A stretch of DNA of 64,000 nucleotides, taken from Skermanella pratensis (GTDB lineage: Bacteria; Pseudomonadota; Alphaproteobacteria; Azospirillales; Azospirillaceae). The stretch covers positions 4,891,001 through 4,955,000 of the forward strand of contig NZ_CP030265.1 in assembly GCF_008843145.1 (NCBI RefSeq), written 5' to 3'. Shown piece by piece: positions 1-64,000 of this stretch. Within the stretch, counting starts at the first letter, position 1, and every line of letters begins with the position of its first letter. The notes under the pieces were generated by a model. The model did no database searches, was not told the origin of the DNA, and was given only the letters and a program-made list of their open reading frames with translations. Made by a program: the position numbers and the translations under genes.

Positions 1-2513
1 CCCTTGAGCTTGCCCGCGACCTGGGCTTGGAGCAGGTCGCCGGCGCGCCCGAGCAGGTCGATCTCGACCATCCGCTCGGCCAGCATGCGGACCACCAGGT
101 CGCCGCGCGGCCCCTCGGGGGCGAGATCCTTGAACTGGTCGTACAGCCCCAGCGCCTCGACCGGCGGGAGCGCCGCGGCGCCGTCCTTGATGAACAGGTT
201 GGCGAAGCTGTCGGACAGGCCGCGGGACAGTTCGGCCGCCCGCGGACTTTCGGGGAACAGGGCGACGGCCTGCCGGATCGTGTTGAAACCTTCGGCGTGA
301 TTGTTCGCCTTCATGTAGGTCTCGCCCAGGCGCTGCAGGATGTCCAGTTCGAGGTCGTCGCCGCGCCAGGCGAAACGCAGCCGCTCCAGCCGTGCCGCCG
401 CGTCGGCCGGCGTCAGTTTTCCCTGCTCAAGCTCGATATCGACCAGGGCCAGCTCCGCCCGGGTCCGGTACAGCCGGTCGGTGCCGTCCGCAGCCGCCCG
501 GAAGGACGCCGCGGCGCCGTCCTTGTCGCCGGCCAGCTGCTGGAGCTGGGCGCGGCGGAACTGCCCGGCCGGCTTGCGCTCGAACTCGCCGCCGGTCCGC
601 CGCGCCAGGGTTTCCAGCATGCGGGCGGCGCCGGCACGGTCGCCGGTGCGGACGCGCGCATCCACCGCCAGGGCGGCCAGCTTGGTGAAGAACGGGTCCG
701 GGTAGCCGTCGAGCTTGGCGCGGACACGGTCGAAGTCGCGCGCCGCCGCCGGCCAGTCGCCGCGCGCAGCCGCAGCCGCGGCACGCCACAGGGTCGCCTC
801 CTCCTTACCGTCCAGCGCCGGGTTGGCGAGGTCGTCGGCGGCCGACTGCGGGTCGCCGTAGAGCAGCCGCGCGGCGCCGCGCAGCGCCAGGAACTCGGGC
901 CGGGTTTCCAGGTCGGGCTGGTTGCCCGCGAGCAATCCCAGCAGGCCGAGGCTCTCCGCGGCGTAGCCGTGGGCGAAGTAGAAATGCGCGAGGTCCATGC
1001 GGGCGCGGTCGCGCTCCGCCTCGGGCGCCGTGACGACCGCCCGCTGGACCTCCTGGCGCAGCTTGTTGAACTCGCCGCTCGGGCCGCGCTTCCATTTCGC
1101 CAGATCGAACAGCCCGGTCGGAGACTGCAACTCCCGGCCCCGTCCGCTCAGCCGGGTCGGCGACACCCCGACCAGGTCGCCGGGCGGCGACAGCATCAGC
1201 CCGCCGGCGGTGGTCACCTCCACGCCGTCGCGGATCGGCCGGACCGCGACCGTATCCTCCAGCGGCTGGACGACGATGCCCTGCGCCGCCGGCAGCAGGC
1301 GGAGCTGGGCGAACCCGTGAGGCTCGACCACCGCCTGCCCGGGATTGGGCAGCGGCACCAGAAGGAGCTGGTCCCCCGCCATCGGGTCGTTCATCTGGAC
1401 CACCTGCCGGGCGTCGGGCACCCCGACGACCAGCCGGGCGCCGAGCGGGAAATCGCGCTGGGCATCGACCGGCAGCCCTTCGGGCCGGGCCGCGGCGCGC
1501 GGGGCCAGGGCGATGCGCCAGGTATTGCCGTCGCGCGCCACGGTAGGCTCCAGCCCGTCGGGAACCGCCATGCGGAAAGCGGTGGCGCCCCGCATGGGCA
1601 CCGTCTCCGGCCCTCCGAGCCCGGGGATCAGCGCATCCACCTTGATCCGGCCCTCGAGGTCCAGCGGTCGTCCGAACACGGCGTATAGATATCCGGCTCG
1701 GACATACACGGCCGCCGCCGCGGGTTCCTGCGCCTCCACCGACACGGTGCCGCGCCATGTCTCGGCGCCGCCTGGGGACAGCGGCTGCGCCGCCACGGGC
1801 TGAAGCGGGGCGGCCGAAGGCGGCGGCGGCTCCGGCACCGCGCGGGAGGCCGGAGCCGCGGGCTGGGCCTGGGGCAGCGGTGCCGGTGGCCGCTCCGATC
1901 TGGCCGGGGCGGATAGAGCGGAAGCCGCAGCTTTGGCCGGCGCCGCGGGGGCGAGCTGGGCGGCTTGCGCCGCGGGGGCGGGCTGGGCGGCCGGCGGTGC
2001 GGGAGCCGGCGTCGTCACCCGCTGCGGCTGGGCGGCGGGCTGTGCAAGGGGCGCCGCCGCAGGGGCCGGAGCGGCGGCTTCCCGGCGGGGCGGATCGACG
2101 ATGTCGAGGGCAACGCCGCCGGCCCCGGTGCGGAAATCCTTGATCTCGCTGCCGGGCGGTATGGTGATCTGCACGACCAGCCGGCCATCGACGGCCGCCT
2201 GCCCGACCGTCGGCACGTTGCGCAGGCGGACCCGCTGCAGCCGCGAGAAGTCGGCCTGCCCCGGCCTGGAGAAGGTGATCTGGACGGTATCGCCCCGCTG
2301 GGCGACGGAATAGTCGACCGCTCCCGGCCAGTCGAACACCAGCCGGTTACGGTCGGGATGCACGCCCGCGCGGACCCGGACCACGGTGTCCGAGGCTGCC
2401 GGGCCGGAGCCCGCGGGAGCGGCCTGCTGAGCCGCGGCCGGATCGGGACCCCCGGTCAACCCGGCGGCGAGCAGCATCGCGGCCCCGAGTGCCGCGCCCA
2501 GCCGGGTTGCCAT
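1..2513 (-). CDS. Large TPR-type periplasmic/secreted protein of the flagellar operon (partial, runs off left edge)
   Basis: The reading frame is open from an ATG at 2513 to the window edge, so at least 837 residues are present and the C-terminus is missing. Residues 1-28 look like a signal peptide with an AAAQQAAP-type cleavage region. About residues 45-130 resemble an AMIN-like beta domain (VVRVRAGVHPDRNRLVFDW and so on), followed by a long Ala/Pro/Gln linker of roughly 120 residues, a second beta-rich region, and an alpha-helical TPR-like C-terminal half. It begins 6 nt after the cheZ stop, so it is probably the last gene of the fliL-fliM-motE-cheZ operon. I do not recognise a named function. 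A cell-envelope or motor-associated scaffold is an inference from domain type and operon position only. Confidence 0.75.
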   Translation of the reverse strand, partial: MATRLGAALGAAMLLAAGLTGGPDPAAAQQAAPAGSGPAASDTVVRVRAGVHPDRNRLVFDWPGAVDYSVAQRGDTVQITFSRPGQADFSRLQRVRLRNVPTVGQAAVDGRLVVQITIPPGSEIKDFRTGAGGVALDIVDPPRREAAAPAPAAAPLAQPAAQPQRVTTPAPAPPAAQPAPAAQAAQLAPAAPAKAAASALSAPARSERPPAPLPQAQPAAPASRAVPEPPPPSAAPLQPVAAQPLSPGGAETWRGTVSVEAQEPAAAAVYVRAGYLYAVFGRPLDLEGRIKVDALIPGLGGPETVPMRGATAFRMAVPDGLEPTVARDGNTWRIALAPRAAARPEGLPVDAQRDFPLGARLVVGVPDARQVVQMNDPMAGDQLLLVPLPNPGQAVVEPHGFAQLRLLPAAQGIVVQPLEDTVAVRPIRDGVEVTTAGGLMLSPPGDLVGVSPTRLSGRGRELQSPTGLFDLAKWKRGPSGEFNKLRQEVQRAVVTAPEAERDRARMDLAHFYFAHGYAAESLGLLGLLAGNQPDLETRPEFLALRGAARLLYGDPQSAADDLANPALDGKEEATLWRAAAAAARGDWPAAARDFDRVRAKLDGYPDPFFTKLAALAVDARVRTGDRAGAARMLETLARRTGGEFERKPAGQFRRAQLQQLAGDKDGAAASFRAAADGTDRLYRTRAELALVDIELEQGKLTPADAAARLERLRFAWRGDDLELDILQRLGETYMKANNHAEGFNTIRQAVALFPESPRAAELSRGLSDSFANLFIKDGAAALPPVEALGLYDQFKDLAPEGPRGDLVVRMLAERMVEIDLLGRAGDLLQAQVAGKLK

Positions 2514-2519
2514 GTCGGT

Positions 2520-3173
2520 TCAGTCGAAGCTGGCGAGCAACTTGTCGATCTCGCTCTGATCGATCGCGTTGCCCGGAAGCTGGGGGCCGTTCAGCAGCGA
2601 GGACTCGTCGCCCGGGTCGGCCGCCGCGGCGGCGTCCCGGTGGGTCTTCTGGACCTCGTCGCCCAGGGCCTGGATCAGCACGTCGATCCTGCCCTCGATA
2701 TGCTTGAGCGTGCGGACCACCTTGGTGATGCGCTGCCCGGTAATGTCCTGGAAGTTGCAGGCCTCGAAGATGGCGGTGACGGCGGCGGTCAGCGCGGCGC
2801 CGTTCTCCGGATCGACCTTGCCGGCGATGGCGCCGATCACGTCGCAGGAATCCATGATGCGGTTGGTCGCGTCCTCGGTGGCGCCGACCACGGCGTCCAG
2901 TTCGTCGGTGGCGCTCGCGATATGCTCGCTGCCGATGTCGTCCGGGCGGATCGCCGCGATCTCGCGCTTGGCATGCTGGATGTAGCGCGCCAGCGCCTCC
3001 AGCTCGCCGTAGAGCTTCAGGTCGGCGGCGGAGACGTCGCCCTCCATGGAGGTCAGCACGGCGGTCACGATCTCGGCGACCTCCTCCCGGGCGAAGGGTT
3101 GCCGGATTTCATCGCGCGCCAGCGCCAGGCGCTGGTGGAGCGGCGGGGTCGAGCCGATATGGGCGGTCGTCAT
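2520..3173 (-). CDS. cheZ: CheZ, CheY-P phosphatase
   Basis: 217 residues. CheZ dephosphorylates CheY-P and so ends the chemotactic signal at the motor. The diagnostic motif FQDITGQRI is at residues 141-149, which puts the catalytic Asp at 143 and Gln at 147, the same numbering as the E. coli enzyme. The last helix, QSEIDKLLASF at residues 206-216, matches the CheY-docking C-terminal peptide, separated from the helical core by a flexible Ala/Asp-rich linker (about 180-200). The gene lies downstream of motE and 6 nt upstream of the TPR gene, on the same strand as fliL and fliM. CheZ is patchily distributed in alphaproteobacteria, so its presence beside a separate che cluster at the right end of the window is worth noting. 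The call is firm. Confidence 0.93.
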   Translation of the reverse strand: MTTAHIGSTPPLHQRLALARDEIRQPFAREEVAEIVTAVLTSMEGDVSAADLKLYGELEALARYIQHAKREIAAIRPDDIGSEHIASATDELDAVVGATEDATNRIMDSCDVIGAIAGKVDPENGAALTAAVTAIFEACNFQDITGQRITKVVRTLKHIEGRIDVLIQALGDEVQKTHRDAAAAADPGDESSLLNGPQLPGNAIDQSEIDKLLASFD

Positions 3174-3235
3174 CTTCTTCCTCGCTGGGCCGGCCTCAAG
3201 GGCTGGTTACTGGGGGTCGATCACTGGGGGCCGGA

Positions 3236-4027
3236 TCATTGGGGTATGGTGGGCAGGGCGCTGCGGTCGGCGAGCGATGCCGTGACCTCCTTGGCTTTCA
3301 GCGGATCCATCGCCGCGAGGATCGGGGCGCTCTTGGCCTCCTTCATGCGCTCCATCACGTTGAGCAGCACCGGCATGTCGAGCGCCTCGAAGATCCGGGC
3401 GGCGTCCTTGGGCTTCATCGTCTCATAGATCTTGACCAGGCTTTCGAGCTGGGCGGCCTGCTTCTCGTCGACTTGGCGGAGCAGTCCCTCGATGTTGGTC
3501 CGCAGCTCGGTCAGTTCGGCCACCTTCTGGTCGATCCGCTGCTGCGCTGCAGTCAGCAGGGCTTCGCGCTGGTCAAGCTCGCGGGCGCGCCGGTCCATTT
3601 CCTCCCGCCGTTCGGTCAGCCGCTGGAACACCTCGGCCTGGACATTGCCGAAGGCTTGCCCCTCGCTCTCGCCGGTCGAGGCGGTCATGATCCGCAACGG
3701 CGGGACGGGCGCCAGGGCGGGTTGCGGCGACGGGGCCGGCGGAGCGGCGGCCGGGGCAGCCGGGGCCGGCGTGGCACCGGGCTTGGCCGCAGGCTCCTGG
3801 GCCTGGACGACGGCGATCGGATCGCGCATCCCGCCGCCGATCGCCAGCCAGATATCGCCCACCCTGACGCCCAGCATCAGGACCGCGACGAAGATGGTGA
3901 GCGGCAGCAGGCGCGGCCGGAAACGGGACGGCAGGCTCAGCGTCGTGACGGGGGCCGCCGGTCCGGCGGGAGCCTTCGAGGGCTTGGCCGGAGCCGGGGA
4001 TTTGGCGGGGCGTTCGGGTTTGGACAT
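3236..4027 (-). CDS. motE: MotE-like flagellar protein (MgtE-N type domain)
   Basis: 263 residues. A Pro/Ala/Lys-rich N-terminus precedes one membrane segment at about 38-64, then an Ala/Pro linker, a coiled coil (about 130-190, rich in EEMDRRARELDQRE-type heptads) and a C-terminal MgtE-N-like domain containing LVKIYETMKPKDAARIFEAL. This architecture matches the alphaproteobacterial MotE family, described as a periplasmic chaperone for the motor protein MotC. MotC is not in this window, so a general role in stator or motor assembly is safer than a specific one. It sits between the DUF6468 gene and cheZ in one minus-strand operon. Confidence 0.78.
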   Translation of the reverse strand: MSKPERPAKSPAPAKPSKAPAGPAAPVTTLSLPSRFRPRLLPLTIFVAVLMLGVRVGDIWLAIGGGMRDPIAVVQAQEPAAKPGATPAPAAPAAAPPAPSPQPALAPVPPLRIMTASTGESEGQAFGNVQAEVFQRLTERREEMDRRARELDQREALLTAAQQRIDQKVAELTELRTNIEGLLRQVDEKQAAQLESLVKIYETMKPKDAARIFEALDMPVLLNVMERMKEAKSAPILAAMDPLKAKEVTASLADRSALPTIPQ

Positions 4028-4060
4028 GGCGGTCGGCTCGACGCTGTATCTGGTGCGCTG

Positions 4061-4690
4061 CTAGCGCAGGTTTTCAAGGGCGCGCAGGAGTTCGCGTTCG
4101 GCCCGCGAGCGGGCCTCCTGCGGCGGCGCCGGGGATGGGATGGGTGCCGGCTGCTCCGCATGGCCGGCGGGCGCGGCATGCGGCACCGCCGGATGCTGTG
4201 CCCCGTTGGGCGGACCGGACGGGGGTGCCGCGCGGCGCGCGGGTGCTTCGGCCTTGGCCGGCCGCGCAGGACCGGCCGGGGTCTGCGGCGATGCCGCGGC
4301 GGCGGGCTTCGGCATGGCGCCCGCCTTGATCGCGGCGGGAGCCGGGCCGGTCGCGGCGCGCAGCGCGTGGCTGCCGACCGAGCCTTCCAGGCGGCTCGCC
4401 AGGCTGTCGGCGGCCTCGATCATGAACTGCAGCTCATCGCGCATGGTCTGGGCCCGGTCGATCGACTTCTGAAGGGTTTCGGCGACCTTGGCCGCCGTGT
4501 CCTTCATGCCGGCGACGCTGGTCTCGGCCCGGCCGGCCGCATCGGCGAATCCCTTGACCAGCGCGTCCAGTTCGTCCTTGCTGTCGCGCAGACGGGTCAG
4601 CCGGCGGTTCAGCACGATGGCGAATCCGATGGTCGCCGACAGCAGGACGACGATGAGGACGTCCAGGATGAGGGGGAACGTGATGGTCAT
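4061..4690 (-). CDS. DUF6468-type flagellar-operon membrane protein
   Basis: 209 residues from an ATG at 4690 whose start overlaps the fliM stop by 4 nt (ATGA), a strong sign of translational coupling. An N-terminal membrane segment (residues about 6-26) is followed by a coiled-coil region (about 30-105, RLTRLRDSKDELDALVKGF onward) and a long low-complexity Ala/Pro tail ending in RAERELLRALENLR. This matches my memory of the DUF6468 family found next to fliL/fliM in Rhodospirillales. Function is unknown. Its membrane anchor, cytoplasmic coiled coil and fixed place between fliM and motE suggest a role at the motor or switch, but that is inference. Confidence 0.7.
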   Translation of the reverse strand: MTITFPLILDVLIVVLLSATIGFAIVLNRRLTRLRDSKDELDALVKGFADAAGRAETSVAGMKDTAAKVAETLQKSIDRAQTMRDELQFMIEAADSLASRLEGSVGSHALRAATGPAPAAIKAGAMPKPAAAASPQTPAGPARPAKAEAPARRAAPPSGPPNGAQHPAVPHAAPAGHAEQPAPIPSPAPPQEARSRAERELLRALENLR

Positions 4691-5769
4691 CTCCGGGTGT
4701 CCTCCTCGCGCGGGGCCTCGCGCTCGATGCGGACCGCGATGTGGCCGCCCTTGCGTCCCATGCGGCCGTCGAACATGGGCACGTCGCCGCAGCGCAGCTC
4801 GATCGTGTCGTCGGGCGTGGCGTTGAGCAGGATGCGGGTGCCGACCTTCCAGTTCAGCACGTCGTAGAGCTGCACCGTGATCTCGTCGAGGACGGCGCTG
4901 ATCTGGACCTCGGTCATCCACAGCTCGCTGGCCAGGTGGGTCTCCCAGATCGAGTCGCGGCCGAACTTCTCGCCCATGAACATCTGGAGCAGAAGCTCGC
5001 GCACCGGCTCCAGCGTCGCGTAGGGGATCAGCAGCTCCAGGCGGCCGCCGCGGTCTTCCATGTCGATGCGCAGCTTGGCCAGCACGGCGGCGTTGGCCGG
5101 CCGTGCGATGGTCGCGAAGCGCGGATTGGTCTCCAGCCGGTCGAACCGGAAGGTCACCGGCGACAGCGGGTCGAAGGCGGCGGACAGGTCGCTGAGCACC
5201 ACATGGACCATGCGCTCGACCAGGTTCCGCTCGATCGTGGTATAGGGGCGGCCCTCGATGCGCATCGCGGCGGTGCCGCGCCGCCCGCCCAGCAGCACGT
5301 CCACGATGGAGTAGATCAGCGCGCTGTCCACCACCATCAGGCCGTAATTGTCCCATTCCTCCGCCTTGAAGACGGACAGCATGGCCGGCAGCGGGATGGA
5401 GTTGAGATAGTCGCCGAACCGGACCGAGGAGATCTGGTCGAGGCTGACCTCGACGTTGTCGGAGGTGAAGTTGCGGAGCGACGTCGACATCATGCGGACG
5501 AGGCGGTCGAACACCACCTCCAGCATGGGCAGGCGCTCGTAGTTGACCAGCGCGCTGTTGACCAGCGCCATCAGGCCGGAATTGTCGCCGTCGCCCGAGC
5601 CGTCGCTGTCGAAGCCCAGCAGGCTGTCGATCTCGTCCTGGTTGAGCACGCGGGTCGAGGTGCCGCCGCCCACGTCGCCGCCGCCATCGCTGCCCTCGTC
5701 GGCCAGCGCCGCCCACTCGGCGGCCAGCCGCTCCTCGTCGCTCAGCCCGTCCAGCTTAAGGTCGCTCAT
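4687..5769 (-). CDS. fliM: FliM, flagellar switch protein
   Basis: 360 residues. FliM forms the C-ring wall and binds CheY-P to switch motor direction. The N-terminal CheY-binding peptide LNQDEIDSLLGF is at residues 42-53, after an acidic N-terminal extension of about 40 residues that E. coli FliM lacks. The middle CheC/CheX-like domain follows, and the C-terminal SpoA/FliN-like domain (LRCGDVPMFDGRMGRKGGHIAVRI) is at about 305-345. It is 16 nt downstream of fliL and overlaps the next gene by 4 nt. The call is firm. Confidence 0.96.
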   Translation of the reverse strand: MSDLKLDGLSDEERLAAEWAALADEGSDGGGDVGGGTSTRVLNQDEIDSLLGFDSDGSGDGDNSGLMALVNSALVNYERLPMLEVVFDRLVRMMSTSLRNFTSDNVEVSLDQISSVRFGDYLNSIPLPAMLSVFKAEEWDNYGLMVVDSALIYSIVDVLLGGRRGTAAMRIEGRPYTTIERNLVERMVHVVLSDLSAAFDPLSPVTFRFDRLETNPRFATIARPANAAVLAKLRIDMEDRGGRLELLIPYATLEPVRELLLQMFMGEKFGRDSIWETHLASELWMTEVQISAVLDEITVQLYDVLNWKVGTRILLNATPDDTIELRCGDVPMFDGRMGRKGGHIAVRIEREAPREEDTRR

Positions 5770-5785
5770 GACACGCTCCCCCGGC

Positions 5786-6358
5786 TCACTGGATCAGCAT
5801 TTCGCGGAACAGGACGTCCTTGACCTGCACCGGCTGGGCGGCGACGCCGACGCGCATCAGCAGTTCCTCGCGCAGGCGGTAGATCCCGGCGGAGCCGCGC
5901 AGATCCTCCAGCCGCAATTCGCGGAGGTAGACCTGGAAATTGTCGACGATACGGGGCATGACCTTCTCGATCTCCGGCATATCCTCCGGCCGGCCGACCT
6001 CTATGCTGATGCTGATCTTGAGGAAGCTGGGGCGCCGTCCGGTGCTGTTCAGGTTGACCACCAGGTCCGGCACGTTGAAGAACACGCCGCCGGCACCCGG
6101 TGCGCCGTGTCCGCCGCCATGGTCGTCGGCCTTCGGCGCGCCGTGCCCGCCGTCGGCGGGCGCCGCCTCGCCGTGCCCTTCCTCGGCGGCGGGTTCGGCG
6201 GGACTGAAGACGCCGGCGAAGAACGCGGCGGCTCCGCCGCCCAGGACGAGAAGCAGCGGCAGGATGACGAACAGCACCAGCTTCTTGCCGCTGAACTTCT
6301 TGCGCGCCGGCGCTTCGCCGCCTGCTCCCTCATCTTCCTCGTGCGTTGCACCCGCCAT
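5786..6358 (-). CDS. fliL: FliL, flagellar basal body-associated protein
   Basis: About 190 residues. FliL is an inner-membrane protein near the stator. A positively charged N-terminus (ARKKFSGKK) precedes one membrane helix (about residues 24-48), a His/Gly-rich linker (GHGAPKADDHGGGHGAPG, an unusual local composition) and the conserved C-terminal periplasmic domain (FFNVPDLVVNLNS to VKDVLFREMLIQ). A GTG at 6364 and an ATG at 6358 are both in frame. The AGGGAG ribosome-binding sequence is about 4 nt from the GTG and 10 nt from the ATG, so I chose the ATG. It is the first gene of the minus-strand operon and lies downstream of a sigma-54 type promoter at 6473-6488. Confidence 0.94.
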   Translation of the reverse strand: MAGATHEEDEGAGGEAPARKKFSGKKLVLFVILPLLLVLGGGAAAFFAGVFSPAEPAAEEGHGEAAPADGGHGAPKADDHGGGHGAPGAGGVFFNVPDLVVNLNSTGRRPSFLKISISIEVGRPEDMPEIEKVMPRIVDNFQVYLRELRLEDLRGSAGIYRLREELLMRVGVAAQPVQVKDVLFREMLIQ

Positions 6359-6472
6359 AATCACTGGGCTCCCTGCGATCGCCGCGCGTGCGAAAAACTA
6401 GGTAAACACTTAGCTCGGGATAGTTAACAAGTCGTTGAAGCTACCCGGCATTATTAAGCGCTACTGCCGTTC

Positions 6473-6488
6473 TGCAAGCGGCGGACCA
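6473..6488 (-). promoter_or_regulatory. Sigma-54 type promoter for fliL-fliM operon
   Basis: On the minus strand the sequence reads TGGTCCGCCGCTTGCA, a close match to TGGCAC-N5-TTGCA with the invariant GG and GC separated by 10 nt. Predicted transcription start is about 6462, giving a leader of about 100 nt before the fliL ATG. Confidence 0.75.
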
Positions 6489-6606
6489 GTTCGCCGTTCA
6501 GGAACCTTTAAGTATAATTCCCCGCGATCTTCGGCCCGGCACCCGGCGGGCAGCCCGGCAGGCGCGGACGCGCTCCCGGCACCCTTTGCCCCGGCGCTCC
6601 GCCGGC

Positions 6607-6639
6607 ACCGGCAATTCGTGCCGGGCAATCCCTGCCCCG
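6607..6639. promoter_or_regulatory. Two overlapping FlbD-type (ftr-like) palindromes
   Basis: Site 1 is ACCGGCA-ATTCG-TGCCGGG (6607-6625). Site 2 is CCGGGCA-ATCCC-TGCCCCG (6621-6639) and shares 5 nt with site 1. Both have the 7-5-7 layout seen upstream of flgI, flgK and fliF. They lie about 50-80 nt upstream of the flgF sigma-54 element, the usual distance for an enhancer-binding protein site. Confidence 0.65.
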
Positions 6640-6686
6640 GACCCTTGCCGGCGGCGAAATCCCGGCATCCGCGCCGTTTCCGGCTC

Positions 6687-6702
6687 TGGCACGGGGGATG
6701 CA
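6687..6702 (+). promoter_or_regulatory. Sigma-54 type promoter for flgF operon
   Basis: TGGCACGGGGGATGCA: perfect TGGCAC block, GG and GC separated by 10 nt, and one mismatch (A for T) in the -12 block. The start of transcription would be about 6713, giving a leader of about 50 nt before flgF. Confidence 0.7.
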
Positions 6703-6761
6703 TTGGATACCGCGGCACGGCGGAGGGCGCCGGCCAGCAACCAGGAACGAGAGCGTCGGAC

Positions 6762-7487
6762 ATGGAAAACCCCATCTACATCGCCCTGTCGCGTCAGGAC
6801 GCGCTTCGCCGGCAGATGGACGTGGTCGCCAACAACCTCGCCAACATGACGACGCCGGCCTACAAGAACCAGCGCATGATGTTCCTGGAATACTTGGTGA
6901 AGCCGGCCGCCACCCCGGTCGAGAAGGTCTCCATGGTGCAGGACTACGGCGTCCTGCGGAACACCGCGGTCGGCCCGATCAGTTCGACCGGCAACCCCCT
7001 CGACGTGGCGCTCCAGGGCGACGGCTACCTGACCGTCGAGACGCGCGACGGCCAGCGGTTCACCCGCAACGGCCGCCTGCAGCTCGACCTGGACCGCCAG
7101 ATCGTCGACACCAACGGCCTGCCCGTGCTGAACGAGCAGGACCTGCCGATGACGGTCCCGCAGAATTCCGGCCCGGTCACCATCACGGCGGACGGCACCG
7201 TCTCGTCCGACCAGGGCCAGATCGGCCGCATCAAGCTGGTCCGCTTCGAGCGCGAGCAGTTCATGACCGAGCTGGGCGGCGGGATCTTCACCACCGACGA
7301 GCCGCCGCTGCCGGCCCCCGAGACCAAGGTCGTGCAGGGCGCGGTCGAGGAATCCAACGTCCAGTCCGTCGTCGAGATGACCCAGATGATCGAGATCTCG
7401 CGCCAGTACGCGGTCAACCAGAAAATGATCGAAGCCGAGCACGAACGGCAGCGCAACGCCATCACCAAGCTGTCCCGGCTGAGCTGA
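6762..7487 (+). CDS. flgF: FlgF, flagellar basal-body proximal rod protein
   Basis: 241 residues from the ATG at 6762, preceded by GGAACGAGAG. The frame stays open upstream to 6435, but that extension is promoter and enhancer sequence. The N-terminal rod signature (RRQMDVVANNLANMTTPAYK, about 14-33) and the C-terminal conserved helix (VESNVQSVVEMTQMIEISRQY-like, about 202-223) are both present. FlgF is secreted by the flagellar type III system without a cleaved signal and packs in the proximal rod with FlgB and FlgC. It is followed 36 nt later by flgG. Confidence 0.95.
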   Translation: MENPIYIALSRQDALRRQMDVVANNLANMTTPAYKNQRMMFLEYLVKPAATPVEKVSMVQDYGVLRNTAVGPISSTGNPLDVALQGDGYLTVETRDGQRFTRNGRLQLDLDRQIVDTNGLPVLNEQDLPMTVPQNSGPVTITADGTVSSDQGQIGRIKLVRFEREQFMTELGGGIFTTDEPPLPAPETKVVQGAVEESNVQSVVEMTQMIEISRQYAVNQKMIEAEHERQRNAITKLSRLS

Positions 7488-7523
7488 AGCCCCGGCTACC
7501 CCTGAGAGGAAGAGGAACCAACC

Positions 7524-8309
7524 ATGCGTAGCTTGAGCATCGGCACCACCGGCATGCTGGCCCAGCAGCTGAACGTCGAGACGATCTCGAACAACATCGC
7601 GAACATGACGACGACCGGGTTCAAGCGCCAGCGCGCCGAGTTCCAGGACCTGCTGTACCAGAACCAGCGCCGGGTCGGCTCGACCTCGTCGGACGCCGGC
7701 ACGATCGTCCCCTCGGGCGTCCAGATCGGCGCGGGCGTCAAGGCCGCCGCCGTCTACCGGATCAACGAGCAGGGCAACCTGTCGGTGACCGACAACGCGC
7801 TGGACCTGGCGGTGAACGGCCAGGGCTATTTCCAGATCACCCTGCCCGACGGCGACACCGCCTATACCCGCGCCGGCTCTTTCCAGATCAACGCCGAGGG
7901 CACCGTGGTGACGGCGGACGGCTACACGGTGCAGCCGGGCATCGTCGTCCCGGCCGACGCGGTGGACATCACCGTCAACGGCAGCGGCGAGGTCCAGGTC
8001 AAGCTGGACGGCCAGATCCAGCCCCAGGTGGTCGGCCAGATCCAGCTCGCCGTGTTCCCCAACGAGGCCGGCCTGGAAGCGATCGGCAGCAACCTGCTGC
8101 TGGCGACCCCGGCGTCGGGCGACGCCGTCCCCGGCAACCCCTCGGCCCCCGGCTACGGCCGGCTGGTCCAGGGCGCGCTGGAGACCAGCAACGTCAACAT
8201 CGTGGCCGAGATCACCAACCTGATCACCGCGCAGCGCGCCTACGAGATGAACTCGAAGGTGATCAGCACGACCGACCAGATGATGAACACCACCAGCCAG
8301 CTGCGCTGA
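7524..8309 (+). CDS. flgG: FlgG, flagellar distal rod protein
   Basis: 261 residues, the family's usual size. Rod signature IGTTGMLAQQLNVETISNNI at 6-25, then ANMTTTGFKRQRAEFQDLLY. The central FlgE/F/G region (LDLAVNGQGYFQITLPDGD) and the C-terminal helix ETSNVNIVAEITNLITAQRA at about 220-239 complete the fold. It forms the distal rod between proximal rod and hook. A good ribosome-binding site (GAGAGGAAGAGGAACC) precedes the ATG. Operon flgF-flgG-flgA-flgH. Confidence 0.97.
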   Translation: MRSLSIGTTGMLAQQLNVETISNNIANMTTTGFKRQRAEFQDLLYQNQRRVGSTSSDAGTIVPSGVQIGAGVKAAAVYRINEQGNLSVTDNALDLAVNGQGYFQITLPDGDTAYTRAGSFQINAEGTVVTADGYTVQPGIVVPADAVDITVNGSGEVQVKLDGQIQPQVVGQIQLAVFPNEAGLEAIGSNLLLATPASGDAVPGNPSAPGYGRLVQGALETSNVNIVAEITNLITAQRAYEMNSKVISTTDQMMNTTSQLR

Positions 8310-8324
8310 GCGGAGGACCGATAG

Positions 8325-9281
8325 ATGAACAAGCTCTCCCTGATCGCCCTGTCCGCCTCCCTCACCGCGGCGCTCGCCGTCGCCTCCTTCGCCGCCGACG
8401 CCGCGACCCTGCGGACCGACGGCACCATCGACGGCGACACCGTCCACCTGGGCGACCTGTTCGACGACGTCGGCGACAAGGCCGGGCAGCCGGTCGGCCG
8501 CGCCCCGGCGCCGGGCCGCCGCGCGACCTACGACGCCGGCTTCCTGGTCCGGCTCGCCTCCTACCACCAGCTGGACTGGCGCCCGGCCAGCCAGTTCGAC
8601 CGGGTGGTCGTGACCCGCGGCAGCACGATCGTCGATGCCGAGCGGGTCCGCGACGCGGTGGCGCAGGAGCTGGCCGGCCGGTCGGAAGCCGACCGTCTGG
8701 ACGTCGACCTGGACAACAAGCTGCTGGAGCTGCATCTGCCGAGCGGCCAGGCTGCGACGCTGAAGCTCGAATCCGTGACCTACGACCAGATCCAGGGCCG
8801 CTTCAGCGCGGTCGTGGTGGCACCCGCCGAAGGGCCGGAACAGGGCCGCACCGCCATCTCCGGCCGCGCCGCCGCCATCGTCGAGGTCCCGGTGCTGACC
8901 CGCCGGATCAAGCCGGGCGAAGTCATCACGGCTTCCGATATCGGCTACACCGAGGTGCGGATGAACCGGATCGGCGCCGAACTGCTCCGCGACGCCGACG
9001 AGCTGGTCGGCCAGACCCCGCGCCGCCAGATCGCCGCCAACACGCCGGTCCGTGCCCGCGACCTGCAGCAGCCGCAGGTCGTTGCCAAGGGCGCGCTGGT
9101 CACCATGGTGCTGCAGCACAAGTCGATGACGCTGACCGCACAGGGCAAGGCGCTGGAAGGCGGCGCCGACGGGGCGGTGATCCGCGTCGTCAACACCATG
9201 AGCAACCGCACCGTCGAGGCGGTCGTGGTCGGCCCCAACCAGGTCTCCGTCGCCCGGCCCGGCGCCACCGTCCTGAACTGA
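8325..9281 (+). CDS. flgA: FlgA, P-ring assembly chaperone
   Basis: 318 residues. A Sec signal peptide (residues 1-26, ending ASFAADA) directs it to the periplasm, where FlgA assists assembly of FlgI into the P-ring. The C-terminal half holds a SAF-type domain with VPVLTRRIKPGEVITASDI and later LVGQTPRRQIAANTPVRARD, followed by the chaperone core (GALVTMVLQHKSMTLTAQGK). The first 120 residues are a longer N-terminal region than in E. coli FlgA. It lies 15 nt after flgG. Confidence 0.92.
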   Translation: MNKLSLIALSASLTAALAVASFAADAATLRTDGTIDGDTVHLGDLFDDVGDKAGQPVGRAPAPGRRATYDAGFLVRLASYHQLDWRPASQFDRVVVTRGSTIVDAERVRDAVAQELAGRSEADRLDVDLDNKLLELHLPSGQAATLKLESVTYDQIQGRFSAVVVAPAEGPEQGRTAISGRAAAIVEVPVLTRRIKPGEVITASDIGYTEVRMNRIGAELLRDADELVGQTPRRQIAANTPVRARDLQQPQVVAKGALVTMVLQHKSMTLTAQGKALEGGADGAVIRVVNTMSNRTVEAVVVGPNQVSVARPGATVLN

Positions 9282-9352
9282 ACCTTTCCGGAAGCCTCCG
9301 GCGCCGGCCAGACGCCGAGCAGCCGACCTCCGCCGTCCCAAGGAATACCGTC

Positions 9353-10153
9353 ATGCCGTCCCTCGCCCGCATCGCCCTGATCGCCGCCGCCGCCGCTTCG
9401 CTCTCCGCCTGCAACGCCACCAGCCGCCTGTCCGAAGTGGGCAGCGCGCCGGCCCTGACGCAGATCGAGAACCCGAACCGCGCCCCCGGCTTCGTCCCGG
9501 TCAGCCTGCCGATGCCGGCGCCGCAGACCGGGGTGCGGGAGGCCAACTCGCTGTGGCGCTCGGGTGCCAGGGCCTTCTTCAAGGACCAGCGGGCGAGCCG
9601 GGTCGGCGACATCCTGACCGTGACGATCAACATCAACGATCAGGCCCAGATGAACAACCAGACCACCCGGACCCGGGCCAACAGCGAGAACGCCGGCATG
9701 CCGGAGATCTTCGGCTTCGACCTGAACAAGGTCCTGCCCGGGACCAGCGCCGCCAAGGCGCTGCTGGAAGGCAAGCTTGAGGGCAACTCGACCCAGTACG
9801 AGCCGGGCGGACGCGAGAACCTGCTGGGCCTGAGCAGCGACACCAGCAACAAGGGCACCGGCCAGATCAACCGCCGGGAGACGATCACCCTCCAGGTCGC
9901 GGCGCTGATCACCGACGTGCTGCCCAACGGCAACCTGGTGCTCCAGGGCCGCCAGGAGGTCCGGGTGAACTTCGAGGTCCGCGAACTGCTGCTGGCCGGC
10001 GTGATCCGGCCGGAGGACATCAGCTCCGCCAACTCGATCAGCTACGAGAAGATCGCCGAAGCCCGCATCTCCTACGGCGGCCGCGGCCAGATCACCGACG
10101 TCCAGCAGCCCCGCTACGGCCAGCAGATCTTCGACATCATCATGCCGTTCTGA
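9353..10153 (+). CDS. flgH: FlgH, flagellar L-ring lipoprotein
   Basis: 266 residues. The signal peptide ends in a lipobox, LSAC, with the lipidated Cys at position 20, so the protein is an outer-membrane lipoprotein. The conserved FlgH blocks SLWRSGARAFFKDQRASRVGDI and LPNGNLVLQGRQEVRVNFE are present, and it ends with GRGQITDVQQPRYGQQIFDI, the typical C-terminus. It is last in the flgF operon and followed directly by a hairpin terminator. Confidence 0.96.
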   Translation: MPSLARIALIAAAAASLSACNATSRLSEVGSAPALTQIENPNRAPGFVPVSLPMPAPQTGVREANSLWRSGARAFFKDQRASRVGDILTVTININDQAQMNNQTTRTRANSENAGMPEIFGFDLNKVLPGTSAAKALLEGKLEGNSTQYEPGGRENLLGLSSDTSNKGTGQINRRETITLQVAALITDVLPNGNLVLQGRQEVRVNFEVRELLLAGVIRPEDISSANSISYEKIAEARISYGGRGQITDVQQPRYGQQIFDIIMPF

Positions 10154-10178
10154 AGACGGTCGGGCGGCTTGAGCGGCG

Positions 10179-10212
10179 AGGCGCCTCCGGAACCGGTCCG
10201 GAGGCGCCTTTC
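10179..10212 (+). terminator. Terminator after flgH
   Basis: A 12-bp perfect stem (AGGCGCCTCCGG / CCGGAGGCGCCT) around a 7-nt loop, followed by TTTC. It closes the flgF-flgG-flgA-flgH operon 25 nt after the flgH stop. Confidence 0.75.
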
Positions 10213-10325
10213 GCATGTCGGGGTCCCCGGGCGCAGGCCGCCGGAGAGCGTGACGAATTGCCCTTGCGGCTGTTGAACTTTGCCGAGTTGACGAAACTCC
10301 ATGAGACGACGACAGGAGACCGCAG

Positions 10326-10406
10326 ATGCTCAAGGGTGGAATTCTTTGGATGATGGGTGTCCCTCTGATCGTGATCATCGTGCTGCTGGTGATCGGGGTG
10401 ATCTGA
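10326..10406 (+). CDS. 26-residue hydrophobic membrane peptide
   Basis: A small ORF starting MLKGGILWMMGVPL, with the remaining 12 residues all hydrophobic (I, V, L, G). A strong AGGAG lies 8 nt upstream of the ATG. The peptide is one possible transmembrane helix with a single Lys at position 3 setting the N-in orientation. It resembles the many unnamed alphaproteobacterial single-helix proteins that begin MLKxxxLWxxGVP, but I know of no function. It stands alone between the flgH terminator and a decayed oxidoreductase. The good ribosome-binding site and clean composition argue that it is real. Confidence 0.5.
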   Translation: MLKGGILWMMGVPLIVIIVLLVIGVI

Positions 10407-10429
10407 TCCGTCCGCGGATTTCGAGGAGC

Positions 10430-10789
10430 AGCGCACGCCGACGTCATTCGACCTTCCGCTCCTCTCCCGTCGCAGCCTGATCGGGACCGGCTCCATCGGT
10501 CTTCTGTCCGCCGCCTCCGGCTGGTGACCGCTCAGTACGGCATTCCCGACCAAGCGGCATACGATTGCGCGGGTAAGCGCTGCGCGCCGCCAAGACCGGG
10601 AAGCATGTCATGTGCGAGAAGCCCATGGCCCAGACCATCAGGCGGATCCGCTCCGGCGGAATGGGTGCCGCGCGGTTCACCGGGGCGACCGACGCCCAGG
10701 TGATGGGACCCGGCGACCAGTGGCGCTTCACCAAGGCGCTGGCCGGGCGGGACTCGACCCGCGGACCGGAGGCGCGGCAGGAGGGCTAA
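10430..10789 (+). pseudogene. Decayed Tat-exported Gfo/Idh/MocA-family oxidoreductase
   Basis: Three pieces of one kind of protein survive in different frames. Around 10440-10527 is LLSRRSLIGTGSIGLLSAASGW-stop, a twin-arginine signal. Around 10531-10575 is QYGIPDQAAYDCAG, like the YGI...Y segment after the Rossmann fold. From about 10579 a second frame reads ALRAAKTGKHVMCEKPMAQT, the hallmark GKHVxCEKPMA motif, then jumps to RIRSGGMGAARFTGATDAQ and QWRFTKALAG before a stop at 10787. The order matches a Gfo/Idh/MocA enzyme with large internal deletions and at least one frameshift. No functional product is expected. Confidence 0.65.
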
Positions 10790-10808
10790 GGCCGGATCGG
10801 GCTGGGCG

Positions 10809-11822
<1,014 letters not shown>

Positions 11823-11863
11823 GTATCCTCCCTTGATTCTGTATATCGGCCGGCGCGCGTCGT

Positions 11864-12145
11864 TCAGCGGATCGGCAGGATGAGATCCTGGTACTCGGAA
11901 TGGCGCTCCACATAGCCCTGCACAAAGGTGCAGTAAGGCTCGACCTTGAGGCCCCGGCCGCGGACGTCGTCCAGCACGCCGCGCACCAGTTTCGACCCGA
12001 CGCCTTGTCCGGACAGGGACTCGGGCACTTCCGTATGGACAAGGGCGATGACGTCGTCCTTCAGCCGGTAGTTCATGAAGGCCACGGTGCCGTTCACGTC
12101 CATCTCGTACCGGTGATGCGCCTGGTTGTCGGTGACTTCCGCCAC
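11864..12145 (-). CDS. GNAT-family N-acetyltransferase (small, YjdJ-like)
   Basis: 93 residues if it starts at the GTG at 12145, which has AGGAGA about 6 nt upstream; the longer ATG start at 12160 would place that Shine-Dalgarno sequence inside the gene. The sequence contains a compact GNAT core: FMNYRLKDDVIALVHTEVPE, the acetyl-CoA loop LSGQGVGSKLVRGVLDDVRG and EPYCTFVQGYVERHSEY. This matches the small COG2388-type acetyltransferases, whose substrates are mostly unknown. It ends 41 nt before egtD, so the two may be co-transcribed. Confidence 0.8.
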   Translation of the reverse strand: MAEVTDNQAHHRYEMDVNGTVAFMNYRLKDDVIALVHTEVPESLSGQGVGSKLVRGVLDDVRGRGLKVEPYCTFVQGYVERHSEYQDLILPIR

Positions 12146-12248
12146 GGGCGTTCTCCTCATGCAGGGTCTCGATGCCTTGCAAGGGAGAACACCCGGACGG
12201 GGGCTTGGTTCGACAGGAACCGCAATGCTCCCCGAGCATGCCCGATGG

Positions 12249-14318
12249 TTAGGCGGCGGCGGGCGTCTCCGTCCGCCAAACCGTGACTTGGCGCACCAGA
12301 ACCGGCGCCATGAGGGCCAGCCCCGCCAGCGAGGAGTACAGCTCCGGCGCCACCAGCAGGATCGCCGCCGCCGCCAGCAGCAGCCGTTCCCACATCCGGG
12401 CCGTGGTCAGCATCCAGCCGGCCAATGCCGCGCCCAGGCAGGTGATGCCGACGATGCAGCCGACAAAGGCGATGATGAAGTCGGGCCAGGTGAAGCCGGG
12501 GGCGACCAGCAGCAGCGAGGGCGAGAAGACAAAGACGAAGGGCACCAGCGCCTTGCCGAGCCCCAGGCGGAAAGCCGTGTTGCCGGTCTTGAACGGATCG
12601 GCCCCCGCCATGCCGGCGGCGGCGTAGGCCGCCAGCGCGACCGGCGGCGTGATGTCGGCCAGCACGCCGTAATAGAAGACGAAGAAATGCGCCACGATCG
12701 GCGCCACGCCGAGCAAGCCCAGCGTCGGGGCGGCGATGGTCGCCATGATGATGTAGTTGGCCGTCGTCGGGATGCCGCAGCCCATCAGGATGCAGACGAT
12801 GCCGGTCATGATCAGGGTGAACAGCAGGGTCAGCGTCTGCGGCGCCGTCCAGCCCGCCGGCAGGAACGCCCCGACCCAGCCGGCCATCTCGGCGGCGGTG
12901 GAGGTGACGATGAAGGAGATCTTGAAGCCGACGCCGGTCAGGGTGACCACGCCGACGATGATCCCGACCGTCGCCGCGGCCGCTCCCACGGCCAGCGCGT
13001 ATTTGGCGCCGTCGCGCAGATCGATCACCAGGTCCGGGATGCTCATGCGGTTGCGCGGGTTCAGCAATCCGACCGCGATGCACAGCGTGATGCCCCAGAA
13101 GGCCGCCAGGTACGGGGTGTAGCCGGCCAGCAGGATGCCGACCAGGACGATCAGCGGAATCACCGTCGGCCAGTCGCGCCTGAGCGCCGCCTTGACGTCC
13201 GGCATCTCGTCCGGGCGCAGGCCCCGCAGGCCGGTGCGCTTCGCCTCGAAATGGACCTGGACCAGGACGCCGAAGAAATGCATGAACGCGGGCACGATCG
13301 CCGCGATGATGATGGTCGTGTAAGGCAGCCCCAGGAACTCGATCATCAGGAAGGCGGCGGCCCCCATGATCGGCGGAGTGATCTGTCCGCCGGTGGACGC
13401 GGTCGCCTCGACGGCACCGGCGAAATGCGGCTTGTAGCCCAGCCGGATCATCGCCGGAATGGTCAGGGAGCCGACGGTGACCGTGTTAGCGACCGACGAG
13501 CCGGAGATCATGCCGAACAGGGCGGACCCGAAGATCGACACCTTGGCCGGACCGCCGGCATAGCGTCCCGCCACCCAGGCGGCGCAGTCGAGGAAAAGCT
13601 GGCCGAGGCCGATGCGGGTGGCGAGCACGCCGAACAGCACGAAGTGGAAGACATAGGTCGCGACCACGCCCAGCGCGATGCCGTAGATGCCCTGGGTGGT
13701 CAGGTAAAGGTGGTCGACGAGCTGGGAGAAGCTGGCGCCGGGATGGACCAGGATGCCGGGCATCGACGGCCCCCAGATCGCATAGCTCATGAACAGCGTT
13801 GCTATGATCGGCAAAGGCCAGCCGACCGAGCGGCGGGTCGCCTCCAGCAGGACGACGATCAGGGTTCCGCCCAGCACCACGTCGGTCGTGGTCGGGTTGC
13901 CGACCCGGAAGGCCAAATCGTCCAGGGGGATCAGCGGAACGTGCAGCACGGCGACGACGGCGCCGATGGCGAGCGCCCAATCCGGCAGCGAGATGCCGAG
14001 CGGACGCAGGACCGTGCCCCGGGCCGGCTGGTCGTAGCCCCGCTTGGAGAACGGGAAGACCAGGAACACCAGCCCCAGCACGAAGGAGAGATGGATGCCG
14101 CGGTGGGCCATCTCCGACAGCAGCCCGAAGCCCGCCGTGTAATAGTGGAACAGCGACAGCACCACGAGAAGCCCGCCGACAAGCCAGCCGGCGGCGGGCG
14201 CCAGCGGCCGGAAGCGGATCTCGCTATCGAACTTCTCCTCAAGCTCCTTCGCCTTTTCCGGGTCGAGTTCGAGCGAGGACTTGGACAGGTGCGCCTGATC
14301 GCGCGACGGGTCGCTCAT
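12249..14318 (-). CDS. TRAP transporter fused permease (4TM/12TM)
   Basis: 689 residues, with many hydrophobic segments across its length after a charged N-terminal region of about 45 residues. It fuses the small (DctQ-like) and large (DctM-like) TRAP membrane subunits, as usual for TAXI-type systems. Signature stretches are GLASSVANTV-like GMISGSSVANTVTVGSLTIP, STGGQITPPIMGAAAFLM and ILMGCGIPTTANYIIM. It would drive Na+-coupled uptake of an organic acid captured by the binding protein encoded just upstream; the substrate cannot be read from sequence. Confidence 0.93.
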   Translation of the reverse strand: MSDPSRDQAHLSKSSLELDPEKAKELEEKFDSEIRFRPLAPAAGWLVGGLLVVLSLFHYYTAGFGLLSEMAHRGIHLSFVLGLVFLVFPFSKRGYDQPARGTVLRPLGISLPDWALAIGAVVAVLHVPLIPLDDLAFRVGNPTTTDVVLGGTLIVVLLEATRRSVGWPLPIIATLFMSYAIWGPSMPGILVHPGASFSQLVDHLYLTTQGIYGIALGVVATYVFHFVLFGVLATRIGLGQLFLDCAAWVAGRYAGGPAKVSIFGSALFGMISGSSVANTVTVGSLTIPAMIRLGYKPHFAGAVEATASTGGQITPPIMGAAAFLMIEFLGLPYTTIIIAAIVPAFMHFFGVLVQVHFEAKRTGLRGLRPDEMPDVKAALRRDWPTVIPLIVLVGILLAGYTPYLAAFWGITLCIAVGLLNPRNRMSIPDLVIDLRDGAKYALAVGAAAATVGIIVGVVTLTGVGFKISFIVTSTAAEMAGWVGAFLPAGWTAPQTLTLLFTLIMTGIVCILMGCGIPTTANYIIMATIAAPTLGLLGVAPIVAHFFVFYYGVLADITPPVALAAYAAAGMAGADPFKTGNTAFRLGLGKALVPFVFVFSPSLLLVAPGFTWPDFIIAFVGCIVGITCLGAALAGWMLTTARMWERLLLAAAAILLVAPELYSSLAGLALMAPVLVRQVTVWRTETPAAA

Positions 14319-14360
14319 CGGTATTCCAGAGTCATGATTTCGATAGGATGCCAGCAGGAC

Positions 14361-14390
14361 GGACCCCCGCCCTCCGGAGGGCGGAGGTCC
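14361..14390 (-). repeat. Intercistronic hairpin between TAXI binding protein and TRAP permease genes
   Basis: GGACC-C-CCGCCCTCC-GGAGGGCGG-A-GGTCC forms a nearly perfect 30-nt palindrome. No T-run follows. Sitting between a periplasmic binding-protein gene and its permease gene, it may act as an mRNA stabiliser or partial terminator that keeps binding protein in excess. Confidence 0.55.
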
Positions 14391-14400
14391 GGGGCGGCGG

Positions 14401-15387
14401 CTACTTCAGCACGCCCTTTTCGCGGTAGAATTTCTCCGCGCCCGGATGCAGCGGGATCGCGATGCCGTTCGCCGCGTTCTCCAGGGTGATCAGCTTGCCC
14501 TTGGCATGGCCGGCATCCAGGGCCGCGCGGGCGCTGTCGCTCCACATCGCCTTGACGATGTTGTAGACCAGCTCCTCCGGCTGCTTGGCGCTGGTGACCC
14601 ACTGGGCGTTGACCGAGATGGTCTGGATTTCCGGGACGTCCCGGTAGGTCCCGGCGGGCACCGTGTCCTTGGAGAAGAACTGGTACTCGGACAGCAGCTT
14701 GTCGGCCTCCGGGCCGGCGATCGGCACCAGCGTGATCCCGCTGGAGGTCGCCAGCTCGGAGATGGCGCCGGTCGGGTAGCCGCCGACGAAGAAATAGGCG
14801 TCCAGCGCGCCGTCGCGCAGGCGGTCGCCCGCTGGGCCCGGCTTGAGATACTCGGCCTTCACGTCCTTCTCGGTCAGCCCGTAGGCGCCGAGCACGATCC
14901 GCGCGTCGACCAGCGTGCCCGACCCCGGCTCGTCCAGCGACACCCGCTTGCCCTTGAGGTCCGCGACCGACTTGATGCCGGAATTCTTGGTCGCGACGAG
15001 ATGGATCGTCTCGGGGTACAGGGTGGCGATGGCGCGCAGGTTCTCGATCTTGCCCTTGCCTTCGAACAGGCCGGTGCCGGTATAGGCCCAATAGGCCACG
15101 TCGGACTGCGAGAAGCCCGACTCGAGCGAGCCGCCGTTGACGGCGCTGATGTTGGCGACGGATCCGTTGGACGATACGGCGGTCGCCACCAGTCCTGGCA
15201 CGCCGCCGCCGGTCGCCGAGATCGTGTTGGCGATCAGGCCGCCCACGGGATAATAGGTTCCCGCGGTGCCGCCCGTCCCGATGCGGAAGAAGGCCGGCGC
15301 CTGCGCCATGGCGACCGTGGTGCCGATCGCGATGGCTCCGAGCATCGCCCCGATCGCCAGGCGGCTTTTTCTTGTCATGAAGCTCAC
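14401..15387 (-). CDS. TAXI-family TRAP transporter solute-binding protein
   Basis: 328 residues. A signal peptide (to about residue 30, GTTVAMAQA) leads to the TAXI core: FRIGTGGTAGTYYPVGGLIAN, SNGSVANISAVNGGSLESGF and LKGKRVSLDEPGSGT. It captures substrate in the periplasm for the fused permease encoded next. I chose the GTG at 15387 because AGAGGGGA is about 7 nt upstream; an in-frame ATG at 15378 is the alternative. The first gene of a two-gene minus-strand operon. Confidence 0.93.
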   Translation of the reverse strand: MSFMTRKSRLAIGAMLGAIAIGTTVAMAQAPAFFRIGTGGTAGTYYPVGGLIANTISATGGGVPGLVATAVSSNGSVANISAVNGGSLESGFSQSDVAYWAYTGTGLFEGKGKIENLRAIATLYPETIHLVATKNSGIKSVADLKGKRVSLDEPGSGTLVDARIVLGAYGLTEKDVKAEYLKPGPAGDRLRDGALDAYFFVGGYPTGAISELATSSGITLVPIAGPEADKLLSEYQFFSKDTVPAGTYRDVPEIQTISVNAQWVTSAKQPEELVYNIVKAMWSDSARAALDAGHAKGKLITLENAANGIAIPLHPGAEKFYREKGVLK

Positions 15388-15512
15388 GGCAGTCCCCTCT
15401 CAATATGCAGTCCTATCGGACTGAGTACCATTGGCCGATATGCCGGGGGATCATGGCGGTTGCCGTTGAGATTGTCACCATATCGGATCGTTTGCGGGGC
15501 CGGGCGTTCAGC

Positions 15513-17558
<2,046 letters not shown>

Positions 17559-17604
17559 GGAAGCTTCCGGGCAGCGAAACGGGACGGATCGTTGATCCAA
17601 CAGT

Positions 17605-17676
17605 CTAGAGGACGATTCGTTGGCCGGCGAACCCCCATGAAGTTCGACCCATGAAGTTCGCCGGGGGATCCTCTAG
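17605..17676. repeat. 72-bp nested palindrome with internal 13-bp tandem repeat
   Basis: Outer arms CTAGAGGA (17605-17612) and TCCTCTAG (17669-17676). Inner arms CCGGCGAAC (17624-17632) and GTTCGCCGG (17656-17664). In the middle, CCCATGAAGTTCG occurs twice (17634-17646 and 17648-17660). It lies between the secreted-protein gene and nadE, both minus strand, and could be a terminator or a mobile palindromic repeat. Confidence 0.6.
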
Positions 17677-18218
17677 CGCTGGTCGCGCCGCCACTGCTCC
17701 CCGAAATCGGCGGCGAGCTGGCGCAGGCCGGCGGCGACCGCGCCGGCATGGCTGCCGCGCGGCGTGCTCAGCAGCATGCCGCGGTCCCAGTAGAGCACCT
17801 GGACCGTCTTGCGCTGCTGGGTCGAGGGAAGCGTCAGGGTATGCGCCGACTGGGCCTTTAGGCTCAGCCAGGTCACGCACAGGGACGAGCTGTCCCGCAG
17901 CGTCGCGATCGTCGGGATCAGGTAGACGCCCGGAGTCACCGTGGTGAAGGGCTGGGCCTGGGACAGCAGCTCGGTCCGCAGGCCGGCGGACTGGACGGTG
18001 AGCTGGATGGACTCGGCGACCAGTTGCTCGGTCAGTCCGCATTCGGCGTTGGCGGCGCTGGAGGCGAGGTCGACCGGCATCACCACGGCCATGTTGACGC
18101 CTTCCAGCACGGCGCTCTCGCGCCCCTGTCCGGGCACCTGGGCCATTGCCGGCAGGCACGATGCGGAGAGCGCCAGGACGCAGGCGACGAGACAACGGGC
18201 CGGGCGGCTAATCGTCAC
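17673..18218 (-). CDS. Secreted protein of unknown function
   Basis: 181 residues from a GTG at 18218, which gives a standard signal peptide (RPARCLVACVLALSASCLPAMAQ). An ATG at 18242 is in frame but would put 35 nt inside dksA. The mature protein has four Cys that may pair (one in NAECGLTEQ, one in SSSLCVTWLS, plus two in the signal region that are removed), and central beta-rich segments such as PGVYLIPTIATLRDSSS. I do not recognise a family. The start overlaps the dksA stop by 11 nt, so the two are probably co-transcribed. Confidence 0.65.
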   Translation of the reverse strand: MTISRPARCLVACVLALSASCLPAMAQVPGQGRESAVLEGVNMAVVMPVDLASSAANAECGLTEQLVAESIQLTVQSAGLRTELLSQAQPFTTVTPGVYLIPTIATLRDSSSLCVTWLSLKAQSAHTLTLPSTQQRKTVQVLYWDRGMLLSTPRGSHAGAVAAGLRQLAADFGEQWRRDQR

Positions 18219-18627
18219 GGTGGGTCCGTTCCAGCCGCTCATGCCTTTCCTGGGCTTCGAGGCTCAGCGTCGCGATGGGACGCGCCTCCAGCCGCCGGAT
18301 GCTGATCGGCTCCCCGGTTTCCTCGCAGTAGCCGTAGCTTCCGTCCTCGATCCGCTCCAGCGCAGCGTCGATCTTGGAGATCAGCTTGCGCTCGCGGTCG
18401 CGGGTCCGCAGCTCAAGCGAACGGTCGGTCTCGAGCGAGGCCCGGTCGGCGATGTCGGCTTCCTGGAGCCCGCCTTCCTGTAGGCTTTGCAGCGTCTCCT
18501 CCGACTCGTGGAGGAGCTCCGAACGCCACTTCAGCAGCTTCCGACGGAAATACTCCGTCATCTGGGGGTTCATGAAAGGCTCGTCCTCGGACGGCCTATA
18601 GTCAGGCGGCGGAAACGGTGACGACAT
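18208..18627 (-). CDS. dksA: DksA, RNA polymerase-binding transcription factor (degenerate zinc finger)
   Basis: 139 residues. DksA enters the RNA polymerase secondary channel and works with ppGpp. The coiled-coil tip and globular domain are clear: YFRRKLLKWRSELLHESEET, then DIADRASLETDRSLELRTRDRERKL. The zinc-finger region YGYCEETGEPISIRRLEARP to ATLSLEAQERHER retains one of the four Cys of E. coli DksA, as in other alphaproteobacterial DksA proteins. I kept the first ATG because DYRPSEDEPFMNP before the core is itself conserved. In Caulobacter relatives dksA also lies in the fliX/flgI neighbourhood. Confidence 0.92.
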   Translation of the reverse strand: MSSPFPPPDYRPSEDEPFMNPQMTEYFRRKLLKWRSELLHESEETLQSLQEGGLQEADIADRASLETDRSLELRTRDRERKLISKIDAALERIEDGSYGYCEETGEPISIRRLEARPIATLSLEAQERHERLERTHRDD

Positions 18628-18762
18628 CCTCTAACACCCAAACCGGATGGCTGCCGAAACGGCGCGGAGTATATGGATCGGCAAGCCCCACCGCAACCGT
18701 CGCGGATGGGCTTCTCGACCGGATACAAGCCTTTGGAAAAACGGCGAAATCCTGGGGATGAG

Positions 18763-19188
18763 CTACCCTCTGGGCGCCAGCTTGGCAAGCTCGACCTGCG
18801 CCCTAAGGTCGATTTCGTCCAAAATCTCCACCAGACGGGGATCATCGACTTCCGCGCGGTGACTTTGGGCCACCTGCTGAAGGGCGCTGAGTTTCGACTC
18901 CGGCAGGCCGCCCGACAGCAGGGCGTGCCTGATCTCGTCCAGCCGGTCCAGCAGTTCCTCCGCCCTGGCCTTCGCCTTGGACGGGCCGCTGGTCGAATCC
19001 TCCACCTCCTGCAGGTTGAGGAGAGGGTTGACCGCACCGGCCGCCTGGGCGCCGTTGACGCCCGAAGCCGCCGCGTCGTCGGTGCCGTGCAGGGCCCGGG
19101 CGAAGGCGCTCGCCAGGCTGCCGTCGGAACGGCCGGTGCGCTTTGCCGCACTGCTGTTGCGCAGGGAACCGGGACCTTCGACTTTCAT
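18763..19188 (-). CDS. fliX: FliX, trans-acting flagellar assembly regulator
   Basis: 141 residues, the size of Caulobacter FliX. The N-terminus MKVEGPGSLRNSSAAKRTGR and the C-terminal helical part (RAEELLDRLDEIRHALLSGG, then LVEILDEIDLRAQVELAKL) match the FliX family. In Caulobacter FliX controls the activity of FlbD and couples early basal-body assembly to later sigma-54 transcription. Here it is divergent from flgI, the same arrangement as in Caulobacter. A perfect TTAA-N7-TTAA box at 19236-19250 sits 48 nt upstream of the start, consistent with CtrA control. Its likely target FlbD is encoded at 50393-51868. Confidence 0.92.
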   Translation of the reverse strand: MKVEGPGSLRNSSAAKRTGRSDGSLASAFARALHGTDDAAASGVNGAQAAGAVNPLLNLQEVEDSTSGPSKAKARAEELLDRLDEIRHALLSGGLPESKLSALQQVAQSHRAEVDDPRLVEILDEIDLRAQVELAKLAPRG

Positions 19189-19235
19189 GACACCAGATGC
19201 TCCAATACCGATTTCGAAGAGTGGTCAGATCTACC

Positions 19236-19250
19236 TTAATACCCGGTTAA
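19236..19250. promoter_or_regulatory. CtrA-type box upstream of fliX
   Basis: TTAATACCCGGTTAAC (box TTAA-N7-TTAA, plus the following C). It lies 48-62 nt upstream of the fliX start, where a CtrA-activated promoter would need it. Confidence 0.65.
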
Positions 19251-19278
19251 CGGGCGTCGCTTGATCACAGGGCGGGAG

Positions 19279-19320
19279 GGCGGCAGGAATTGCCGGGACG
19301 GCCCGGCACTCCTTGCCGCA
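19279..19320. promoter_or_regulatory. Tandem pair of FlbD-type palindromes upstream of flgI
   Basis: Site 1: GGCGGCA-GGAAT-TGCCGGG (19279-19297). Site 2: CCCGGCA-CTCCT-TGCCGCA (19302-19320). Both are 7-5-7, and their centres are 23 bp apart, close to two helical turns. They lie 52-93 nt upstream of the flgI sigma-54 element. Confidence 0.65.
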
Positions 19321-19371
19321 CGGCCGATCCCGACCGGACGCCCCGCGGCGGCGGCGCGGGTTTCCGGGGAC

Positions 19372-19387
19372 TGGCACGCAATTCGCT
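19372..19387 (+). promoter_or_regulatory. Sigma-54 type promoter for flgI operon
   Basis: TGGCACGCAATTCGCT: perfect TGGCAC, GG-N10-GC spacing, one mismatch in the -12 block. Predicted start about 19398, about 25 nt before the flgI ATG, just ahead of its AGAGGAG ribosome-binding site. Confidence 0.72.
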
Positions 19388-19422
19388 AGGGAGAGGGACG
19401 ACAGTAGAGGAGCCGACCCGCC

Positions 19423-20594
19423 ATGACACCGTTCCACCTCCAGGAAGCCGCGACTCGGACGCCGCTCCGGACCCGCTTCCGGAATGCCGTCCGAACCATC
19501 CTGGCCTTGGGCATCGCGGCGGTGGTCCTGGCGGGCGCCGGCCCGGCACAGGCCAACTCGCGCATCAAGGACATCGTCGATGTCGAGGGCGTGCGCGAGA
19601 ACATGCTGATCGGCTACGGCCTGGTGGTCGGGCTGAACGGCACCGGCGACAGCCTGAACAACTCGCCCTTCACCGAGCAGAGCCTGATCGGCATGCTGGA
19701 GCGGCTGGGCGTGAATACCCGCGGCCAGTCCATGAAGACCCGCAACGTCGCCGCGGTGATGGTGACCGGCACCCTGCCCGCCTTCGCGGCCCAGGGCAGC
19801 CGGATCGACGCCGTCGTGTCGGCGCTCGGCGATGCCAAGAGCCTGCTCGGCGGGACCCTGCTGGTCACCCCGATGCTGGGCGCCGACGGCGAGGTTTATG
19901 CGGTGGCCCAGGGACCGCTGGCGGTCAGCGGCTTCAGCGCGGCCGGCCAGGGCGCCTCGGTCACCCGCGGCGTGCCGACCTCGGGCCGGATCTCCGCCGG
20001 CGCCATCGTCGAGCGCGAGATCGAGTTCTCCCTGGCGGAACTGCCGGTCCTGCGGCTGTCGCTGCGCAACCCCGACTTCACCACCGCCCAGCGCGTCGCC
20101 CAGGCGATCAACGGCGTGTACGGGGCGAACACGGCGCGGGCGACCGACCCGTCCGCCGTGGTCGTGACGGTGCCCCAGATGCGGCGCGGCGACATCGTCG
20201 GCCTGATGACGGAGATCGAACAGCTCCGCGTCACCCCGACCAGCCGGCCCGCGTCGTGATCGACGAGAAGTCGGGCGTGATCGTGATGGGCGAGAACGTC
20301 CGGATCAGCACGGTGGCGATCGCCCAGGGCAACCTGACCATCCGCATCACGGAGACCCCGCAGGTGTCCCAGCCCAACCCGCTGGCCGGCGGCCAGACCG
20401 TGGTGACCCCGCAGACCAATATCCAGGTGGACGAGCAGTCGAACAACCGGCTGGCGATCATGTCCAACGGCGTCAGCCTGCAGGAGCTGGTCGAAAGCCT
20501 GAACGCGCTGGGCATCGGCCCCCGCGACATGATCAGCATCCTGCAGTCGATCAAGGCGGCCGGCGCGCTGCAGGCCGAAATCGAGGTGATGTGA
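19423..20594 (+). CDS. flgI: FlgI, flagellar P-ring protein (frameshifted)
   Basis: FlgI polymerises in the periplasm into the P-ring around the rod. A long N-terminus and signal peptide (to about residue 45, GPAQAN) precede the conserved SRIKDIVDVEGVRENMLIGY. The first frame runs to a premature TGA at 20257; the rest (VVIDEKSGVIVMGENVRIST to LQAEIEVM) is in the -1 frame. The break is at about 20236-20241, where CCCCGACCAG would encode the family's PDQPARVVID if it were CCCCGGACCAG. With one G restored the product would be about 390 residues. I read this as one gene with a single-base deletion, probably a sequencing error. Confidence 0.92.
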
Positions 20595-20926
20595 TGGACG
20601 GCACCCTGACTCCTCCCGCGCTCGCCTCCACGGGCCTTGCGGCCGGCGGCCTCGCGAACCAGGCGCCCCCGGCCCGCCCCCGGGCCGGAGCGGACGACAA
20701 GGCGGTCGCCAAGGCGGCCGGCGAGTTCGAGGCGCAGTTCGTGTCCCAGATGCTGAGCCAGATGTGGCAGGGCATCGAGACCGACGGATATTTCGGCGGC
20801 GGCAACGGCGAGGAGATGTTCCGCGGCCTGATGATCAACGAATACGGCAAGATGATCACCCAGAGCGGCCAGCTCGGCATCGCCGACCAGGTGAAGCAGG
20901 CCATGCTGAAGATGCAGGAGGTTTGA
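20594..20926 (+). CDS. flgJ: FlgJ-like rod-binding protein (CheL type, no muramidase domain)
   Basis: 110 residues from an ATG overlapping the flgI stop by 1 nt. It holds only the rod-binding domain: KAAGEFEAQFVSQMLSQMWQ, then YFGGGNGEEMFRGLMINEYG and ITQSGQLGIADQVKQAML. E. coli FlgJ carries an additional C-terminal muramidase; its absence is normal in alphaproteobacteria, where the short protein is often called CheL or FlgJ. It acts as a rod-assembly scaffold in the periplasm. A separate lytic enzyme must exist elsewhere. Confidence 0.9.
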   Translation: MDGTLTPPALASTGLAAGGLANQAPPARPRAGADDKAVAKAAGEFEAQFVSQMLSQMWQGIETDGYFGGGNGEEMFRGLMINEYGKMITQSGQLGIADQVKQAMLKMQEV

Positions 20927-21373
20927 ATGATGGAGGCAGCGACCGCGGTCGGGGAGACCTGCGAGACGATGGAAGCCTACGCCGCCCTGCTGGAGCGGGA
21001 GACGGAGGCGGTCAAGGCCAGCCGGCTGGAGGAGGTCGCCGGGCTGGGCGACGCCAAGACCATGCTGGCCGGCAGGCTGGACCACCAGCTCAAGGTCCTT
21101 CGCCACAACAAGGCGGTGGTGGCCGGCGTCGACCTGGCGCTCCGGCAGCGCCTGGAGGCGCTGTGGAACCGGCTGAACGGGATCGCCGAGGCCAACCTGG
21201 CGGCCCTCAAGACCGCCGAGGAGGCCACCAAGCGGGTGATCGACATGGTGGTAGACGTGACCAAGCAGAACCGGCAGCAGCACTCCGTCGCCGGCTACGG
21301 CAAGCCGAGCGCCCGCTACCCCACCGGCAGGGCGCCCCAGGCGCTCTCGGTCGCCGTCAACACGACGCTGTGA
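20927..21373 (+). CDS. FlgN-like flagellar export chaperone
   Basis: 148 residues beginning directly after the flgJ stop. Almost fully alpha-helical: AYAALLERETEAVKASRLEE, then AKTMLAGRLDHQLKVLRHN and LEALWNRLNGIAEANLAALK. The C-terminal tail is disordered. Length, helical content and place after flgI-flgJ match the FlgN group, which keeps hook-filament junction proteins FlgK and FlgL unfolded for export. Both clients are in this window. Sequence similarity to classical FlgN is weak, so family membership is likely but not certain. Confidence 0.72.
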   Translation: MMEAATAVGETCETMEAYAALLERETEAVKASRLEEVAGLGDAKTMLAGRLDHQLKVLRHNKAVVAGVDLALRQRLEALWNRLNGIAEANLAALKTAEEATKRVIDMVVDVTKQNRQQHSVAGYGKPSARYPTGRAPQALSVAVNTTL

Positions 21374-21404
21374 ACGGGCCCGAGGGCCATTCACTTCCGG
21401 GCAA

Positions 21405-21444
21405 GCGGGCGGGGCGCCGGGCGGCGCTCCGCCCGCCGTCTTTT
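21405..21444 (+). terminator. Terminator after flgI operon
   Basis: GCGGGCGG (21405-21412) pairs with CCGCCCGC (21429-21436), with further GC pairing inside, and is followed by CGTCTTTT. A rho-independent terminator 32 nt after the flgN-like gene. Confidence 0.7.
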
Positions 21445-21493
21445 CCCACCGCCGGCGCAACCGGGAACGCAACCGGGAACGCTCTGCCGGGTA

Positions 21494-21512
21494 CCGGGCA
21501 AAATCTTCCCGA
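21494..21512. promoter_or_regulatory. FlbD-type palindrome upstream of fliK (imperfect)
   Basis: CCGGGCA-AAATC-TTCCCGA, a 7-5-7 element with a weaker right arm but the same AAATC centre as the flgK site. It lies 63-81 nt upstream of the fliK sigma-54 element. A TGCCGGG half-site also occurs just upstream (21485-21491). Confidence 0.5.
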
Positions 21513-21574
21513 CATGCCCTGGCCGGCAATTCCCCACCCCCCAAGAAATCCAGCAAAATCAACATTCCACGGTT

Positions 21575-21590
21575 TGGCCCGCGGCTTGCT
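21575..21590 (+). promoter_or_regulatory. Sigma-54 type promoter for fliK-flgD-flgE
   Basis: TGGCCCGCGGCTTGCT: both blocks match (TGGC and TTGC) with GG-N10-GC. Predicted start about 21601, leaving a leader of about 20 nt before the fliK GTG. Confidence 0.8.
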
Positions 21591-21622
21591 TTACATGATC
21601 CCGTACAGCCAGCGAGGATGCC

Positions 21623-23581
21623 GTGGAGATCACCCAGACCATAACGATGCCCCAGGCGGCATCAACCGGGAGCGCCGGCGCAGCCGCTGCGGCTCCCGCG
21701 GCCGGCGGGACCGCGGATGGCGGCTTCCTCGCCCTGGTCGCCAACTTCATGACCGCCCAGCCCTCCGCCCAGCAGGCTTCTCCGAAAGCCGGAACGATCG
21801 AGGATACGGACACGACGGACCAGGATGCCGGCACCGTGTCGGACGGCCTGCTGAGCCTGATCGCGCCCGGCCTGTTCTCCAACCTGATCGTGCCGCAGCA
21901 GCTGCCGGTGGAATCCGGCGCCGCGGCCGGCGGCCTCTCCGCCGACGCCGGTAGCCTGGTTCCCCCGGCCGATGCGTCCGGCGCCGATCCGCTGCCGCCC
22001 GCCCTGCCCGGCATGTTCCCGATGCCGCCGGCCCAGCGCCCCGAGACCCCCGTCAAGGGCATGGCGCCGCAAGCGGGCCAGGACGCCGACGAGGATGCCG
22101 CAGCGCCGGATGCCGCAGCGCCGGATGCCGCAGCGCCGGATGCCGCAGCGCCGGATGCGGATGCCCAGGAGGGCGAGGTACCGTTGGATGAGGAGGCCCT
22201 GGCGAAGCTGATCGACGAGGGCAAGGCCAAGCTGCAGACAGCAGCCCGCCCCGCGACGCAGGCCGAGACGACGGCGCGGTCCGGGACGACTGCGCAGGCC
22301 GAGACGAAGACGCAGTCTGAGACGAAGACGCAGGCCGAGACGAAGACGCAGCCCGAAACGCAGGCGGACATCGTGAAGCCGAGGCCGGAGCAGGATCCCG
22401 GCGGGCCCGCTCCTCAGCAAGCCGGCAGCGCCGCGCGCCGTGATGCCGAGGCCCCGGTAGTGGTCCAGGTGACCCGCGATCCGGCGGCGCGCGACTCCGC
22501 CGGCCAGCAGCCGGCGAAGACGGAGCGCCAACCGGAAACGGCCGCACCGCCCGCCCGCGAAACGACCGTCCAGCCGCCGCAGCCTGAGCGCCAGCCCGTC
22601 GCCGCCACTCCCGCCGCCCCGGTCGCGAACCGCCCGGCGACCGCCGAAACCCCGGTGGAGGCAGCCAAGACGGACGGGGCCGCGACGGACGGGGCCGGGT
22701 TCGCCGCGACGGCGTCGGGTGACCCGGCCGGAGGCGACCCGATGTCCGAAGACGCGGACCGGGGCGACAGCCACGGCAGCCGTCAGGCGGCGCGCCAGGT
22801 CGACCGTCACGACCGGGCCGCCCAGCAGCCGGCCGGCGACGCTCCCGACGCCGAGGCCGCCCTTCGCGCCGACGCCGAGACCGCGGAGTCCGTGACGGCC
22901 CGCCCGGCCGCCGGGCCGGTCGGTGGTCCCGCGGCGGCCACGGCCGATGGCGGGCCTGCGGTCGTGGAGCGCGGCGCCAGGGAAGCCGGCAGCTTCGAGG
23001 ATGCCCTGGCCGCGGCCGGCAGCGGCAATGCAGCGCCGGTGGAACCGGAAGCCGATCCCGCCCTGGCGGTCCAGGCCTCCGCTCCCGGCCTGGCCGACAC
23101 CGAGGCGGTGGACCGCACCACCCCCGGCCATGCCCGGAGCCCGATGCCCCATACGCCGGCCGAGCAGGTCTCGGTCCAGATCGGCAAGGCGGCGGCCGGC
23201 CGGATCGACCAGATGGTGATCAACCTGAAGCCGGTCGAGCTGGGCAACGTCGAGGTCAAGCTGGACTTCGGGGCCGACGGCCGGGTGCAGGCCTCGATCC
23301 GGGCAGAACGTCCGGAGACCCTGGAGATGCTGCAGAAGGACCAGCGCACGCTGGAGCGCGCCCTGGCCGACGCCGGGCTGCGGACCGACGCGGGCAGCCT
23401 GACCTTCGACCTGAAGGGACAGGGTGGCAACCAGCGCCAGTTCGCCGGCTACACCCAGCCGGCCGACCGCCGGGGCAGGAACTTCGGCGGGATCGAGGAA
23501 GACCTCAGCTTGGCGGCCGCCACCCCGGCCCAGTACAAACCCGGCGGCGCCAGCCGCAGCCGTCTCGACATCCGCATCTGA
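21623..23581 (+). CDS. fliK: FliK, flagellar hook-length control protein
   Basis: 652 residues from a GTG with GAGG upstream. FliK is exported and acts as ruler and export-specificity switch. Most of the protein is disordered and Ala/Pro/Glu-rich, with four DAAAP repeats (residues about 158-177) and a run of QAETKTQ/SETKTQ repeats (about 226-247). The conserved C-terminal Flg_hook domain is at about 515-600: MVINLKPVELGNVEVKLDFG and DAGLRTDAGSLTFDLKGQ. It is first in a fliK-flgD-flgE operon, the cap, hook and ruler being made together. Confidence 0.93.
   Translation: MEITQTITMPQAASTGSAGAAAAAPAAGGTADGGFLALVANFMTAQPSAQQASPKAGTIEDTDTTDQDAGTVSDGLLSLIAPGLFSNLIVPQQLPVESGAAAGGLSADAGSLVPPADASGADPLPPALPGMFPMPPAQRPETPVKGMAPQAGQDADEDAAAPDAAAPDAAAPDAAAPDADAQEGEVPLDEEALAKLIDEGKAKLQTAARPATQAETTARSGTTAQAETKTQSETKTQAETKTQPETQADIVKPRPEQDPGGPAPQQAGSAARRDAEAPVVVQVTRDPAARDSAGQQPAKTERQPETAAPPARETTVQPPQPERQPVAATPAAPVANRPATAETPVEAAKTDGAATDGAGFAATASGDPAGGDPMSEDADRGDSHGSRQAARQVDRHDRAAQQPAGDAPDAEAALRADAETAESVTARPAAGPVGGPAAATADGGPAVVERGAREAGSFEDALAAAGSGNAAPVEPEADPALAVQASAPGLADTEAVDRTTPGHARSPMPHTPAEQVSVQIGKAAAGRIDQMVINLKPVELGNVEVKLDFGADGRVQASIRAERPETLEMLQKDQRTLERALADAGLRTDAGSLTFDLKGQGGNQRQFAGYTQPADRRGRNFGGIEEDLSLAAATPAQYKPGGASRSRLDIRI
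22094..22153 (+). repeat. Four perfect 15-bp tandem repeats in fliK
   Basis: The unit GATGCCGCAGCGCCG is repeated four times without change, coding for DAAAP. Changes in copy number would stay in frame and alter the length of FliK, which is a length-measuring protein. Confidence 0.9.
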
Positions 23582-23601
23582 GCGCGAGCAGGAGAACGAC
23601 C

Positions 23602-24294
23602 ATGACGACGATCAACGGCACCGCCCAGACCGCGGCCCAGACGACTGCCGCGGCCACCACGAAGACCGAGGCGTCCCGCGCCAAGCTGACCCAGGACTAT
23701 GACAGCTTCCTCAAGCTGCTGACCACCCAGATGCAGAACCAGGACCCGCTGTCGCCGATGGAATCGACCGAGTTCACCAACCAGCTGGTGCAGTTCAGCC
23801 AGGTCGAGCAGCAGATCAGCCAGAACGACAAGCTGGAGAAGCTGCTGACCATGCAGACCAACAACCAGACCCAGGCGTCGCTCGGGTTCATCGGTCTTGA
23901 CGTCGAGGCCAGCGGCAACGCCTTCACGTTCGACGGGAGCACGGCCAGGATGTCGTACACCTTGCCGGAGACATCGACCTCCACGGCGATCCAGATCAAG
24001 AACGAGAAGGGTGTCGTCGTACGGACCCTCGACGGGTCGCGCTCCGCCAGCCGCCAGGAACTCACCTGGGACGGCAAGAGGAACGACGGGTCCGCGGCGC
24101 CGGCCGGCAACTACACCCTCTCGGTGGTGGCGCCCAACGCGGACGGCAAGCTGCTTACCGCCAAGACCTCCGTCTATGGCCGCGTCTCCGGCATCGAGTC
24201 GGGCAACGGCAACACCACCCTGCTGATGGGCAACGTGCCGATCAGGATGGAGGACGTCGTTTCCGCCCGCCAGCCGACCGCCGCGGCCGCCTGA
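23602..24294 (+). CDS. flgD: FlgD, flagellar hook-capping protein
   Basis: 230 residues. FlgD caps the growing hook and is discarded. N-terminal signature LTQDYDSFLKLLTTQMQNQD and PLSPMESTEFTNQLVQFSQVEQ (about 31-72), then FIGLDVEASGNAF and the FlgD Ig-like/Tudor region (VRTLDGSRSASRQELTWDGK). The N-terminal 30 residues are Thr/Ala-rich and flexible. It is 20 nt after fliK, with GGAGAA upstream of the ATG, and 90 nt before flgE. Confidence 0.96.
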   Translation: MTTINGTAQTAAQTTAAATTKTEASRAKLTQDYDSFLKLLTTQMQNQDPLSPMESTEFTNQLVQFSQVEQQISQNDKLEKLLTMQTNNQTQASLGFIGLDVEASGNAFTFDGSTARMSYTLPETSTSTAIQIKNEKGVVVRTLDGSRSASRQELTWDGKRNDGSAAPAGNYTLSVVAPNADGKLLTAKTSVYGRVSGIESGNGNTTLLMGNVPIRMEDVVSARQPTAAAA

Positions 24295-24384
24295 CCCACC
24301 GCCTGTCCAGCCCTTCGCCCGTCCCATTCCCTTCCGGCCTCCGCCCAGGCGTAGCAGGCCGCAGCAAAGACCAAGGAGAGTATC

Positions 24385-25686
24385 ATGAGCCTGTTCGGAT
24401 CCCTCTTCACCGGCGTTTCCGCCCTGAGCGCGCAGAGCCAGTCGATGAGCATGATCGCCAACAACATCTCCAACGTGAACACCGTCGGCTACAAGCGGAA
24501 CGAGGCTGCCTTCTCCAGCCTGGTCACCCAGGCCAGCCGCAGCACCACCTACTCGCCCGGCGGCGTGCGCGCCTCGACCGAGCAGACGGTCAACCAGCAG
24601 GGCATCCTCCAGCAGAGCGCCTCGTCCACCGACGTCGCGATCTCCGGCTCCGGCTTCTTCGTGGTCCAGGCGAAACCCAACGGCAGCAGCACCCAGGAGA
24701 CGCTCTATACCCGCGCCGGCTCCTTCTCGGAGGACGAGAACGGCTACCTGCGGAACAGCAACGGCTTCTACCTGATGGGCTGGGAGATCGGCGACGACGG
24801 CGAACTGGTGAACGCGACAGCCGACGTGGCCAGCCTCACCCCGGTCAGCGTCGGCTTCGAGTCCGGCCGGACCAAGCAGACCACCCGGGCGGACGTGGTA
24901 CTGAACCTCGACGCGCGCCAGAACACCGCACTGACCGGCCCGCACTTCAGCCGCAGCATGACCGTCTACGACTCGCTCGGCCAGGCCCAGCAGCTGGCGC
25001 TCGACTTCACGGCGACCACCACCGCCAACACCTGGACCCTCGACATCAGCGACCCGGCCGGCGGTAACCTGGCGACGCCGACCACGTCCATGACCCTGGT
25101 GTTCGGCACCAACGGCAAGATCGACCGGGTAGCGACCCAGGCGGCCAACCCGACCGACATGGTGCTCGACCCGGCCGGCAGCCCGACCGGCAACCTGCAA
25201 CTGAACCTGACGGACATCGACTGGGCCAACAACTCCGACGCCACCCAGGACATCACGATCGACATCACGGGCTTCACCCAGTCCGCGTCGGACTATAGCG
25301 TCGGCACGATCAACCAGGACGGCGCCGAACTCGGCCTGCGGACCGGCATCTCGATCGACGCCGACGGCAACGTGGTCGCCAGCTTCAGCAACGGCCTCAC
25401 CCAGAACTTGGCCCGGGTGCCGGTCGCCACCTTCACGAACCCCAACGGCCTGCAGGAGCGCAGCGGCAACGTCTATATCCAGACCAGCCAGAGCGGTGCC
25501 TACAACCTGCGCGAGGCCGGCACCGCCGGAGCCGGCAAAATCGCGACATCCTCCCTGGAAGCCTCCAACGTGGACCTGGCCGACGAGTTCTCGCGCATGA
25601 TCGTGACCCAGCGGGCCTACTCGGCCGGCACCAAGATCATCAGCACGGCCGATCAGATGCTGACCGAACTGCTCCAGCTCCGGTAA
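24385..25686 (+). CDS. flgE: FlgE, flagellar hook protein
   Basis: 433 residues. The N-terminal signature LFTGVSALSAQSQSMSMIAN then NISNVNTVGYKRNEAAFSSL is followed by the central hook domains and the C-terminal ASNVDLADEFSRMIVTQRAY and TKIISTADQMLTELLQLR. AAGGAGAG precedes the ATG. FlgE polymerises into the hook. Last gene of the fliK operon; a GC-rich hairpin follows at 25726-25751. Confidence 0.97.
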   Translation: MSLFGSLFTGVSALSAQSQSMSMIANNISNVNTVGYKRNEAAFSSLVTQASRSTTYSPGGVRASTEQTVNQQGILQQSASSTDVAISGSGFFVVQAKPNGSSTQETLYTRAGSFSEDENGYLRNSNGFYLMGWEIGDDGELVNATADVASLTPVSVGFESGRTKQTTRADVVLNLDARQNTALTGPHFSRSMTVYDSLGQAQQLALDFTATTTANTWTLDISDPAGGNLATPTTSMTLVFGTNGKIDRVATQAANPTDMVLDPAGSPTGNLQLNLTDIDWANNSDATQDITIDITGFTQSASDYSVGTINQDGAELGLRTGISIDADGNVVASFSNGLTQNLARVPVATFTNPNGLQERSGNVYIQTSQSGAYNLREAGTAGAGKIATSSLEASNVDLADEFSRMIVTQRAYSAGTKIISTADQMLTELLQLR

Positions 25687-25700
25687 GGTCTGAGCGATCG

Positions 25701-25715
25701 TTAATATTTCGTTAA
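25701..25715. promoter_or_regulatory. CtrA-type box upstream of flbT
   Basis: TTAATATTTCGTTAA, a perfect TTAA-N7-TTAA followed by G, 14 nt after the flgE stop and about 120 nt upstream of the flbT start. Confidence 0.6.
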
Positions 25716-25725
25716 GGTTGAAGTA

Positions 25726-25751
25726 GACCGGGCGCCATTCGGCGCCCGGTC
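25726..25751. terminator. Hairpin after flgE
   Basis: GACCGGGCGCC and GGCGCCCGGTC form a perfect 11-bp stem around the loop ATTC. No clear T-run follows. It probably ends the fliK-flgD-flgE transcript, but because it lies between the CtrA-type box and flbT it could also sit in the flbT leader. Confidence 0.55.
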
Positions 25752-25835
25752 GAATTCAGGCACCTAACTGCTGTGTCCGCGTGCGTGAAATGCTACTGTG
25801 CTCGCCGACCGACCACTTCCATACGGGTATCCGCA

Positions 25836-26252
25836 GTGTCGTTGAAGATTCGCCTGGCGCCGGAAGAACGCATTGTCGTCAACGGCGCCCTGATCCAGGC
25901 CGATGGCCGCTGCACTCTGATCTTCCTGAACAACGTCTCGTTCTTGACGGAAAAGCACATCATGCCGCCGCAAGCCGCGTCGACCCCGGCGCGGCGTATA
26001 TATTTCATGATCCAGAATTCATACATGGCGACCGACCAGGAACGGCCGCCGCTGCTCGAAACCCTGGAAGGCTTCGTCGACGATTTCCACGAGGCGACGA
26101 CGATCCCGGCGATCAAGGAAACACTGGAGTCTATACGGTCCCTGGTAGAACGGGGCGAATACTACCAGGCCCTTAAGCTGGCCGACGCCGTGATGAAGCA
26201 CGAGGACCGCTTCCTCGACCAGCCGAGCTGGCAGGACGCCAGGCGGGCCTGA
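25836..26252 (+). CDS. flbT: FlbT, flagellin mRNA post-transcriptional regulator
   Basis: 138 residues from a GTG at 25836, the point where the family's normal N-terminus begins (SLKIRLAPEERIVVNGALIQ); the frame is open to 25773 but the extra residues are not family-like. Later blocks are FLTEKHIMPPQAASTPARRI and YFMIQNSYM, then LVERGEYYQALKLADAVM. In Caulobacter FlbT binds the 5' leader of flagellin mRNA and destabilises it when the hook is unfinished; FlaF counteracts it. The flaF and flagellin genes lie a few kb downstream on the other strand. A second FlbT-like gene is at 39773. Confidence 0.88.
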   Translation: MSLKIRLAPEERIVVNGALIQADGRCTLIFLNNVSFLTEKHIMPPQAASTPARRIYFMIQNSYMATDQERPPLLETLEGFVDDFHEATTIPAIKETLESIRSLVERGEYYQALKLADAVMKHEDRFLDQPSWQDARRA

Positions 26253-26264
26253 AGCGGCGTGGCG

Positions 26265-26534
26265 CTACACCGGCAACGGCTCCACGGGCCCGTGGCGGAA
26301 GGGGATCCAGTCCTTCTCCTCCGGCCGCCAGCGCAGGCCGTAAGGCGATTTCAGGAAAATCCGGCTCGGCGGGTCGCCGCCTTCGCGGAGCGTCCGCTCC
26401 ACATCCACCTGGTCGGAACCGCTGAAGAAGCCGGTCCAGTATTCCGCCGGCGCGGGATCGTCGCCGAGGGTCCCGGCAACTTCCCGGGCGGCTTCGCTCA
26501 GCTGCCAAGCCTGCTCGACCTGTTCGTAGCTCAT
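26265..26534 (-). CDS. Hypothetical protein, 89 residues
   Basis: An 89-residue acidic protein beginning MSYEQVEQAWQLSEAAREVA and ending KDWIPFRHGPVEPLPV. It mixes charged and aromatic residues (three Trp, two Tyr) like a folded small domain. A GGAAGCAGC stretch precedes the ATG. It converges with flbT (13-nt gap) and is divergent from the TPR-glycosyltransferase gene. I do not recognise it. The amino-acid balance supports a real gene, but no domain is visible. Confidence 0.5.
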   Translation of the reverse strand: MSYEQVEQAWQLSEAAREVAGTLGDDPAPAEYWTGFFSGSDQVDVERTLREGGDPPSRIFLKSPYGLRWRPEEKDWIPFRHGPVEPLPV

Positions 26535-26680
26535 GCTGCTTCCTTCGGATCAGTCCAGCATGGAGAAGATGACGCGCCCGGCCGCGAGGGTCAAGCGGGC
26601 CGCGACGGTGCCGCCCCCGCCGGCACGACCATGACGCGCATCCCAGCCCCTGCGCAACCCCGACCGGGACGGTGACGGCC

Positions 26681-28738
26681 ATGATCGAACAGCTTGCGGC
26701 AGTGGCCCGCTGGCACCAGGCCAACGGAAGGCCCGACGAGGCCGAGGCGCTCTATCGGCGCGCCCTTGTCCTCGACGGGTCGGCGGCATCCCTCCACCGC
26801 GCCCTGGGCACCGCGCTGGAGGACCAGGGACGCGTCGAGGAGGCGGCGAATTGCTACCGCCGAGCTCTCGTCCTGGCGCCCGGCGACGCCGACGGCTGGT
26901 GCGACCTCGGCATGGCGTTGCGGCGCCTCGCGCGGACGGAGGAGGCGCTGGGCGCCTACCGGCGCGCAACCGTCCTGGAGCCCGGCTTCGTGGAAGCCTG
27001 GTTCAACCTGGGCAATGCCCTGACCGGCCTTGGCCGCTTCGAGGAGGCGATCCGGGCCTATCGCCAGGCCCTTGCCCTGCGGGCGGGCGATCCCGAGACC
27101 TGGTGCAATCTGGGCAACGCGCTGCACGAGTGCGGCCGGATCGCCGAAGCCGCCGCGGCGGCGGGAACGGCCCTGGCGTTTCGTCCCGACCACGCGCCGG
27201 CCCTGGTCAACCTGGGCAATGCGCTGATCGAGCAGGGCCGGTTCCTGGAAGCACTGGCGCAGTTCCGCCGGGCGGCCAGTATCCGGCCGGCCGATCCGGC
27301 CGCCTTCGCCGGGGCCGGGGTGGCGCTCCGTCAGCAGGGCCGCACCGAGGAGGCCAGGGCCTCGTTCCGGCAGGCCTGGAAGCTGGGCGGCGACCCCGGG
27401 TTGGAGGTCAGGATGGCGCTGGTTCTCCCGATCATCCCGGAGTCGGAGGCGCATATCCGGGAGGTCCGCGAGCGGCTGGCGGACGGGGTGGCGCGGCTGG
27501 CCGAACGCGGCATCCGGCTGCACGACCCGCTCGCCCAGGTCGGCCAGACCTGCTTCTACCTGGCCTACCACGCCGCCGACGATCTGCCCCTCCAGCAGGC
27601 CGTCGCCGGCCTGTACGAGGCCGCCTGCCCGGACCTGCTCCAGGACCGCGCCGACCCGCCGACCCGCCCCGACGGCCGCACCCATGTCGGCTTCGTCTCC
27701 CAGTACTGGCACCAGCACACCATCGCAAAGCTCAACCACGGCCTGATCCGAACCCTCGACCGCGAGCGCTTCCACGTCACCCTGTTCACAACCCCCCACG
27801 CCGGCGACGCCATGCGCCAGGCCCTGGTCCGCGCCGCCGACACGACCGTCGAGCTGCCTCTCGACCTCAAGGCCGCCCGCGACGCCGTCGCCGCCCAACG
27901 CCTCGACGTGCTGTACTACGCCGACATCGGCATGTCGGCCCTGACCTACTTCCTCGCCTTCGCCAGGCTCGCCCCGCTGCAGTGCCTGACCTGGGGCCAC
28001 CCCGACACGACCGGCATCAAGAACCTCGACCGCTTCCTGTCGTGCGGCGCCATGGAGCCGGACGGCGCCGAGCGCCACTACTCCGAGCGCCTGCTCCGCC
28101 TGCCCGGAACCACCCTGCACTACGCCCGGCCCCGCCTGCCGCCCCGGCTCAAGCCGCGCTCGGCCTTCGGCCTGCCCGACGACGCCCGCCTCTATGTTTG
28201 CCCGCAGAGCCTGTTCAAGGTCCATCCCGACTTCGACCGAGCCCTGGTCGACCTGCTGCGGCGCGACCCGCAAGGGCTGGTGGTGCTGCTCTCGGGGCGC
28301 GACCGCAACCTGGACGGCCTGCTGCGCCGCAGGCTCGCCGCCGCCGGCCCCGACGTGGCGGCCCGCTTCCGCTTCCTGCGCCAGATGCCGCTGCCCGACT
28401 TCCTCGGCCTGGTGGCGTGCAGCGACGTCATGCTCGACCCGTTCCACTACAGCGGCGGCAACACCAGCCTGGAGGCCTTCGCGCTGGGCACCCCGATCGT
28501 GACCTGGCCCGGCGCCTTCATGCGCGGCCGCCACACCTACGGCTTCTACCGCCTGATGGGCCTGGACGACTGCGTCGCCCGCGACCACGCACACTATGTC
28601 GAACTCGCCCTCGACCTCGCCCGCGAGCCCGACCGCAGGGCCCATGTCATCCGCCGCGTCCTCGACCGCGTCCCCGTCCTGTTCGACGACACCGAAAGCG
28701 TCCGAGCCATCGAAAACGAAATCCTCCAGACCCGCTGA
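26681..28738 (+). CDS. TPR-glycosyltransferase, SPINDLY/OGT-like (copy 1)
   Basis: 685 residues. About six TPR units (residues 5-225, each like WCDLGMALRRLARTEEALGAYRRA) precede an O-GlcNAc-transferase-like catalytic region (COG3914 / GT41 type): HVGFVSQYWHQHTIAKLNHG, then LAPLQCLTWGHPDTTGI, VCPQSLFKVHPDFD and HYSGGNTSLEAFALGTPIVT. From 27416 to 28718 its DNA is nearly identical to the end of the gene at 36929, whereas the TPR part is different. A plausible role is O-glycosylation of flagellin Ser/Thr, because the flagellin gene lies nearby; donor and acceptor are not known. Confidence 0.87.
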   Translation: MIEQLAAVARWHQANGRPDEAEALYRRALVLDGSAASLHRALGTALEDQGRVEEAANCYRRALVLAPGDADGWCDLGMALRRLARTEEALGAYRRATVLEPGFVEAWFNLGNALTGLGRFEEAIRAYRQALALRAGDPETWCNLGNALHECGRIAEAAAAAGTALAFRPDHAPALVNLGNALIEQGRFLEALAQFRRAASIRPADPAAFAGAGVALRQQGRTEEARASFRQAWKLGGDPGLEVRMALVLPIIPESEAHIREVRERLADGVARLAERGIRLHDPLAQVGQTCFYLAYHAADDLPLQQAVAGLYEAACPDLLQDRADPPTRPDGRTHVGFVSQYWHQHTIAKLNHGLIRTLDRERFHVTLFTTPHAGDAMRQALVRAADTTVELPLDLKAARDAVAAQRLDVLYYADIGMSALTYFLAFARLAPLQCLTWGHPDTTGIKNLDRFLSCGAMEPDGAERHYSERLLRLPGTTLHYARPRLPPRLKPRSAFGLPDDARLYVCPQSLFKVHPDFDRALVDLLRRDPQGLVVLLSGRDRNLDGLLRRRLAAAGPDVAARFRFLRQMPLPDFLGLVACSDVMLDPFHYSGGNTSLEAFALGTPIVTWPGAFMRGRHTYGFYRLMGLDDCVARDHAHYVELALDLAREPDRRAHVIRRVLDRVPVLFDDTESVRAIENEILQTR
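27416..28718 (+). repeat. 1.3-kb direct repeat, copy A (glycosyltransferase domain)
   Basis: Matches 38189-39491 with about nine base differences by eye over 1,303 bp. The similarity begins abruptly after the codons for GGDPGLEV and stops within the last ten codons, so only the catalytic domain is shared. Confidence 0.93.
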
Positions 28739-28757
28739 GCCTTTCGCCAGCTCAAAA

Positions 28758-28787
28758 GGCCGGAAGAGGGTTGCCCCTCTTCCGGCC
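28758..28787 (-). terminator. Terminator between convergent genes (for methyltransferase gene)
   Basis: GGCCGGAAGAGGG pairs perfectly with CCCTCTTCCGGCC over 13 bp. On the minus strand the stem is followed by TTTT, so it ends the methyltransferase transcript; it may also serve the plus-strand glycosyltransferase gene. Confidence 0.8.
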
Positions 28788-28816
28788 CCATGACGCTGCA
28801 TTCCGGGACTGGAGGG

Positions 28817-30151
28817 TCAGGCCGTCTTCTGGGCGACGAAGATCATGCCGAACACCGGCCGGCCGCCGCTGTTGCGAAGCTGCTCGCGCGCGACCGACAG
28901 CACCTTGAAACCGGTATCGGCCAATGCTTTCTGGACATAGGTCCGGCGGTGGGCGAACCGGCCGGCGGCCGAGACCTCGAAATCCGCCAGGAACGACTCC
29001 TCCACCGAGAAGGCGAAGAGACCGTCGGCCTCGACGACGGCCGCCACCTTGGCGAAGAACTCCTCCAGGCGGCCGATATAGCCGCACACGTCGGCGGCAG
29101 CGGCGACGGAATAGGTTCGGTCGATCTCGCCCAGCGTGACCTGGAGGTCGGCAGCCTCGAGCTGGTCGTAGATCTCCTTCTCCAGAGCCAGCTTCAGCAT
29201 GTTGCGCGAGATATCGACGCCCTTCTGGAAGTCGGCGATATCACGCAGCATGACGCCGGTCAGGCCGGTACCGCAGCCGAGGTCCAGCACGGAGGCGAAG
29301 CGGGTCCTGCCGGGGACCGCCTTCAGCAGGTAGCGCCGGATCAGCCCGGGAACGCGGTACCGCAGTTTCTCGATGACATCCCGTTCGTAGTAGCTGGCGT
29401 ACTCGTCGAACAGCCCTTCCACGAAGTTCGCCGGGATCGAGTCCATATCCTCGTCCCGCAGCAGGGAAAGCATGTGCTTCGACTTCCAGTTCGTCGGATC
29501 GAGCTCGACCGCCCGCTGGAACGCGGCGAGAGCTTCGGCGTTGCGGCCGGGAATCCGGTGCAGCGCGTTGCCCAGGTTGTGAAACAGCTCGGGGGCCTCG
29601 ACGATCGCCAGCGTCCGCCGGCAAGCCTCGACGCTGCGGCCATATTCCTTGAGCGAATTCAATGCGCTGGACAGGTTCACAGCGGCGTCCAGCATGTCCG
29701 GGTGAACCGCCAGGACGGCTTCCAACAGTTCCACCGCGGCAAGGTGCTCGCCCTGCCCCATCATCGCGAGGCCCAGGTTGATATAAAGCTGCGGATGTTG
29801 CTCCGGTTCGGAATTGTTGATCGCCTTGACATGGAAGACGACCGCCTCGTCGAACATCTTCATCTGCTGGAGATGGACCGCGAGGCTGTTCAACAGTTCC
29901 CAGTCACGCGGCCGGGCCATCACGGCGGTAGCCAGATCCTGGATGCCGTCGCTCAGTTCCCCCTGCCGGGCCCGGCAGGTGCCGCGCAACGCCAGCAGGT
30001 CGGCATCCTCGGGCTGATCGACCAGCGCGGCGTCAACCGCGGAGCGCGCGCCTTCCAGGTCGCCGCGCGTCAGCAGGATCGCGGCGCGCTGCTTGAGGTC
30101 CGACAACTTGGCAGCGTCGGCCGGCATTTCCATGGTCATTTCAGCAGACAT
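28817..30151 (-). CDS. TPR-linked SAM-dependent methyltransferase
   Basis: 444 residues. The N-terminal half is TPR (about 15-220: LLALRGTCRARQGELSDGIQ, LYINLGLAMMGQGEHLAAVE, LFHNLGNALHRIPG). The C-terminal half is a class I methyltransferase with the SAM motif SVLDLGCGTGLTGVMLRDIA and the post-motif GVDISRNMLKLALEKE, similar to TPR-methyltransferases of the NDUFAF5/BioC superfamily. It lies between two TPR-glycosyltransferase genes, upstream of the DUF1217 and flaF genes, so methylation of flagellin or of its glycan is a reasonable guess, but no substrate is visible. Confidence 0.82.
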   Translation of the reverse strand: MSAEMTMEMPADAAKLSDLKQRAAILLTRGDLEGARSAVDAALVDQPEDADLLALRGTCRARQGELSDGIQDLATAVMARPRDWELLNSLAVHLQQMKMFDEAVVFHVKAINNSEPEQHPQLYINLGLAMMGQGEHLAAVELLEAVLAVHPDMLDAAVNLSSALNSLKEYGRSVEACRRTLAIVEAPELFHNLGNALHRIPGRNAEALAAFQRAVELDPTNWKSKHMLSLLRDEDMDSIPANFVEGLFDEYASYYERDVIEKLRYRVPGLIRRYLLKAVPGRTRFASVLDLGCGTGLTGVMLRDIADFQKGVDISRNMLKLALEKEIYDQLEAADLQVTLGEIDRTYSVAAAADVCGYIGRLEEFFAKVAAVVEADGLFAFSVEESFLADFEVSAAGRFAHRRTYVQKALADTGFKVLSVAREQLRNSGGRPVFGMIFVAQKTA

Positions 30152-30244
30152 TCATCTTCTCCAGATCCCGGCGCTCGGCCGGTGTTGCGGCGGACACCGC
30201 CGGCGCGGGGGAAAGCCGCCGCCAGGGCTGGGGTGTCCGGCATC

Positions 30245-30985
30245 TCACGCAAAGAGGTTCAGGACGTATTTGTTGGCCCCGGTCGCCGAGGAGCCGTCGT
30301 CGGATGCCATCAGGAAACGCTGGGCCAGCTTGTCGACGAATTTTCCGTCCTTCAGATCGGACAGCTTCAGCCGCTTCTCGATCGCCGCAGCCTGTGCTTC
30401 CACCGACTGGTTGGCGAGTTGCAGCGGAAGACCGAGCGCTGTGGTCACCACATGGCGCATCCGCTGGTCACCGAGAATCTCATACGTATTTTTGACGGAC
30501 GAGGCATTCTCCTTGAAGTACAAGGCCAGTGGAACCGCTGAGTTCTGCGAGGCCAGGCCGGCGTCGTACTTGTTCTTGACGTACAGCTCGGCCAGATCCG
30601 CCTTGGTGCTCTCCCGCTGGATCGTGCCGAGACCGTTCTCGCCCAGCTTGAGAAGGCTGGCCGCCGTCTTGAAGCGCTTGTCGACCAGCTTGTTCATCAG
30701 GGCGTCGGGGTCGTCGGCTTTCTGCGTCAGGACCTTTTTGATCAGGCCCATCTTGCCGGTTTCCTTGCCCAGGTCGACCGCGTCCAGCACGAACTGGATC
30801 ATCCGCCTGTCCTTGAACAGGTCGTCGACGGATTTCACGCTCTGGATGTTCTTGTTGAAGTAATCTACCTCGGCCTTGACGTCTTTCCGGTCCGCCATCT
30901 TCTCAAGCGCCGCGTCGCCCTGCTTGAGGGCGAGCTTGTATGCGGCGATCGCCGGCATCTTGGTGAAGACGAGGCTGCTGGACAT
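30245..30985 (-). CDS. DUF1217 flagellar protein
   Basis: 246 residues, highly helical and Lys-rich for this genome. The sequence MSSSLVFTKMPAIAAYKLAL and LFKDRRMIQFVLDAVDLG, with repeated KxxxDPDALMNKLVDKRFKT-type blocks, matches my recollection of the DUF1217 family, which occurs only beside flagellar genes in alphaproteobacteria. There is no signal peptide or membrane segment. Function is unknown; location downstream of flaF and fliC suggests an export or assembly role. It follows flaF by 43 nt on the minus strand. Confidence 0.75.
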   Translation of the reverse strand: MSSSLVFTKMPAIAAYKLALKQGDAALEKMADRKDVKAEVDYFNKNIQSVKSVDDLFKDRRMIQFVLDAVDLGKETGKMGLIKKVLTQKADDPDALMNKLVDKRFKTAASLLKLGENGLGTIQRESTKADLAELYVKNKYDAGLASQNSAVPLALYFKENASSVKNTYEILGDQRMRHVVTTALGLPLQLANQSVEAQAAAIEKRLKLSDLKDGKFVDKLAQRFLMASDDGSSATGANKYVLNLFA

Positions 30986-31028
30986 GGTCGGACTCCGCGG
31001 TGTCGTCTGATCTTCTTGGCCGGCTCCC

Positions 31029-31433
31029 TTATGCCGAGGGGATCTCGGTCGGCAGACCCGCGGCGGCGGCCGTTTCGGGCTGGGCGGCCAGGCCTTCGAT
31101 CATCTGGGTATTGATGTCGATCAGGAAATCGACATCGAGCGTGCCGGTGATGTTCTGGTCGATCTCCCGGATCACCGCCTGTCCGATCGAGATGATCTGG
31201 GCGCGGAGCGGTGCCGGCAGACGGTTCTGGTCGTCCTGCAGCAGCTTGACGATGGTCATCCAGAGAAGCTTGTCGTCCGAGGCGGCGCGGACCAAGTCCA
31301 TGCCGTTGGGATTCGCCTTGCCCTGGATCAGGCCAAAGGTGACTCGCTTGAAGAGATTGGCCTCTTGCGAGCGATAATCGGTCTTCATCATCGCCGCTTG
31401 CTTGTAGGCATTGATCTTCGAGTTCATTGCCAC
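31029..31433 (-). CDS. flaF: FlaF, flagellin synthesis regulator
   Basis: 134 residues from the ATG at 31433 (alternative ATG at 31427). The family core INAYKQAAMMKTDYRSQEANL then FKRVTFGLIQGKA and the helix ending ALRAQIISIGQAVIREID-like (LRAQIISIGQAVIREIDQ) is clear. In Caulobacter FlaF is needed for flagellin translation and secretion and opposes FlbT. It follows fliC with 119 nt between them and precedes the DUF1217 gene on the minus strand. Confidence 0.88.
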   Translation of the reverse strand: MAMNSKINAYKQAAMMKTDYRSQEANLFKRVTFGLIQGKANPNGMDLVRAASDDKLLWMTIVKLLQDDQNRLPAPLRAQIISIGQAVIREIDQNITGTLDVDFLIDINTQMIEGLAAQPETAAAAGLPTEIPSA

Positions 31434-31506
31434 TTCCGTTCAGAACTGCAATTTTCTGATGATTTGGGAGGGAGGGAACCGCCGGAAGGGCCTTGAGGCC
31501 GTCGTG

Positions 31507-31534
31507 CCCCCTCCGGGACGGCGCCCGGAGAGGG
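31507..31534 (-). terminator. Hairpin downstream of fliC
   Basis: CCCCCTCCGGG (31507-31517) can pair with CCCGGAGAGGG (31524-31534) with one bulge. It lies 18 nt after the fliC stop, with no T-run on the minus strand, so it may stabilise the flagellin mRNA or allow partial read-through into flaF. Confidence 0.5.
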
Positions 31535-31552
31535 TTGGACGCGGGCGCGGCC

Positions 31553-32371
31553 TTAACGGAACAGGCCCAGCAGCGACTGCGGCGACTGGTTGGCGATCGA
31601 CAGCGCCTGGCTGGACAGCTGCTGCTTCACCTGCAGGGACTGCAACCGCGCGCTTTCCTTCGCCAGGTCGGCGTCGACGATGGCGCCCAGGCCGGTGTTG
31701 GTCGCGTCGGCGATCGCATTGTTGAACCCGATCTGGTTCGTGATGCGGCGGCTGTCGGCGGCCAGCTGGTTCATGGCGCGGCCAAGGTTGCTTTCCGCGT
31801 TGGCGAGAGCGCCGGTCGTCGCGATCAGCGTGGCGGCGGCCGAGTAGTCCGATGCGGCGGAAAGCTGGGAATAGACGGCGGTCGCCAGGTTCTGCGCCGT
31901 CACCGTGATGTTGCCGCCGTCGATGTTGGAGATGATCGACTGGTTGGTTCCGGTATTGATCAGGGTGATGTTGTTGTACTTGGCGTCCTTGATGAAATTG
32001 TCGATGTCGTTCTTCAGCGTGTTGTACTGGTTCTCGTAGTTCGTGCGGTCCGCACCGGTCAGCGCCTGGTCGGCAAGCTTGGTGAGGACGACGCGAACGT
32101 CCTGAAGCGACTTGGAGATGTTTTCGCCGGCCTTGACGGCGACGTCGATCATGCCCTTGCCGACCGCGAGACGCTCGTTCACCGCGCCGATCGCCTTGAC
32201 GTCGCTGCGGATGCCTTCCGCGACGGCATAGGACGCGCCGTCGTCATAGGCGTCGGCCACGTTCAGGCCGGTGCTGATGCGCTTCTGGGTGGTCGACAGC
32301 GAGTCGCTGACGTTGTTCAGGTTTTTCAGGGCGATCATCGCCCCGATGTTGGTGTTAACCGAGTTGGCCAC
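31553..32371 (-). CDS. fliC: FliC flagellin (short form)
   Basis: 272 residues from a GTG at 32371, preferred because the upstream ATG at 32383 starts ATGGAGGCACC, whose GGAGG is a Shine-Dalgarno sequence 5 nt from that GTG; the resulting N-terminus ANSVNTNIGAMIALKNLN is normal for flagellins. The D0/D1 regions (LSTTQKRISTGLNVADAYDD, and at the end AKESARLQSLQVKQQLSSQA then SIANQSPQSLLGLFR) are complete, while the variable middle is short. The middle is rich in Ser and Thr, possible sites for the glycosyltransferases around it. Confidence 0.95.
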   Translation of the reverse strand: MANSVNTNIGAMIALKNLNNVSDSLSTTQKRISTGLNVADAYDDGASYAVAEGIRSDVKAIGAVNERLAVGKGMIDVAVKAGENISKSLQDVRVVLTKLADQALTGADRTNYENQYNTLKNDIDNFIKDAKYNNITLINTGTNQSIISNIDGGNITVTAQNLATAVYSQLSAASDYSAAATLIATTGALANAESNLGRAMNQLAADSRRITNQIGFNNAIADATNTGLGAIVDADLAKESARLQSLQVKQQLSSQALSIANQSPQSLLGLFR

Positions 32372-32561
32372 CGGTGCCTCCATTTTGGATAGATTGCGGT
32401 CTTCTTCCGCGACTCGATGGTAAGCTCAGATCGTAAAAAGAGTCTTAATTGCCAGATTCCCGGAAGGGGCATCCGCATCTTCAGTTGTATGCGGCACGCC
32501 AGGAGATCCGCGGTTCTCCGCGCTGCCGGGCACGGGCGCGCCGGAGGCTACGGGCGTCTTC

Positions 32562-33734
32562 TCACGGGAAAAGGGAAAGCAGCGTGTTAAAAAATGTCGC
32601 AGGGTTGTGATACGCCCGGCACCGCTCGCCCGCCGCAGGCCCGAGCGCTTGCAGATCCTGCCAGGCATCGGCCAGGCGGACGAGGGCCTCCTCGACCGAG
32701 TCCACGGTGAAATCGACGGCGCGCACGGGCGTGTGTCCGAGGCGGGCCGACTCCAGATCCATCCAGGAGCCGGACGTGATTAGCACCGGCTTGCCGGTCC
32801 CGATCGCCTCCAGATAGACGTGGGACGTGCGCACGTCGTAGATGTCGGGCTGGTAGGGAACCAGCACCGCGTCGGCGCTCGACAGCAATCCCAGATAATC
32901 CGCCTCGGACAGGTTCCGGTCGACGAAATCGACTTCCGGGAGGTCGTGGCGCCACTCGCCCAGCAACGGGCCGAGCAGTTCCGGCCGGCCGCACTGGATC
33001 GTGAAGTCGATGCCGGCGAGGGCGGCGGGGCGGCGGCGCAGCGACTCGACGATCAGGTGGATGCCCTTTTCCTCCCGCGCCTCGCCCAGATACACGAAGT
33101 GGGGTTTCGAGGATCTTCCGCCCCGGACGGTCACGGCGGGATATCGGATCGGGATCGGCAGGCTCGGCATCTCGAAGCCGGCGAGCTTGCTGTAGAACCG
33201 GGCCAGACCGGCGTTGTCGCACGCCATCATCACGCGCTCCGACGGGAACTCGGTCCAGAGCGAGACCGCGTAGCGCTCCAGCGCCACCGCGATCTCGTGA
33301 TACGGGCGCGCCAGGTGGAACCAGGGCGGGAAACGCAGGACCATGCACACGCGAGGCTTCGGGTCCGGCAGGCTGCGGTACCACAGATAGAGGCCGACCA
33401 TCTCGCTGCCCAACACCGTGTGCATGACCACGATGTCGTCGGCCTCGAAATCGGCCGGCACGCCATCGCACAGGTTGCGGCAGAAACTGGTGTTCTTGGT
33501 CGACCAGTTCTGGATCGGCGCCAGTTCCGGCAGGCCGGCGATCTTGGCATAGGAGTGCAGGTCGAAGATCAGGCGGGCGTCGAACTGGTCCTCGATCGCC
33601 GGATCCATTCCCTTGAACCCGTAGAACACCGACTCCACGCCATGGGCGGCCGCCTGCTCCCGCAACACGAGATCCAGGTGGTAGTGGTGACCGGCCGTGC
33701 TGTCCAGGCCGGGATCGAGGACGACGAGCTTCAT
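32562..33734 (-). CDS. Glycosyltransferase (GT4-like)
   Basis: 390 residues. N-terminal MKLVVLDPGLDSTAGHHYHL opens a Rossmann domain (GT-B fold) with the donor-side motifs FVYLGEAREEKGIHLIVESL and ADAVLVPYQPDIYDVRTSHV, then YLEAIGTGKPVLITSGS, where the Glu is the usual nucleotide-sugar contact. It would transfer a sugar from an NDP donor. It lies between flgL and fliC on the same strand, which fits a role in flagellin glycan synthesis; the substrate is unknown. A 99-nt gap separates it from flgL. Confidence 0.82.
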   Translation of the reverse strand: MKLVVLDPGLDSTAGHHYHLDLVLREQAAAHGVESVFYGFKGMDPAIEDQFDARLIFDLHSYAKIAGLPELAPIQNWSTKNTSFCRNLCDGVPADFEADDIVVMHTVLGSEMVGLYLWYRSLPDPKPRVCMVLRFPPWFHLARPYHEIAVALERYAVSLWTEFPSERVMMACDNAGLARFYSKLAGFEMPSLPIPIRYPAVTVRGGRSSKPHFVYLGEAREEKGIHLIVESLRRRPAALAGIDFTIQCGRPELLGPLLGEWRHDLPEVDFVDRNLSEADYLGLLSSADAVLVPYQPDIYDVRTSHVYLEAIGTGKPVLITSGSWMDLESARLGHTPVRAVDFTVDSVEEALVRLADAWQDLQALGPAAGERCRAYHNPATFFNTLLSLFP

Positions 33735-33833
33735 CAGGCTTCCCGCGTGAGGTCGACGCGGCTGGTTAGCACCGGGATGATTGACGAGTCGTGAAGGCTC
33801 CTCCCGCGCCGGACGGCGTTGCCGGGGCGGTCG

Positions 33834-34868
33834 TTACAGGAAGTCGATCAGGTTCACCTGCCGCAGGGTCGATGTCACCTTGTAGGATGCCTGAAGCTGG
33901 GTCTGGATCAGCTGCAGCTTGGTGATCGCCTCGGCCATGTCGACGTCCTCCACGTCGCCCAGGTTCGTCCTGGCCGTCTGCGCGGTCACGTCGTGCTGGT
34001 TGTCGATCGCCTCCATCCGCTTGTAGGTGGAGCCCAGGATGCCGACATGGTTGTCGAGACTCTTGGCGGCGCTGTCCAGCGCGTTGCGCGTGGTGTCCAG
34101 CATGGTGGTGTAGTCGGTGAAGGAGCCGGGATTGGCCGTGTCGTAGGTCAGGGTCGCGGCGGTCGCCAGGCTGCGCAGGATCTCGCGGAACGGTCCGGGA
34201 TCGCCGGCGGGCAGGGCCGGGCTTTCCGGCCCGATGGCGCGGACCTGGTAGCTCAGGTCGAGGTTGCGGTCGACCCGGGCGCGCAGCGGCGACGGATCAG
34301 GCGCCTGCAGGGCCGCCGAGAAATAGGTGTCGTCGGTCGCGATCGCCGTGGTCGCCGTCAGGGTCGCCGCGGCGCCGTTGGCCGCGAAGGCGGTGACCTC
34401 GGTCTCCACGTCGGTGAAGAACTGGGCGGCATTGGGGAACGGCGGATTGTCGATGTCGCTGCCGGCGAAGATGTAGCGCCCCTCCACCTGGGTGCTGAGA
34501 AGCTGCACGACCTCGTCGTAGCCCCGCCGCGCGATGTCCTGGACCACGGCCTGGTTGGGCGGAGGGTTGCCGGTCAGCTTGGTCAGCTGCTCGCGCACGT
34601 CGCGCGCCACGTTCTTGATGCGGTCCATGGTCTCGACCGCGCTGGAGACCCGCAGCTTCGCGGAGGCGATGTTCTTCTGGTAGGTGTCCAGCTCGGTCAC
34701 CTGGCCACGCAGGTCGATCGACTGGCGCGCGTCGGCGCCCAGCCCGCCGTAGACGGGTGTCTTCTTGCCGCTCGACACCTGCGCGGAGGTCTCGGTCAGG
34801 CGCTGCTGGATGGCCAGGTTCTGGGTTTGCAGCCGCAGGAACTGTCCGTTGGTCGAGATCGAGGTCAT
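33834..34868 (-). CDS. flgL: FlgL, hook-filament junction protein
   Basis: 344 residues. The flagellin-like N-terminal segment STNGQFLRLQTQNLAIQQRL (residues 5-24) and the C-terminal helix DMAEAITKLQLIQTQLQASY then KVTSTLRQVNLIDFL identify FlgL (HAP3). It links FlgK to the flagellin filament. It starts 20 nt after the flgK stop, so flgK-flgL form an operon driven by the sigma-54 type promoter at 36421-36436. Confidence 0.94.
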   Translation of the reverse strand: MTSISTNGQFLRLQTQNLAIQQRLTETSAQVSSGKKTPVYGGLGADARQSIDLRGQVTELDTYQKNIASAKLRVSSAVETMDRIKNVARDVREQLTKLTGNPPPNQAVVQDIARRGYDEVVQLLSTQVEGRYIFAGSDIDNPPFPNAAQFFTDVETEVTAFAANGAAATLTATTAIATDDTYFSAALQAPDPSPLRARVDRNLDLSYQVRAIGPESPALPAGDPGPFREILRSLATAATLTYDTANPGSFTDYTTMLDTTRNALDSAAKSLDNHVGILGSTYKRMEAIDNQHDVTAQTARTNLGDVEDVDMAEAITKLQLIQTQLQASYKVTSTLRQVNLIDFL

Positions 34869-34888
34869 GGCCGGACTCCCTGGTCGGA

Positions 34889-36376
34889 TCAGCGCAGGAT
34901 CGAGATGAGGTCGTTGAACAGCTGCCGGTTGGTCGAGACGACCTGGGCGGAGCTGGAATAGGAACGCTGCAGCTGGATCAGGAGCGATACTTCCTGGTCC
35001 AGGTTAACGCCGGATTGATCGGACAGCTTGGTCCTCAGATGGTCGCGCAACGTCGTGGCGGGTTCCAGCTGGGCGGTGGTGCTGGCCCGCAGGTTCGTCT
35101 GGTGGCTGACCAGTTCGGTGGCGAAGGAGGCCAGCGTCGTTCTGCCGGGCAGCACGGTGCTCCGATCGGCGTTGGGTCCGAGGCCGGTGGTCTGGAAAGT
35201 CTGGTCGCCGCCCAGCACGCCGTCGACGATCATGCGCAGCAGGTTGCTGTTCGCCGGGGCGGTGCCCGGGACGATCGGCGACCCGTCGCGCAGCAGGCTC
35301 GGCGTGTCGATGACGTCCTGGGCCACCCGGATCTGGTTGGCGAAGCCGACCGACGAGGTTGGTGGCGTGGCGAGGGGGTCGTCGACCGGAACCACCCCCG
35401 TGCTGTCGGTGAACAGGAGAAGCCCGGCGCCCTCGAACGCCTCGCCCATGGTCTGGGCGAGTTCGTCGAGCTGGGCCTGGAACCGCGGCAAGGTCTGGTC
35501 GCGCAGCTGGAGCAACCCGCCAAGGTTGCCGCCCTGCGCCAGCCGGGCGGTGACGTCGGTACCGGTCGCGGGGTCGCCCAGGCGGATCGGGTCGATGGCG
35601 CCGGGATATGCCGCCTGCGGGTTGATCGAGACCTGGGAGATGGACAGGGGCTGGTAGCCGGCCTCCAGATAGGGCTGGCCGAACCGGTCGAGGATCGAAA
35701 CCGTGCCGTCGCCCCGGCGCATCACGTTGACCTCGATCTGCTCCGAGATCTTCCGCAGCGCCTCGTCCCGCTGGTCCTCCAGGTCGGGCTGGGGCTGGCC
35801 CGTCGCAGTCAGGGAGCGGATCTGCCGGTTGAGGTCGTCGACCCGCTGGAACTGGTTGTTCAGGCCGGTCAGCGCATCCTCGATGTCGACCTGGACCTGG
35901 GTCCGGATGTCGTTGATTCCGTCGGCCACCCGGTTCAGCGTCCGGGCGACGGTGTCGGCCAGCGAGACCACCTGGTTCTGGAGCGGGACGGAGTTCGGCG
36001 AATCCATCAGCCGGGTGAAGCCGTCCTTCATCTGGTTGAGCACGTTGCCCAGGGAGCTTTCCGACTCGGGATCGCCGTGCAGGGTCTCGACCTGGCTCAG
36101 GTACCGCTCCATCACGCTCAGGTTGGCGACCCGGCTGCCCTGCTTGCGCACTTCGTTCTGAAGCGCCGAGTCGACTTCCCGCTCGACGTTGCCGGTCTGG
36201 ACGCCGACGCTCTGTCCCTGGATGACCTGGGTGTACTGGGTCTGGATCTTGCGCGTATAGCCGGGAGTGTCGGCATTGGCGATGTTGCGCGAGACGACGT
36301 CCAGCCCTTGCTGGACGGTCCGAAGTCCGCTCATCGCCGTGCGCAGGGAAACGTCGAGGCCCATCTGATCCACCAT
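34889..36376 (-). CDS. flgK: FlgK, hook-filament junction protein
   Basis: 495 residues from the ATG at 36376; an ATG at 36364 (MGLDVSLRTAMSG) is nearly as good. The frame is open to 36421, but that longer start overlaps the -12 region of the sigma-54 promoter and cannot be transcribed from it. N-terminal SLRTAMSGLRTVQQGLDVVS then NIANADTPGYTRKIQTQYT, and C-terminal LIQLQRSYSSSAQVVSTNRQ, are diagnostic. FlgK (HAP1) is the first protein added on the finished hook. Confidence 0.95.
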   Translation of the reverse strand: MVDQMGLDVSLRTAMSGLRTVQQGLDVVSRNIANADTPGYTRKIQTQYTQVIQGQSVGVQTGNVEREVDSALQNEVRKQGSRVANLSVMERYLSQVETLHGDPESESSLGNVLNQMKDGFTRLMDSPNSVPLQNQVVSLADTVARTLNRVADGINDIRTQVQVDIEDALTGLNNQFQRVDDLNRQIRSLTATGQPQPDLEDQRDEALRKISEQIEVNVMRRGDGTVSILDRFGQPYLEAGYQPLSISQVSINPQAAYPGAIDPIRLGDPATGTDVTARLAQGGNLGGLLQLRDQTLPRFQAQLDELAQTMGEAFEGAGLLLFTDSTGVVPVDDPLATPPTSSVGFANQIRVAQDVIDTPSLLRDGSPIVPGTAPANSNLLRMIVDGVLGGDQTFQTTGLGPNADRSTVLPGRTTLASFATELVSHQTNLRASTTAQLEPATTLRDHLRTKLSDQSGVNLDQEVSLLIQLQRSYSSSAQVVSTNRQLFNDLISILR

Positions 36377-36420
36377 CACCCGCAGTTCCCGCCGGATGCG
36401 GAACCTGTCGCCATCCTCCA

Positions 36421-36436
36421 AGCAAACTCCGGGCCA
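36421..36436 (-). promoter_or_regulatory. Sigma-54 type promoter for flgK-flgL
   Basis: Minus-strand TGGCCCGGAGTTTGCT matches both blocks with GG-N10-GC. Predicted start is about 36410, 34 nt upstream of the flgK ATG at 36376. Confidence 0.8.
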
Positions 36437-36522
36437 GAAGGGAAATTCTTAGAGCGCAAAGGGCGGTCGCGGCGCTGCCGACCGTCCGCGGGGCCGGCGC
36501 GGCAGCTGCGCCGGCCTGGACT

Positions 36523-36541
36523 CCCGGCAAAATCTGCCGGG
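36523..36541. promoter_or_regulatory. FlbD-type palindrome upstream of flgK
   Basis: CCCGGCAAAATCTGCCGGG, the most perfect of the set: 7-bp arms identical in inverted orientation around AAATC. It is 87-105 nt upstream of the flgK sigma-54 element. Confidence 0.7.
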
Positions 36542-36763
36542 GCCATGCACGCTTTGCCGGGGGTGCCGAGGCGGGCGGTACAAGGCATATGAAGCTTACG
36601 CCAACTCCACTCGACGGCATGATGCGAAAGCAGACGATCGTCGGCTTGGCGCGGACCGACCCGGTCGTGACACAGGTCCGCATGCCGGGCTTCATCGCGG
36701 CCATCAAAACCCTGGAGGAGCGAAACGACGCCATCTCCGACCTGATCGAGCGTCATAAGGCGC

Positions 36764-36807
36764 AACGTGCCCTGCACAGCTCCACAACGTGCCCTGCGCA
36801 ATTCCAC
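36764..36807. repeat. 22-bp tandem repeat
   Basis: AACGTGCCCTGCACAGCTCC plus AC (36764-36785) is followed directly by AACGTGCCCTGCGCAATTCC plus AC (36786-36807), three differences. No function is evident. Confidence 0.8.
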
Positions 36808-36928
36808 AATGAAGCCGGCATGGCGGTGGAGGCGACGCGGGAGGTCGCGGCGCCTGTCGAGCGGGACGGCGAAGGCCGGGATGTTCCCGGGATCGCGCCG
36901 GTGTTACGGTGCGGCGGTCCAAGTCCCC

Positions 36929-39508
36929 ATGGAACGATGCCTCCCAATGCTCGCCGAACTTCTCAAGACCGCCCAGCACCATCACGAAGCGGGGCGCCTG
37001 GCCGAGGCGGCACGGGCGTGCCGGCAGGCGCTGGGCCTTGCCCCCCCGGCCGGCCCCCTGCTGGTGATCGGCCAGGTCGGCGCGCAGGCCGGCGACTGGG
37101 ACCTGGCGGCCGACGCCTTCGGCGCCCTGCTGGCGATGCGTCCCGACGATCCGGACATCCTGCTGGAATACGGGATCGCCCGGCGGCACCAGGGACGGCC
37201 CGACGCCGCGGCCGAAGCCTACCGGCGCGCGATCGGCCTTGACCCGGGAATGATCGAGGCCTGGCTCAACCTGGGTCACGCGCTTCTGGAGCAGGGGAAC
37301 CCCGCCGAAGCCGCCGAGGCATTCGGCACCGCCGCAGCGCTTGACCCGGACAGGCCCCCGGTCCATGCGAATCTCGGCATGGCGCTGCTGGCCGCCGGCG
37401 ATCCCGCCGGGGCGGAGGCCGCGTTCCGCGATTCCCTGGCGCGCGATCCGTCCGGCATGCCGGCGCTCGCCGGGCTGGGCACCGCCCTGGTCCGGCTGGG
37501 CCGCCTGTCCGACGCGGCCGAGGTCCATCGGCATGCCCTGGCCATCGACCCTTCGCTCGCTTCCGCGTGGCACGACCTGGCCATGGTCCTGACCGCGCGC
37601 GAACTGCCGGAACAGGCGGCGCCCGCCGCCCGCCGCGCGGCCCTGTGCGACCCGGCCGACCCGGCTGCCCCGCTGACGCTCGGCAACATCCTGCTTGTCC
37701 TGGACCGGCTGGACAGGGCTGAGGCGGCATACCGGCGCGCCGCGTCGCTGCGCCCCGACGAAAGCGACGCCTGGAACAACCTGGGCTTCTGCCTGAACCG
37801 CCTGGGCCGGCACGGCGACGCCCGCGAGGCCCTGGCCCGGGCCGCGACCCTGGATCCCGGCTTCGCGGCCGCCTGGTGCAACCTGGGGGCCGCCCTCGCC
37901 GGCCTCGGCCGCCATGGCGAGGCCGTCGCGATGTGGCGGCGCACACTCAGGCTACGGCCCGACCATCCGGAGGCGCTGATCAGCCTGGCGAACGCCTTCC
38001 TGCGCGACAACCGGCTCGGCAACGCCGCCGCGATCCTGGGCCACGCCCTGGCCGTGATGCCGGACTTCCCGCGCGCCCAGACGATGCTCGGCAACATGCT
38101 GCTGGACCAGGGTCATCTCGACCGCGCCCGGACAGCCTTCCGCCAAGCCCGCCGCTTGTGCGGCGACCCTGGGCTGGAGGTGAAGGAAGCGCTGGTTCTC
38201 CCGATCATCCCGGAGTCGGAGGCGCATATCCGGGAGGTCCGCGAGCGGCTGGCGGACGGGGTGGCGCGGCTGGCCGAACGCGGCATCCGGCTGCACGACC
38301 CGCTCGCCCAGGTCGGCCAGACCTGCTTCTACCTGGCCTACCACGCCGCCGACGATCTGCCCCTCCAGCAGGCCGTCGCCGGCCTGTACGAGGCCGCCTG
38401 CCCGGACCTGCTCCAGGACCGCGCCGACCCGCCGACCCGCCCCGACGGCCGCACCCATGTCGGCTTCGTCTCCCAGTACTGGCACCAGCACACCATCGCA
38501 AAGCTCAACCACGGCCTGATCCGAACCCTCGACCGCGAGCGCTTCCACGTCACCCTGTTCACAACCCCCCACGCCGGCGACGCCATGCGCCAGGCCCTGG
38601 TCCGCGCCGCCGACACGACCGTCGAGCTGCCTCTCGACCTCAAGGCCGCCCGCGACGCCGTCGCCGCCCAACGCCTCGACGTGCTGTACTACGCCGACAT
38701 CGGCATGTCGGCCCTGACCTACTTCCTCGCCTTCGCCAGGCTCGCCCCGCTGCAGTGCCTGACCTGGGGCCACCCCGACACGACCGGCATCCGCAACCTC
38801 GACCGCTTCCTGTCGTGCGACGCCATGGAGCCGGACGGCGCCGAGCGCCACTACTCCGAGCGCCTGCTCCGCCTGCCCGGAACCACCCTGCACTACGCCC
38901 GGCCCCGCCTGCCGCCCCGGCTCAAGCCGCGCTCGGCCTTCGGCCTGCCCGACGACGCCCGCCTCTATGTCTGCCCGCAGAGCCTGTTCAAGGTCCATCC
39001 CGACTTCGACCGAGCCCTGGTCGACCTGCTGCGGCGCGACCCGCAAGGGCTGGTGGTGCTGCTCTCGGGGCGCGACCGCAACCTGGACGGCCTGCTGCGC
39101 CGCAGGCTCGCCGCCGCCGGTCCCGACGTGGCGGCCCGCTTCCGCTTCCTGCGCCAGATGCCGCTGCCCGACTTCCTCGGCCTGGTGGCGTGCAGCGACG
39201 TCATGCTCGACCCGTTCCACTACAGCGGCGGCAACACCAGCCTGGAGGCCTTCGCGCTGGGCACCCCGATCGTGACCTGGCCCGGCGCCTTCATGCGCGG
39301 CCGCCACACCTACGGCTTCTACCGCCTGATGGGCCTGGACGACTGCGTCGCCCGCGACCACGCACACTATGTCGAACTCGCCCTCGACCTCGCCCGCGAG
39401 CCCGACCGCAGGACACACGTCATCCGCCGCGTCCTCGACCGCGTCCCCGTCCTGTTCGACGACACCGAAAGCGTCCGAGCCATCGAAAACGCCATCCTCC
39501 GGGCCTAA
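36929..39508 (+). CDS. TPR-glycosyltransferase, SPINDLY/OGT-like (copy 2)
   Basis: 859 residues from ATG 36929 (alternative 36947, MLAELLKTAQHHHEAGRLAE). It carries about eleven TPR units (to residue about 415), roughly twice as many as copy 1, then the same catalytic domain (THVGFVSQYWHQHTIAKLNH, CLTWGHPDTTGIRNLDRFL, HYSGGNTSLEAFALGTPIVT). The join lies right after GDPGLEVKEAL, where DNA similarity to copy 1 rises sharply. This suggests duplication followed by gene conversion, or exchange of the TPR half. TPRs normally bind the acceptor, so the two enzymes may use one donor on different acceptors. Confidence 0.87.
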   Translation: MERCLPMLAELLKTAQHHHEAGRLAEAARACRQALGLAPPAGPLLVIGQVGAQAGDWDLAADAFGALLAMRPDDPDILLEYGIARRHQGRPDAAAEAYRRAIGLDPGMIEAWLNLGHALLEQGNPAEAAEAFGTAAALDPDRPPVHANLGMALLAAGDPAGAEAAFRDSLARDPSGMPALAGLGTALVRLGRLSDAAEVHRHALAIDPSLASAWHDLAMVLTARELPEQAAPAARRAALCDPADPAAPLTLGNILLVLDRLDRAEAAYRRAASLRPDESDAWNNLGFCLNRLGRHGDAREALARAATLDPGFAAAWCNLGAALAGLGRHGEAVAMWRRTLRLRPDHPEALISLANAFLRDNRLGNAAAILGHALAVMPDFPRAQTMLGNMLLDQGHLDRARTAFRQARRLCGDPGLEVKEALVLPIIPESEAHIREVRERLADGVARLAERGIRLHDPLAQVGQTCFYLAYHAADDLPLQQAVAGLYEAACPDLLQDRADPPTRPDGRTHVGFVSQYWHQHTIAKLNHGLIRTLDRERFHVTLFTTPHAGDAMRQALVRAADTTVELPLDLKAARDAVAAQRLDVLYYADIGMSALTYFLAFARLAPLQCLTWGHPDTTGIRNLDRFLSCDAMEPDGAERHYSERLLRLPGTTLHYARPRLPPRLKPRSAFGLPDDARLYVCPQSLFKVHPDFDRALVDLLRRDPQGLVVLLSGRDRNLDGLLRRRLAAAGPDVAARFRFLRQMPLPDFLGLVACSDVMLDPFHYSGGNTSLEAFALGTPIVTWPGAFMRGRHTYGFYRLMGLDDCVARDHAHYVELALDLAREPDRRTHVIRRVLDRVPVLFDDTESVRAIENAILRA
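38189..39491 (+). repeat. 1.3-kb direct repeat, copy B (glycosyltransferase domain)
   Basis: Partner of 27416-28718, same orientation, offset 10,773 bp. Visible changes are AAG/CGC (Lys to Arg), a G/A (Gly to Asp), two silent C/T, and three near the end (GGGCCCATG / GGACACACG). Confidence 0.93.
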
Positions 39509-39772
39509 TGGAATCGGGCGAAACCCGAACGTCCGCGAAGCAAACATCTTCGGCTGCCCATGAGCGTTCGCGCGCCGCCTTGCGCCCGGTCCGCAGCGAC
39601 CCGGCTTTTTCTCAAAAGTGTTACATCTTGAAGTGTAACTCTTTCTTGCAAGCTACTTTGAAGACAGACATAATCCCGGCCATCAACACCGGGCGGGGCA
39701 AGCTTTGATGGCCACCCGCGATGTCCAGCAACGACTGCAAGCCAGCAACGACTGCAAGAGGGTGGCACGACA
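39509..39772. promoter_or_regulatory. Leader region of the second flbT-like gene
   Basis: 264 nt. GTTACA-TCTTGAAG-TGTAAC (39620-39639) is an operator-like inverted repeat. CCAGCAACGACTGCAAG is present twice in tandem (39725-39741 and 39742-39758), ending 14 nt before the next gene; AAGAGGGTGG there supplies the ribosome-binding site. Confidence 0.55.
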
Positions 39773-40189
39773 ATGACCGAAACGATCGAACTGATTGCTC
39801 TCCCGCTCCAGCCCGGCGGCACCGTCATCGTCAAGGGCGTTCCGATCCATATGCAGGCCGACGGCACCGTCATGGTCCCCAAGGACACCCCGACCCTGAC
39901 CCGCGAGCAGTTGATCCTGGACGAGAAGGACGCCGACACGGCGACCAAGCGCATCTATTACGCGCTTCAGCTGATGACCCTGGACAGCGCCTCCGCCGCC
40001 ACCTACCACGGCAAGCTGATTTCGCTGCTCGACGACCGGGCGGAAGCGACCGAGCTCCAGCCGGTGCTGCGCAGCCTGGCGATCATTTCGGAACTGAGCC
40101 GGAAGGGCGAGTACCTCGCCGCGCTGGAAGTCTGCCGTCACCTGATCCAGTTCGACGACGCGCTGGTCCGCGAGTTCCCGGCCGGCTGA
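39773..40189 (+). CDS. FlbT-like protein (second copy, divergent)
   Basis: 138 residues, the same length as the FlbT at 25836. It shares the layout: N-terminal beta segment (ALPLQPGGTVIVKGVPIHMQ), then ATKRIYYALQLMTLDSASAA where FlbT has TPARRIYFMIQ, then a helical end with LSRKGEYLAALEVCRHLIQF like LVERGEYYQALKLADAVM. Overall identity is low. If FlbT binds flagellin leader RNA, this copy could act on another flagellin gene or oppose the first. It lies between two TPR-glycosyltransferase genes. Confidence 0.75.
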   Translation: MTETIELIALPLQPGGTVIVKGVPIHMQADGTVMVPKDTPTLTREQLILDEKDADTATKRIYYALQLMTLDSASAATYHGKLISLLDDRAEATELQPVLRSLAIISELSRKGEYLAALEVCRHLIQFDDALVREFPAG

Positions 40190-40230
40190 TGCCCGGCGCC
40201 ATGGCAAGTCCGGGCTTCACCGGTTAGAGC

Positions 40231-42516
40231 ATGTCCGATGAGCATTCGGCGGCCCGCGCGTCCAGGGCCGCCTCTTCCGCCGATCCGGTCGCGGCCCAGT
40301 ACCCTTCAACTCCTTCCGGCCCGGCCTCAGCCCTGAATGCCGAGCTGCTTGCCGGAGCCGAGCGGTCCCTTCTGGCCGGAAACCTCGTGATGGCGGGCTG
40401 GCTTTGCGAGGAGGTCCGGCAGGTCGAGCCGGACTCCCCGGGCGCCTCGCACATCCTCGGGCTGATCGCCGAGCAGGAGGGGCAACTCCGCGAGGCGTCC
40501 CGGCTCTTTCGCCAGGCGCTGGCATCCGATCCCGGCTTCAGCGCCGCCTGGCTGAGCCTCGCCTCGCTGCACCGGTCGAGCGGCAATCGGGAAGCGGCGC
40601 TGCTGTGCTGCCGCAGCGCGCTCCTGATCGACCCGGCCGACCGCGACGGCTGGTACAACCTGGGCAACGCGCTGTTCGACGGCGGCTGCGCCTCGGCCGC
40701 CGCCGAAGCCTATGGCCGCGCCCTGCGGATCGACCGCCACCACGACTCCGCCTGGCACAACCTGGGCATCGCCCTTCATCTGGCCGGCCGTCCCGAGGCC
40801 GCCCTGGCGGCCTTGCGCAATGCCGCCGCCTACCGGCCGGACAATCCGTCGACCTTCCACCAGATCGGGGTGGTCCGGTTCCGCGCCGGCGACCTGGACG
40901 ACGCCCTCCGGGCGGTGGGGCGGCAGGCTCGGCTCGATCCGGCACACCTGGACGGCAGCCTGATCCGGCTCCTGGCGATCGCGTTGCGCGACGCCGGGCG
41001 GACGGGCGATGCGATCCCGATCACCGCGCTGGCGGTATCGCACCAGCCGGAGGACGTCGACCTGAGGCACTGCCTCGGGATGCTCCACTTGGCCGATCGC
41101 GACCTGTCGGCGGCCGAGGCGATCTTCCGCGCCACCCTGTGCCACGGCCCGGCCGATCCTTTCGCGCTGAATTCGTACGGCGTGATGCTGAACGGCATGG
41201 GCAGGTCGCGGGAGGGAGCGCGGCTGCTGCGGCGCTCCCTCCTGCTGCAACCCGGAAACGCGGAGATCCACAGCAACCTGCTGCTGACCCTCCAATACGA
41301 CGGGTCGCTCGGCCCGGCCGACCTGAAACGCCTCCATGCGGAATGGTACCGCCGCCACGCGCCGCCCGGCGGATCGGCCGGCACGCCGCCGGCGCGTCCG
41401 GAAACGATCCGCGATCCGGAACGGCGGCTCCGCATCGGCTACGTCTCGGCCGATTTCGGCCAGCACCCGGTGGGCTTCTTCCTCAGCGGGGTGGTCCTGC
41501 ACCACGACAGGGACTCCTTCGAAGTCCACTGCTATTCGGCGCGCCGGCGGAGCGACGCCCTGACGGCCCGCTTCCGACGCATGGCGGACCACTGGCACGA
41601 GATCGGCGACACCGACGGCGTGGAACTGGCCGACCGGATCCGCGGCGACGGCATCGACATCCTGGTGGACCTGTCGGGACACACGGCGAACAACCGGCTG
41701 CGCGCCTTCGTCCATCGGCCGGCGCCGGTCCAAGCGACCTGGGCCGGCTATGTCGGAACCACCGGCATCCCGGCGATCGACTACCTGATCTCCGACCCGC
41801 GCCAGACGCCGGACGGAATCGACCGCCATTACGCCGAGCGGATCATGCGGCTGCCCGACTGCTATGTCTGCTACGAGCCGCCGCCCTATGCGCCGCCGGT
41901 CGGTCCCCTGCCGGCGCTCGAATCCGGCACCGTCACCTTCGGCTGCTTCAACAATCTCGCCAAGCTGGACGAGGCCAGCATCGCCCTCTGGAGCACCCTG
42001 CTGCGCGACCGGCCCGACCGGCGGCTGATGCTCCAGACCTTCGCCCTGGACGTCCAGGACGTGCGCGATGCCGTGACGGCGCGGTTCGCCGCCCACGGCG
42101 TGGCACCCGGCCAGCTCGAACTGCGGCCGGCGGCCGGCCACGCGGGCCTTCTCCAGTCCTACAACTCGGTCGACATAGCCCTCGACCCGCTGGCCTATTC
42201 GGGCGGACTGACCACGCTGGAAGCGCTGTGGATGGGCGTGCCGGTGATCACGCTGCCGGGCGAGCGGTTCTGCACCCGTCACAGCCTGTCCCACCTGACC
42301 GCTGCGGGGCTTCCCGGCCTCGTGGCGGAGGATGCGTCGGGATATCTGGCGCGGGCGGAGGGACTGGCCGCCGATCTCGGACGGCTGGCCGAGCTGCGCG
42401 GCAGGCTGCGCGACCGGATGGCGGCCTCGCCGCTCTGCGACTCCGCCCATTTCACGCGGACGCTGGAAGCGGCGTTCAGGCGGATGTGGCGGGACCTCTG
42501 CCTTAGGCCAAAATGA
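40231..42516 (+). CDS. TPR-glycosyltransferase, OGT-like (copy 3, distinct)
   Basis: 761 residues. About eight TPR units (to about 370) precede a full GT41-type domain: RLRIGYVSADFGQHPVGFFL, GIDILVDLSGHTANNRLRAF, VQATWAGYVGTTGIPAIDYL and LDPLAYSGGLTTLEALWMGV. These are closer to canonical bacterial OGT/SPY than copies 1 and 2, and the DNA is unrelated to them. Reaction: transfer of a sugar from a nucleotide donor to Ser/Thr. It begins 41 nt after the flbT-like gene, so flagellin or another flagellar protein is a likely acceptor (inference). Confidence 0.88.
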   Translation: MSDEHSAARASRAASSADPVAAQYPSTPSGPASALNAELLAGAERSLLAGNLVMAGWLCEEVRQVEPDSPGASHILGLIAEQEGQLREASRLFRQALASDPGFSAAWLSLASLHRSSGNREAALLCCRSALLIDPADRDGWYNLGNALFDGGCASAAAEAYGRALRIDRHHDSAWHNLGIALHLAGRPEAALAALRNAAAYRPDNPSTFHQIGVVRFRAGDLDDALRAVGRQARLDPAHLDGSLIRLLAIALRDAGRTGDAIPITALAVSHQPEDVDLRHCLGMLHLADRDLSAAEAIFRATLCHGPADPFALNSYGVMLNGMGRSREGARLLRRSLLLQPGNAEIHSNLLLTLQYDGSLGPADLKRLHAEWYRRHAPPGGSAGTPPARPETIRDPERRLRIGYVSADFGQHPVGFFLSGVVLHHDRDSFEVHCYSARRRSDALTARFRRMADHWHEIGDTDGVELADRIRGDGIDILVDLSGHTANNRLRAFVHRPAPVQATWAGYVGTTGIPAIDYLISDPRQTPDGIDRHYAERIMRLPDCYVCYEPPPYAPPVGPLPALESGTVTFGCFNNLAKLDEASIALWSTLLRDRPDRRLMLQTFALDVQDVRDAVTARFAAHGVAPGQLELRPAAGHAGLLQSYNSVDIALDPLAYSGGLTTLEALWMGVPVITLPGERFCTRHSLSHLTAAGLPGLVAEDASGYLARAEGLAADLGRLAELRGRLRDRMAASPLCDSAHFTRTLEAAFRRMWRDLCLRPK

Positions 42517-42586
42517 TTAGTTAACCATTTCGGCATAGTCTGGCTACATCTTTCGGCGGCGCTCCGCCGGTTTCGCCAGCGCGGAA

Positions 42587-43612
42587 ATGTTCATGAAGAT
42601 CCTGGTTACCGGAGCCGCCGGCTTCATCGCGGGCTATGTCGTGGCCGAACTGCTCAAGCACGGGCACCAGATCGTCGGCATCGACAATTTCAGCAAGTAC
42701 GGTCCCGTCGCCAAGGCCCACGACGGCCACCCCAACTACCGGTTCGTCTTCGGCGACTGCAAGGACGTCGGCCTGATGACGGAATTGGCCGCCGACTGCG
42801 ACCGGATCATCGCCGGCGCCGCGATGATCGGCGGAATCTCCTACTTCCACCAGTATGCCTACGACCTGCTGGCGGAGAACGAGCGGATCACCGCGTCGAC
42901 CTTCGACGCCGCCATAGCGGCGCACCGGGCGGGACGGCTCGCCAGGATCGTCGTGCTGAGCTCCAGCATGGTGTTCGAGAGCGCCTCGATCTTCCCGACG
43001 CCGGAAAACGAGCTCACCCGCGCTCCTCCCCCCGCCAGCAGTTACGGCTTCCAGAAGCTGGCCGTGGAGTATTTCGCGCGGGCGGCCCACCAGCAATACG
43101 GGCTGCCCTTCACGATCGTGCGGCCGTTCAACTGCGTCGGCGTCGGCGAGGGCAAGGCGCTGGGAGACGCCGAGATCATGAGCGGCAATGTCAGGCTCAG
43201 CATGTCCCACGTGCTGCCGGACTTGGCGCAGAAGGTGCTGAAGGGGCAGGATCCCCTGCATATCCTGGGGGACGGCGGCCAAGTGCGCTGCTACACCCAC
43301 GGCACCGACCTTGCCCGCGGCATCCGCCTGTGTGCCGAACGGGACGAAGCGCTCAACGACGACTTCAACCTGTCCACGCCGGAGCCGACCACCGTGCTGG
43401 AACTGGCCGCCCTGGTCTGGCGCGAGGTCCATGGCGACCGGCCGTTCCGCCACGTCAGCGACGCCCCCTTCGAATACGACGTGCAGCGCCGCGTCCCCGA
43501 CACGACGAAGGCCGAGCGGGTGCTGGGATTCGCCGCCACGGTGCCGGTCGCCGACAGCGTGCGCGAAGTGGTCGGCTGGGTCCGCGCGGAACTCGCGGCG
43601 GGCCGCCTGTGA
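42587..43612 (+). CDS. NAD-dependent nucleotide-sugar epimerase/dehydratase
   Basis: 341 residues (ATG 42587; ATG 42593 gives MKILVTGAAGFIAGYVVAEL, the usual N-terminus). Extended short-chain dehydrogenase: glycine motif GAAGFIAG, catalytic SSS and the YxxxK pair in SSYGFQKLAVEYF, then FTIVRPFNCVGVGEGKALGD. It would convert an NDP-hexose. It overlaps or abuts the nucleotide-sugar dehydrogenase gene that follows, so the two likely make the sugar donor for the neighbouring glycosyltransferases. Confidence 0.88.
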   Translation: MFMKILVTGAAGFIAGYVVAELLKHGHQIVGIDNFSKYGPVAKAHDGHPNYRFVFGDCKDVGLMTELAADCDRIIAGAAMIGGISYFHQYAYDLLAENERITASTFDAAIAAHRAGRLARIVVLSSSMVFESASIFPTPENELTRAPPPASSYGFQKLAVEYFARAAHQQYGLPFTIVRPFNCVGVGEGKALGDAEIMSGNVRLSMSHVLPDLAQKVLKGQDPLHILGDGGQVRCYTHGTDLARGIRLCAERDEALNDDFNLSTPEPTTVLELAALVWREVHGDRPFRHVSDAPFEYDVQRRVPDTTKAERVLGFAATVPVADSVREVVGWVRAELAAGRL

Positions 43613-45005
43613 CAACCCGAACAGCGAATGCGGGAGCCTCGGCGATGGACTACCAGCATGACCGCACGGTCTGCATCATAGGCCTGGGTTATGTCGGGCT
43701 GACGCTCGCCATCGTCATGGCGGAAGCCGGCTACACGGTCCGGGGCGTCGAGCTGAACCGCGACTTCACCGACCGGATCGTCACGGGAAAGGCGCACTTC
43801 TACGAACCCGGCCTGGACGAGCGGCTCGGCTTCCAGCTCGGCGCCGGGCGACTCCATGTCGGCAACACGCTGCCCGACGATCCCGCCATCTCGCTCTACA
43901 TCATCACGGTGGGGACGCCGCTGGGGCCGGACGGCAAGGTCCGGCTCGACATGGTCCGGCGGGTCACGCGGGAGATCGCGGCCCAGCTCAAGGACGGTGA
44001 CGCCGTCGTGCTGCGCTCCACGGTCAAGATCGGCACCACCCGCGACATCGTCATGCCGATCCTGGCCGAAACCGGGCGGGACATAGACATCGCGTTCTGT
44101 CCGGAACGGACCCTGGAGGGCCGTGCGCTCTATGAGCTGACCCATCTGCCCCAGATCATCGGCGCCACCTCGGAGCGCGGCTCGATCCGACTCGCCCAGG
44201 TCTTCAACGCCCTCACGCCGACGGTGATCCGGGTCCGCGACCCGGAAACCGCCGAGATGATCAAGCTGATCGACAATACCAGCCGGGACGTCGGCTTCGC
44301 CTTCGCCAACGAGGTGGCGCGGCTGTGCGGCGCGGCCGGCATCTCGGCCGCCGAGGTGATCACTTTCGGCAAGCTGGGATATGCCCGGACCCAGCTGCCG
44401 ATGCCCGGCCCGGTCGGAGGTCCCTGCCTGAGCAAGGATTCACACATCCTGGTGGAGAGCATGACGGATCGCGGCGTCATGCCCGAGATCGCGGCCGCCG
44501 CGCGCACCATCAACGAACGGCTGATGGTCGAGAGCGCCGGGTACATGGCCGGCCAGGTGCTCCCATGGCACCGGTGCGACGCCCTCAAGGTTACGATCAT
44601 GGGCCTCGCCTTCAAGGGCCAGCCGGAGACCAACGACCTGCGCGGCAGCACGGCGATACCCTGCTCGCCGAGCTGCGCCGGCTGATGCCGGAGGCGATTT
44701 TCTGCGGGTATGATCCGATCGTTTCGGCACAGGATATGATCGCCCTGGGGCTGACCCCGTTGGCGGACCTCGGCGAGGCCTTCGACCAGAGCCATCTTGT
44801 CATCGTTCACAACAACCATCCGGCGTTCCAGGCCATGCCGCTGTCACGACTCTCGCGCGGGATGGCCCGGCCCGGGATGGTTTACGATTTCTGGAACAAC
44901 TTCGTGCCGGAGCGGCTGACCCTTGACACCGGCATCCGCTACGTGGCGCTGGGCAGCCACCGCATGGGTGCGGATCAACCCGGGTCCGGCTGCTCCGGAC
45001 GATGA
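43609..45005 (+). CDS. Nucleotide-sugar dehydrogenase, UDP-Glc/GDP-Man family (frameshifted)
   Basis: The family oxidises the C6 hydroxyl of an NDP-sugar to the acid in two NAD-dependent steps. Signatures: CIIGLGYVGLTLAIVMAEAG, ITVGTPLGPDGKV, and the catalytic Cys in GPVGGPCLSKDSHIL. The frame ends early at 44685; the C-terminal domain (LLAELRRLMPEAIFCGYDP to RYVALGSHRMG) continues in the -1 frame to 45005. Restoring one C at about 44660 (GATACCC to GATACCCC) rejoins it as STAIPLLAELRR. The start is either the GTG at 43609, overlapping the epimerase stop by 4 nt, or the ATG at 43645. Closest type is WecC/VipA-like, not certain. Confidence 0.87.
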
Positions 45006-45029
45006 CCCCTATCGACCGGAGGGTGCCGG

Positions 45030-45569
45030 TCAGGCCGAAATGGAACTAAGCTGCGGCTGGCCGGCCCCGAAAGCGGGCCCACCGGACCCGACTCCCGAAC
45101 CCGAGACCCGCGGAGCCGAAGTCGGCGCGGTGAACGTAACGGCCTGGGCGGCGGGAACCGGCGCGGAATCCGCCGTTGCAGCGCCGCCGGCCTGCCCTGT
45201 CCCCGGCACTCCGGCGTCCGACTGGCCGAAGGCGACCCGGATCGGTTCGCCCTGCCGTGCCGATTTCGTCGCGTCGGCTTGCTCCTGCTCCTTCGACCGC
45301 TCGGCGATGGCCCGGTTCCGATAGGCTTCAAGCTGCTTTTCGGAGGGATACTGAACCAGCACCTTGCCGTCGGAACCGTCGCGGTACTGGAGCACGGTGC
45401 GCTGCGTCTCGCTATCGAGACGGACGACCGGGCTGAAGTAGCGGGAAGGCTCCGCAGCGGCACCGGCGGTCGGATCGGCTTCCTGCTGAGCCGCCCGCGA
45501 AACTGACTGCTGGGCAGGCGCACGTAGCGCGGCCGTTCCCTGCAGTGTGTTTCCGATGGCGTCCATCAT
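45030..45569 (-). CDS. Hypothetical protein with FlaG-like segment
   Basis: 179 residues. N-terminus MMDAIGNTLQGTAALRAPAQ, then a short folded part SRYFSPVVRLDSETQRTVLQ followed by YRDGSDGKVLVQYPSEKQLE, which resembles the FlaG pattern of a Val-Asp strand, a turn and QxPxE. The remaining 80 residues are Ala/Gly/Ser-rich and probably disordered. It converges with the nucleotide-sugar dehydrogenase gene (24-nt gap) and is divergent from sciP. FlaG proteins affect filament length; that link is a weak inference. Confidence 0.55.
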   Translation of the reverse strand: MMDAIGNTLQGTAALRAPAQQSVSRAAQQEADPTAGAAAEPSRYFSPVVRLDSETQRTVLQYRDGSDGKVLVQYPSEKQLEAYRNRAIAERSKEQEQADATKSARQGEPIRVAFGQSDAGVPGTGQAGGAATADSAPVPAAQAVTFTAPTSAPRVSGSGVGSGGPAFGAGQPQLSSISA

Positions 45570-45881
45570 AGCTGACCCAATACTGGTGATCCATGCGTAT
45601 GGTCCCGACTCTTGCGGGAGGAGTCAAGGGATTCTTAACCCAAGGCCGAAGAATCCTTCGAGCCCTATACCCTTTGTTAACATGTAACCATCAAAGAGTG
45701 AGAAAGTTAGCCAACTCACAGACTTATGCACCATCGCGCCGCCCGCGAATCCCGTCCCTGGAGCTGGATTACCTCTTTGGAGCGACAAGATTTCCGCGAG
45801 TTAGCAGTTTTTTAAATTGGCACTCGGATACTGACGCCCGCTGCCGACGGATGAGTAAGGATTCGCGAGGTAACCTGTCGC
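45570..45881. promoter_or_regulatory. Divergent regulatory region for sciP and FlaG-like gene
   Basis: 312 nt, clearly AT-richer than the surroundings. TTAAC or TTAACC half-sites occur at 45637-45642 and 45676-45680, but no full TTAA-N7-TTAA box. An inverted repeat GTGAG-N12-CTCAC lies at 45698-45719. GANTC sites are frequent (for example GATTC at 45629 and 45860). Confidence 0.5.
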
Positions 45882-46184
45882 ATGACAGCTCATAAAGAAG
45901 ACCCGATGATGGACAGTGTCGTAGACCTGGCCTCGCGGGTAATGACGGAGGCAGACCTTCCGCCACCCGATACCAAGCGCTGGGTCATGAGGCGCAAGGC
46001 GGAAGTAGTTGCCGGGGTGCGTTGCGGGTTGATCAGCCTTGAGGAGGCCTGCCGTCGCTACACGCTGTCGGTCGAGGAATTCCTCTCCTGGCAACGGCTG
46101 ATCGACAGCCATGGAGTGCGCGGCTTGCGGGCGACCCGCCTGCAGGACTACCGCCAGGGCGAAAAGGCGACCCTGGCCGAGTGA
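45882..46184 (+). CDS. sciP: SciP, CtrA inhibitor (DUF1153)
   Basis: 100 residues. The family core is nearly complete: ADLPPPDTKRWVMRRKAEVV, AGVRCGLISLEEACRRYTLS and VEEFLSWQRLIDSHGVRGLR then ATRLQDYR. In Caulobacter SciP binds CtrA at promoters in G1 and blocks activation of flagellar and cell-cycle genes. GAGGTAA lies 8 nt upstream of the ATG. It stands directly before the fliF operon and 13.7 kb from ctrA, so activator and inhibitor are both in this locus. Confidence 0.93.
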   Translation: MTAHKEDPMMDSVVDLASRVMTEADLPPPDTKRWVMRRKAEVVAGVRCGLISLEEACRRYTLSVEEFLSWQRLIDSHGVRGLRATRLQDYRQGEKATLAE

Positions 46185-46325
46185 GAATCCTCGCGGGGCT
46201 GTCTTCGGTCCCGGTCATCCCCCCGTTCGGCCATCCCGGTCGATCCGAATACGGCAGATCCCAGACGGCGCCCTGCCTTCCACCGGCTTCCCGAGGCCGG
46301 TTCCTATCCCGGACACCCTCGCCCG

Positions 46326-46344
46326 CTAGGCAGAATTTGCCGGG
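46326..46344. promoter_or_regulatory. FlbD-type palindrome upstream of fliF
   Basis: CTAGGCAGAATTTGCCGGG, 7-5-7 with GGCA/TGCC inner arms. It is 73-91 nt upstream of the fliF sigma-54 element. Confidence 0.6.
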
Positions 46345-46366
46345 CAGGCATCGAAACCGGGCCATC

Positions 46367-46382
46367 TTAACCATCCATAAAC
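46367..46382. promoter_or_regulatory. CtrA-like box upstream of fliF (one mismatch)
   Basis: TTAACCATCCATAAAC: TTAA-N7-TAAA. One base differs from TTAA-N7-TTAA. It lies between the FlbD-type palindrome and the sigma-54 element. Confidence 0.45.
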
Positions 46383-46416
46383 GAAAATATCGTTACATTT
46401 CAGGCGAGTGACGGCC

Positions 46417-46432
46417 TGGGCCGGCGGTTGCG
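46417..46432 (+). promoter_or_regulatory. Sigma-54 type promoter for fliF operon
   Basis: TGGGCCGGCGGTTGCG: GG-N10-GC with TTGC at -12; the -24 block has GGGCC instead of GGCAC. Predicted start about 46443, 55 nt before fliF. Confidence 0.6.
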
Positions 46433-46497
46433 TCCGCAGCCCGCCGTAGCGACCGGTTTTATAAGCCGCCATTCCGAAGCCGCCAAGGGCAGCCCGC

Positions 46498-48162
46498 TTG
46501 AACACGTTCCTCCAGACCCTGCGCAATCTCGGCCCGGTACGGCTGGCCGCCATGGGCGTGGTGGCGCTGGGCCTGATCGGCTTCTTCGTATACCTGATGA
46601 CCCGCCTGTCCACCCCGGACATGGCCCTGCTCTACAGCGACCTCGACCCCAAGGACGGCGGCGCCATCGTCCGCCAGTTGGAGGAGCAGAAGATCCCCCA
46701 CCAGGTCAACGCGGAAGGCACCCGGATCATGGTGCCGGCGGATCAGGTCGGACGTCTTCGGATGGTCATGGCCCAGGCCGGGCTGCCGTCGGGCGGCTCG
46801 GTCGGCTATGAGATCTACGACAAGCCGGAAGGGTTCGGCACCACCAGCTTCGTCCAGGGCGTCAACCACCTGCGCGCGACCGAGGGGGAACTGGCACGCA
46901 CCGTCGCCACGCTGGGACCGATCCAGCAGGCGCGGGTCCACTTGGTGCTGCCCAAGCGCGAGATGTTCAGCCGCAGCCAGCAGGCGGCCACCGCCAGCGT
47001 GTTCCTCAAGCTGCGCCCCGGACAGCCGCTGAAGCGCGAGCAGATCGTCGCGATCCAGCACCTGATCGCCGCCGCCGTGCCCCAGCTCGAACCGAACCAG
47101 ATCTCGATCGTCGACGACCGCGGCAACCTGCTGGCCCGCGGCATGGGGGCCGGCAGCGAACAGCTCCTCCAGGCCAGCGCCGACGAGAAGAAGCTGGCCT
47201 ACGAGCAGCGCACCACCCGGGTGATCGAGGACCTGCTGTCACGCTCCCTGGGCTTCGGCAAGGTCCGCGCCGAGGTGACCGCCGACCTGGATTTCGACCG
47301 CATCACCACCAGTTCGGAGATCTTCGATCCCGAGAGCCAGGTGATCCGGTCGACCCAGACGGTGGAGGACAACAATGAATCGACCGACCGGGACGCGCTC
47401 GATCCCGTGACGGTCGCGAACAACCTGCCGACCGCCAATTCCAGTTCCTCGGAATCCGCCGCGACCAGCCGCACCAAGGGCGCCCGGACCGAGGAGACGG
47501 TCAATTACGAGATCAGCAAGACGGTCAAGAGCCATGTCCGCGAATCCGGGCAGGTCCGCCGGCTGTCGGTCGCGGTGCTGGTGGACGGCCTCTATTCGCC
47601 GGGTCAGGACGGCGCGCCGGTCTATACGCCACGCTCCCGGGAGGAGATGGCCCAGATCGAGACCCTGGTGCGCTCCGCCATCGGGTTCGACGCCGTCCGC
47701 GGCGACACGGTCGAAGTGATCAACATGCGCTTCGCCACGCCGGAGGCGGAGTTCGCCGACGCCGGCGCCACCTTCCTGGGCATGGCCAAGGAGGACCTGT
47801 TCCGCATCGCCGAGATGATCGTGCTCGCCATCGTGGCGATCCTGGTGATCCTGCTGGTCATCCGCCCGCTGATGGCCAAGGCCTTCGAGCGCGGCGACGA
47901 CAGCGCCGCGGAGGAGGAGGCGGAGCGCCTGCTGACCGACCAGACCGCCGGCCAGGCCCAGCTCATGGGGCCGGGGGCGCTGGCCCAGGACCTGGCGCTG
48001 GAAGACGCCCAGGCCGGCGAGGAGCTGGAGCAGATGATCGACATCAACCGCGTCGAGGGGCGCGTGCGCGCCTCGTCGCTCCGCAAGGTCGGCGAGATCG
48101 TGGACAAGCATCCGGAAGAGGCCGTCTCGATCATCCGCAGCTGGCTGTACCAGGAAACCTGA
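46498..48162 (+). CDS. fliF: FliF, flagellar MS-ring protein
   Basis: 554 residues from a TTG start (AAGGGCAG upstream; no in-frame ATG or GTG before it). Two membrane helices (about 17-38 and 436-458, VLAIVAILVILLVIRPL) flank the large periplasmic region with PDMALLYSDLDPKDGGAIVR and YEIYDKPEGFGTTSFVQGVN. The C-terminal tail (INRVEGRVRASSLRKVGEIV) is the FliG-binding segment. FliF is the base on which the rod, the C-ring and the export gate are built. First gene of a nine-gene operon. Confidence 0.96.
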   Translation: MNTFLQTLRNLGPVRLAAMGVVALGLIGFFVYLMTRLSTPDMALLYSDLDPKDGGAIVRQLEEQKIPHQVNAEGTRIMVPADQVGRLRMVMAQAGLPSGGSVGYEIYDKPEGFGTTSFVQGVNHLRATEGELARTVATLGPIQQARVHLVLPKREMFSRSQQAATASVFLKLRPGQPLKREQIVAIQHLIAAAVPQLEPNQISIVDDRGNLLARGMGAGSEQLLQASADEKKLAYEQRTTRVIEDLLSRSLGFGKVRAEVTADLDFDRITTSSEIFDPESQVIRSTQTVEDNNESTDRDALDPVTVANNLPTANSSSSESAATSRTKGARTEETVNYEISKTVKSHVRESGQVRRLSVAVLVDGLYSPGQDGAPVYTPRSREEMAQIETLVRSAIGFDAVRGDTVEVINMRFATPEAEFADAGATFLGMAKEDLFRIAEMIVLAIVAILVILLVIRPLMAKAFERGDDSAAEEEAERLLTDQTAGQAQLMGPGALAQDLALEDAQAGEELEQMIDINRVEGRVRASSLRKVGEIVDKHPEEAVSIIRSWLYQET

Positions 48163-48187
48163 TCCGGTGAACGGGGAGAATTGAGCC

Positions 48188-49213
48188 GTGGCAGCGCTGC
48201 GCATCCGTGAAGACTACCGCACCCTGACCGGGCCGGAGAAGGCCGCCATCATGATGCTGGCGCTGGGCGAGGAGCACGCGACCAAGCTGTTCACCCACAT
48301 GGACGACGAGGAGATCCGCGAGCTGTCGCAGACCATGGCCAACCTGGGCACGGTCAGCGCCAACATCATCGAGCGGCTGTTCGTCGAGTTCGCCGAGCAG
48401 ATCTCCTCCACCGGATCGCTGATCGGCACCTACGAGAGCACCGAACGGCTGCTCATGAAGGTGCTGGACAGCGAGAAGGTCAATCAGATCATGGAGGATA
48501 TCCGTGGTCCGGCCGGCCGCACCATGTGGGACAAGCTGGCGAACGTGAACGAGACGGTGCTCGCCAACTACCTGAAGAACGAGTACCCGCAGACCGTCGC
48601 GGTGGTGCTGTCCAAGATCAAGGGCGAGCACGCGGCCCGCGTCCTGGCCCAGCTGCCGGAAAGCTTCGCCATGGAAGTGGTGATGCGCATGCTGCGCATG
48701 GAATCGGTCCAGAAGGAGGTGCTGGACGACGTCGAGCGCACGCTGCGCACCGAGTTCATGTCGAACCTGGCCCGCACCAGCCGGCGCGACGCCCACGAGA
48801 TGATGGCCGAGATCTTCAACAACCTGGACCGCAACACGGAGAACCGCTTCCTGGCCGCCCTGGAGGAGCGCAACCGCGACAGCGCGGAGCGCATCAAGGC
48901 GCTGATGTTCACCTTCGAGGACCTGTCCAAGCTCGACCCCTCGGGCGTCCAGACCCTTCTGCGCGTCGTCGACAAGCCCAAGCTCGGCCTGGCGCTCAAG
49001 GGCTCGTCCGAGACGCTGCGCGACCTGTTCTTCACCAACATGTCGGAACGCGCCGCCAAGATCATGCGCGAGGACATGGCGGCCATGGGACCGGTACGCC
49101 TGCGTGACGTGGACGAGGCGCAGATGTACATGGTCCAGGTCGCCAAGGACCTGGCCGCGCGCGGCGAGATCGTCATGGCCGAAGGCAAGGGCGAAGACGA
49201 GCTGATCTATTAG
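48188..49213 (+). CDS. fliG: FliG, flagellar motor switch protein
   Basis: 341 residues from a GTG. FliG transmits torque from the stator and anchors the C-ring to FliF. The N-terminal domain [20 protein letters not shown], the EHPQ-like [15 protein letters not shown] middle motif and the C-terminal torque helix ([20 protein letters not shown]) with its charged residues are all present. It starts 25 nt after the fliF stop. Confidence 0.96.
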
Positions 49214-49247
49214 GCCCGGCCAGAACCCCAGCGATCAGAACCCGATC

Positions 49248-50021
49248 ATGTCATCAACCCGCAAGTTCCTGTTCGATACCGAGTTCGACGTGGACGTGGC
49301 GCGCCGCCGCGAGGAGCGTCTGGCCGCCGAGGCCGTGACGCCGAAGCCGCCCCCGCCATCCGAACCGGAGGAACCGCCCCCGCCGCCCGAGCCGGTGTTC
49401 AAGTCGGCCGACCTGCTGCAGGCGCACGAGGACGGCTACGCCGACGGTTTCGCCAACGGCAAGGCGCAGGCCGAGGCGGCGATGGCCGCCCGGATCGCCG
49501 CCACGCTCGACCACCTGGCCGACCAGATCGAGTACATCGTGCAGAGCGCCGCCGAGAGCGCCGCGCGCCAGCGCGAGGGCGTGATAGAGATCGGCGCCGT
49601 GATCGCCCGCAAGCTGCTGCCCGACTTCGCCCGGCGGCAGGGCACGGCAGAGATCGAAGCCATGATCGCCGCCTGCGTCGGCGACCTGATCGACGAGCCC
49701 CGGCTGGTGATCCGGCTGGCCGACGGCGACCTGGACGCGCTGTCCGAGCGGATCGACGCGATCACCACCCGGCGCGGCTTCGCCGGCAAGGTCGTCCTGC
49801 TGGCCGAACCGACCGTCGCTCCCGGCGACTGCCGGATCGAGTGGGCCGACGGCGGGGCGGAGCGCGACAGTGCCCGGCTGTGGCACGACATCGACAGGGC
49901 CGCGGCCCGCTTGCTCGACCCCGGCCAGCATCCGGCGGGTGCGCACCATGGTTCGGGACAAGCCCCGGGCCATGCGGCCCCCTTCCCGGCGGCTGCGCCG
50001 TCCACCGTAATCGACAGCTAG
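49248..50021 (+). CDS. fliH: FliH-like export ATPase regulator
   Basis: 257 residues. A Pro/Glu-rich N-terminus (PKPPPPSEPEEPPPPPE) is followed by a Gly/Ala coiled region (GYADGFANGKAQAEAAMAAR) and the conserved C-terminal part (IEIGAVIARKLLPDFARRQG, then VVLLAEPTVAPGDCRIEWAD). FliH inhibits FliI and links it to the C-ring through FliN, which is encoded next. The last 40 residues are a low-complexity tail. FliH is poorly conserved, so position between fliG and fliN supports the call. Confidence 0.88.
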   Translation: MSSTRKFLFDTEFDVDVARRREERLAAEAVTPKPPPPSEPEEPPPPPEPVFKSADLLQAHEDGYADGFANGKAQAEAAMAARIAATLDHLADQIEYIVQSAAESAARQREGVIEIGAVIARKLLPDFARRQGTAEIEAMIAACVGDLIDEPRLVIRLADGDLDALSERIDAITTRRGFAGKVVLLAEPTVAPGDCRIEWADGGAERDSARLWHDIDRAAARLLDPGQHPAGAHHGSGQAPGHAAPFPAAAPSTVIDS

Positions 50022-50031
50022 GAGAGGCCCG

Positions 50032-50355
50032 ATGGCCAGCAAGGACAGCTTTTCGCTCGACGAACTCGACGGCGGCTCCCGCGATGTCGCCGAATTCGAC
50101 AGCCATGCGGCCAAGGACCTGGAGGCGATCTACGACATTCCGGTCCAGATCTCCGCGGTGCTGGGCAAGGCGACCATGCAGGTCAGCCAACTCCTCAAGC
50201 TCGGCCGCGGCGCCGTCGTGGAGTTGGACCGCAAGGTCGGCGAGGCGATCGACATCTATGTCAACAACCGTCTGGTGGCGCGCGGCGAAGTGGTGGTCGT
50301 GGAGGACCGGCTGGGCGTGACCATGACCGAAATCATCAAGTCGGACCGGTCTTGA
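50032..50355 (+). CDS. fliN: FliN, flagellar switch protein
   Basis: 107 residues. After a short acidic N-terminus, the SpoA domain covers about 37-103: IYDIPVQISAVLGKATMQVS, LLKLGRGAVVELDRKVGEAI and IYVNNRLVARGEVVVVEDRL. FliN forms the lower C-ring and docks FliH. AGGAGAG precedes the ATG; 10-nt gap after fliH. Confidence 0.96.
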   Translation: MASKDSFSLDELDGGSRDVAEFDSHAAKDLEAIYDIPVQISAVLGKATMQVSQLLKLGRGAVVELDRKVGEAIDIYVNNRLVARGEVVVVEDRLGVTMTEIIKSDRS

Positions 50356-50392
50356 GCACTTCGGCCGGAACGGTTTCTGGGGGATACTGGTC

Positions 50393-51868
50393 ATGCGACT
50401 GCTGATCGTCGGCACGCTGGAAGGCTACATCACCGCGGCGGGCAGGATCGCCCACGAGCGGGGCGCCAAGGTCGCCTACACGGACGGCATCGACAAGGCC
50501 ATGAACGCGCTGCGCGGCGGCCAAGGCGCCGATCTGGTAATGATAGACGTCAAGTTCGACATAGCGCGCCTGATCGACGCGCTGAAGCTGGAGCGCATCA
50601 CGATTCCGGTCATCGCCTGCGGGATCGGCACCGACGCCCAGGCGGCGGTGCGCGCCATCCGGGCCGGCGCACAGGAATATATCCCGCTGCCGCCCGATGC
50701 GGAGTTGATCGCCGCCGTGCTGGAGGCGGTGGTCCAGGAAAGCCACGCGATCGTCAGCCGCGACCCCGCCATGGGATCGGTGCTGCGCATGGCCGACCAG
50801 ATAGCGCCCAGTGAAGCCTCGGTCCTGATCACCGGCGAGAACGGCACCGGCAAGGAGCTGATGGCCCGCTACATCCACCGCAAGAGCCGGCGGTCCGACA
50901 AGGTCTTCGTCGCGGTCAACTGCGCCGCGATCCCCGAGAACCTGCTGGAAAGCGAGCTGTTCGGCCACGAGAAGGGCGCCTTCACCGGGGCGCTGGCGCG
51001 CCGCGTGGGCAAGTTCGAGGAGGCCAACGGCGGCACCCTGCTGCTGGACGAGATCAGCGAGATGGACATCCGCCTGCAAGCCAAGCTGCTGCGCGCGATC
51101 CAGGAGCGCGAGATCGACCGGGTCGGCGGCAGCCACCCCGTCAAGGTGGACATCCGCGTGCTGGCGACCTCCAACCGCCGCCTGGAGGAGGAGGCCCGCG
51201 CCGGCCGCTTCCGGGAGGACCTTTATTTCCGCCTGAACGTGGTCAACCTGCGCCTGCCGCCGCTGCGCGACCGTCCGGCGGACATCGTGGCCCTCGCGGC
51301 CCATTTCGCGAAGAAATACGCCGAGCAGAACGGCATGCCGGAAAAGCAGCCGACCCCCGCGGCGCTCGACATGCTGAAGTCGCACCACTGGCGCGGCAAT
51401 GTGCGCGAGCTGGAGAACACCATGCACAGGGCGGTGCTGCTCTCCCGCGGGAAGGACATCGACACCGACGCGATCCTGCTGACCGATCCGGCCGCGGCGC
51501 CGGTCTCCGCTCCCGCCCCGGCGCCCGAGGCGCCGCCGGCCGCCCATGCCGCGGCCCGCGCGGCGGCCGGCTATGCCGCCTATGGCGGCGGCCGGATCAT
51601 GGCGCCGCCCCCGGCCAGCCCGCCGCCGGCCGCCTCCACTCTCCCCGGCAGCCTGACCGGCCTGGTCGGCCGGACCGTCGCCGACGTCGAGCGCGACCTG
51701 ATCATAGACACGCTGCACCACTGCCTGGGCAACCGCACCCATGCGGCGACGATCCTCGGCATCTCGATCCGCACGCTGCGCAACAAGCTGAAGCAGTACA
51801 GCGAGGAGGGCGTCGCGGTCCCGCCCCGGGCGACATGGAAAGGGCGACCCTGTGAGGCAACGGCATAG
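50393..51868 (+). CDS. flbD: FlbD, sigma-54 activator of flagellar genes
   Basis: 491 residues. An N-terminal receiver-like domain (1-115) keeps Asp52 (LVMIDVKFD) but has lost the acidic pair (GTLEG in place of VDDD) and the conserved Lys (YIPLPP in place of YLPKP). The AAA+ domain has Walker A GENGTGKE (148-155), GAFTGA and GGTLLLDEISE. A Fis-type HTH ends the protein (HAATILGISIRTLRNKLKQY). In Caulobacter FlbD binds ftr sites, activates class III/IV genes and represses fliF, under FliX control. The sigma-54 elements and palindromes in this window are its probable targets. Confidence 0.93.
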   Translation: MRLLIVGTLEGYITAAGRIAHERGAKVAYTDGIDKAMNALRGGQGADLVMIDVKFDIARLIDALKLERITIPVIACGIGTDAQAAVRAIRAGAQEYIPLPPDAELIAAVLEAVVQESHAIVSRDPAMGSVLRMADQIAPSEASVLITGENGTGKELMARYIHRKSRRSDKVFVAVNCAAIPENLLESELFGHEKGAFTGALARRVGKFEEANGGTLLLDEISEMDIRLQAKLLRAIQEREIDRVGGSHPVKVDIRVLATSNRRLEEEARAGRFREDLYFRLNVVNLRLPPLRDRPADIVALAAHFAKKYAEQNGMPEKQPTPAALDMLKSHHWRGNVRELENTMHRAVLLSRGKDIDTDAILLTDPAAAPVSAPAPAPEAPPAAHAAARAAAGYAAYGGGRIMAPPPASPPPAASTLPGSLTGLVGRTVADVERDLIIDTLHHCLGNRTHAATILGISIRTLRNKLKQYSEEGVAVPPRATWKGRPCEATA

Positions 51869-51877
51869 GGCGACGCC

Positions 51878-53989
51878 ATGACCGACCAGACCACCGGCGG
51901 CGGCTTCAACGCGGGCGACCTGTTCCAGACCGCCAAATCCATGATCCTGCGCGGCGACATCGCGCTCGCGGTCGGCTTGGTCATGATCCTGGTGGTCATG
52001 ATCCTGCCGATGCCGTCGTTCCTGCTCGACATGTTCCTGGCCCTGTCCATGACCATGTCGGTGCTGATCCTGATGACCGTGCTGTTCATCCAGAAACCGC
52101 TGGAGATCAGCTCGTTCCCGACCATCCTGCTGATCACCACCCTGCTGCGCCTGGCGCTGAACCTGGCATCGACGCGCCTGATCCTGTCCCACGGCCACGA
52201 GGGGCCCGACGCCGCCGGCGCCGTGATCGAAGCCTTCGCCGGCTTCGTCATGGGCGGCAACTTCGTGATCGGCGTGATCGTCTTCGCGATCCTGACGATC
52301 GTCAACTTCGTCGTCATCACCAAGGGTTCGGGCCGCATCGCCGAGGTGGCGGCCCGCTTCACCCTGGACGCGATGCCCGGCAAGCAGATGGCGATCGACG
52401 CCGACCTGTCCGCCGGCATGATCGACGAGCCGGAAGCCCGCAAGCGCCGCAAGGAGCTTGAGGACGAAAGCGCGTTCTTCGGCTCGATGGACGGCGCGTC
52501 CAAGTTCGTGCGCGGCGACGCCACCGCCGGCCTGATGATCACCTTCATCAACGTGATCGCCGGCATGATCATCGGCATCGCCCAGAACGACATGCCGTTC
52601 ATGGAGGCGGCCGACACCTATACCCGGCTGACCATCGGCGACGGCCTGGTGTCGCAGATCCCGGCGCTGATCATCTCGGTCGCGGCCGGCCTGCTGGTGT
52701 CCAAGGCGGGCGTCACGGGGTCGGCCGACAAGGCGCTGTTCGGCCAGCTCAGCAACTACCCCATGGCGCTGGGGCTGTCGTCCGCCATGCTGCTGATGCT
52801 CGGCATGTTGCCGGGCATGCCCTTCGTCCCCTTCATGGCGCTGGCCGGCGCCACCGGCGCCGCGGCCTGGTACCTGCCGAAGATGCGGGAGAAGAGGTCC
52901 AAGGAACTGGCCGAGGAGGCGATGGAGCAGGTGGCCCCCGCTCCGGTCGCCGACGAGCCGATCTCGACAGCGCTGTCCATCGACTCGGTCCGGCTGGAGC
53001 TGGGCTACGCCCTGCTGACGCTGATCAACACGGCGAACGAGGGCTTCCGCCTGACCGACCAGATCAAGGGCCTGCGCCGCCAGCTCGCGGCGGAGGTGGG
53101 ATTCGTGCTGCCGTCCGTCCGGATCCAGGACAATCTGCAACTGCCGCCCAACACCTACGTGGTGCGGATCAAGGAGATAGAATCGGGTCGCGGCGACATC
53201 CGCCCGAACATGCTGCTGGTCATGGACCCGCGCGGCGAGGCGATCTCCCTGCCCGGGGAGCCGACGGTCGAGCCGACCTTCGGCCTGCCCGCCATGTGGA
53301 TCGAGCAGAACTACCGCGAGGAGGCGCTGTTCAAGGGCCTGACCGTGGTCGACGCCTGCACGGTCATCACCACGCACCTGACCGAGGTGATCAAGGACAA
53401 CATGCCCGACCTGCTGTCCTATGCCGAGACCCAGAAGCTTCTGGACGAGATCGGGCGCGAAAGCCAGAAGCTGGTGGCGGACGTCATCCCGGCCCAGATC
53501 ACCATGGGCGGGCTGCAGCGCGTGCTGCAGAACCTGCTGGGTGAGCGGGTGTCGATCCGCGACCTCGCCACCATCCTGGAAGGCGTCTCGGAGGCGTGCG
53601 GCTTCACCCGCAACATCACCGCCATCACCGAACACGTGAGGACCCGGCTGGCCCGCCAGATCTCGGAGTCGAACAGCAACGAGGCCGGCTTCATCCCGCT
53701 GATCACCCTGTCCCCGGAATGGGAGCAGGCCTTCGCCGAATCGATCGTCGGCGACGGCGACGACCGGCAACTTTCCATGGCACCGTCACGCCTTCAGCAA
53801 TTCATCACCAATGTGCGTCAGACTTTCGAACGTCACGCCATGATGGGCGAGACACCGGTGCTGCTCACCAGTCCCGGCGTCCGGCCCTATGTGCGGTCGA
53901 TCATCGAACGGTTCCGGCCGGCGACGACGGTCATGTCGCAGAACGAGATCCATCCCAAGGCCAAGATCCGGACCCTTGGGCAGATCTGA
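51878..53989 (+). CDS. flhA: FlhA, flagellar export gate protein
   Basis: 703 residues, usual length. An N-terminal membrane half with eight predicted helices (to about 335) contains the FHIPEP signature area TTLLRLALNLASTRLILSHG and the DAMPGKQMAIDADLSAG loop. A long cytosolic domain follows (LRRQLAAEVGFVLPSVRIQD to PLITLSPEWEQAF), the docking platform for chaperone-substrate complexes. 9 nt after flbD. Confidence 0.97.
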   Translation: MTDQTTGGGFNAGDLFQTAKSMILRGDIALAVGLVMILVVMILPMPSFLLDMFLALSMTMSVLILMTVLFIQKPLEISSFPTILLITTLLRLALNLASTRLILSHGHEGPDAAGAVIEAFAGFVMGGNFVIGVIVFAILTIVNFVVITKGSGRIAEVAARFTLDAMPGKQMAIDADLSAGMIDEPEARKRRKELEDESAFFGSMDGASKFVRGDATAGLMITFINVIAGMIIGIAQNDMPFMEAADTYTRLTIGDGLVSQIPALIISVAAGLLVSKAGVTGSADKALFGQLSNYPMALGLSSAMLLMLGMLPGMPFVPFMALAGATGAAAWYLPKMREKRSKELAEEAMEQVAPAPVADEPISTALSIDSVRLELGYALLTLINTANEGFRLTDQIKGLRRQLAAEVGFVLPSVRIQDNLQLPPNTYVVRIKEIESGRGDIRPNMLLVMDPRGEAISLPGEPTVEPTFGLPAMWIEQNYREEALFKGLTVVDACTVITTHLTEVIKDNMPDLLSYAETQKLLDEIGRESQKLVADVIPAQITMGGLQRVLQNLLGERVSIRDLATILEGVSEACGFTRNITAITEHVRTRLARQISESNSNEAGFIPLITLSPEWEQAFAESIVGDGDDRQLSMAPSRLQQFITNVRQTFERHAMMGETPVLLTSPGVRPYVRSIIERFRPATTVMSQNEIHPKAKIRTLGQI

Positions 53990-54065
53990 TCTGGACGGAT
54001 CTGATGGTCGGAACCAGGGATAGGCAGGGCCGGCGCGAACCAGCCGGCATTGAAAGGTGACGTAG

Positions 54066-55099
54066 GTGCGGCTGAAGAGCTTTCATGCTCCGACCATGGT
54101 TGAAGCGATGCGGCTCGTCCGCGACGCGCTGGGCGACGATGCCATCATCGTCGCCACGCGGGAGGAGGAGGGCGGCGTCCGCCTGACCGCCGCGATCGAC
54201 GATGCGGAGCAGCCGCTGCTGCCGCCGCCTTCCAGCCACGAGCCGGAGCAGGAGCCCCCGGCCTACGGCCATGGCGGCCGTTCCTGGCGGCGCGAGCCGG
54301 AAATCGACATCGTCGACCTGATCTCCGACACGCTGACCCGCCACGGAACCCCCGCCGGCATCTGCGACCGACTCCTCAACACCATCGCGACCTACGACAC
54401 CGGCGATCCGGTTGAAGCGTTGAGCGGCGCCCTGGACAGCATCTTCACCTTCCAGCCGCTGCCCCACGGCCGCGCCCCCCGCCCTTTCATGCTGATCGGG
54501 CCGCCGGGCGCCGGCAAGACGCTGACCGTCGCCAAGCTCGCCGCCCGCGCGACCCTGGGGGCCGCAAGGTCGGCGTCATCACCACCGACACGGTGAGGGC
54601 CGGCGGCGTCGACCAGCTCGCCGCCTTCACAAAGCTGCTGAAGCTGAAGCTGCTGGCGGTCGAGGACACCGACGCCCTGGCCGACGCCCTCGGCGTCCAG
54701 CGCGGAGTCGAGCAGGTGCTGATCGACAGCGCCGGCCGCAACCCGTTCGACCCCGACGACATGAACGACCTGGGGGACCTGCTGAACGCCGCCGACCTGG
54801 AGCCGGTGCTGGTCTTGCCGGCCGGGTGCGATGCGGCAGAAGCTGCCGAGGTAGGATCTGCCTTCCGCGAACTGGGAGCGCGCCGTCTGCTGCTGACCCG
54901 ACTCGACATGACACGGCGGCTGGGCAGCCTGCTCGCCATAGCCTACGAGGCGCGGCTGAGCTTTTCCGACATCAGCGCCACCCCGCAGGTCGCCGAGGGC
55001 CTGAGCGCGCTCGATCCCGATTCCCTGGCACGCCTCTTGCTACCTTCCAGCGTGCAGCACGCGACACGATCCGCCAAGCAAACGGGAACTTTCTCATGA
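54066..55099 (+). CDS. flhF: FlhF, SRP-type GTPase for flagellar placement (frameshifted)
   Basis: FlhF fixes flagellar number and pole position together with FlhG. The N-terminal region MRLKSFHAPTMVEAMRLVRD and the P-loop LIGPPGAGKTLTVAKLAARA are in the first frame, which hits a stop at 54594. The remaining G domain (VGVITTDTVRAGGVDQLAAF, then VLIDSAGRNPFDPDD, LTRLDMTRRLGSLL) is in the -1 frame. Adding one G in CTGGGGGCCGC (about 54556-54563) restores ATLGGRKVGVITTD. The full product would be about 344 residues. GTG start with AAAGGTGA upstream. Confidence 0.9.
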
Positions 55100-55887
55100 C
55101 CGAAGCATCCTCGGTTTTCCCCGCCAACATCACCCCGCTGCGTGGCCACAACGTCGTCGCCGTGGCGAGCGGAAAGGGCGGCGTCGGCAAGACCTGGTTC
55201 TCCATCACCCTGACCCACGCGCTGACCAAGCTGGGCCGGCGCGCGCTGCTGTTCGACGGCGACCTGGGGCTGGCCAACGTGGACATCCAGCTCGGGCTGA
55301 TGCCCAAGCGCGACCTGGGATCGGTGGTCGAGCGCCGCATGTCGCTCCAGACGGCCGCCGAGCGGTTCGAGGACGGCGGGTTCGACATCATCGCGGGACG
55401 ATCCGGTTCCGGCAACCTGGCCAACCTGACGGTCCAGCGGCTGAACGAGCTGCGCGCCGACCTGCTGGAGGTGGCGCGGAACTACGACGCCGTCGTGATC
55501 GACCTGGGCGCCGGCGTGGACCGCACCGTCCGCCAGCTTTCCGGCCCCGCCGGGATCACGCTGGTGGTGACGACCGACGAGCCGACCTCGCTGACGGACG
55601 CCTATGCCTTCATCAAGGTCACCCATGCCGCCAACCCGAACGCCGACCTGCGCGTGGTGGTGAACATGGCGAGCAGCGTGCGCGAGGGCGAACGGACCTA
55701 TGCCACGATCCTGAAGGCCTGCCAGAACTTCCTGAAGTTCTCGCCGCCGATGGCCGGCATCATCCGCCGCGACCAGAAGGTCCGGGACGCGATCCGCAAC
55801 CAGGTGCCGCTGCTGATGCGCTCGCCCAGTTCCGACGCGGCCTCCGACGTGCGCAACCTGGCGGCGAAGCTGTTCACCGGGCCATGA
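55096..55887 (+). CDS. FlhG/FleN-like MinD-family ATPase
   Basis: 263 residues. The deviant Walker A VASGKGGVGKTW (24-34) and FDGDLGLANVDIQLGLMPKR mark the MinD/ParA group, and VVIDLGAGVDRTVRQLSGPA is the switch region. Position directly after flhF, overlapping its stop by 4 nt, indicates the FlhG (FleN) role: limiting flagellar number by acting on FlhF. Slightly shorter than gamma-proteobacterial FleN, lacking its C-terminal amphipathic extension by eye. Confidence 0.88.
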   Translation: MTEASSVFPANITPLRGHNVVAVASGKGGVGKTWFSITLTHALTKLGRRALLFDGDLGLANVDIQLGLMPKRDLGSVVERRMSLQTAAERFEDGGFDIIAGRSGSGNLANLTVQRLNELRADLLEVARNYDAVVIDLGAGVDRTVRQLSGPAGITLVVTTDEPTSLTDAYAFIKVTHAANPNADLRVVVNMASSVREGERTYATILKACQNFLKFSPPMAGIIRRDQKVRDAIRNQVPLLMRSPSSDAASDVRNLAAKLFTGP

Positions 55888-57921
55888 CCGGAACGGTGCC
55901 GCCCGCGGTCGCCGCGGCCCCTCCGGGCGCGGCCGGCACCGGAGCCGGAACGGCGGCGTCCGTGACGACCCCACCGCCCCAGCCGGCCGGCGAGGCAACG
56001 CTGGAGAAGCTTCCGGAAAAACTGAAGAACCTGATACGGACCATCGTGCTGTCCGGGACGGTGGTCGAGCAGGCGACCGACGGCAGCGTCAAGGTGCGTA
56101 CCCAGGCGGGCGACCTGAGCCTGAAGACGCCCTTGCCGCTGCCGCCGGACCGCCCGGTGTCGCTCCAGATCCCGCCCGGCAAACCGCCCATCAAGGCCCT
56201 GGTCTTCATGCTCGGCCGCCGGCCACCCAGGTGCCCCAGCCCCAGCTCCCGCCGCAGCCGCAGCTCTCGCCGCAGGCCGCGCCGGCGCCCGCCGCCGCAC
56301 CGCCCCCGAAGACGCCCCCGCCGCCCGCCGCGGCAACGCTCAACCATCCTCCGTGGCGAATGCCGCCGCCGCGGTTCCGCCGCCCGCGCCACAGGTAAAG
56401 GTGGGGGCGGTGATTCCGGCGACAGTCGTCTCCGCCAGCCCGCCGCCTCCCGTACCGGCAACGGCGGCACCCACGGCCTCCGTCCCGGCGCCGCCGCAGC
56501 CGCAGCCGCAGGCCCGGACGCCTGCACAACCGGGCCAGGCACAGCCCCAGCCGGCGCAGTCCGCCCCGCCGCCTCCCGCACCCGCCACATTGGCCGCGGT
56601 CCCTTCGACCTCGGCCGCGCCGCCCCATGGTGCGCCCGCCCCCCTGAATCCGCCTCGGGCACCCGACGCATCAGCGCCGCCGGCACCACCCCGACAGATG
56701 CCGCCGCCGGCTCCGCCGTCCGGTACACCCCCCGGCCCGGCCCCGCAATCGTCCGCCTCGGGAAGGCCCGTCCAGCAGGGGCCGGCTCAGCAGACCATTC
56801 CTCCATCTGCCACGACCTTGCCTCTCCCGGCCCCGTCCGGTGCTCCCCCGGCTTCCCCCGCTCCCCTTCCGGCCCCGCCGCCGACGGCTTCGGCGCAGCC
56901 GCTCCCGATGCCGCTCCTGAAGGCGGGCACGCCGGTGGAGATCCGGGTGGTCGCACTGCCGCCGCAGCCCCAAACGGCCCAGCCCCAGCCGGTCTCCACG
57001 CCGGCTCCTCCACAGTCTCCTCTACAATCTCCTCCACAGTCTCCTCCACCGGGGAGCGCCGCGACGCTGCCGGCGACCGTGGCGGGCACGACCAACACCG
57101 GGCAGCCGATCCTGACCACGGACAATGGCGTCCTGGTGCTGAACACGCGCGCGCCGCTGCCGCCGGGATCGCTGCCGCCGGGGACCCGGGTCGCCGTCAG
57201 CCTGCCCGCCCCTCCGCCCGCCGCCGACCAGCCATTCGACGCGCTTCGGGGACGGGACTGGCCGGCGCTCCAGGATGCGCTCGAGGTCCTCGCCAGGACC
57301 GATCCCGCCGGCGCCCGCACCCTCGCCAACGGGATCCTGCCCCAGGTCAACCCGCGCCTCGCCGCGACGATCCTGGCCTTCGCGGGGCACGTGAAGAATG
57401 GCGACGCCCGGAGCTGGCTGGGCGAACCGGCCGCCCAGGCCCTGGAGTCGCTCGGCCGCCGCGACTTGGTCGAGAAGCTGGGAGAGGACTTCAAGCAGCT
57501 CGCGCAACAGGCGTCGGAGACTCTGCCCGGCGACTGGCGTGCCTATTCGATCCCGTTCTCCGACGGCACGGAACTGAGCCGGATCAACCTGTATGTCAGG
57601 CACCCGGACGCCGACGAGGTGGACGAGGACGGTGAGGACGCGGCCGGAGGCTCCGCCCGGGCCAATCGGTTCCTGATCGACCTGACGCTCAGCCGGCTGG
57701 GCGAGCTGCAACTGGACGGGCTGGTGCGCCCCCGGCGCTTCGACCTGATCCTCCGGACCCACCTGCCCCTCCCCCCGGACATGCGCCGGGAGATCGGCCG
57801 GATCTTCCACGACTCCGTCGAGTCGCTCGGGATGACGGGGGGCGTGTCCTTCCAGGCGGGCACCCAGGGATGGGTCGCTGTCCAGCCCGGCTGCGCCGGA
57901 AGCGTCGGCTTCAGCGCCTAG
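55884..57921 (+). CDS. FliK-like proline-rich protein (frameshifted)
   Basis: Start overlaps the flhG-like stop by 4 nt. About 110 residues (LEKLPEKLKNLIRTIVLSGT) are in the first frame; the reading then moves twice by -1 between about 56211 and 56350, within a Pro/Ala/Gln tract, before continuing (VAGTTNTGQPILTTDNGVLV onward) to 57921. The ordered C-terminus LGELQLDGLVRPRRFDLILR and the preceding FSDGTELSRINLYVRHPDAD resemble the Flg_hook region of FliK, without close identity. I read it as one damaged coding sequence of about 680 residues. Function unknown; it is not the main FliK, which is at 21623. Confidence 0.65.
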
Positions 57922-57930
57922 GGAAGCGCC

Positions 57931-58347
57931 TCAGCGCCGGCGCATGAAGCCGCTCAGCGCGACCTCGTCCAGGGCGGCGTTCTCGCGCTGCTTGCGCTTG
58001 GCTTGGTCGCGCTTGTCGCGGCCTTCCTGGGCCAGCTCGTAGCGCTTCAGCTCCTGGAAGGCTTCCGCCATCTCCTCGGTCGCTTCGGCGATCTGCGACT
58101 CGACCTGGGCGATGGACTGCGCCAGGCGCTTGCGCCGCTCGATCGACAGCTTGGCGAAGTTGCCGTAGCCGAACCCGGCCTCCGGCGAGGTGCGGGCGAT
58201 CTCCTGCTCCGCCGCGATCTCCGCTTCCAGCCGCCCGGCGTCGTCGGCCAGCTTGTCGGCCAGGGTCTGGAGTTCGGCCAGGGCCCGGCGCTTCTCGTCG
58301 AGGCGCCACTTGTGAAGGCGGATCAGTGTGTGCAGGCCGCTGCTCAT
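57931..58347 (-). CDS. fliJ: FliJ, flagellar export chaperone-escort
   Basis: 138 residues, a single antiparallel coiled coil: [20 protein letters not shown], then [20 protein letters not shown] and [19 protein letters not shown]. FliJ inserts into the FliI hexamer like a gamma subunit and bridges to FlhA. Its ATG overlaps the fliI stop by 4 nt. Length and coiled-coil content fit the family. Confidence 0.9.
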
Positions 58348-59674
58348 GGCCAGGGTTCACCCAGGATCTCGGCAAGCTGGGCGTACCCCGTCGCCATGTC
58401 GGTACGCTCGCGCTTGCCTTGTTTCAGGAAGGCCTCGATGGCCGGATTGTACTCGATCGCCTCGTCCACCAGCGGGTCGCTGCCCCGGCGATAGGCGCCG
58501 AGCCGGATCATTTCCGCCATGTCGTTGTAGGCCGACAGCAACCGCCGGGCCCGTCCGACCAGCGCGTTCTCGCGGTCGGTGTTGCAGCCGGGCATGGTGC
58601 GCGAGACGCTGCGCAGGATGTTGATGGCGGGATAGCGGCCGCGCTCGCCGATCGCCCGCTCCATCACGATATGGCCGTCCAGGATGCCGCGCACGGCGTC
58701 GGCGATCGGCTCGTTGTGGTCGTCGCCGTCGACCAGCACGGTGAAAAGGCCGGTGATGTTGCCGTCGCCAACGCCGGGGCCGGCCCGTTCCAGCAGGCGC
58801 GGCAGCTCGGCGAAGGTGGTCGGCGGATAGCCCTTGGTGGTCGGCGGCTCGCCGGCGGACAGTCCGATCTCCCGCTGTGCCATGGCGAAGCGCGTGACGC
58901 TGTCCATCATGCACATCACGTTCTTGCCGCGGTCGCGGAAATACTCCGCGATCGACATGGTCATGTAGGCCGACTGCCGCCGCATCAGCGGCGCCTCGTC
59001 CGAGGTCGCGACGACGACGACGCTGCGCGCCATGCCGTCCTCGCCCAGGTCCTCGGTGATGAATTCCTGCACCTCGCGGCCGCGCTCGCCGATCAGGCCG
59101 ATCACGTTGACGTCGACCGACATGTAGCGCGCCAGCATCGACATCAGCACCGACTTGCCGACGCCGGAGCCGGCGAAGATGCCCATGCGCTGGCCGCGGC
59201 AGCAGGACAGGAAGGTGTTCATGGCGCGGATGCCGAGGTCGATCTTCTCGCCGACGCGGCGGCGGGAATGGGCGGGGGCGGGTTGTTGCGGATCGGGATG
59301 CCGACCTTGCCGTTGAGCAGCGGACCCTTGCCGTCGATCGGCTCGCCCAGCGCGTTGACCACGCGGCCGAGCCAGCTCTCGTCGGGGAATACTTCCGGCC
59401 CGCCTTCGGTGACTTCCGCCTTGCAGCCGAGCCCCACCCCGTCCAGTCCGCCCAGGGGCATCAGGAGAGCGCGCCCCTGCCGGAAGCCGACCACCTCGCA
59501 GGGAACCCGCCGCCCGGCCCGCGCTACGATCGTGCAGCGGCCGCCGATCGACAGAAGCCGCTCGACGCCGCCCACTTCCACAAGTAAGCCCAGCACGGCC
59601 GTTACACGCCCAAAGTAGCGATACTCTGGTATGCGTTCAATTTCGTTAATAAAGTGGCTTTGCTGGAGGCGCAC
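58344..59674 (-). CDS. fliI: FliI, flagellar export ATPase (frameshifted)
   Basis: FliI powers and orders flagellar type III export. The N-terminal beta domain ([20 protein letters not shown]) from a GTG at 59674 runs to a premature stop near 59219; the catalytic part [20 protein letters not shown] (Walker A) and later [19 protein letters not shown] continue in another frame to 58344. The break lies at 59265-59285, where adding one base to CCGCCCCCGCCC restores [20 protein letters not shown], a family motif. Joined length is about 443 residues, normal for FliI. The premature stop is probably a sequencing error. Confidence 0.92.
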
Positions 59675-59872
59675 GATGTGAGATATCTATACGTGTATTA
59701 ACCGTGTTGGCGAACGATTCGTCGGCAAATGCAGCGAAAGCGAAGATATGCAGGAATGATTAACTTTCTGTAAACTTTGCTAACGGTAGCATTAAGCTGA
59801 ATCGTCTGTTAATATGTGTATCATCTGGTTCGGCAGGGTTGTGTTCCTGCCCATCAACGTCGGGATGTCGCC
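59675..59872. promoter_or_regulatory. ctrA promoter region, divergent from fliI
   Basis: 198 nt, AT-rich. TTAACTTTCTGTAAAC at 59760-59775 is TTAA-N7-TAAA, one mismatch from the CtrA box. TTAA also occurs at 59792 and 59810. Two GANTC sites (GATTC 59716-59720, GAATC 59799-59803) are positions where CcrM methylation could act, as at Caulobacter ctrA P1. Confidence 0.6.
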
Positions 59873-60586
59873 ATGAGGGTTCTGCTGGTCGAAGACGACT
59901 CCTCGGTCGCCAAGAGTATTGAATTGATGCTGCATTCCGAGGGCTTCATCGTCGATTCCACCGATCTCGGTGAGGATGGGCTGGAGATCGGAAAGCTGTA
60001 TGACTACGATATCATCATCCTGGACCTGATGCTGCCGGACATCGACGGCTACGAGGTCCTGCGCCGGCTGCGGTCCGCCCGGGTCACCACGCCGATCCTG
60101 ATCCTGTCCGGTCTGTCGGAACTGGACCACAAGATCAAGGGACTGGGCGTCGGCGCCGACGACTACCTGACCAAGCCCTTCGACAAGCGCGAACTGATCG
60201 CCCGCATCCAGGCCATCGTCCGCCGCAGCAAGGGCCATTCGGACAGCGTGATCCGGACCGGCCGCCTGACGGTCAACCTGGACACCCGCACCGTCGAGGT
60301 GGACGGCCAGCCGCTTCACCTGACCGGCAAGGAATACGGCATCCTGGAACTGCTGAGCCTGCGCAAGGGCACCACGCTCACCAAGGAGATGTTCCTGAAC
60401 CATCTCTATGGCGGCATGGACGAGCCGGAACTGAAGATCATCGATGTCTTCGTCTGCAAGCTGCGCAAGAAGCTCGCCCAGTCGACCAGCGGCGACAATT
60501 ATATCGAGACGGTGTGGGGCCGCGGCTACGTGCTGCGCGATCCGCAGGAAGAAGCGGTTTCCCAAAAGGCGCAGGCGGCGGGGTGA
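59873..60586 (+). CDS. ctrA: CtrA, master cell-cycle response regulator
   Basis: 237 residues from ATG 59873 (frame is open to 59816 but [20 protein letters not shown] is the family start). Receiver: Asp8/Asp9, phosphoacceptor Asp51 in [18 protein letters not shown], and Lys in [12 protein letters not shown]-terminal winged helix of OmpR type: [20 protein letters not shown] and [20 protein letters not shown] then [12 protein letters not shown]. CtrA activates early flagellar, chemotaxis and division genes. The C-terminus is ...QAAG, one residue past the Ala-Ala that Caulobacter CtrA uses for ClpXP degradation. Confidence 0.96.
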
Positions 60587-60600
60587 CGAACCCCGCCGTT
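60576..60600 (+). terminator. Hairpin at the end of ctrA
   Basis: CGGCGGGGT (60576-60584) and ACCCCGCCG (60590-60598) form a 9-bp stem overlapping the ctrA stop, followed by TT. It separates ctrA from the convergent cheR. Confidence 0.55.
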
Positions 60601-60628
60601 CCGGCGTTTCCACAGGCAGAGAGGTATT

Positions 60629-61477
60629 TCAGCCCGCCACGGCCCGTGCAGTCTGCGCGCCGGCGGGCTGGTTCATCACATAGAGGCCGCGCTGGTTGTC
60701 CATGGGCTTGAACCGCTCGGTGATTCCCAGGACAGTCTCGGCGCCGCCCAGATAGAGCACGCCGTCGGCAGGCATCAGCTTGGCGATGCTTTCCAGCACC
60801 TTGCCCTTGGTCGGCTGGTCGAAATAGATCAGCACGTTGCGGCAGAACACGACGTCGAACTGGCCGAGCGGGGTCAGGTCGGTCAGCAGGTTGTACTCCC
60901 GGAAGGAGACCATCTGCCGGATCTTGTCGTTGAGCTGCCACTTGTCGCCGATCTGCTTGAAGTACTTGACCAGATGGGTGATCGGCAGGCCGCGCTGGAC
61001 CTCGAACTGGGTGTAGATGCCGGCCTTGGCCTTCTCGACCATCTCCGACGACAGGTCGGTGCCGACGATCTCGAACCGCCACCCGTCCAGCCTGGCGCCC
61101 TCGTCCAGCAGCAGCATCGCCAGGGAATAGGCCTCCTGCCCGCTGGAGCACGCGGCCGACCAGATCCGGATCGAGCGGCGTCCGCCGCGGTTGGCCAGCA
61201 TCATCGGCAGGACCACGTTGCGGAACTGGTCGAACGGCTTCTGGTCGCGGTAGAAGGACGACTCGTTGGTCGTCATCGCCTCCGTGATGTCACGCAGCAG
61301 GGCTTCCTCGCGCCGGGTGCGGATGGCTATGGCGAGCTCGTCGAGGCCCTTCATGTTCCACTTGCGCGCGACCGGCATAAGCCGCGACTCGAGCAGGTAG
61401 GCCTTGTCGCGGGACAGGACGAGGCCCGAGCGCTGCTTCAGCAGGGTGCTGAACATGTCGAAGTCTTCGACCTTCAT
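60629..61477 (-). CDS. cheR: CheR, chemoreceptor methyltransferase
   Basis: 282 residues. CheR methylates receptor glutamates using SAM. The N-terminal helical domain (DFDMFSTLLKQRSGLVLSRD) and the catalytic domain with NESSFYRDQKPFDQFRNVVL, IRIWSAACSSGQEAYSLAML and DVVFCRNVLIYFDQPTKGKV are typical. The start overlaps the cheB stop by 4 nt. Last gene of the che operon. Confidence 0.96.
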   Translation of the reverse strand: MKVEDFDMFSTLLKQRSGLVLSRDKAYLLESRLMPVARKWNMKGLDELAIAIRTRREEALLRDITEAMTTNESSFYRDQKPFDQFRNVVLPMMLANRGGRRSIRIWSAACSSGQEAYSLAMLLLDEGARLDGWRFEIVGTDLSSEMVEKAKAGIYTQFEVQRGLPITHLVKYFKQIGDKWQLNDKIRQMVSFREYNLLTDLTPLGQFDVVFCRNVLIYFDQPTKGKVLESIAKLMPADGVLYLGGAETVLGITERFKPMDNQRGLYVMNQPAGAQTARAVAG

Positions 61478-62640
61478 GCTGCGGTCCTCAAAGCAATCTT
61501 GCGGATAAAGGGTCCAATTTCACGCAACGGCAGGACGGCGCTGCACAGGCCCGCCGTGGATACCGCGCCGGGCATGCCCCAGACCACGCTGGACGGCTCG
61601 TCCTGGGCGATCACCAAGCCTCCCGCCGCCACCAGTTCGGTGCAGCCGCGCATGCCGTCCTGGCCCATTCCGGTCAGGATGATGGCGAAGGCGCGGCGCC
61701 CGTAGATCTTGGCGATGGTGCGCATCATCGGGTCGACCGCCGGACGGCAGAAATTCTCCGGCGGGTCCTTGTTGACCGACAGCACCGTCCCGGTTCCCCG
61801 GGTGGCCAGGGTCATGTGGAAGTCACCCGGCGCCAGGTAGATGCGGCCGCCGACCAGCGGCTCGCCGTCCTTGGCCTCGGCGCAGGCGATGCCGCACTGG
61901 CGGGTGATGTGCTCGGCCAGGATGGTGGTGAAGGTGGCCGGCATGTGCTGGGTGATCAGGATCGGCTGGCGGATGCCGCCCTTCAGATGGGACAGGACCT
62001 CGAACAGGGCCTGCGGCCCGCCGGTCGAGCTGCCGATCGCGATGATGTCCGGCGGCGGGACGATCGTCGGCATCGGCCGGAGCACCACGGCGGCGGGGTC
62101 CATCGACCGGGGCCGCGGCAGCGGGGCGAGGGGAGCCGTCAGCCGCTCGTTGCGCAGGCTCAGGCGGTTGCGCGACCCGGCGCGCCGGGCCGAGGCGGCC
62201 AGCGCCTTGACCTTGCTGACCAGCTCCCGCTTGAAGCTGTCGGCCGCCCCCAGCTCGCGGGTCGAGGACGGCTTGGTGACGTAGTCGGCGGCCCCGGACT
62301 GGAGGGCCTTCATGCTGACCTCGGCCCCCCGCAGCGTCAGCGTGGAGGCCATGATGATCTTCACCGCCGGATCGATCGCGACCAGCTTGGGGATCGCGGT
62401 CAGCCCGTCCATCACTGGCATCTCGATGTCGAGGACGATCACATCGATGCTCTGGCGGGTCAGGGCGTTGATCGCCATCTGGCCGTCGCCGACCGAAGCG
62501 ACGACCCGCAGTTCGGGATCGCCCTCCAAAGCGCGGGACAGCAGGCCGCGGATCACGGCGCTGTCGTCGACCACCATCACCCGATGGGGGTCGTCCGCGA
62601 CCGCTGCGGCACCAGCGGGTTTGCCCGGAAAATCGCTCAT
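61474..62640 (-). CDS. cheB: CheB, chemoreceptor methylesterase/deamidase
   Basis: 388 residues. N-terminal receiver (Asp25/26 in VMVVDDSAVIRGLL, phosphoacceptor Asp71 in VIVLDIEMPVMDG) joined by a linker to the esterase domain: IIAIGSSTGGPQALFEVLSH (catalytic Ser), ILITQHMPATFTTILAEHIT (His) and GMGQDGMRGCTELVAAGG (Asp). Together with CheR it sets adaptation. 14 nt after cheY. Confidence 0.96.
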   Translation of the reverse strand: MSDFPGKPAGAAAVADDPHRVMVVDDSAVIRGLLSRALEGDPELRVVASVGDGQMAINALTRQSIDVIVLDIEMPVMDGLTAIPKLVAIDPAVKIIMASTLTLRGAEVSMKALQSGAADYVTKPSSTRELGAADSFKRELVSKVKALAASARRAGSRNRLSLRNERLTAPLAPLPRPRSMDPAAVVLRPMPTIVPPPDIIAIGSSTGGPQALFEVLSHLKGGIRQPILITQHMPATFTTILAEHITRQCGIACAEAKDGEPLVGGRIYLAPGDFHMTLATRGTGTVLSVNKDPPENFCRPAVDPMMRTIAKIYGRRAFAIILTGMGQDGMRGCTELVAAGGLVIAQDEPSSVVWGMPGAVSTAGLCSAVLPLREIGPFIRKIALRTAA

Positions 62641-62653
62641 GCTCCTCCGGGCC

Positions 62654-63019
62654 TCAGATCAGGCCGACCTGGGCGAACTTGGTCTGGATGATGTCGCTGT
62701 CGAAAGGCTTCATGATGTATTCGTTGGCCCCGGCGCTCAACGCCTCCTGGATGTGGGCCAAGTCGTTCTCGGTCGTGCAGAACACCACCTTCGGGGCGTC
62801 GCCGCCCGACATCTTGCGCAGCCGCCGCAGGAACTCGATGCCGGTCATGACCGGCATGTTCCAGTCCAGCAGGATCGCGTTCGGCATCTCCCTGGCGCAG
62901 GCTTCCATCGCCTGGCGCCCGTCCTCGGCCTCCGAGCAGGTGAAATGCAGTTCCTCAAGGATCTTCCGGGCCACCTTGCGGACAACGCGGCTGTCATCGA
63001 CGACAAGACAGGATTTCAT
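62654..63019 (-). CDS. cheY: CheY, chemotaxis response regulator
   Basis: 121 residues from ATG 63019; the frame is open to 63097 but MKSCLVVDDSRVVRKVARKI is the family N-terminus. Asp8, Asp9, phosphoacceptor Asp52 (ILLDWNMPVMTG) and Lys104 (EYIMKPFDSD) are all present. CheY-P binds FliM (encoded at 4687) and is dephosphorylated by CheZ (2520). 97 nt after cheW. Confidence 0.95.
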   Translation of the reverse strand: MKSCLVVDDSRVVRKVARKILEELHFTCSEAEDGRQAMEACAREMPNAILLDWNMPVMTGIEFLRRLRKMSGGDAPKVVFCTTENDLAHIQEALSAGANEYIMKPFDSDIIQTKFAQVGLI

Positions 63020-63116
63020 TAGGGAGACCTCGGCTATGGCGCTTGTTTCCGGGGCGTGGGGCGGGGCCGGGGCGGCGGACGGATCGGCGAACCGCACACC
63101 GCCCGGTCCCGGCCGC

Positions 63117-63608
63117 CTACACCGCCTCCAGATTGGCGAAGTTCAGCAGCCGGGACACGTCCAGCACCACCAGCAGCGTCCCGTTCAGGCGATAGATGCC
63201 GGTGGACAGTTCGCGCCAGCGGACATCGAGCGTCGACGGGTTGCGTTCGAAATCGTCGGAGGACAGGCTCAGCACCTCGCCGACGCCGTCCACCATCAGG
63301 CTGTAAAGCTCGCCGCGCAGGTCGACGACGATGCTCATGCCCGGCTTTTCCTTGGGCCGGGCCGGCAGGCCGAGACGCAGCCGGACGTCGATCGCCGTGA
63401 CGATCCGTCCGCGCAGGTTCAGCGAACCGGCGACCTCGGGCGGCGCCAGCGGGATGCGGGTGATGCGCTGGTGTCCGAGAACGTCCTGGACCTGGAGCAC
63501 GGGGATCCCGAACAGCTGGTCCGCGATCATCATGGTCACGAAGTCTTCGTTCGCATTGACCGAGAAGTCGTCGTACTTGGTCTTCTTGGCCGGCAGGTTG
63601 GCACTCAT
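63117..63608 (-). CDS. cheW: CheW, chemotaxis coupling protein
   Basis: 163 residues. CheW couples CheA to receptors. The family core is LFGIPVLQVQDVLGHQRITR, PLAPPEVAGSLNLRGRIVTA and IDVRLRLGLPARPKEKPGMS, then VDGVGEVLSLSSDDFERNPS. The start overlaps the cheA stop by 4 nt. Confidence 0.96.
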   Translation of the reverse strand: MSANLPAKKTKYDDFSVNANEDFVTMMIADQLFGIPVLQVQDVLGHQRITRIPLAPPEVAGSLNLRGRIVTAIDVRLRLGLPARPKEKPGMSIVVDLRGELYSLMVDGVGEVLSLSSDDFERNPSTLDVRWRELSTGIYRLNGTLLVVLDVSRLLNFANLEAV

Positions 63609-64000
63609 GCGGCACCTTTGGTCTCGGAGAGGGTCTGCGACAGGGTGAACAGCAGGGCGTCACGGTCGAACTTCGCCACATAGTCGGTGAAGCCGGCCTG
63701 ACGGCCGCGGTCCAGGTCGCGCGGCGACGCGTGGCTGCTGAGCGCCACCAGGGGGGTCGTGTTCCAGCGGGTGTCCTTGCGGATCGCCTGGGCGAACTCG
63801 AACCCGCTCATGCCGGGCATCTCGATGTCGCTGACGATGACGTCGAAGTTCTCGCCCGCCTCGCACAGGTTCAGGGCCTCGTCGGCGCTCTCCACCGTGG
63901 TCACCTGGTAGCCCGCCACCGTCAGCAGCGGGGTCAGCAGGTTGCGGAAGAACGGGCTGTCGTCGACCAGCAGCACCTTGTGGGCCTTCTCCTCCTCATA
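63605..64000 (-). CDS. cheA: CheA hybrid histidine kinase, C-terminal receiver (partial)
   Basis: Only the last about 131 codons are in the window, open to the right edge. They encode a receiver: VLLVDDSPFFRNLLTPLLTV, the phosphoacceptor Asp in DVIVSDIEMPGMSGFEFAQA, and VAKFDRD where a Lys is expected near the end. The lead-in YEEEKAHK without a start shows it continues upstream. A receiver fused to CheA at the head of cheW-cheY-cheB-cheR is the alphaproteobacterial arrangement. The stop overlaps the cheW start by 4 nt. Confidence 0.87.
   Translation of the reverse strand, partial: YEEEKAHKVLLVDDSPFFRNLLTPLLTVAGYQVTTVESADEALNLCEAGENFDVIVSDIEMPGMSGFEFAQAIRKDTRWNTTPLVALSSHASPRDLDRGRQAGFTDYVAKFDRDALLFTLSQTLSETKGAA

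Follow-up and report, generated by a model that had tools for sequence, protein, structure and literature searches.

The specificity of cytoplasmic bacterial O-glycosylation has been described as poorly understood (PMC7591256). FlmG of Caulobacter crescentus, a flagellin-linked alphaproteobacterial enzyme, combines an N-terminal TPR arm with a C-terminal GT-B domain; its TPR domain binds flagellins and its GT domain does not, and this single enzyme serves all six flagellins with pseudaminic acid (PMC7591256). The same order of parts, a TPR superhelix followed by a GT41 GT-B domain, is found in O-GlcNAc transferase and SPINDLY. Recurrent gene conversion between paralogues has been described as long-lasting concerted evolution in prokaryotes, for example in tuf and fla (PMC6053082), and conversion limited to one region is known from the mammalian receptors TLR1 and TLR6 (PMC2077338). 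Bacterial concerted evolution, domain-limited conversion and targeting by a TPR arm are each already known in these systems. Our searches of open-licence papers turned up no account of a bacterial pair of protein glycosyltransferases in which conversion recurs and is limited to one domain.

We analyzed a 64,000-nucleotide stretch of the Skermanella pratensis genome (the window), in which two TPR glycosyltransferase (TPR-GT) genes, A and B, flank the flagellin, flgL and flgK genes. As in FlmG, an N-terminal TPR arm precedes a C-terminal GT-B domain in a flagellin-linked setting, but here two enzymes share one catalytic half. The genomic context of the FlmG class is present, with flbT, flagellin, flgL and flgK adjacent, which is context and not proof of substrate. 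The pseudaminic-acid gene expected of that class is missing: NeuB (PF03102) is absent from the window's genome (G000), from the congeners G002 and G003 and from the sister-genus genome G005, and the Caulobacter control was positive. Because NeuB is missing, we regard A and B as FlmG-like in architecture, a comparison of layout rather than of FlmG's sequence, and do not file them as FlmG.

The paired enzymes and their flagellar locus

From their sequences and a structural model of A, A and B are predicted to be GT41-type TPR glycosyltransferases of the OGT/SPY superfamily, with TPR units, a GT-B domain and an equivalent of the catalytic Lys. The Glyco_transf_41 family (PF13844) matches with 56 bits against a Pfam cut-off of 25, profile matches of the catalytic domain to OGT, SPY and HMW1C chains range from E 2e-26 to 4e-47, and the best solved-structure matches of the catalytic fold are SPINDLY and O-GlcNAc transferase. 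In structure 5djs, that of a bacterial homologue, the residue changed by the K341M mutation aligns with an invariant Lys of the block, K268 (number 513 of the 685 residues of A). The GT41 Pfam score of A and B (E 2e-15) is weaker than that of the nearby gene C (E 1e-51), and no Maf domain is found among the Pfam or NCBIfam matches of A. Both enzymes are presumably cytoplasmic and protein-directed. They differ from O-GlcNAc transferase and SPINDLY in lying in a bacterial flagellar locus.

Table 1. Features of the locus, with positions in the window.
Feature	Positions	Strand	Evidence and remarks
FlbT	25773..26252	+	PF07378 E 9e-32; upstream of A
TPR-GT A, 7 TPR units and predicted GT41-type GT-B catalytic domain, 685 aa	26681..28738	+	Pfam TPR, Glyco_transf_41; AlphaFold; orthologues in G002 and G003
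TPR arm of A, not homogenised	26681..27415	+	A-versus-B TPR dS 0.89; A orthologue dS 0.26-0.29
Homogenised catalytic block, copy A	27416..28718	+	spans A from residue 246 to about 680; differs from copy B at 9/1303 bases; site patterns
TPR-methyltransferase, between the blocks	28817..30151	-	Pfam; kept in all five species
DUF1217 protein	30245..30985	-	Pfam PF06748
Flagellin, candidate acceptor	31553..32383	-	Flagellin_N and Flagellin_C; 94-99% aa identity across the genus
Weak group-1-type glycosyltransferase	32562..33734	-	Pfam match below cut-off
FlgL hook-filament junction protein	33834..34868	-	TIGR02550 E 1.5e-34, just under cut-off; Pfam flagellin domains
FlgK hook-filament junction protein	34889..36421	-	PF22638, PF00460, PF06429
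TPR-GT B, 12 TPR units and the same catalytic domain	36881..39508	+	Pfam; ORF and TPR units read from the translation
TPR arm of B, not homogenised	36929..38188	+	dS; tree split from A arms
Homogenised catalytic block, copy B	38189..39491	+	9/1303 differences from copy A; site patterns
Second FlbT homologue, between B and TPR-GT C	39773..40189	+	PF07378 E 5e-17
TPR-GT C, GT41 enzyme, not homogenised	40231..42516	+	Pfam E 1e-51; catalytic domain about 31% identical to A/B

Gene A sits downstream of flbT and a short ORF, and the start codon of gene B is uncertain (36881, 36929 or 36947). The AlphaFold model of A has a mean pLDDT of 90.9 and a pTM of 0.87, and its seven TPR helix pairs finish at residue 236, followed by an extra helix (239-246). 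The block that A shares with B starts at residue 246, and its end lies just ahead of the stop codon, a few codons short of A's C terminus. Because it begins at the end of the TPR superhelix and ends near the C terminus, the block corresponds to the catalytic domain and nothing else. The first-pass annotation had given the arms about 6 and 11 TPRs; the numbers are indeed unequal, but they are 7 and 12 units of 34 residues, the former from the 14 TPR helices in the model of A and the latter counted by eye on the translation of B.

Two ORFs initially considered in this region are in the wrong frame: the real gene at the minus-strand ORF 35004-36734 is flgK, and that at the plus-strand ORF 39721-40227 is the second flbT. 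The flbT gene occurs twice across the locus, and the second copy may pair with a different flagellin. Six Flagellin_N matches are found in the whole genome G000, apparently three flagellin-type and three FlgL-type genes, so that this genome probably has more than a single filament or flagellar system. Matches to sigma-54 sites were no commoner than expected by chance.

The shared block and its history across the genus

An in-register alignment of the two blocks (offset 10,773) gives exactly 9 mismatches over 1,303 bp, in agreement with the earlier estimate of about nine bases. In copy A, the mismatches lie at 28019-28021, 28047, 28198, 28348, 28640, 28642 and 28645. They fall in six codons, three of which alter the amino acid (K450R, G459D and A657T; residues counted from the GTG at 26672). 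The three adjacent bases at 28019-28021 change a codon from CGC to AAG (R to K) and are peculiar to copy A of this genome; the triple difference looks like a single multi-base change and not three separate ones. The edges of the block are as sharp as had been proposed: identity between A and B drops from 100% to 42-66% on the left, and past the stop codon it is about 25%, the chance level. The TPR arms were likewise correctly described as unlike in sequence, with 56.5% DNA identity, 46% amino-acid identity and a dS of about 0.9 between A and B in the window, compared to a dS of 0.014 within the block. The genome, a single contig of 5.87 Mb, holds only two copies of the block, and the third match is 36 bp long.

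We compared the pair across five genomes of the genus, including that of the window; two of the others are near-complete (G002 and G003) and two are drafts (G001 and G004). G002 and G003 carry the same two genes about 12.3 kb apart with the same intervening genes. Within these two genomes the blocks are about 99.5% and 99.9% identical, whereas between species the identity is 93-95%; the catalytic alignment has 14 mismatches over 1,361 positions in G002 and 1 over 1,356 in G003, and both are 5-7% off the window's sequence. In the three species, block dS is 0.014, 0.021 and 0.003 within a genome, compared to 0.12-0.15 between species. The TPR arms show the reverse, with a dS of about 0.65-1.1 between A and B and of 0.23-0.31 between orthologues of different species. 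Between species the block has a lower dS than the arms; this was considered as a special feature and rejected, as it lies within the range of neighboring genes (about 0.07-0.29).

Site patterns and trees agree with these distances. Among the A and B copies of the three species, 98 block sites have a species-specific base common to both copies, and no site within the block separates A from B in these six sequences (ababab pattern); in the short flanks of the block there are 15 such sites, and this is the commonest pattern just outside it. For the block, a tree forcing an A clade and a B clade is rejected (delta lnL 365, AU p < 1e-50), the protein tree agrees, and the tree of the TPR arms splits A from B with 100% support. 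The block dS, the site patterns and the AU test all support the gene conversion that had been suggested, and the blocks of G002 and G003, each species-specific, show that relatives were homogenised independently. Relative to the block's start in the window, the tract runs over 0..1302 in the window, 7..1307 in G002 and -33..1322 in G003, and the unequal ends fit separate events. In G002 the block has six differences, near its ends, around a clean center of 999 bp (p about 0.001), and this clean central kilobase looks like a recent tract.

In both drafts, a separate contig runs from the tail of A through the methyltransferase, DUF1217, flagellin, FlgL and FlgK genes to the junction of the TPR and catalytic parts of B, and the contigs that carry the A arm and the B arm terminate in an identical stretch of 49 or 51 bp. 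Assemblers behave so at near-identical repeats; the contig breaks at the block edges thus imply homogenisation in these two species as well, although the drafts miss most of the block. Homogenisation is therefore seen in three species and implied in two, that is, in all five species of the genus. Paralogues closer to each other than to their orthologues, also at synonymous sites, in a pair that predates the species, point to concerted evolution as judged from the sequences. We conclude that the catalytic halves of A and B very probably undergo recurrent gene conversion limited to this domain, which the TPR arms escape. Conversion as first proposed holds, but a single recent event does not, as the process recurs across the genus. 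The earlier term 'modular swap' misleads, since each arm remains at its own locus and the part that gets copied is the catalytic half.

The pair itself appears old. In the sister-genus genome G005, which matches the Arenibaculum pallidiluteum copy (locus L036), a pair of TPR-GT genes is found at these two places, in the order flgD, flgE, flbT, A, methyltransferase, DUF1217, flagellin, flgL, flgK, B. Since the pair is syntenic throughout the genus and in this sister genus, it is judged to be old and the conversion recurrent, and it is probably older than the genus. In the tree, the catalytic domains of the G005 pair group most closely with one another; its arms score almost equally against the A arms and the B arms of the genus, which does not assign them to either. 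At only 58% amino-acid identity between its catalytic domains, the G005 pair indicates that such a pair can persist without homogenisation, and present-day homogenisation is a feature of this genus. A survey of the family (82 genomes) found no further pair homogenised in this way.

Paired copies also occur in other genomes. Genome G038 has two copies but was rejected as a second instance, as they lie within an 11.4-kb duplicated segment of 99.7% identity; in Azospirillum sp. TSH64, this TPR-GT occurs twice in an 11.4-kb, 99.7% identical segment on two contigs (L079:7705-19066 and L080:1-11347). Magnetospirillum sp. SS-4 carries two GT41-type TPR-GTs about 4 kb apart (L044:5045-7381 and 11284-13263), with catalytic parts of 79% DNA identity and flanks that are much less alike. 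This pair may be an earlier product of the same process, but it is too diverged to be claimed as a second instance.

Mechanism of homogenisation and competing explanations

Ordinary homologous recombination probably accounts for the pattern: the blocks are direct repeats at a distance of 10.8 kb, and exchanges between them, resolved as conversion, would run only where the sequences match and would halt on reaching the unrelated 3' flanks or the diverged arms, whose DNA identity is about 57%. Sharp edges and 99.3% identity would also be expected if the catalytic domain had been duplicated once, recently and in this strain, and fused to a second TPR arm, a duplication being the other origin that the first-pass annotation had offered. 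The genes lie at the same places genus-wide, however, with orthologous arms and species-specific blocks, and the sister genus has its pair at the same two places, which makes such a duplication extremely unlikely. Conserved catalytic residues might suggest that purifying selection alone keeps the two halves alike; dS refutes this, as synonymous sites are near-identical within a genome and not between species, and we give the idea practically no weight. It is also very unlikely that assembly collapse or over-polishing mimics the likeness. Such repeats are hard for short reads and both draft genomes break there, but the single-contig genome retains nine differences between its copies, two other near-complete assemblies do likewise, each with its own species-specific bases in both copies, and polishing would hardly yield a 99% copy yet keep the junctions to different arms.

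The direct orientation raises the question of a switch, in which crossing-over would excise the 10.8-kb flagellin-flgL-flgK segment, leave one hybrid TPR-GT and make motility vary; the layout implies that, wherever in the block the crossover fell, an intact enzyme with the A arm would remain. In all five species the segment is still present and bordered by block sequence at either end, the loss of flgK and flgL would be permanent, and no recombinase gene is among the genes annotated here, so we consider a switch very improbable. Gene conversion, whether selected for or a by-product, would hold both enzymes catalytically equivalent. That it is a neutral by-product has close to an even chance: near-identical, long and close direct repeats exchange without selection, the end of homology sets the limit, and 1.3-kb repeats at this distance recombine without further cause. 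Consistent with this, the block edges are where homology ends. GC-biased conversion was considered and rejected, as the GC3 of the block is 0.95 compared to 0.88 for the arm, but 34 other TPR-GTs differ by a mean of +0.025 (sd 0.034), and the excess of the block (+0.06), inside the spread of these controls, is no special signature. Neutrality is still compatible with two observations that weigh against it, namely that homogenisation is seen or implied in every species and that no species has lost the segment between the repeats, for which some purging of deletions is needed. On the other reading, selection would act through recurrent conversion to maintain one catalytic sequence in both enzymes, and the arms would specialise on different flagellar acceptors. 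We hold this only tentatively, at rather less than an even chance, and the three amino-acid changes among the differences within the window's block count against selection for sameness.

Acceptors, donor and comparison with known systems

With a common catalytic domain, both enzymes would use the same sugar donor and chemistry. A NeuB-made nonulosonic acid is an unlikely donor, given the absence of NeuB, and the donor is probably a different one from that of FlmG. In Azospirillum brasilense, a member of the same family, the glycans on flagellin are described as having rhamnose, fucose, galactose and GlcNAc units (PMC3958885), which would be in keeping with nucleotide-hexose donors. By analogy with FlmG, the TPR arms would present different flagellar acceptors or sites, such as flagellin, FlgL/FlgK or the other flagellins of the genome, and it is plausible, at up to an even chance, that the A and B arms choose different acceptors. 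In Azospirillum oryzae (L030), a single A/B homologue (9497-11368) adjoins not flagellin but a 2,369-aa repeat protein (2214-9323), starting 174 bp after it; this protein has Ser/Thr/Gly-rich repeats and no Pfam match and is a candidate acceptor. Similar DNA repeats are also found in L031 and L034. The neighbor in A. oryzae hints that enzymes with different arms may have different acceptors.

The locus provides a natural, near-perfect comparison, with practically one catalytic domain behind two arms in the same cell and at the same locus, so that any difference in acceptors must stem from the arm or from expression. The homogenisation or signs of it in all five species suggest one catalytic engine kept in step behind two target-recognition arms; if selection and arm specialisation are true, this would be a natural bacterial system of 'one engine, two address labels'. 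The locus is, moreover, a clean bacterial example of gene conversion confined to one domain, with three species separately homogenised and two more implied.

Of the known systems, FlmG and TLR1/TLR6 are the best parallels to A and B. Recurrent conversion between paralogues is shared with the prokaryotic cases reviewed with tuf and fla, but no glycosyltransferase is named in the text of that paper, and in A and B only one domain is homogenised (PMC6053082). The maf genes of Campylobacter are a flagellin glycosyltransferase family with identical members (maf1 = maf4 in NCTC11168), but they belong to another enzyme family, and identity is stated for genes and not for a single domain as in A and B (PMC13130089). 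In NRPS assembly lines, recombination is limited to parts of modular bacterial enzymes, as it is here; there it alters substrate specificity, whereas in A and B it preserves a common catalytic domain and does not touch the arm (PMC9205934). TLR1 and TLR6 resemble A and B in being paralogues with one homogenised region and a diverging N-terminal region, through independent conversions in nine species, but they are eukaryotic receptors with a boundary inside the LRR region, and A and B are modular bacterial enzymes (PMC2077338).
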